Shown one piece after another: positions 1-23,887 of a DNA stretch of 23,887 nucleotides (positions are counted from its first letter, which is position 1; every line of letters starts with the position of its first letter). Below the pieces are notes generated by a model. It did no database searches and had not been told where the DNA came from. It worked only from the letters and a program-made list of their open reading frames with translations. The stretch comes from a virus. Position numbers and translations under genes: made by a program. The stretch is taken from positions 1-23,887 of IMG/VR virus record IMGVR_UViG_3300020378_000042, one strand, 5' to 3'.

Positions 1-32
1 TTCGGAAGGTAAACAAGTGCTCTAATTTCTGT

Positions 33-39
33 CTAAATA
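33..39 (+). promoter_or_regulatory. Probable T4-like late promoter upstream of gp25
   Basis: The heptamer CTAAATA lies in the short leader before gp25. T4 late promoters consist of a TATAAATA-like -10 element read by the phage sliding-clamp/sigma-like factor system, with no -35 box, and CTAAATA is close to that consensus. The same heptamer recurs at 14574-14580, in the only other intergenic gap of useful size, upstream of gp8. An AGAGG sequence (43-47) that could serve as a ribosome binding site follows it. Assignment rests on motif and position only; no transcript start can be seen. Confidence 0.5.
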
Positions 40-66
40 TAAAGAGGTTAGACCATAATTGTATCA

Positions 67-465
67 GTGGCATCTGTTTCAAGAACATTCAGGGACATCA
101 ATCTGTCATTTAAACGTCATCCAGTGACGAATGATGTCCTTGTGTTAAAAAATGAGGATGCAATCAAACGTGCCGTACAAAATATTGTTCTTACCGTTGT
201 TGGTGAGAAACCTTTTCAAGACATTTTCGGCACAAATGTGAGTAGTTCACTGTTTGAACTGAACACTGCTCTTGAATCCATCGGTATTAGAGAACAAATT
301 CTGAGTTCGATTAGTAATTTTGAACCCAGAGTGAATAATGTTGATGCGAATGTGACTATTGGTGCCGATACCAACGACATGTTCATCACTGTTGAATATG
401 ATATTGTCGGTCTTCCTGTTCCTACTCAATCAGTAGACGTTCTTCTTTTCCCGGCTAGACTATAA
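67..465 (+). CDS. gp25: Baseplate wedge subunit gp25
   Basis: A 132-residue protein, the same length as T4 gp25 as I recall it. Gp25 belongs to the gp25/lysozyme-like fold family of contractile injection systems, a small wedge protein near the inner baseplate where sheath assembly starts. Visible family features are the GEKPF and FG motif (residues 46-55), matching the G-x-x-PF-x-x-x-FG pattern, the NFEPRV motif (84-89; T4 has NYEPRI), and a closing beta-rich stretch. The annotated start is GTG at 67. An in-frame ATT at 58 is 10 bases from the AGAGG element, against 19 for the GTG, so the true start could lie three codons upstream. The stop codon shares its last A with the ATG of gp6 (TAATG), implying translational coupling. 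The function call is secure; the exact start is less so. Confidence 0.95.
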   Translation: MASVSRTFRDINLSFKRHPVTNDVLVLKNEDAIKRAVQNIVLTVVGEKPFQDIFGTNVSSSLFELNTALESIGIREQILSSISNFEPRVNNVDANVTIGADTNDMFITVEYDIVGLPVPTQSVDVLLFPARL

Positions 466-2495
466 TGGCTTTCGGTCAATACCTTAATTTAGATTTTGAT
501 GATATCAAAACGTCTATCAGAGATTATCTGAGGGCGAATACGAATTTTACTGACTATGATTTTGAGGGATCTAACCTCTCGATCATTATTGATGCGCTGG
601 CATATAATACATACATCACCGCCTACAACACAAACATGGCGGCGAACGAAAGTTTTCTCGATTCCGCTACATTAAGAGAAAACGTCGTCTCTCTGGCACG
701 TAACATTGGATACGTTCCACGTTCTCGTCGTGCTGCACGAGCAAGAATTTCCTTTTTTGTCACTGGATTGACCGAAACAGTGACTTTGACCTTGAAAGCT
801 GGTCTGATTTGTAATGGTGCAGCAGCAAATACAAGTTATATTTTCTCGATTCCTGAAGATATTACCGTAAACGTCGCAGATGGCGTTGCAAGATTCGAAA
901 ATATTGAAATTTTTGAAGGATTATTGATCACTCAGAACTTTACAGTCAATACGGCACAGTTCAATCAACGGTTTATTCTCAATAATTCGTTTATTGACAC
1001 CTCTACATTGCGTGTTAAGGTCAAAACTGCAGAAAGTTCGTCTACTTCAGTCGTTCATAAACAAATTGACAACATTATTGGTATCAATTCGACCTCTTCT
1101 TCCTTCTTGTTACAAGAAATTGAGGATGAAAGGTATGAATTACTGTTTGGAGACGGTGTAATCGGTAAAAAACTCAATAATGAGAACTATATTACCGCAA
1201 CTTACGTCACAACTGCAGGAAAAGACGGTAATGGCGCTGCAGAATTCAGTTTTATCGGTCAACTTTTAGATCAAGACGGTGGAAGTGTCGATGCCGCCAA
1301 CATTTCGTTGGTAAACACACTCGAACCTTCTCGTGATGGAGACGAAATCGAGTCAATTTCGTCAATTAAGTATTATGCACCTCGAATTTACTCGTCTCAG
1401 TACCGTGCAGTGACCGCGGCAGACTATGAAGGCGTTCTAGCATACGTTTATCCTAACGTTGAGTCGGTTTCTGCGTTTGGTGGTGAAGAAATGACACCTC
1501 CAAGGTTCGGAAAAGTGTTTATTTCAGTCAAACCACGAAATGGTGACTATCTTTCTGACTTTACAAAGAGAGATTTGGTTCAAAAACTGAAAAGTTACGC
1601 TGTTGCAGGTATTGTACCTGAATTTATTGACCTCAAGTACCTTTATGTTGAACTTGAGTCTTTCGCATATTATAACACAAACTTTGCGGATGATCCAAAT
1701 CGACTCAAGACTGCAATCAGCAATGCATTGACCACATATTCACGATCTATTGATGTCAATAAGTTCGGTGGTCGATTCAAGTACAGTAAATCTCAAACTT
1801 TGATTGATGGAGTGGATTCCTCAATCACCTCTAACATCACAAGAGTGATTATGAGAAGAAACCTGATGGCAGAGATCGGTAAGTTTGCACAATACGAACT
1901 TTGTTACGGAAATCAGTTCCATATCGCAGAATCCGCTTATAACATCACTTCTACTGGATTTAGAATCGAAGGAGTTAACGATCCTGTTTACATGGCTGAT
2001 GAAGTCATTGATAAGAAACAAGGTCGTATCTTCTTCTTCACTTATGCAGAAGGCGGAACACCAAATATCATCAAAAAGAACGCAGGAACGGTCAAATATG
2101 ACATCGGTGAAATCCTTATAGATACTGTAAATATTCTTTCTACAAACATTTCAAATAATGTTGTTGAGGTTCAAGCCATTCCACATTCTAACGATGTGGT
2201 TGGTCTTCGTGACTTGTATGTGAAGTTTGATATGACGAATACATCGATCACGATGGTTCAAGACATCATTTCTTCTGGTGAAAACACATCTGGTTCCAGA
2301 TTCACAAGAGAGTCTAGTTATAATGTACCAACTTATATTAGAAAGTCTAATTCTCCAATTGCGACATCGGCTTTGACAACCGTTTCGTCTTCTGCATCTA
2401 GCACAAGTTCGAGTTCGTACACCTTAAGTGGCACTACCACAGCCACACCTACAACTTCTTCCACCAGTTCCACCAGCACATCCTCAGGATACTAA
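465..2495 (+). CDS. gp6: Baseplate wedge subunit gp6
   Basis: A 676-residue protein, close to the 660 of T4 gp6 and related to the gpJ family of contractile tails. In T4, gp6 dimers join neighbouring wedges into the continuous inner baseplate ring. Recognisable segments are FLDSATLRENVVSLARNIGY with the basic run after it (about residues 66-94), ELLFGDGVIGKKL (225-237), and the R-x-VTAADYEGV...YPNVESVSAFGGEE...FGKVFISVKP block (about 288-360), all typical of gp6/gpJ. The last 49 residues (628-676) are an unusual Ser/Thr-rich tail. The gene starts within the gp25 stop codon (TAATG) with no clear Shine-Dalgarno sequence of its own, so it is probably translated by coupling. It ends 16 bases before the giant gene. 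Confidence 0.96.
   Translation: MAFGQYLNLDFDDIKTSIRDYLRANTNFTDYDFEGSNLSIIIDALAYNTYITAYNTNMAANESFLDSATLRENVVSLARNIGYVPRSRRAARARISFFVTGLTETVTLTLKAGLICNGAAANTSYIFSIPEDITVNVADGVARFENIEIFEGLLITQNFTVNTAQFNQRFILNNSFIDTSTLRVKVKTAESSSTSVVHKQIDNIIGINSTSSSFLLQEIEDERYELLFGDGVIGKKLNNENYITATYVTTAGKDGNGAAEFSFIGQLLDQDGGSVDAANISLVNTLEPSRDGDEIESISSIKYYAPRIYSSQYRAVTAADYEGVLAYVYPNVESVSAFGGEEMTPPRFGKVFISVKPRNGDYLSDFTKRDLVQKLKSYAVAGIVPEFIDLKYLYVELESFAYYNTNFADDPNRLKTAISNALTTYSRSIDVNKFGGRFKYSKSQTLIDGVDSSITSNITRVIMRRNLMAEIGKFAQYELCYGNQFHIAESAYNITSTGFRIEGVNDPVYMADEVIDKKQGRIFFFTYAEGGTPNIIKKNAGTVKYDIGEILIDTVNILSTNISNNVVEVQAIPHSNDVVGLRDLYVKFDMTNTSITMVQDIISSGENTSGSRFTRESSYNVPTYIRKSNSPIATSALTTVSSSASSTSSSSYTLSGTTTATPTTSSTSSTSTSSGY
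2346..2492 (+). repeat. Ser/Thr-rich low-complexity C-terminal tail of gp6
   Basis: By my count, 34 of the last 49 residues of gp6 are Ser or Thr, in runs such as VSSSASSTSSSS and TSSTSSTSTSSGY. At DNA level there is an exact tandem pair of TTCCACCAG (2459-2467 and 2468-2476) and a doubled AGTTCG near 2406, which suggests growth by replication slippage. The tail is probably disordered and may act as a flexible linker at the baseplate surface; that role is an inference. Confidence 0.8.
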
Positions 2496-2511
2496 TAGCG
2501 GAAAAATATAA

Positions 2512-5500
2512 ATGATCGACACCAGCCGTCAGAGAGTCAAAATCAGTCAGGTAATTGAAAACCAATTACCTGAGTTTGTTCAAGCAGAAAGTCCACTTTT
2601 TGTGGACTTCATGAAACAATACTACATTTCACAGGAATATCAAGGTGGTCCTGTTGATGTAGCGGAAAATCTTGACAGATATAATAAATTACAGACTTTT
2701 GTCGGTGCAGCTCTTACCGTTTGTACTGGATTATCTACAGACATACAATCATATTCCGATACCATCTTTGTTGAGACCACAAAAGGTTGGCCAGACAAAT
2801 ATGGTCTCTTAAAAATTGATGATGAAATCATTACATACACTGGAATCGGTACAACTTCGTTTACTGGGTGTATTCGTGGATTTAGTGGTGTAGATTCTCT
2901 TGATAGAGCTACTAGACCAGATTTGGTGTCTTTCCAGAGCACTGTTGGTGCTGCACATACTGGTGGTACAAAGGTTTTCAACCTGTCCAACCTGTTCATA
3001 CAAGAATTCTTCAATAAACTGAAGACAACCTTTGCGAACGGGTTCCAGAACAGAACTTTAGACGGTTCCATTGATGAAGTTCAATTCATCAGACAGATTA
3101 AAGATTTTTACAGAACAAAGGGAACAGAGGAAGCGTATAAAATCCTGTTCAAGGTTCTGTTTGGTTCTGAAGTCAATGTTATTAAGCCATCAGACTTCCT
3201 TCTGAAACCCTCTGATGGTGATTATAGTTTCACTCAAGATTTTGTTGCAAAACTGGTTACAGGAGATCCTAGAGCGTTAAAAGGATCTACCCTATTCCAA
3301 GATACCGACGCTGATGATAAGACCATTCCAGGCGCTTCTGGCGCTATCTCAGACGTTAAGGAGTTCATGTATGATGGTGAGAGATATTATCAGATTAGTC
3401 TGACTGAAGAGTCGATTCAAGGAAATTTTGTGATTCCTGGAAGAACCAGACTTACTGATTCCGTCTCTATTGGCGCAACTGTAATCACAGTTGATACCAC
3501 AGTTGGATTCCCAACATCTGGTACTCTGAATCTTGTCCAAAATGATATTGTTGGTGTCACTTCTTACACTGGTAAGACTTCCAACCAATTCTTAGGTATC
3601 ACTACAACGCCACAGACATATAGTGTGTCTGATGAAGTCAGATATGGAAATGTAGCTTACGGATATTCTGCAGGTAACATCAGTAAAAAAATTGAAGTTC
3701 TCATTACTGGTGTTCTTGGTGGATTTGACGTTCCTGAAGACACTTACTATTTCAATAAGGGTGATCGCATCAGAGTCGGTAACCTCGGTGTGATGAAGGT
3801 TTCCCAAGATCAGAGTTTTAACTCCTGGATTCATAACACTGCAGTCAAACACGCACCAATTTCGTTTATTAGAATCTCATCTGATTCCTTTAGTGTTTCT
3901 ACAGCAGCTGATAATGATTTCCTACAGAAGGATACAATCGAAGTTCTGAACAGTGATTCCGAAATCATTGGCACAGGTAAAATCACCAGTGTTGTAAGTA
4001 ACGGTACTTTTGTTCTTGGTGAACTCCCTGGCATTGATCCATCTAATGTCACTTTCATTAGAAGAAGAGTTCTCAGAGGTAATAGCACTGTTCACGAGAA
4101 CATCACCAAGTATACAACTGATGTTCAGAACACTTATGATCATGAGAGTGGTAAGAAGAATCCAAAACCACCTCATCCACACGTTTATACAACTTCTCCA
4201 TCGATTCCAAGTCTTGGTCAAGAACCAATCACAGTTTCTGATCGTTCTATCACCTGGACTGGTGTAACTGGTGGCAACACTATTCAACTTATTCAAGTTA
4301 CCGATGGTGCAAAAGACCATGGATTCTATTCTGGTGAAGTAGTCACCTTTAACATCATTGAGGGATCTCTTGGTGATTTACAGAACGGCAAAAACTACTT
4401 CATTAAAAGAGTAAGTTCTAATGAGGTTCAACTTGCAAACTCTTTACCAGATTTGGTAAATGGCACCTTCGTAACTGCAATTGGTTCGGGAACGTTCAAA
4501 CTTTCCGTTCCAGATCTTGCTAACAAAAAGTTAGAACACCAAAAACTCATCAAGAGATTCCCACTGAATCCTAGTTTCAACGGTAGACAACAGGATACGC
4601 CAACAGGCACAACGGGAATGTTGATCAATGGAACAGAGATCAGCAACTATAAGTCTGGTGATGAAATTTTCTTCGGTGGAATCAAATCTATTGATGTTCT
4701 TGAAGGTGGAACTGGGTATGATGTCATTGTACCACCAACAGTAACTATTTCTGCTTCTGCTGGAGTAGGAGCAAGTGCAACTGCTAACGTAAGAGGATCT
4801 TTTGAAAGAATTGATATTATCGATCCTGGATTTGACTATGTTGAACAACCTTCTGTTGAAATTTCTGGTGGTAATGGATCTGGTGCGGTTGCAAGAACTA
4901 TTCTAAAACAAGTTGATCACTCGATTGACTTTGATGCTTCTGCAACGAGCAATAGAATTAGTATTTCTAATGATACGATTGGATTCTCCACGTATCACAA
5001 ATTCAGAGATGGTGAGGCTGTCATATATCGCACGTTTGGTAACACTGCAGTTGGTATTGCAAGCACGGCAGGAGTTACTGGTATCCAAGTCAGTCCTGAT
5101 AGAAGACTGATTGACAAATCAGTATATTTTGTTGCAAGAATCAATCCATCGACGATTAAACTTGCAAATAATGAAAATGACGCTCTGACCAGATCGAATC
5201 TACTTAACTTCACCGCATTTGGTGATGGTATTCAACGATTTGAGAGTTTACGGAAAAAACAAGTCATCGGTAGAATCGTAATTGAGAATCCTGGTGAGGG
5301 ATATGAAAATAAGAGAAGACTTGTACCTACATCAGGTATCAACACATATTCCGACTTTATTGAATACAAGGATCATGGATTCAATGATGGTGATCTGATT
5401 CGTTATTCCAATGAAGGTGTTAGAATTGGTGGTCTTGAAACCACTCAGGACTACTATGTCCTTAGAGAAGATGGTGATAAGTTTAGACTCGCAGCTGCAG

Positions 5501-8500
5501 GTATCGGAAGCACTCTTTCGCGTGCAAATTATGATACAAAACAGTATGTTGGCATGACCTCCGTTGGTGAAGGTAAACACATCTTCAATTACCCACCAAT
5601 CACGGTAGCAGTCAGAGGTAAGTTGGGTATCAACACCGATACCACAGAAAACTATCATGCCATAACCTCCCCAATCGTTAGAGGTGGAATCACTGCAATT
5701 AACGTAGAGGAACCTGGTGTTGGATATGGTTCTTCTGATGTATTCAACTTCTCTATTCCACCAGAAGTCAGAGTTTCTTCTGGATCTTCCTCAGAATACA
5801 AAGCTATTGTACAAAACGGAAAAATCCAGTCTGTTATCGTTACCAGTGCTGGAACTGAATACACCTCTGCACCTGATCTAACTATTTTCGGTGATGGTGT
5901 TGGTGCAAAGGTCATTGCATCCATTAGTAATGGAAGTATTGATAAAATCACTGTAACGAATGGTGGTGTTGGATATTCAACATCTCAAGTTGTTGTATCT
6001 GAACAATTACCTGGTTCAGGTGTTAAGTTCTTGACGAAAGTCAACGATTGGCAGATTAACAACGTCAAGAGATACGAAGACATCATTCAACCTGATGATG
6101 GATTCTTGATCAGAGGTGATAATGATAATGGTATGAAATTTACCAGTTTCTATGCACCTAGAGAACTCAGAAAACTTATTCAACAGAAGAATAGTGATGG
6201 AACAAAAGATTATGCTCAAAGTGATTTAAATCTTGTCAACAATGCGGAAGAAGGTTCTACAAAACACTCTCCCATCATTGGTTGGGCATATGATGGAAAT
6301 CCAATTTATGGACCATATGGATATGACAGGAAAGACGGTGGTATCGCTCGCCCAATGCGGTCTGGCTACGTCCTGAAGACCTCTAGAGAGAACGGACCAC
6401 CCATTGGTCAGTTCCCTCTTGGTTTCTTCATTAAGGACTATGAATATCAGGGTAATGGTGACCTGGATAGAAATAATGGTCGTTTCTGTATCACACCAGA
6501 CTATCCAAACGGAACTTATGCATATTTTGCTACAATTAACCCAACTGAAAATGAGACTAGTGGAACATTCAAAAATTTCCGTGCTCCACAGTTCCCATAC
6601 TTAATTGGTGACAAGTATGCAGCCGATATTGATCCTTGGAACTTTGTTGAGACCAATGGTCAAGATTTTAGAGACCTTAACTCTCTTGACTTGAGAAGAA
6701 ACACGTATCCATACAAACTCTCTAAACCAGGTGCTTCCTATGAGGGTGTTTATCAAAGTAGAGATAGAGTTTTACAAGAAACCGTAGTTAATTACTCTAC
6801 TTCGAGTGGCATTGAAGATTACATCATCGAAAGTGCTGGAACTGGTTATAAAGTAAATGATCTATTGAGAGTTGTCTCAAATGATTCTGGTAATGGATAT
6901 TCTGCAAAAGTATCGCAGGTCAGTGGCAAAAATATCGTATCAATTGCTTCTACTGTAGCAAAAGTTGAAAATATTGTCTTTGAATATGATAACTTTAAGG
7001 CAAGAGTCGTTGGATTTGCAACGGAACCACATGGATTGTCTGTTGGTGATGTTGTAACCGTTTCTGGATTGTCTACAGATTCTCTGAGAAGACTTGATGG
7101 TAGACACACCATTGGATTTAGCACCGCATTCTTACTGTTGTCCACTGGTATAGGAACAACTGGTTCTACTGGTATCGTTACTGATCTCCACGTTTCTGGA
7201 AATCTTGGGCCTGACAACATCACTCCAGATGACATTATCGGCATCTCTACCGAACAGATGCTTGTCATGAACATTGACAATCTGAATAACACTATTCGGG
7301 TCAAGAGAGAATTTGATGGTGTCTTAGGAACAGGACATAGTGGAACATCTTTGATCACTGTTTTAAACAGAAAAATTCAATTCAACGTTGGATTGAATAC
7401 AAATATCGTAACAAACAGAAATACTTCTCGATATTTCAATCCAACAGAGAGTCTTGCACTTGGTAATACTGCTGGTGTTGGTATTGGGTCTACGATCTTC
7501 TATACATTGGGAGCCCCTGGTGGTATTGCAACGTCTAGGTTTATTCCAACTCAAAACATCTATGCACCTGGACATGGATTTGTAAATGGTCAAAAACTTC
7601 TCTATAGCAGTGATGGAGATACTTCAATCCAGGTCTATAATGGAATTTCTACCTTCAATCTTCCAAACAACTCCTTTGTTTTTGCGATCAATGATGGCAA
7701 AGATCTGTTAGGCATTTCCACCAATCCACTTGGTATAGGTTCTACTGGTGCGGTTACAGGTATTGGATCCACAGCATATAAACTGTTCTTTACTGGATAT
7801 GGATCTGGTAAGGTTCATAGTTTCAAACCACAAAAGGATGAAATCACTGGATTTGTAGAGAAAGTCGTTGGAACCGTAGTTTGTAAGGAACCTCATGGTT
7901 TGATTGCAAACGATAGAGTCATCATGTCGGTGACACCTGGTATTTCATCTTCTTACTATGTCAAATATGACGACATAACGAAGAGAACAATTATCAATCC
8001 TAAGAACTTTGGTTCTGCAGGTATCAACACAAATACTGACACCATAACCATTCAAGATCATGGATTTGTTACAGGTGAAAAGATTCTTTATTCTTCCACC
8101 AACCCTGCTCTGCCTCTTGTTGATAAGGAAAACTATTTCGTCGTAAGAATTGATAAAAACACCTTCAAACTCGCAGAAACGTATTACAAAGCCAACCTGA
8201 CCATACCTCAAGTTGTCGGTATTACCTCGGTTGGTAATAATCATGAAATCGGACTCATCAATCCACTTTTGAATTTGACTCGTGGATATAAAGTTGGTTT
8301 TGCAGTTTCTGACACATCTCTTGGACAGACTGTTGCAGGAAAGAGAAGAAAAGTATTTGACTTTGAACTGTTTGGTGATAAGAATTTCACCAAACCATAT
8401 TTCTTGAATACAAATGATGGAAGTTTCCAAGTTGTTGGAGTTGGAACTGTTGGTGTGACAACCACAGCAAGAGTTGATTTCTCTGTAACACAAGACACTC

Positions 8501-11500
8501 CCACACAACTGTTCTATAGACTTAATCCAGTCAATCTGAATATCATCAGTGCAGATAAGAATAATCCTGTTACTGATAACGACGTTATCAATGCAGCAAG
8601 TATCAAGATTAGAGAAAGTGGATATAATGGAACGTTTACGGTTTCTGGTGTAGGCAGCACCAGTTTCTCTTTTAATATTCCAACATTACCTGAAAGAGAT
8701 GGTTACACCTCAGACGAAGCCACTACTCTCAAGTATGACACAACTGCCACGCAAGTTTCTGGCCCTATTGAACAATTACAGGTAATTTCTAAGGGTAAGG
8801 GATACAGAGTCCTGCCTACGGTCACATCTATTGGGTCTACATCTGGTGTTGGTGGCATTATCAAACTGTCCAGTAGAAATCTGGGTGCTCTGAAGACCAC
8901 CACTATCAAGAACATTGGATTTGACTACTCCCCAGATAAGACTCTTGAACCTGAGGTTCAGTTACCTCAAATCATGCGTCTGAACAGACTCTCAACTATT
9001 GATAGTATCGGTGTAAGTTCTGGTGGTAGAAACTACACTGGTGGCCCAGGTTTAGTTCTGATTGACAGAGTAACAGGTCAAGTAAACCCTGATACACGAT
9101 TTGAAACTGAAACTCAAGGCACATCTGTGTCGCAAGTAAATATCTTGATAAACACTTCGGGTCTTTACGATACAGATCCACGTCTTGTCCCTGTTAATAA
9201 CTCAAACGGTGTCAAGGTTAGTGATGCAACAATTAATAGTTCTACCAATATAGTTACACTAACTCTTGATGGAACATATACCGAAGATACCTATCCATTC
9301 TTTGTTGGCGGAGAGATCTTTGTAGAAAATATTGGTATTGCATCCACTGGTAGTGGATATAATTCTTCGGACTATGGATATGATTATTTCACAGTCACTG
9401 GTGTTTCTACAAATGCTGGTGGTGGCGGTGCAACTGTATCGTACCAGTTAGATTCTTCAGTTACAAACGCAGGTATCTTTAGTGGTGGTAGTTCTTCTGG
9501 TAGCGTGGCTCGTGCAGAGGATCTTGCAATATTCGAAGTAAAGGTCAAACCAAATAATTTTAGTGAAAATGAAATTATCAGCACTGGAGATAAGAGAGGA
9601 ACAGTTGTAACTTGGAATGATAAAAACAAGTATCTTAAAGTTGTTTCTGATGATGTCTTCAACGTTGGAGATGTTATTAATGGTCTTTCCTCTAAGTCTG
9701 CCGCTATTATTACTGAAATAAACAGATATTCTTCTAAATTCAACATCACACCGTTCTCTGAAGTCAGAAATGGTTGGCAAAGAGAGACTGGTAAACTCAA
9801 TAATGAACTACAAAAAGTTCAGGATAGTGATTACTATCAAACGTTCTCTTATTCACTTGAAAGTGATATTGAATATGAAAAGTGGAAAAACCCCGTCAAT
9901 AGTCTGAATCATGTGGTTGGATTTAAAAACTTCTCAGACTTGTCTCTGGTTTCTGTTGCAGGAACAGACTCTAAGAACAGAAGTAATGCAAGAGTTGGTG
10001 TTTCCTCTGCTGTTGCTACGGTCAAGACAGATCTTGTTAGTGAAACGGAATCTATCCATAACACTTATGACTTTGACTTAGTTACTGAAAATTCTAAAAC
10101 TGTCAATGGTGCTCTCACTAGTGATGTCATTAACTTCTCTAATAAAATTCTTACAGACTACATTGAGTCCAGAACCAATAGAGCTATCTCCATCGATAGT
10201 GTAAGTTCTCAGTTTAATGATCTCCCAAGAGCTACTGCATTCTCTGATATTGCGGACTTTAACTTAGATGTAGTTCGTGGTGGTAAGTTTTATATCATGG
10301 CATTTGATAGACGTTTCTCTGGTGAGAAACAAATTCTTCAAATGAACGTGCTTCACGATGGCACTAATGGTTTCTTGATGCCTTTTGGTAGAGTTGAAAC
10401 AACAATTGATTTGGGTGAATTTGATTTCTCAATATCTGGAAATGTTGGAAACATTAGATTCCTTCCCGCCAAATCTAAGAACAATAACTATGCGATAAGA
10501 ATTTTCTCTCAACAGATGTTCAATAATACCACTACCGCAGGTATTGGTTCTACAGACGTTGGCACAGGATACAAGATTGTTTCCACTTCAACTGGTATTG
10601 GATCTACAGATCCATCTCCTGTACAGGTTGTCGGATTCAGTACAACCACGACTACTACATCAAAACTGTTTGTTCTTACAAATGAACTCGGTGGTCAAGA
10701 AAGAAGTCAGTTGAATGAGTTAGTTGTACACCAAGATGGATCTGAGGTATATGTCCTGGAATATGGACAGATGTTGAATGATAACATATCTGGTACAAAT
10801 GCACCAAGTGTCGGTCTTGGAACTTTCGGTGCAGATATCACCTCTGGTATTACAACAGTTCATTTTACTCCAGTAACTGGTGTTGGTGTCACGATGAGAG
10901 TTCATCAGACATCTATCGATTCTAGTGCTACAGGTATTGGAAGCACTCTGGTTTCTCTGACTCAGGTTCTCACCAGCACAACATCCATCGGTGCGACCGC
11001 TACACCACAAGCTACTAGAATCAGTGGATTCCAGTCTAGTACCTATCAAGCCGCGGATTGTCTTATTGAAATCAACGATACGACAAATGACAGAAGTGCA
11101 GTTACTCAGGTCACTCTGATTCACGATGGCACTGACATTTTCTTCAGTGAATTCGGTTCTTTCGATACCTTCAATGGATCTGGTATTGGAACAATTGGTG
11201 TTGGATATTCTTCCACATCTGGTGGTGATTTGGAACTTAGATTGACTCCACCTGCAAACACCGCAGTCACTACAAAGGTATTCCAGTATAACTTCACTGA
11301 AACTGGAACTGGTGGTGTTGGTTTTGTTACCTTCACTAATTCTGAGTTACGTTCTCAAGAAGGAACATATACAGGAACTGATAATGACATCAAGTTCTCC
11401 TTCCCACTGAAACACAGAGGAGATAGTGTATTCCATAAAGTATTTGATGCTTCGGATGCAGGATCGGTTGATGTAACCAACGATACTCTGATTATCAACA

Positions 11501-14500
11501 ATCACTTCTTCACAACTGGTGAAGAACTTACGTACACACCAACTGGTGCTGGTACAACAATGAGCATTGGTATCACTACCGCAACCATTGTTGGATTTGG
11601 AACCACCGATAAGTTACCATCTACAGTTTACGCAGTTAAGATCGCTGAGAACAAGTTCAAAGTTTCTGCAAGTGCAACTGATGCATTGGCTGTAGTTCCT
11701 GTCACTCTTGACATTAATGCGGTTGGTGTTGGTACAACACATGCATTTACTTCTAAGAATCTCAACTCTAAGATGTTGGTAACTCTGGATAACAATATTC
11801 AGAGTCCTGTCATTCAGTCTCCAGTCAATACCGCACTGTCTTTTGATGTCCTCACCACAACTGACTTTGTAACTCTTGCTGGTGTTTCTTCATTCTTCTC
11901 TGGTGATGTTATCAAGATTAATGATGAGTTTATGAAGATTGATACTGTTGGTATTGGATCTACCAACCAGATGCTTGTCAAGAGAGCTCAGTTGAACTCT
12001 GCACTGGCAAATCACACTGCAGGTGCTACAGTTACTAAGTTCATCGGTAATTATCAGGTTGTTGAAGATACAATCAACTTTACGGATGCACCTAAGGGTG
12101 AGAAAGGTCCAGTTGGACTTACTACAACATCTACGTTTGTTGGTCGTGCGTTTACAAGAACTGGTATTCCTCAAGGAACTCAAGATACGTATGCAAACAA
12201 CTACGTTTTTGATGATGTATCCAACCAGTTTACTGGTGTTGCAACTGCATTTGTTCTTCAGTCTAACGGACAAAATGTCACTGGAGTCGCGACAAATAAC
12301 GGCGTAATCCTGATTAATGAAATCTTCCAGAATCCTGCATCTCCAGATGACTACATCATCTCTGAAACCGCAGGCATTACCTCGATTAGATTTACTGGTG
12401 CAGGTGTATCCGTAAGTTATGATGTCAACTCTTCCTCTATTCCTAGAGGTGGTGTTATCGTTTCTGTTGGTGAAACATCGTCCTTCGGATATCAACCTCT
12501 GGTAGCTGCAGGTGGTACTGCGATTGTTTCTGCTGCAGGAACAGTTGAATCAGTCTCCATCGGTAATAGTGGTTCTGGATATCGAGTTGGTGTTCAAACT
12601 AACATTCTGGTCAAGGCGATTGGTTCTTCTGGAATCGTAACTGTCGGTCGTGCAAATGTATCTGCAGGACTTGTTACCTCCGTAACCATCATCAATGGTG
12701 GTGGATCTGGATTTACTTCTGCAACTCCTCCAACACTTGAGTTCGAACCACCCCTCAACTATGAGAATATGAGATTGGTTGGTAGTAATTCTGGTATTGG
12801 TGCATCTGTTTCTGTACGTGTTGGTTCCGCAACTAGTGTAATTAGTTTCAACATCACCAACTATGGATACAACTACAAGATTGGTGATGTATTAGAACTG
12901 GCAACAGATAATCAAGCAGGTATTCCAACTGATGCATCTGCTGGTGCAGCATTCACATCATTCAGACTCACTGTCGATAACGTATTCAACGATAGTTTTG
13001 GTGGTTGGACGTTTGGTGAGATTGAAAAACTGAATACTTTTGAGGATCAATTTGATGGAGTGAAGAGATCGTTTGCTCTCACTAAGACCATTGGTGCAAG
13101 TGCAACACCTCTGACCTTGAGAGCTGCAAAGGGTTCTCCGATCAAAGTTGAAGATAACATGTTGGTATTCTTGAATGATATTCTCCAGATCCCATCAGAA
13201 AGTTATGTTATGAATGGTGGTGCTCAGATCACATTCTCTGAAGCACCTAAGTTTGGCGATAAAGTAAGAATTTACTATTATCGTGGATCCGATAATGATG
13301 TTATTGAAGTTGATATTTTAGAAACAGTTAAGGCGGGTGATTCTCTGACCATCAACAAGTATCCTGACTTTGGAGTTGATTCAAGATTCCAACAAGTCAA
13401 TAGAATTGTAACAGGCATTACCACCTCAGATTCCGTAACAACAAATACATATCAAGGTGTTGGTATTTCTACTGATCCAACTCTTGAAAGACCTGTTACT
13501 TGGAAAAAACAACTCTCTGATGTGTTTGTAAACAACACTGCAGTCACTAAGGACAGAACTGAACTTGAGGCTGGTATTAGACCAACCGCGTATATCTTGA
13601 ATAATGTTGGTGCATCTTCCACAGAAGTTTTTGTTGATAGTGCAGTCCCTCTGTTCAATGAGGTTGATGATTTTGTTGAGTCTAAACAGAGTGTTGTGAT
13701 TCTTGACAGAACTGTCAAGACAGGAGCTGCTGCAACTGCAATTGTTTCCGCAGGTGGTACGATCACCAGTATCGTAATTTCGGATGGTGGTTCTGGATAC
13801 ACATCTGCACCGTCTGTTTCTATTGGTGTAACCGCTGGTATCGGAACAATCTTTGCTGGTATTGGAATCACAATCAATACAAATGCAACCGCAACATCCA
13901 CTATTTCTGGAGTCGGTACAGTTTCTGCAATCACGGTTTCTGATGCTGGTGTTGGTTATACAAACACTAATCCACCAGGTGTTCTCATTGCACCAGAAGC
14001 TCAAACTGATGACACACTCTCTAGTGTTAAATATGAAGGTGATTTTGGTATCATCACTGGTATTGGAACAACTTCCGTTGTTGGCATTGCAACCACTGGA
14101 CTGACATTTGATCTGTTTATTCCTTTGGATTCTACTCTCAGAGATTCTTCTGTGATGTCCACACCGATTACAAACAGTGGTATTCAAACTGGATATTACT
14201 TCGTGGTCTCTAATTCATATACTGGAACTGGTATCACAGCATACGGAGATGCATCTGGTGCATCGCCTGTAGGTATTGGAACTTCCTTTATAGATAATAT
14301 CTACAAGGTAATGGCAGTAGAAAACGTTACTGGTAGTGCCATCGGCGTTGGTGAAACAACTCTGAGAAGAGTTACTGTCAGTGTAAGTTCTACAATCGGA
14401 GTAAGTCTGGGAAGTAGTGAAAGGTTTGGTCAGTATTCCTGGGGTCGTTTGCATGACTTTGTGAGATCTGACACCAAGGCCTTCACTGCGATTACAGATG

Positions 14501-14571
14501 ATGGTGTGACTGGAATTATCACTGGACCTGTCATCGTTAGAACCAGAGACCTTAAAGAGTCCTACATTTAA
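2512..14571 (+). CDS. Giant structural protein, probable gp7 counterpart with YHYH domain and repeat modules
   Basis: One unbroken 4019-residue reading frame lies between gp6 and gp8, the position of gene 7 in T4. The N-terminal part is non-repetitive: LPEFVQAESPLFVDFMKQYY (about 19-38), then DFYRTKGTEEAYKILFKVL (198-216), which closely resembles the T4 gp7 segment DFYSTKGIEASYKFLFKVL as I remember it. After that come many short beta-type modules: about sixteen Gly-x-Gly-Tyr repeats, eight His-Gly-Phe modules, three tandem His-Asp-Gly modules (nt 10284-11310) and eight exact GIGST turns. A YHYH-type domain lies at about residues 1246-1340. Near the C-terminus is a fibre-type motif (VFLNDILQIP...ITFSEAPKFGDKV, nt 13160-13290), and the protein ends in a non-repetitive segment beginning YSWGRLHDFV. 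I see no signal peptide or membrane segment. It is surely a virion protein of the baseplate or its arms. The gp7 link is an inference from position and motif. The ATG at 2512 has only a weak purine stretch (GCGGA) before it. Confidence 0.95.
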   Translation: MIDTSRQRVKISQVIENQLPEFVQAESPLFVDFMKQYYISQEYQGGPVDVAENLDRYNKLQTFVGAALTVCTGLSTDIQSYSDTIFVETTKGWPDKYGLLKIDDEIITYTGIGTTSFTGCIRGFSGVDSLDRATRPDLVSFQSTVGAAHTGGTKVFNLSNLFIQEFFNKLKTTFANGFQNRTLDGSIDEVQFIRQIKDFYRTKGTEEAYKILFKVLFGSEVNVIKPSDFLLKPSDGDYSFTQDFVAKLVTGDPRALKGSTLFQDTDADDKTIPGASGAISDVKEFMYDGERYYQISLTEESIQGNFVIPGRTRLTDSVSIGATVITVDTTVGFPTSGTLNLVQNDIVGVTSYTGKTSNQFLGITTTPQTYSVSDEVRYGNVAYGYSAGNISKKIEVLITGVLGGFDVPEDTYYFNKGDRIRVGNLGVMKVSQDQSFNSWIHNTAVKHAPISFIRISSDSFSVSTAADNDFLQKDTIEVLNSDSEIIGTGKITSVVSNGTFVLGELPGIDPSNVTFIRRRVLRGNSTVHENITKYTTDVQNTYDHESGKKNPKPPHPHVYTTSPSIPSLGQEPITVSDRSITWTGVTGGNTIQLIQVTDGAKDHGFYSGEVVTFNIIEGSLGDLQNGKNYFIKRVSSNEVQLANSLPDLVNGTFVTAIGSGTFKLSVPDLANKKLEHQKLIKRFPLNPSFNGRQQDTPTGTTGMLINGTEISNYKSGDEIFFGGIKSIDVLEGGTGYDVIVPPTVTISASAGVGASATANVRGSFERIDIIDPGFDYVEQPSVEISGGNGSGAVARTILKQVDHSIDFDASATSNRISISNDTIGFSTYHKFRDGEAVIYRTFGNTAVGIASTAGVTGIQVSPDRRLIDKSVYFVARINPSTIKLANNENDALTRSNLLNFTAFGDGIQRFESLRKKQVIGRIVIENPGEGYENKRRLVPTSGINTYSDFIEYKDHGFNDGDLIRYSNEGVRIGGLETTQDYYVLREDGDKFRLAAAGIGSTLSRANYDTKQYVGMTSVGEGKHIFNYPPITVAVRGKLGINTDTTENYHAITSPIVRGGITAINVEEPGVGYGSSDVFNFSIPPEVRVSSGSSSEYKAIVQNGKIQSVIVTSAGTEYTSAPDLTIFGDGVGAKVIASISNGSIDKITVTNGGVGYSTSQVVVSEQLPGSGVKFLTKVNDWQINNVKRYEDIIQPDDGFLIRGDNDNGMKFTSFYAPRELRKLIQQKNSDGTKDYAQSDLNLVNNAEEGSTKHSPIIGWAYDGNPIYGPYGYDRKDGGIARPMRSGYVLKTSRENGPPIGQFPLGFFIKDYEYQGNGDLDRNNGRFCITPDYPNGTYAYFATINPTENETSGTFKNFRAPQFPYLIGDKYAADIDPWNFVETNGQDFRDLNSLDLRRNTYPYKLSKPGASYEGVYQSRDRVLQETVVNYSTSSGIEDYIIESAGTGYKVNDLLRVVSNDSGNGYSAKVSQVSGKNIVSIASTVAKVENIVFEYDNFKARVVGFATEPHGLSVGDVVTVSGLSTDSLRRLDGRHTIGFSTAFLLLSTGIGTTGSTGIVTDLHVSGNLGPDNITPDDIIGISTEQMLVMNIDNLNNTIRVKREFDGVLGTGHSGTSLITVLNRKIQFNVGLNTNIVTNRNTSRYFNPTESLALGNTAGVGIGSTIFYTLGAPGGIATSRFIPTQNIYAPGHGFVNGQKLLYSSDGDTSIQVYNGISTFNLPNNSFVFAINDGKDLLGISTNPLGIGSTGAVTGIGSTAYKLFFTGYGSGKVHSFKPQKDEITGFVEKVVGTVVCKEPHGLIANDRVIMSVTPGISSSYYVKYDDITKRTIINPKNFGSAGINTNTDTITIQDHGFVTGEKILYSSTNPALPLVDKENYFVVRIDKNTFKLAETYYKANLTIPQVVGITSVGNNHEIGLINPLLNLTRGYKVGFAVSDTSLGQTVAGKRRKVFDFELFGDKNFTKPYFLNTNDGSFQVVGVGTVGVTTTARVDFSVTQDTPTQLFYRLNPVNLNIISADKNNPVTDNDVINAASIKIRESGYNGTFTVSGVGSTSFSFNIPTLPERDGYTSDEATTLKYDTTATQVSGPIEQLQVISKGKGYRVLPTVTSIGSTSGVGGIIKLSSRNLGALKTTTIKNIGFDYSPDKTLEPEVQLPQIMRLNRLSTIDSIGVSSGGRNYTGGPGLVLIDRVTGQVNPDTRFETETQGTSVSQVNILINTSGLYDTDPRLVPVNNSNGVKVSDATINSSTNIVTLTLDGTYTEDTYPFFVGGEIFVENIGIASTGSGYNSSDYGYDYFTVTGVSTNAGGGGATVSYQLDSSVTNAGIFSGGSSSGSVARAEDLAIFEVKVKPNNFSENEIISTGDKRGTVVTWNDKNKYLKVVSDDVFNVGDVINGLSSKSAAIITEINRYSSKFNITPFSEVRNGWQRETGKLNNELQKVQDSDYYQTFSYSLESDIEYEKWKNPVNSLNHVVGFKNFSDLSLVSVAGTDSKNRSNARVGVSSAVATVKTDLVSETESIHNTYDFDLVTENSKTVNGALTSDVINFSNKILTDYIESRTNRAISIDSVSSQFNDLPRATAFSDIADFNLDVVRGGKFYIMAFDRRFSGEKQILQMNVLHDGTNGFLMPFGRVETTIDLGEFDFSISGNVGNIRFLPAKSKNNNYAIRIFSQQMFNNTTTAGIGSTDVGTGYKIVSTSTGIGSTDPSPVQVVGFSTTTTTTSKLFVLTNELGGQERSQLNELVVHQDGSEVYVLEYGQMLNDNISGTNAPSVGLGTFGADITSGITTVHFTPVTGVGVTMRVHQTSIDSSATGIGSTLVSLTQVLTSTTSIGATATPQATRISGFQSSTYQAADCLIEINDTTNDRSAVTQVTLIHDGTDIFFSEFGSFDTFNGSGIGTIGVGYSSTSGGDLELRLTPPANTAVTTKVFQYNFTETGTGGVGFVTFTNSELRSQEGTYTGTDNDIKFSFPLKHRGDSVFHKVFDASDAGSVDVTNDTLIINNHFFTTGEELTYTPTGAGTTMSIGITTATIVGFGTTDKLPSTVYAVKIAENKFKVSASATDALAVVPVTLDINAVGVGTTHAFTSKNLNSKMLVTLDNNIQSPVIQSPVNTALSFDVLTTTDFVTLAGVSSFFSGDVIKINDEFMKIDTVGIGSTNQMLVKRAQLNSALANHTAGATVTKFIGNYQVVEDTINFTDAPKGEKGPVGLTTTSTFVGRAFTRTGIPQGTQDTYANNYVFDDVSNQFTGVATAFVLQSNGQNVTGVATNNGVILINEIFQNPASPDDYIISETAGITSIRFTGAGVSVSYDVNSSSIPRGGVIVSVGETSSFGYQPLVAAGGTAIVSAAGTVESVSIGNSGSGYRVGVQTNILVKAIGSSGIVTVGRANVSAGLVTSVTIINGGGSGFTSATPPTLEFEPPLNYENMRLVGSNSGIGASVSVRVGSATSVISFNITNYGYNYKIGDVLELATDNQAGIPTDASAGAAFTSFRLTVDNVFNDSFGGWTFGEIEKLNTFEDQFDGVKRSFALTKTIGASATPLTLRAAKGSPIKVEDNMLVFLNDILQIPSESYVMNGGAQITFSEAPKFGDKVRIYYYRGSDNDVIEVDILETVKAGDSLTINKYPDFGVDSRFQQVNRIVTGITTSDSVTTNTYQGVGISTDPTLERPVTWKKQLSDVFVNNTAVTKDRTELEAGIRPTAYILNNVGASSTEVFVDSAVPLFNEVDDFVESKQSVVILDRTVKTGAAATAIVSAGGTITSIVISDGGSGYTSAPSVSIGVTAGIGTIFAGIGITINTNATATSTISGVGTVSAITVSDAGVGYTNTNPPGVLIAPEAQTDDTLSSVKYEGDFGIITGIGTTSVVGIATTGLTFDLFIPLDSTLRDSSVMSTPITNSGIQTGYYFVVSNSYTGTGITAYGDASGASPVGIGTSFIDNIYKVMAVENVTGSAIGVGETTLRRVTVSVSSTIGVSLGSSERFGQYSWGRLHDFVRSDTKAFTAITDDGVTGIITGPVIVRTRDLKESYI
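2547..2573 (+). other. Perfect 11-bp inverted repeat inside the giant gene start
   Basis: Arms TCAGGTAATTG (2547-2557) and CAATTACCTGA (2563-2573) are exact reverse complements around a five-base loop, AAAAC. The element covers codons 12-21 of the giant gene. It has no following T-run, so it does not look like an intrinsic terminator. It could form an mRNA stem-loop affecting translation or processing. Confidence 0.6.
2589..2609 (+). other. Second inverted repeat, 8-bp stem, 15 bases after the first
   Basis: Arms AAGTCCAC (2589-2596) and GTGGACTT (2602-2609) are exact reverse complements around TTTTT. An 8-bp stem of this kind can occur by chance a few times in a sequence of this length. Its closeness to the 11-bp repeat, with the same five-base loop length, is what makes it notable. 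Confidence 0.5.
4678..6000 (+). repeat. First cluster of Gly-x-Gly-Tyr repeats in the giant protein
   Basis: A repeat of 25-45 residues has the form I-x-S/A-I-x-V-x-(N/D/E)-x-G-x-G-Y-x-(S/T)-x-P-x-V-x-(I/F), often followed by a Gly/Ala-rich stretch. Examples here are IDVLEGGTGYDVIVPP (4693), IDPGFDYVEQP (4820), IENPGEGYENK (5281), INVEEPGVGYGSS (5698), VIVTSAGTEYTSAP (5836) and ITVTNGGVGYSTS (5947). Further copies occur near 6811, 8767, 8900, 9000, 9133, 9319, 12544, 12676, 12836, 13762 and 13921. The same repeat is found in gp8 and in the DUF4815 protein. Confidence 0.75.
6250..6540 (+). other. YHYH-type domain within the giant protein
   Basis: Residues about 1246-1340 contain SPIIGWAYDGNPIYGPYGYD, then NNGRFCITPDYPNGTYAYFAT. 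This matches the YHYH domain layout (G-x-AYDG-x-PIYGPY ... NGR ... PD-x-x-x-GTY) found in bacterial secreted proteins and annotated in many cyanophage structural proteins. The signature YHYH tetrad is YAYF here, so both His positions are lost. The domain's biochemical role is not established, and the loss of His argues against a metal site in this copy. Confidence 0.8.
10284..11310 (+). repeat. Three tandem His-Asp-Gly modules in the giant protein
   Basis: Three copies align as K/D-x-F/L-(8-12 residues)-x-S-x-x-x-x-Q-x-x-V-x-H-x-DG-x-x-x-x-x-x-x-FG. The key His codons are at 10354 (VLHDGTNGF...PFG), 10729 (VVHQDGSEV...EYG) and 11122 (LIHDGTDIF...EFG), spaced 125 and 131 residues apart. Gly/Thr-rich linkers with GIGST turns separate them. 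Regular spacing suggests a rod-like tandem array. Confidence 0.7.
13701..13720 (+). other. Near-perfect 20-bp palindrome in the giant gene
   Basis: TCTTGACAG (13701-13709) and CTGTCAAGA (13712-13720) are exact reverse complements separated by AA. It encodes an ordinary stretch (ILDRTVKT), so codon constraint may explain it. The symmetry also puts TTGACA on both strands, but no matching -10 element is evident. Confidence 0.4.
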
Positions 14572-14573
14572 CC

Positions 14574-14580
14574 CTAAATA
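14574..14580 (+). promoter_or_regulatory. Probable T4-like late promoter upstream of gp8
   Basis: CTAAATA starts three bases after the giant gene's TAA and ends 19 bases before the gp8 ATG. It is identical to the motif at 33-39, and this is the only other intergenic gap with room for a promoter. It would give gp8 and the DUF4815 gene their own late transcript with a very short leader. No clear Shine-Dalgarno sequence lies between it and the ATG (AAACAAAAAG only). Confidence 0.55.
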
Positions 14581-14599
14581 AAACAAAAAGTCTTTCAAA

Positions 14600-16171
14600 A
14601 TGTCAGCTATTATAACTGATCAACTTCGTATTTTAAATTCGGAGAGCTTTATCTCTGGAGTGGGTTCTACTGCAAACAGTTATTATGTTTGGATTGGTTT
14701 ACCCAATGCGACTGAGTTTGACTCTGATTGGGCAGAAAATCCGCCCGCTCCAAAGGATTCTTTTGGTGAAGAAAGAGATCATTGGGATACAATGCTTGCA
14801 TTGAAAAGAATCAATGCAGCTGATACTGCTAGAGTTGTTAGAAAAATAAACTGGTCTTCGGGTACAACTTTTGAGATGTATCGAGATGATTATTCTCGTT
14901 CAAATATATCTCCAGTAACTAGTTCTACAACTTTATATGATACAAATTATTATGTGATGAACTCTGATTATAGAGTTTATATTTGTCTGCAAAATGGAAC
15001 TAATCCAGAAAACCCCGATGGTAGACCATCTCTCGATGAACCATTGTTCACGGATTTGGAACCAAGATCTGCAGGCACATCTGGTGATGGGTATATTTGG
15101 AAATATCTCTTTACAATCAAACCAAATGATCTGATCAAGTTTGATTCTACTAGCTTCATTCCTCTTCCATCGGATTGGTTGAATAACAATGATGTTGCAG
15201 CTGTAAGAAATAATGCAGCGACTAGTGGTCAATTAAAGATTGTAACTATCACCAATAGAGGTGTTGGTTATGGTACTGCTACAACATATAACAACGTCCC
15301 TATTGCAGGTGATGGATCTGGTGGCAAAGCGTCCGTAGTTGTAAACGCTGCAGGTAAGATTGACTCTGTTGAGGTCACGAACGGTGGTTCCAACTATACA
15401 TTTGGAACAGTTGATTTGGGTGCCGTTGGTCTTACAAATGCGTCTGGTTCCACGGATGCTGAATTCAACGTAATTATTCCACCACAAGATGGTCATGGTG
15501 CGGATGTCTATAGAGAACTTGGTGCAAGTAGAGTTCTTATCTATTCTAGACTTGAAAATGATGTAACTAATCCAGACTTTATTACAGGTAACCAGTTTGC
15601 AAGATTAGGTCTTGTAAGAGATCCATATGCTTTTGGATCAACAAATAAACTTACAGTTTCAAAAGCTAGTGCAGTTTATGCATTGAAACTTACTGGTGCA
15701 GGTTCCACTACAGCCACGTTTACTACCGATAGTGAGATCACTCAACAGGTTGGTGTTGGTTCCACTGCGGTTGGTAGAGTAGTTAATTATGATCCAGTCA
15801 CAGGTGTTTTGAAGTATTGGCAAGATAGAAGACTTGCTGGTTTCAATACAGACGGCACTCTCAATGCAAACCCCGAATATGGATTCTCTCTGTTCAGATT
15901 CACTGCAGAATCAGCAATTGGATCTGGTACAACGATCTTTGGTGGATCTACTACATTGAACATTGACACTAACTTTGGAACCTCTGCAGTTCCAGGTATA
16001 TCTACCTCAATAAATAATAGGACCTACTCTTTGGGTATGAGTTTTGTTGAAGGTTTAGCAAACCCAGAGGTTGAGAAGTACAGTGGCGATATTATCTACG
16101 TAGATAACCGAGCACCTGTTACTCGCAGTTCACAACAAAAAGAAGACATCAAAATCGTATTGGAATTCTAA
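14600..16171 (+). CDS. gp8: Baseplate wedge subunit gp8, enlarged by an inserted repeat module
   Basis: A 523-residue protein, against about 334 for T4 gp8. T4 gp8 is a dimeric wedge component that binds gp7 and gp10. Family landmarks are the start YYVWIGLP (28-35), HWDTMLALKRI (61-71), GDGYIWKYLFTI (162-173; T4 GDGYVWEYLFEI), GNQFARLGLVRDP in the second half, and the C-terminal SGDIIYVDNRAPV...KEDIKIVLEF (495-523; T4 ends SGEMIYMENRPPI...). Between the first block and PPQDGHG (294-300), residues about 212-285 hold two Gly-x-Gly-Tyr repeats (TNRGVGYGTA and TNGGSNYTFG) like those of the giant protein, absent from T4 gp8 as I recall it. Additional Gly/Thr-rich sequence fills the region before the C-terminal block. 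It ends six bases before the DUF4815 gene. Confidence 0.94.
   Translation: MSAIITDQLRILNSESFISGVGSTANSYYVWIGLPNATEFDSDWAENPPAPKDSFGEERDHWDTMLALKRINAADTARVVRKINWSSGTTFEMYRDDYSRSNISPVTSSTTLYDTNYYVMNSDYRVYICLQNGTNPENPDGRPSLDEPLFTDLEPRSAGTSGDGYIWKYLFTIKPNDLIKFDSTSFIPLPSDWLNNNDVAAVRNNAATSGQLKIVTITNRGVGYGTATTYNNVPIAGDGSGGKASVVVNAAGKIDSVEVTNGGSNYTFGTVDLGAVGLTNASGSTDAEFNVIIPPQDGHGADVYRELGASRVLIYSRLENDVTNPDFITGNQFARLGLVRDPYAFGSTNKLTVSKASAVYALKLTGAGSTTATFTTDSEITQQVGVGSTAVGRVVNYDPVTGVLKYWQDRRLAGFNTDGTLNANPEYGFSLFRFTAESAIGSGTTIFGGSTTLNIDTNFGTSAVPGISTSINNRTYSLGMSFVEGLANPEVEKYSGDIIYVDNRAPVTRSSQQKEDIKIVLEF
15233..15465 (+). repeat. Gly-x-Gly-Tyr repeat pair inserted in gp8
   Basis: Two copies, IVTITNRGVGYGTA (about residues 214-227) and IDSVEVTNGGSNYTFG (254-269), are joined by a Gly/Ser/Ala-rich stretch (AGDGSGGKASVVV). 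The arrangement is the same as in the giant protein and in the DUF4815 protein near 22000-22190. Confidence 0.75.
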
Positions 16172-16177
16172 AGAACT

Positions 16178-19100
16178 ATGCCACAGGAAACTAACCTCAA
16201 CGTCAGCCCATATTTTGACGATTTTGATAAGGATAACAATTTTTATAAGGTTCTATTCAAGCCTGGAACCCCTGTTCAGGCTAGAGAATTAAGCACTCTG
16301 CAGTCTATTCTGCAGAATCAGGTTGAACAGTTTGGTACACACTTTTTTAAAGAAGGTTCTAAGGTTATTCCAGGTAACCTGTCATATGATAATAACTATC
16401 AGTGTATAGAACTTGAAGATACTTTCTTAGGAATTCCAGTTGAATTATATCAAGATCAACTGCAAGGACTCAGAATCACTGGTCTCAGATCTGGTGTTAC
16501 TGCGACTGTTAGAAGAGTTCTTTCTGCGAATGATTCTGAGAGAGGAAGCATCACTCTTTATGTAAAGTATGAGAAGTCTTCTGATGACTTTGTAACAGAA
16601 AAGTTTTTTGATGGAGAAAGTCTCACCACAGATAAAGATATTGTATATGGATTAAGTGTTATTGCTGCAGGTGAATCATTTGCAAATACCATTGCATTTG
16701 GTGCAACATCGACTGGTTCAGCCATGTCGGTTGGTGATGGTGTATATTTTGTCAGAGGTACTTTTGTACAAGTTCAGAAACAAACTCTGATTCTTGATCA
16801 ATATAGTGCATTACCTTCTTATAGAATTGGTTTCAACGTTGCAGAAGAGTTCGTCACTGCAGATGAAGATCCATCTTTGAATGATAATGCTTCTGGATTT
16901 ACAAACTTTGCTGCTCCTGGTGCAGATAGACTGAAAATTTCTATCTCTCTTGCAAAGAAAGTTCTTACAGATACTCAAGATCAAAACTTTGTAGAAATTG
17001 CTCGTGTTGAAGAGGGCGTTTTACAAACGTTCCAGAAGGACACTCAATATAATCTGATCACTGATACTCTTGCAAAGAGAACTTATGATGAGTCTGGAGA
17101 TTACTATGTAAAACCATTCCAACTTTTTGCAAAAGAATCTTTAAATGATCAGATTGGAAATAAAGGTGTTTTCCTTCCAACCCAAAAAACTCAAGATGGT
17201 GGAACACCTTCGGATGATTTGATGTTGATGAAGATTTCCCCAGGTAAAGCTTATGTACGGGGATATTCTATTGAAACCATTTCTCCACAGTATTTGGATG
17301 TAGAAAAACCAAGAACTACAAAAAATATTGAACAAGAATCTGTAAGTTATTCTACAGGCGATCCACTTTTTGTTAATAATATCTTTGGCTCTCCATCCCT
17401 GGGAATTGGAACAACAGCAACTGTTTCTTTGTTGAGTGGTAGAAGATCCGATTCCGCTGGTACTCTTTCTTCAGGATCTGAAGAGATCGGTCTTGCAAGA
17501 CTTTATGATTTCAAAGCACAGTCCGCAAGTTTTGTTAATTCAGCGACCACATATGAAACTAGAATGTTTGATATCAAAACATTCACTAAAGTTACTGTAG
17601 GAACTGCAATTACATCTGTAATAGCATCTGATCACATTCAAGGTGCTAGAAGTGGCGCAACTGGATTTGTTGTAACTGGTGGTAATAACCTTACTGAATT
17701 GACTCTGATTGATGCAGCTGGTAAGTTTTTAAAAGATGAAACTATCTTAGTTAACGGCAATGCAAACGGTAGAGTAATTACCAAAGTAGTTGATTTTAAT
17801 TTTAATGATGTAAAGTCTCTTCGTAGTGCTGTTGGTGTATCAACATTTGAAGCTGACGTTGAGATTGATCAGGCTCGTCAGTTAGGTAATCTTTCGACTG
17901 GTAGTTTTCAATTAGTCAGCACTAGTGGTAATACTGGTAAGATTACAGTAGCTGGTCAAAACTTCGCAGGTATTGTTACATCTGGAAATATACTTAGTTA
18001 CAGTGTTCTGGGTAATACTGTTCCTACGTTTAACAGAATTACAGGCGTTGCAACTGATGGTTCTTTTGTCAATGTTGCCGGCGTATCCACAGTGTCTGGT
18101 GTTTGTGAGGGTGGTGTTCCTTCTGGAACAACAACTTTAAATGATGTTTTACTTAGAAGCACTACATTTGATCTTGGATCTAATAGTCTTCTGACTCCTG
18201 TTACCCACAAAAACTTAGAAAGTCTTGATGTAACTACTACCACTGTTCAATTTAGAAAACAGTATAGTAACATTAACGTTGTCAACAACTCGTTCACATC
18301 ACCGTCTGCAGGATCAAATCTTTTCTTCCAACCATTTGATGAGGAAAGATATTTCATCTCGTATGATGACGGTAGTGTTGAACCGTTAGAAGCTAGTCAG
18401 GTAACTATATCTGCTGATAAAAAGAATGTAAGTTTCGTTGGTCTCTCCAAAGCTTCTGGTAAGGCGAATCTGTTTGCTACTGTTCTGAAGGGAACTGTAA
18501 GAAATAAACAGAAAAATTTAAACACCGCAAATACTTTAATTGTTAATCGATCCAGACTCGATGCATCTGGTATCGGCACGAATACACTCAATGATGGTTT
18601 AACTTTCAGTCGAGTTTTTGGAACTAGAGTTCAAGATAGAAGAATCTCTTTGAATGTCCCAGACGTTGTAGATGTTATTGGTATTTTTGAGTCTGATGAC
18701 GCGACAGATCCTGATCTGCCAAGTCTGACTCTTGGTGCATACTCTGGGCCATCTGGTAACAACACAGATCTTATTGTCGGAGAAAAACTCACTGGAGTTG
18801 ACAGTGGAGCTGTTGCTGTTGTAGTGGAAAAACCAAACACAGTTGCTGTCGGTGTCGTTCCATTGAATGAATTAACATTTAATGATGGAGAAACTGTTAC
18901 TTCGGAACAATCTGGAGTTACTGCTCTTGTTGGTGCTTCTACAAAAGGAGATAAAAATTTAACAGATCAATACCTGTTGTTCACTAATTCCAAACCAACA
19001 TATTACGATTACTCCTTTATTCAAAGAAAGAGAGGATTTGAAGAACCTAGTAATAGACTAAAAATTGTCTTTAAGAACTTCTTTGTTAGTGCCGATGATG

Positions 19101-22100
19101 ATGGAGATTTCTACAGCGCTTCTAGTTATCCAGAAATTCATAGAAAGTTAATTCCACTAAATGTGGAAATGTCTCAAGAGGATAGAGTTCTTGACTCTGA
19201 CTTGGTTGATATTAGACCTAGAGTAAGTGCATATGATACGTCTTCCACTAAATCTCCATTTGATTTTGCTGCAAGATCTTTCGCTGGGTCTGGTGATAGT
19301 GTCCCTGATCCATTTGTTCCAGATGAATCTTTGATTGTATCTTATGATTACTATCAACCAAGACAAGACAGAGTATTCCTCGATAAGGATGGCACGTTTA
19401 GATACCTAAAAGGTGTGCCTGCGGATGATCCATCATATCCACCTTCTATTGCAGATGCTATCGAAATTGCTAAGGTAGATCTTCCTGCATATGTGTATTC
19501 AATGGATGATGTTTCTATCCAAAGGACAGAATATAAACGTTTTACAATGGCTGACATTGCAGAACTTGAGAAGAGAATTGAAAATGTAGAATATTATACT
19601 CAACTTTCGTTGTTGGAAAATGATACTGCAAATATGCAGATCACTGATGCAAACGGACTGAATAGATATAAATCTGGTTTCTTTGTTGATTCATTTAAAT
19701 CTCATGATGCACATAGTATCACTCACCCAGACTTCTCTGCCAGTATTGATGCTAATGAAGGTTATTGTAGACCAGGGCACTATACAACAGCTGTTGATTT
19801 AGTTATTGGTTCTCAGTCATTGATTGGCATCGGAACCACAGCCGATCCAACTATTGATACTAGTACCATTACTGATATTGATGGACAAAATGTAAGAAAG
19901 ACTGGTGAGTTAATTACCCTTGACTACACTGAAACTGAACTAATAAAACAGGTTTATGCGTCCAGGGTCGAAAATGTCAACCCATTCTTGATTGTTTACT
20001 ATGCGGGTGACATGAAGTTGAATCCAGACAGTGATGTCTGGGTTGATACTAAATTCCTTGATGCAAATGTTATTGAACAAACAGAAGCTTATGATGCTGT
20101 CGTTGGAGCTTTGGGTATCGATGAACAAACTGGTTTAAGTGAAATTAATTGGGGTTCTTGGGAAACCTATTGGACAGGTGAAAAAGCAGGTAAAATAAAA
20201 ACAACAGAAACTGTTAAAAATCTTGGAAAAATTCACCCAAGCAAACTTCCAAAAGGAACAAAATTAGCTACCAAACACGTAGCTAATGGTCACATGACCA
20301 GGAAGTTAAATGGTAGATGGGTTGGAAAAGGAAAAGGTGTTATTCTTAATGCGAAGTTAATCACTACTCAACAAGTACAAGAGATTACCACTACTACAAA
20401 ACAATCTAAAAAAGGTGTTCAATATAAAGTTACACCTACTGTTCAAAAGACATCTTTGGGTGAGAAGATTGTCAGTACAGATTTGATCCCATTCATGAGA
20501 AGTAGAAACATTGATGTTACTACAACTCGCATGAAACCAAGAACTCAGTTCTATGCGTTCTTCGATGGTGTTGACATGACTAAGTTCCTCACACCAAAAC
20601 TTCTTGAAATTGAAATGGTAAGTGGAGTTTTTGAGGTTGGTGAAACTGTTATCAGTGCTCCCTCAAAAGTTTTCACTGGTGGCAAATCTATTAAAGATGG
20701 TTTTACTTTTAGAGTCGCTGCACCTAACCATAAAGAAGGTCCTTATAATGCACCAACTAAGAAGTATGCATTGAATCCTTATAATCAAGATGCAGGCATC
20801 CCTGATGCATATTCAACATCTTCGACATTGTTGAATATTGATACCCATTCCATGCAAGAAGAAGCTTCGGGTGAGTTCTCTGGTTTTGCGAAGAAAAGTT
20901 CATTCCTCAAAGGAAAAACAAGTGGTGCTATTGCTAGGATAACTGAGGTTAGATTTATCTCAGATGGTCTTGGATTTGTAAGAGGTACTTTCTTCCTTCC
21001 AGAACCAAATAAAAAATCTAATCCTAAATTTGAAGTAGGAACAAAAACACTTAAACTTTCAACAAGTCAAGTTGATTCCAAAGTTGCTGGAACTGTTACT
21101 GGTTCTGCAGAAGCTAACTTCTATGCACAAGGCACATTAGAGACCAAACAAGAAGATATCATCAGCACTAAGGTTCCTAAGATTGAACACCTTACTCACG
21201 AAGAGAAGAGAGTTCTTCAAAATAAAATTACCAAGAAAATTGGCGGTGAGAAGAAACAAGTCACTGGTGTTCAATACTATGACCCTCTTGCACAAACCTT
21301 TATTGTTGAAGAGACCACAGGTGTCTATATCACATCTGTAGAAGTTTACATGCGAGATAAGGATACAGAAATTCCTTTGACCATGCAAGTCAGAACAGTT
21401 GAAACTGGTCTGCCTACTTCTAAGATTCTTCCATACAGTGTTGTTAACCTTGATCCAGATGAAGTTAACGTTTCTGAAGACGCTTCAATTCCAACCAAGT
21501 TTACTTTTGACTCTCCAGTATTCCTGACTGGAGGTGAGGAATACGCTCTGGTTCTTGTTACTCCATCAGAGAACTACACCTGTTGGATTTCTAGAATGGG
21601 TGAAGTTGATATCTCCACCGCTAATTTACCAGAAGAACAACAAGTTCTGATTAGTCAACAACCATATCTTGGTTCACTGTTCAAGTCTCAGAATGGTACG
21701 ACTTGGGATCCAAGTCAATATGAAGATATGAAGTTCACCATTTATAAGGCTGCGTTCAATACTGCACCTGGTGTTGCAAGATTCTATAGTCCACAACTTT
21801 CTGCGGGTAACAAACAAATTATCAATTTGTCACCAAACCCCATTGAAATTCTTTCAAGAAAGGCGACAGTTGGACTTGGAACTACGTTTGCTACACCTGC
21901 AAAATTTGTTCCTGGTGTCACTATAACTCAAGATGGTAATCTTACGGCATCTGCAAAACTTGTGGCTACTGCAGGTATTGCAAGTGTTGGTGGAGATACG
22001 TTCACCATCATTAATGCTGGTGTCGGATATACTCCTTCTGCAGCAAGTTTGGTTTACAATGATGTAAATCTTCCAACCTTGACTGGATCTGGTTCTGGAA

Positions 22101-23737
22101 TGGTTGGTAATGTCACCGTTGCTAATGGTCAAGTCTCTGCAGTTACCGTTACTAACGGAGGAAAGAACTTTGCCGCTGGTGACACGGTTGGTGTTGGAAC
22201 TCTTGGACTTGGAAATGGTTCTGGTGCGATTCTTGCAGTTGGTATCATCACCTCACAAAATACCCTGATTCTTGATGAAATTCAAGGTTCATTTATAACG
22301 GGTGTTGGCACTATGAGATTCGACAACGGAACTAACGTTGTTGCAATCGGTGCAGGTGTTACCATCAATTCCTTTGATATTGATTCAACTAATGATGGAC
22401 TTCACTTTAAAGTAAGACACCGTGCTCACGGTATGCACGCTTTCAACAACAGAGTTGTAATTGATGGTGTTGATAGTGATGTTCCCATTACAACCTTGAC
22501 GGCTGATTACAACAGTGATTCTACTGCAGATATTCAGGTTGTTAACTCTGCTAATTTTGCTACATTTGAAGGTGTTGGTGTTGGAACAACCAACCATGGT
22601 TATGTAAGAATTGGTGAAGAAATTATTGCATACACTGGAGTTGCTAACGGAAGTATCACTGGTATTACCACCAGAGGTATTGATAACACACAATCCTTTG
22701 ACTATGGATCTGGAAGTGAAGTTAGTAAGTACGAACTTGGTGGTGTTTCGTTGAGAAGAATCAATAAAACTCATAATATGAACAGTCCTGCTGTGACGGT
22801 TCCTAATGCAAAAGATCTTGATTACTATCACTTGAAGGTCAATATGAATGATGATGGTACGGATAGAGCTGACGGAACTTTACCAAATCGTTTCTTCAGT
22901 CGTACCAAACAGACTGGTGGTACAGATGTCACTGCTTCTCAAAACATTCAATTTGAGACTGTCACTCCAAATATCAACACGGTGACTCCTGCAGCAACAA
23001 CTGTTTCTGCAAGAATTAGAACGGTATCTGCTACAAGTATTGGTGGATCTGAGGAGTCTTTTGCAGATCAAGGATTTGAGGACATTGATATCTCTGGTCA
23101 GAATCATCTTGATACACCAAGAATGATTGCATCTAAAGTCAATGAGGTTAATCAACTTGATCTCCTGCCTGGTAACAAGTCCATGACAGTTGAGATCAAC
23201 ATGACCTCTGATGATCCAGATCTGTCACCTGTTATTGATCTGAATCGTGTCAGCACAATTCTGACAACTAACAGACTCAATAATCCTGTATCTAATTTTG
23301 CAACTGATAGAAGAGTTAAAGTTACTGGGGATGATCCAGTGGCTGCATCCTATGTTTCTAAGATGGTTGTTCTTGATAACCCAGCAACTCAAATTCTTCT
23401 TGAGTTTGCTGCATACAGAAGAGCATCTAGTGACATTAGAGCTTTCTTTAAGGTTGTGCCTGAGGGTTCCACAGAGGACTCTTTAGAAATTCCGTTTGAG
23501 TTGTTCCCAGGTAATGACAACATTGATGCAAATGGTAAAGTTATCAACTTCTCTAACAACAGTGGATTGCCTGATGAAAAAACAACTCCTAGTAACGGAT
23601 TTGAATTGAAAGACTATGCATTCAACAGTTATGAACTGCCACCATTCACTAAATTCCAAATTAAAATTGACATGGTGGGAACAAACCAAGCAGAACCACC
23701 ATTTATTGATCAACTTAGAGCAATTTCGTTAGCATAA
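16178..23737 (+). CDS. Giant DUF4815-type virion structural protein
   Basis: A 2519-residue protein. Its N-terminus (residues 9-66: VSPYFDDFDKDNNFYKVLF, then PVQARELSTLQSILQNQVEQF, then FKEGSKVIPG) is the signature of the DUF4815 family of phage virion proteins. Later landmarks are a short helical segment with KRFTMADIAELEKRIENVEY (about 1120-1139), a lysine-rich insert (about 1328-1428), FMRSRNIDV...TQFYAFFDGVDMT (about 1439-1465), DPLAQTF followed by a conserved beta domain (1702 to about 1870, including ISRMGEVDIST), Gly-x-Gly-Tyr repeats (about 1943-2010), and an EIIAYTG module near 22600. Three stretches with a SGA or SGAxG motif (near 17650, 18805 and 20925) look like another small module. 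It sits where T4 has gp9/gp10, so it may be the peripheral wedge or fibre-attachment protein; that is inference from position. The start ATG follows gp8 by six bases with a weak AAAGAA before it. The stop shares an A with the next start. Confidence 0.93.
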   Translation: MPQETNLNVSPYFDDFDKDNNFYKVLFKPGTPVQARELSTLQSILQNQVEQFGTHFFKEGSKVIPGNLSYDNNYQCIELEDTFLGIPVELYQDQLQGLRITGLRSGVTATVRRVLSANDSERGSITLYVKYEKSSDDFVTEKFFDGESLTTDKDIVYGLSVIAAGESFANTIAFGATSTGSAMSVGDGVYFVRGTFVQVQKQTLILDQYSALPSYRIGFNVAEEFVTADEDPSLNDNASGFTNFAAPGADRLKISISLAKKVLTDTQDQNFVEIARVEEGVLQTFQKDTQYNLITDTLAKRTYDESGDYYVKPFQLFAKESLNDQIGNKGVFLPTQKTQDGGTPSDDLMLMKISPGKAYVRGYSIETISPQYLDVEKPRTTKNIEQESVSYSTGDPLFVNNIFGSPSLGIGTTATVSLLSGRRSDSAGTLSSGSEEIGLARLYDFKAQSASFVNSATTYETRMFDIKTFTKVTVGTAITSVIASDHIQGARSGATGFVVTGGNNLTELTLIDAAGKFLKDETILVNGNANGRVITKVVDFNFNDVKSLRSAVGVSTFEADVEIDQARQLGNLSTGSFQLVSTSGNTGKITVAGQNFAGIVTSGNILSYSVLGNTVPTFNRITGVATDGSFVNVAGVSTVSGVCEGGVPSGTTTLNDVLLRSTTFDLGSNSLLTPVTHKNLESLDVTTTTVQFRKQYSNINVVNNSFTSPSAGSNLFFQPFDEERYFISYDDGSVEPLEASQVTISADKKNVSFVGLSKASGKANLFATVLKGTVRNKQKNLNTANTLIVNRSRLDASGIGTNTLNDGLTFSRVFGTRVQDRRISLNVPDVVDVIGIFESDDATDPDLPSLTLGAYSGPSGNNTDLIVGEKLTGVDSGAVAVVVEKPNTVAVGVVPLNELTFNDGETVTSEQSGVTALVGASTKGDKNLTDQYLLFTNSKPTYYDYSFIQRKRGFEEPSNRLKIVFKNFFVSADDDGDFYSASSYPEIHRKLIPLNVEMSQEDRVLDSDLVDIRPRVSAYDTSSTKSPFDFAARSFAGSGDSVPDPFVPDESLIVSYDYYQPRQDRVFLDKDGTFRYLKGVPADDPSYPPSIADAIEIAKVDLPAYVYSMDDVSIQRTEYKRFTMADIAELEKRIENVEYYTQLSLLENDTANMQITDANGLNRYKSGFFVDSFKSHDAHSITHPDFSASIDANEGYCRPGHYTTAVDLVIGSQSLIGIGTTADPTIDTSTITDIDGQNVRKTGELITLDYTETELIKQVYASRVENVNPFLIVYYAGDMKLNPDSDVWVDTKFLDANVIEQTEAYDAVVGALGIDEQTGLSEINWGSWETYWTGEKAGKIKTTETVKNLGKIHPSKLPKGTKLATKHVANGHMTRKLNGRWVGKGKGVILNAKLITTQQVQEITTTTKQSKKGVQYKVTPTVQKTSLGEKIVSTDLIPFMRSRNIDVTTTRMKPRTQFYAFFDGVDMTKFLTPKLLEIEMVSGVFEVGETVISAPSKVFTGGKSIKDGFTFRVAAPNHKEGPYNAPTKKYALNPYNQDAGIPDAYSTSSTLLNIDTHSMQEEASGEFSGFAKKSSFLKGKTSGAIARITEVRFISDGLGFVRGTFFLPEPNKKSNPKFEVGTKTLKLSTSQVDSKVAGTVTGSAEANFYAQGTLETKQEDIISTKVPKIEHLTHEEKRVLQNKITKKIGGEKKQVTGVQYYDPLAQTFIVEETTGVYITSVEVYMRDKDTEIPLTMQVRTVETGLPTSKILPYSVVNLDPDEVNVSEDASIPTKFTFDSPVFLTGGEEYALVLVTPSENYTCWISRMGEVDISTANLPEEQQVLISQQPYLGSLFKSQNGTTWDPSQYEDMKFTIYKAAFNTAPGVARFYSPQLSAGNKQIINLSPNPIEILSRKATVGLGTTFATPAKFVPGVTITQDGNLTASAKLVATAGIASVGGDTFTIINAGVGYTPSAASLVYNDVNLPTLTGSGSGMVGNVTVANGQVSAVTVTNGGKNFAAGDTVGVGTLGLGNGSGAILAVGIITSQNTLILDEIQGSFITGVGTMRFDNGTNVVAIGAGVTINSFDIDSTNDGLHFKVRHRAHGMHAFNNRVVIDGVDSDVPITTLTADYNSDSTADIQVVNSANFATFEGVGVGTTNHGYVRIGEEIIAYTGVANGSITGITTRGIDNTQSFDYGSGSEVSKYELGGVSLRRINKTHNMNSPAVTVPNAKDLDYYHLKVNMNDDGTDRADGTLPNRFFSRTKQTGGTDVTASQNIQFETVTPNINTVTPAATTVSARIRTVSATSIGGSEESFADQGFEDIDISGQNHLDTPRMIASKVNEVNQLDLLPGNKSMTVEINMTSDDPDLSPVIDLNRVSTILTTNRLNNPVSNFATDRRVKVTGDDPVAASYVSKMVVLDNPATQILLEFAAYRRASSDIRAFFKVVPEGSTEDSLEIPFELFPGNDNIDANGKVINFSNNSGLPDEKTTPSNGFELKDYAFNSYELPPFTKFQIKIDMVGTNQAEPPFIDQLRAISLA
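20160..20460 (+). other. Lysine-rich, A-rich insert in the DUF4815 protein
   Basis: Residues about 1328-1428 are strongly basic and very poor in Asp/Glu (for example GKIHPSKLPKGTKLATKH and RWVGKGKGV), and the DNA is conspicuously A-rich. It separates the acidic, Trp-containing NWGSWETYW stretch from the recognisable FMRSRNIDV block. It contains a 9-bp inverted repeat (20263-20287). Its function is unknown. Confidence 0.65.
20263..20287 (+). other. 9-bp perfect inverted repeat in the lysine-rich insert
   Basis: Arms ATTAGCTAC (20263-20271) and GTAGCTAAT (20279-20287) surround a seven-base loop, CAAACAC. It lies within coding sequence for LATKHVANG. No T-run follows, so it is not a terminator. 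Confidence 0.45.
22000..22200 (+). repeat. Gly-x-Gly-Tyr repeat pair in the DUF4815 protein
   Basis: TIINAGVGYTPS and VTVTNGGKNFAAGD flank a Gly/Ser-rich stretch (GSGSGMVGNV). This is the same two-copy arrangement seen in gp8 (15233-15465) and repeated many times in the giant protein. Confidence 0.72.
22540..22740 (+). repeat. EIIAYTG module in the DUF4815 protein
   Basis: The stretch runs from NSANFATFEGVGVG through YVRIGEEIIAYTGVANGSI and TTRGID to GSEVSKY. It follows the pattern I-x-x-EII-x-YTG ... RG ... G-x-x-V and parallels giant-protein copies at about 2769-2970 (LKIDDEIITYTGIG ... IRG) and 11870-12060 (IKINDEFMKIDTVG ... VKRAQLN), with a looser copy at about 3460-3670 (VTSYTGKTSN). 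Confidence 0.65.
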
Positions 23738-23887
23738 TGTCTGATTTTATTCCCGTTGAGGGTCGGTCTCATCTCTATAGAGATGCCGACTCTCATGCAA
23801 TTGTCAATCGCGATAAGACAGCATATCGTGAATATATGGCTAGAAAGAAAGCCTTGGAAAAGAAAAATTCTGAATTTGATACAATGA
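23737..23887 (+). CDS. Hypothetical structural-cluster protein, 3' end outside the window
   Basis: The first 50 codons of a gene whose ATG shares its A with the stop of the DUF4815 gene (TAATG), so it belongs to the same transcript and is probably translated by coupling. It begins MSDFIPVEGRSHLYRD, then AIVNRDKTAYREYMARKK and a charged, Lys/Glu-rich stretch that looks helical or coiled-coil forming. Small proteins with a similar start (a Val-Pro-containing N-terminus, then a LYRD-like motif and an Ile-Val/Ile-Asn-x-(D/N)-K segment) are common in T4-like cyanophages as uncharacterised proteins; this comparison is from memory. I assign no function. Confidence 0.85.
   Translation, partial: MSDFIPVEGRSHLYRDADSHAIVNRDKTAYREYMARKKALEKKNSEFDTM
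23762..23790 (+). other. Bulged stem-loop at the start of the last gene
   Basis: CATCTCTATAGAGATG (23770-23785) is a perfect 16-base palindrome. Just outside it, GTCGG (23762-23766) pairs with CCGAC (23786-23790), with TCT left as a three-base bulge on the 5' side. As RNA this gives 11 paired positions and a UAUA loop, 26 bases inside the gene. No T-run follows, so it is not a typical terminator. Confidence 0.5.

Follow-up and report, generated by a model that had tools for sequence, protein, structure and literature searches.

Known gp7-type baseplate proteins

In phage T4, gp7 is a monomer present in six copies per tail, where it meets gp6, gp8, gp9 and gp10; as the baseplate opens, one gp7 domain swivels (PMC3004832). 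Counterparts of gp7 have been described in Vibrio phage XM1 (gp17; PMC10457771), in the T6SS (TssG; PMC6300606) and in P2 (gpI), all of them far smaller than the gp7 reported here. XM1 gp17 and TssG are part of a heterotrimer of the (gp6)2-gp7 type, with a helical part before the core sheet (PMC10457771, PMC6300606). The XM1 orthologue (242 aa) starts with the core-bundle helices, and both a loop inserted in its core domain and its C-terminus bind the tail spikes (PMC10457771). P2 gpI gave no significant match to our gp7 profiles, and the P2 link is taken from the literature only.

Cyanophage gp7s have already been deposited. GenBank names the orthologue of the protein studied here gp7 in S-SSM7, S-SM2 and P-HM1, and the label "gp7" or "baseplate wedge initiator" is found for these three phages and S-CAM9. 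The corresponding PHROG 2885 model spans 4179 positions and is labelled "baseplate wedge subunit". For S-CREM2, purified virions yielded 91 unique peptides of the orthologue, gp122 (PMC10665884). By contrast, a 2020 paper (PMC7029224) states that pelagimyophages and cyanomyophages lack T4 gp7 and that VrlC appears to replace it.

Gene order and coding status of the locus

The window, i.e., the whole stretch of DNA analysed here, is a viral genome fragment of 23,887 bases (IMG/VR record IMGVR_UViG_3300020378_000042). Pfam and PHROG assignments gave the gene order gp25-gp6-gp7-gp8, all on the + strand. The gp25 homologue (sheath initiator, 67-465) was recognized by Pfam PF04965 (5.6e-10), the gp6 homologue (465-2495), which is the expected partner of gp7, by Gp6-like_1st (6.3e-18) and PHROG 219, and the gp8 homologue (14600-16171) by Phage-Gp8 (2.2e-12) and PHROG 438. 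Between gp6 and gp8 lies an ORF with an ATG start (2512-14571, + strand) that encodes 4019 residues and occupies the position of gene 7, as the first-pass annotation had proposed. It is followed, also on the + strand, by a VrlC-position protein with DUF4815 (16178-23737), whose positional counterparts in P-HM1 and HTVC008M are called VrlC. The nearest relatives of the window gp6 are those of Synechococcus phages S-8S53 and S-CAM9, with 55-57% identity, and the window comes from a cyanophage-type T4-like phage.

The ORF 2512-14571 is real and coding, and it is constrained at the protein level. In metagenomic relatives with 67-69% amino-acid identity, it remained uninterrupted across ~3,600 codons, over which substitutions at codon positions 1, 2 and 3 were ~0.26, 0.17 and 0.52, respectively. 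The protein is a member of the known family PHROG 2885. It resembles the members of this family and the GenBank gp7s of S-SSM7, S-SM2, P-HM1 and S-CAM9 over nearly the full length and in gene order, but whole-protein identity is only ~31-36%, and their annotation is silent on the two-piece core described below.

Our interpretation, made with high confidence, is that this phage encodes its gp7 here, with a two-piece core split by an arm and with arms that would act at the baseplate periphery. The homology and order of both core pieces, the gene position, the single copy in complete relatives and the coding constraint were demonstrated in this analysis, and the presence of an orthologue in purified S-CREM2 virions by others. 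Roughly fourfold enlargement (4019 vs 1032 residues in T4) had been suggested from the sequence, and this holds.

The N-terminal core piece

Residues 198-216 of the protein read DFYRTKGTEEAYKILFKVL. The T4 counterpart, DFYSTKGIEASYKFLFKVL, spans residues 733-751 of gp7 (read from AF158101), and 14 of the 19 positions are identical. The first-pass annotation had given the T4 sequence and located the window motif correctly, but had put the T4 motif near the C-terminus, whereas it lies at 71% of the T4 gp7 length. The resemblance exceeded chance in single-sequence, profile and shuffling comparisons. In phmmer, the single sequence ranked gp7 first and second in the PDB with marginal E values of 0.012 and 0.019. 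The N-terminal family profile (34 rows), compared with all PDB sequences, returned gp7 (E 1e-7 and 6.6e-7) as the sole significant match; the weak hits on unrelated proteins, with E values of 0.026 and higher, were dismissed as chance matches. The profile-profile alignment of the N-terminal half with gp7 in hhalign scored 79.4, against a maximum of 29.6 among 147 column shuffles. Moreover, a profile from which all T4-type sequences had been left out recovered 29 of the 29 collected T4-type gp7s, the listed matches falling at gp7 ~720-775 with E values of 1e-8 to 1e-10.

Two segments of the gp7 core are recognizable in this region. The helix-turn-helix at residues 9-61 (2536-2694, + strand) is the counterpart of the helical core-bundle domain (Pfam Gp7_helical, T4 643-689) and is expected to supply the core-bundle helices that pack with two gp6. 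Its direct match to T4 was weak (domain scores of 3-4 bits), and the PF21428 profile did not reach the window protein in the Pfam search. The connection was bridged by the profile of Marzo/phiM12-type gp7s, which matched residues 9-61 with a domain E value of 8e-10 and extended over T4 gp7 645-760 (8.9e-14). The KGT segment (T4 733-760) is present at residues 163-239 (2998-3228, + strand), which include DFYRTKGTEEAYKILFKVL, and was recovered by the profiles, with Pfam PF23786 as further evidence.

AlphaFold2 modelled window residues 1-359 and Marzo gp7 (503 aa) with low confidence in the core, at mean pLDDT of 62 and 45. In a Foldseek search of 350,542 PDB chains, the same three chains, 5iv5_BJ, 9f4a_A0 and 5hx2_A, came first for both independent models; they are gp7 or gp7-size chains of T4-type baseplates. 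The best E values were 2.3e-5 and 1.5e-4, with a Foldseek probability of 1.00 for 5iv5_BJ and 9f4a_A0. Since the TM-scores to gp7 were low (0.13-0.20), this ranking supports the local fold only. Of the profile or structural match to gp7 that the earlier reading had anticipated for the N-terminal region, the profile match was significant, and the structural one consists of the first place in Foldseek, obtained from low-confidence models with low TM-scores.

A second core piece downstream of KGT

A second module, DSDYYQxFSY...W...HxxGF (YYQ/HPxG), was found at residues 2421-2484 (9772-9963, + strand) and is the counterpart of T4 gp7 862-892. It matched phiM12 (3.7e-29) and Marzo (1.7e-15), and against T4 gp7 its hhalign score of 38.3 compares with a shuffle maximum of 19.0 (n = 150). 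The bridge profile, made from Marzo- and phiM12-type gp7s, returned gp7 from the PDB with an E value of 2.2e-10 over T4 646-831, which covers the helical domain and KGT and runs into domain V, together with a second, collinear gp7 match at 862-908. Pfam places domain V (Gp7_5th) at T4 766-861, between KGT and the second piece. In the window, the slot equivalent to domain V starts at residues 240-310 (3229-3441, + strand), as seen in the alignment and in the bridge profile, which reaches through T4 831. A TIGR02242 tail domain was matched by 7 of 13 bridge gp7s, at best with 1.1e-5, which is below the curated cut-off and only suggestive.

The distance between KGT and the module varies widely: 125 residues in T4, 308 in Marzo, 572 in HTVC008M, 852 in phiM12, 1,688 in S-CREM2, 2,242 in the window and 2,767 in syn9. 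The two core pieces jointly make up ~5% of the window protein. Judged from sequence comparison, the gp7 core is split by an insertion of ~2,200 residues that holds the YHYH domain and sits in the slot of the 96-residue domain V of T4. The gp7-derived part had previously been confined to residues 1-260, which the piece at 2421-2484 does not support.

It is improbable that only the first 240 residues derive from gp7 and that the core is unsplit, with the YYQ module being an independent tail domain whose likeness to gp7 reflects chance or domain sharing. The direct match of the module to T4 gp7 (863-891) is indeed short, at 81% probability over only 29 columns, and such a module might occur in tail proteins generally. 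Nevertheless, it follows KGT in the same order as in T4 not only in the window but also in Marzo, X1, Rhizobium and Sinorhizobium phages, the pelagiphage and cyanophages; one profile returned both pieces collinearly in gp7; and the module scored twice the best of 150 shuffles.

The window protein and T4 gp7 (PDB 5IV5, 5HX2) share the gene position, the order of helix-turn-helix, KGT and the 862-892 piece, and the adjoining gp6. Unlike in the window, the T4 core (645-892) is preceded by 640 residues that the window protein lacks, there is no YHYH domain, and the gap between KGT and the second piece is 125 instead of 2,242 residues. The gp7s of Marzo (503 aa) and phiM12 (1007 aa) agree with the window in the N-terminal start of the core and in both core pieces, but have slots of 308 and 852 residues, no YHYH and little or no C-terminal extension.

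Insertions and the C-terminal extension

The first insertion slot, between the helix-turn-helix and KGT, holds a beta-rich insert of ~100 residues in the window (residues 62-162; 2695-2997, + strand), delimited by the alignment and hhalign. HTVC008M likewise has ~100 extra residues at this point and syn9 ~600, whereas Marzo, phiM12 and T4 have none. The second slot (residues 311-2420; 3442-9771, + strand) contains ~2,100 residues within the gp7 core, with repeated small beta-type motifs. Pfam matches of the repeats to FCCH, SecDF and sheath domains were below their cut-offs and were discarded.

The YHYH domain (Pfam PF14240, E 3e-24) occupies residues 1246-1344 (6247-6543, + strand). Because the second core piece lies at 2421-2484, YHYH and most of the repeats are located inside the gp7 core and not after it; the first-pass annotation had noted their presence correctly but not this placement. 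A short YDGxPIYGP signature occurs in the cyanophage gp7s checked except that of syn9, and is absent from gp7 of T4, Marzo, phiM12 and HTVC008M. The near-identity DNA matches listed for gp7 to isolate cyanophages fall within the YHYH stretch (6265-6324 and 6460-6529), with 86-96% identity over 48-70 bases, hinting that this stretch is under unusually strong constraint.

The C-terminal extension comprises residues 2485-4019 (9964-14568, + strand), i.e., ~1,535 residues past the module, where S-CREM2 and phiM12 have very few. In L074, L079, L081 and S-SSM7, what corresponds to the stretch from about residue 2945 (11344) onwards is encoded by a gene of its own further downstream, and the last part of the window extension therefore looks like a fused neighbour. 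In S-SSM7, a second "gp7" of 3001 aa (L085, 30087-39092) lacks both core pieces and is in part equivalent to the C-terminal arm of the window gp7. A phiM12-type gp7 of ~1307 aa in L134 (2243-6160) also carries a C-terminal extension, the apparent source of matches to DUF285/BspA-like leucine-rich repeats and the PARCEL repeat; it is possibly a lineage-specific surface-binding arm.

Relatives, copy number and the reported absence of gp7

A separate gp7 elsewhere in the genome, which would have spoken against the assignment, was sought in the genomes of eight relatives (seven cyanophages and one pelagiphage), and in all eight the core pieces were confined to the gp6-gp8 gene. In S-SSM7, they are in the first of its two "gp7" genes only. 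In S-SKS1, the gp6-gp8 gene is broken into several frames (L004, 15992-28387), with pieces of 710, 1601, 1113 and 739 aa that overlap by ~16-70 bases and with the first 7 kb unannotated, which are probably frameshifts in the record.

Short gp7s occupy the same gene position in Stenotrophomonas phage Marzo (503 aa), Xanthomonas phage X1 (498 aa), Rhizobium phage RHph_I1_18 (528 aa) and Sinorhizobium phage phiM12 (1007 aa), and at the sequence level they make the relation to gp7 plain. The gp6-gp8 protein of HTVC008M (L167, 33435-36485, 1016 aa) contains the helix-turn-helix, KGT and YYQ pieces, and is labelled "head closure Hc2", as is PHROG 3465.

Our results contradict the absence of gp7 stated in PMC7029224, because the HTVC008M gp6-gp8 protein has both core pieces and the window VrlC ORF (16178-23737) has neither. 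That gp7 is truly missing, with VrlC in its stead and the giant protein being an unrelated fibre-like structural protein with a KGT-like motif, is very improbable: such a loss was stated for both pelagimyophages and cyanomyophages, plain BLAST does not cope with the divergence of gp7 and repeat-like sequence makes up most of the giant protein, but both pieces are in the gp6-gp8 protein, none occur elsewhere in the eight relatives' genomes, and HTVC008M, whose gp7 is mislabelled Hc2, is the cultured reference of that very report.

Gain or loss of the T4 N-terminal domains

Neither T4 gp7 1-640 nor the C-terminal part (895-1032, domain VI) had a match in the window protein. The region 1-640 occurs in phages that infect enterobacteria, Aeromonas, Acinetobacter, Vibrio and similar hosts, and in none of the ten non-T4 genomes tested. 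In five other lineages, gp7 starts at or near the core. The proposal that the window lineage had lost the T4 N-terminal domains is probably backwards: since these five lineages and XM1 gp17 start near the core and 1-640 is absent from the ten non-T4 genomes, T4-type phages probably gained the domains, by a parsimony argument with XM1 as outgroup rather than a rooted tree. As the short gp7s also lack 1-640 and 895-1032, we treat both as features of the T4 lineage and not as defining gp7. In the literature searchable here, we found no description of a split-core gp7 with several slots or of the likely direction of change; the new part of this work is the split-core architecture.

Proposed arrangement and role

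In the arrangement we propose, residues 9-61 and 163-239 would form the N-terminal part of the core, with the helix-turn-helix bundling with two gp6 and KGT following. The chain would then exit the core at the site of T4 domain V, or of the spike-binding loop of XM1, into an arm of ~2,200 residues with beta-type repeats and YHYH, and residues 2421-2484 would return to complete the same core domain. A second arm of ~1,500 residues would leave from the C-terminus. The core would be placed in a (gp6)2-gp7 heterotrimer, one per wedge and six per tail.

By analogy with T4 and XM1, the two-piece core would anchor each wedge, and the arms from the domain V slot and the C-terminus would extend to the periphery. 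There they may make host contact or attach fibres, replacing the N-terminal domains of T4 gp7 and the gp9/gp10/gp11 pins. Anchoring through the core is a well-supported prediction from homology; for the arms, analogy suggests a role in host contact that may include YHYH, a probable host-recognition domain. A larger baseplate periphery, as envisaged by the first-pass annotation, is a reasonable expectation.

We see about an even chance that gp7 serves T4-like baseplates in general as an expandable scaffold, in which a small two-piece core offers fixed slots for lineage-specific arms that contact receptors or hold fibres, and which in cyanophages would make host-recognition modules such as YHYH a covalent part of the wedge. 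The slots would be those before the core in T4, between the helices and KGT in syn9, between KGT and YYQ in cyanophages, and after the core in many phages.

T4-like phages of the sea rank among the most abundant viruses. A firm placement of gp7 removes its supposed absence from them. For structural biologists, the split core indicates where the chain should exit and re-enter the wedge, and the YHYH-bearing arm is a candidate for host contact. Public labels such as "head closure Hc2" or "head and packaging, virion structural protein" misplace the gp7 family.

We also observed that a small beta domain is common to residues ~2107-2190 of the VrlC ORF (window 22490-22745) and to gp7 residues 71-143 and 310-364; gp7 and the VrlC-position protein, both of the baseplate, therefore draw on a common repeat.
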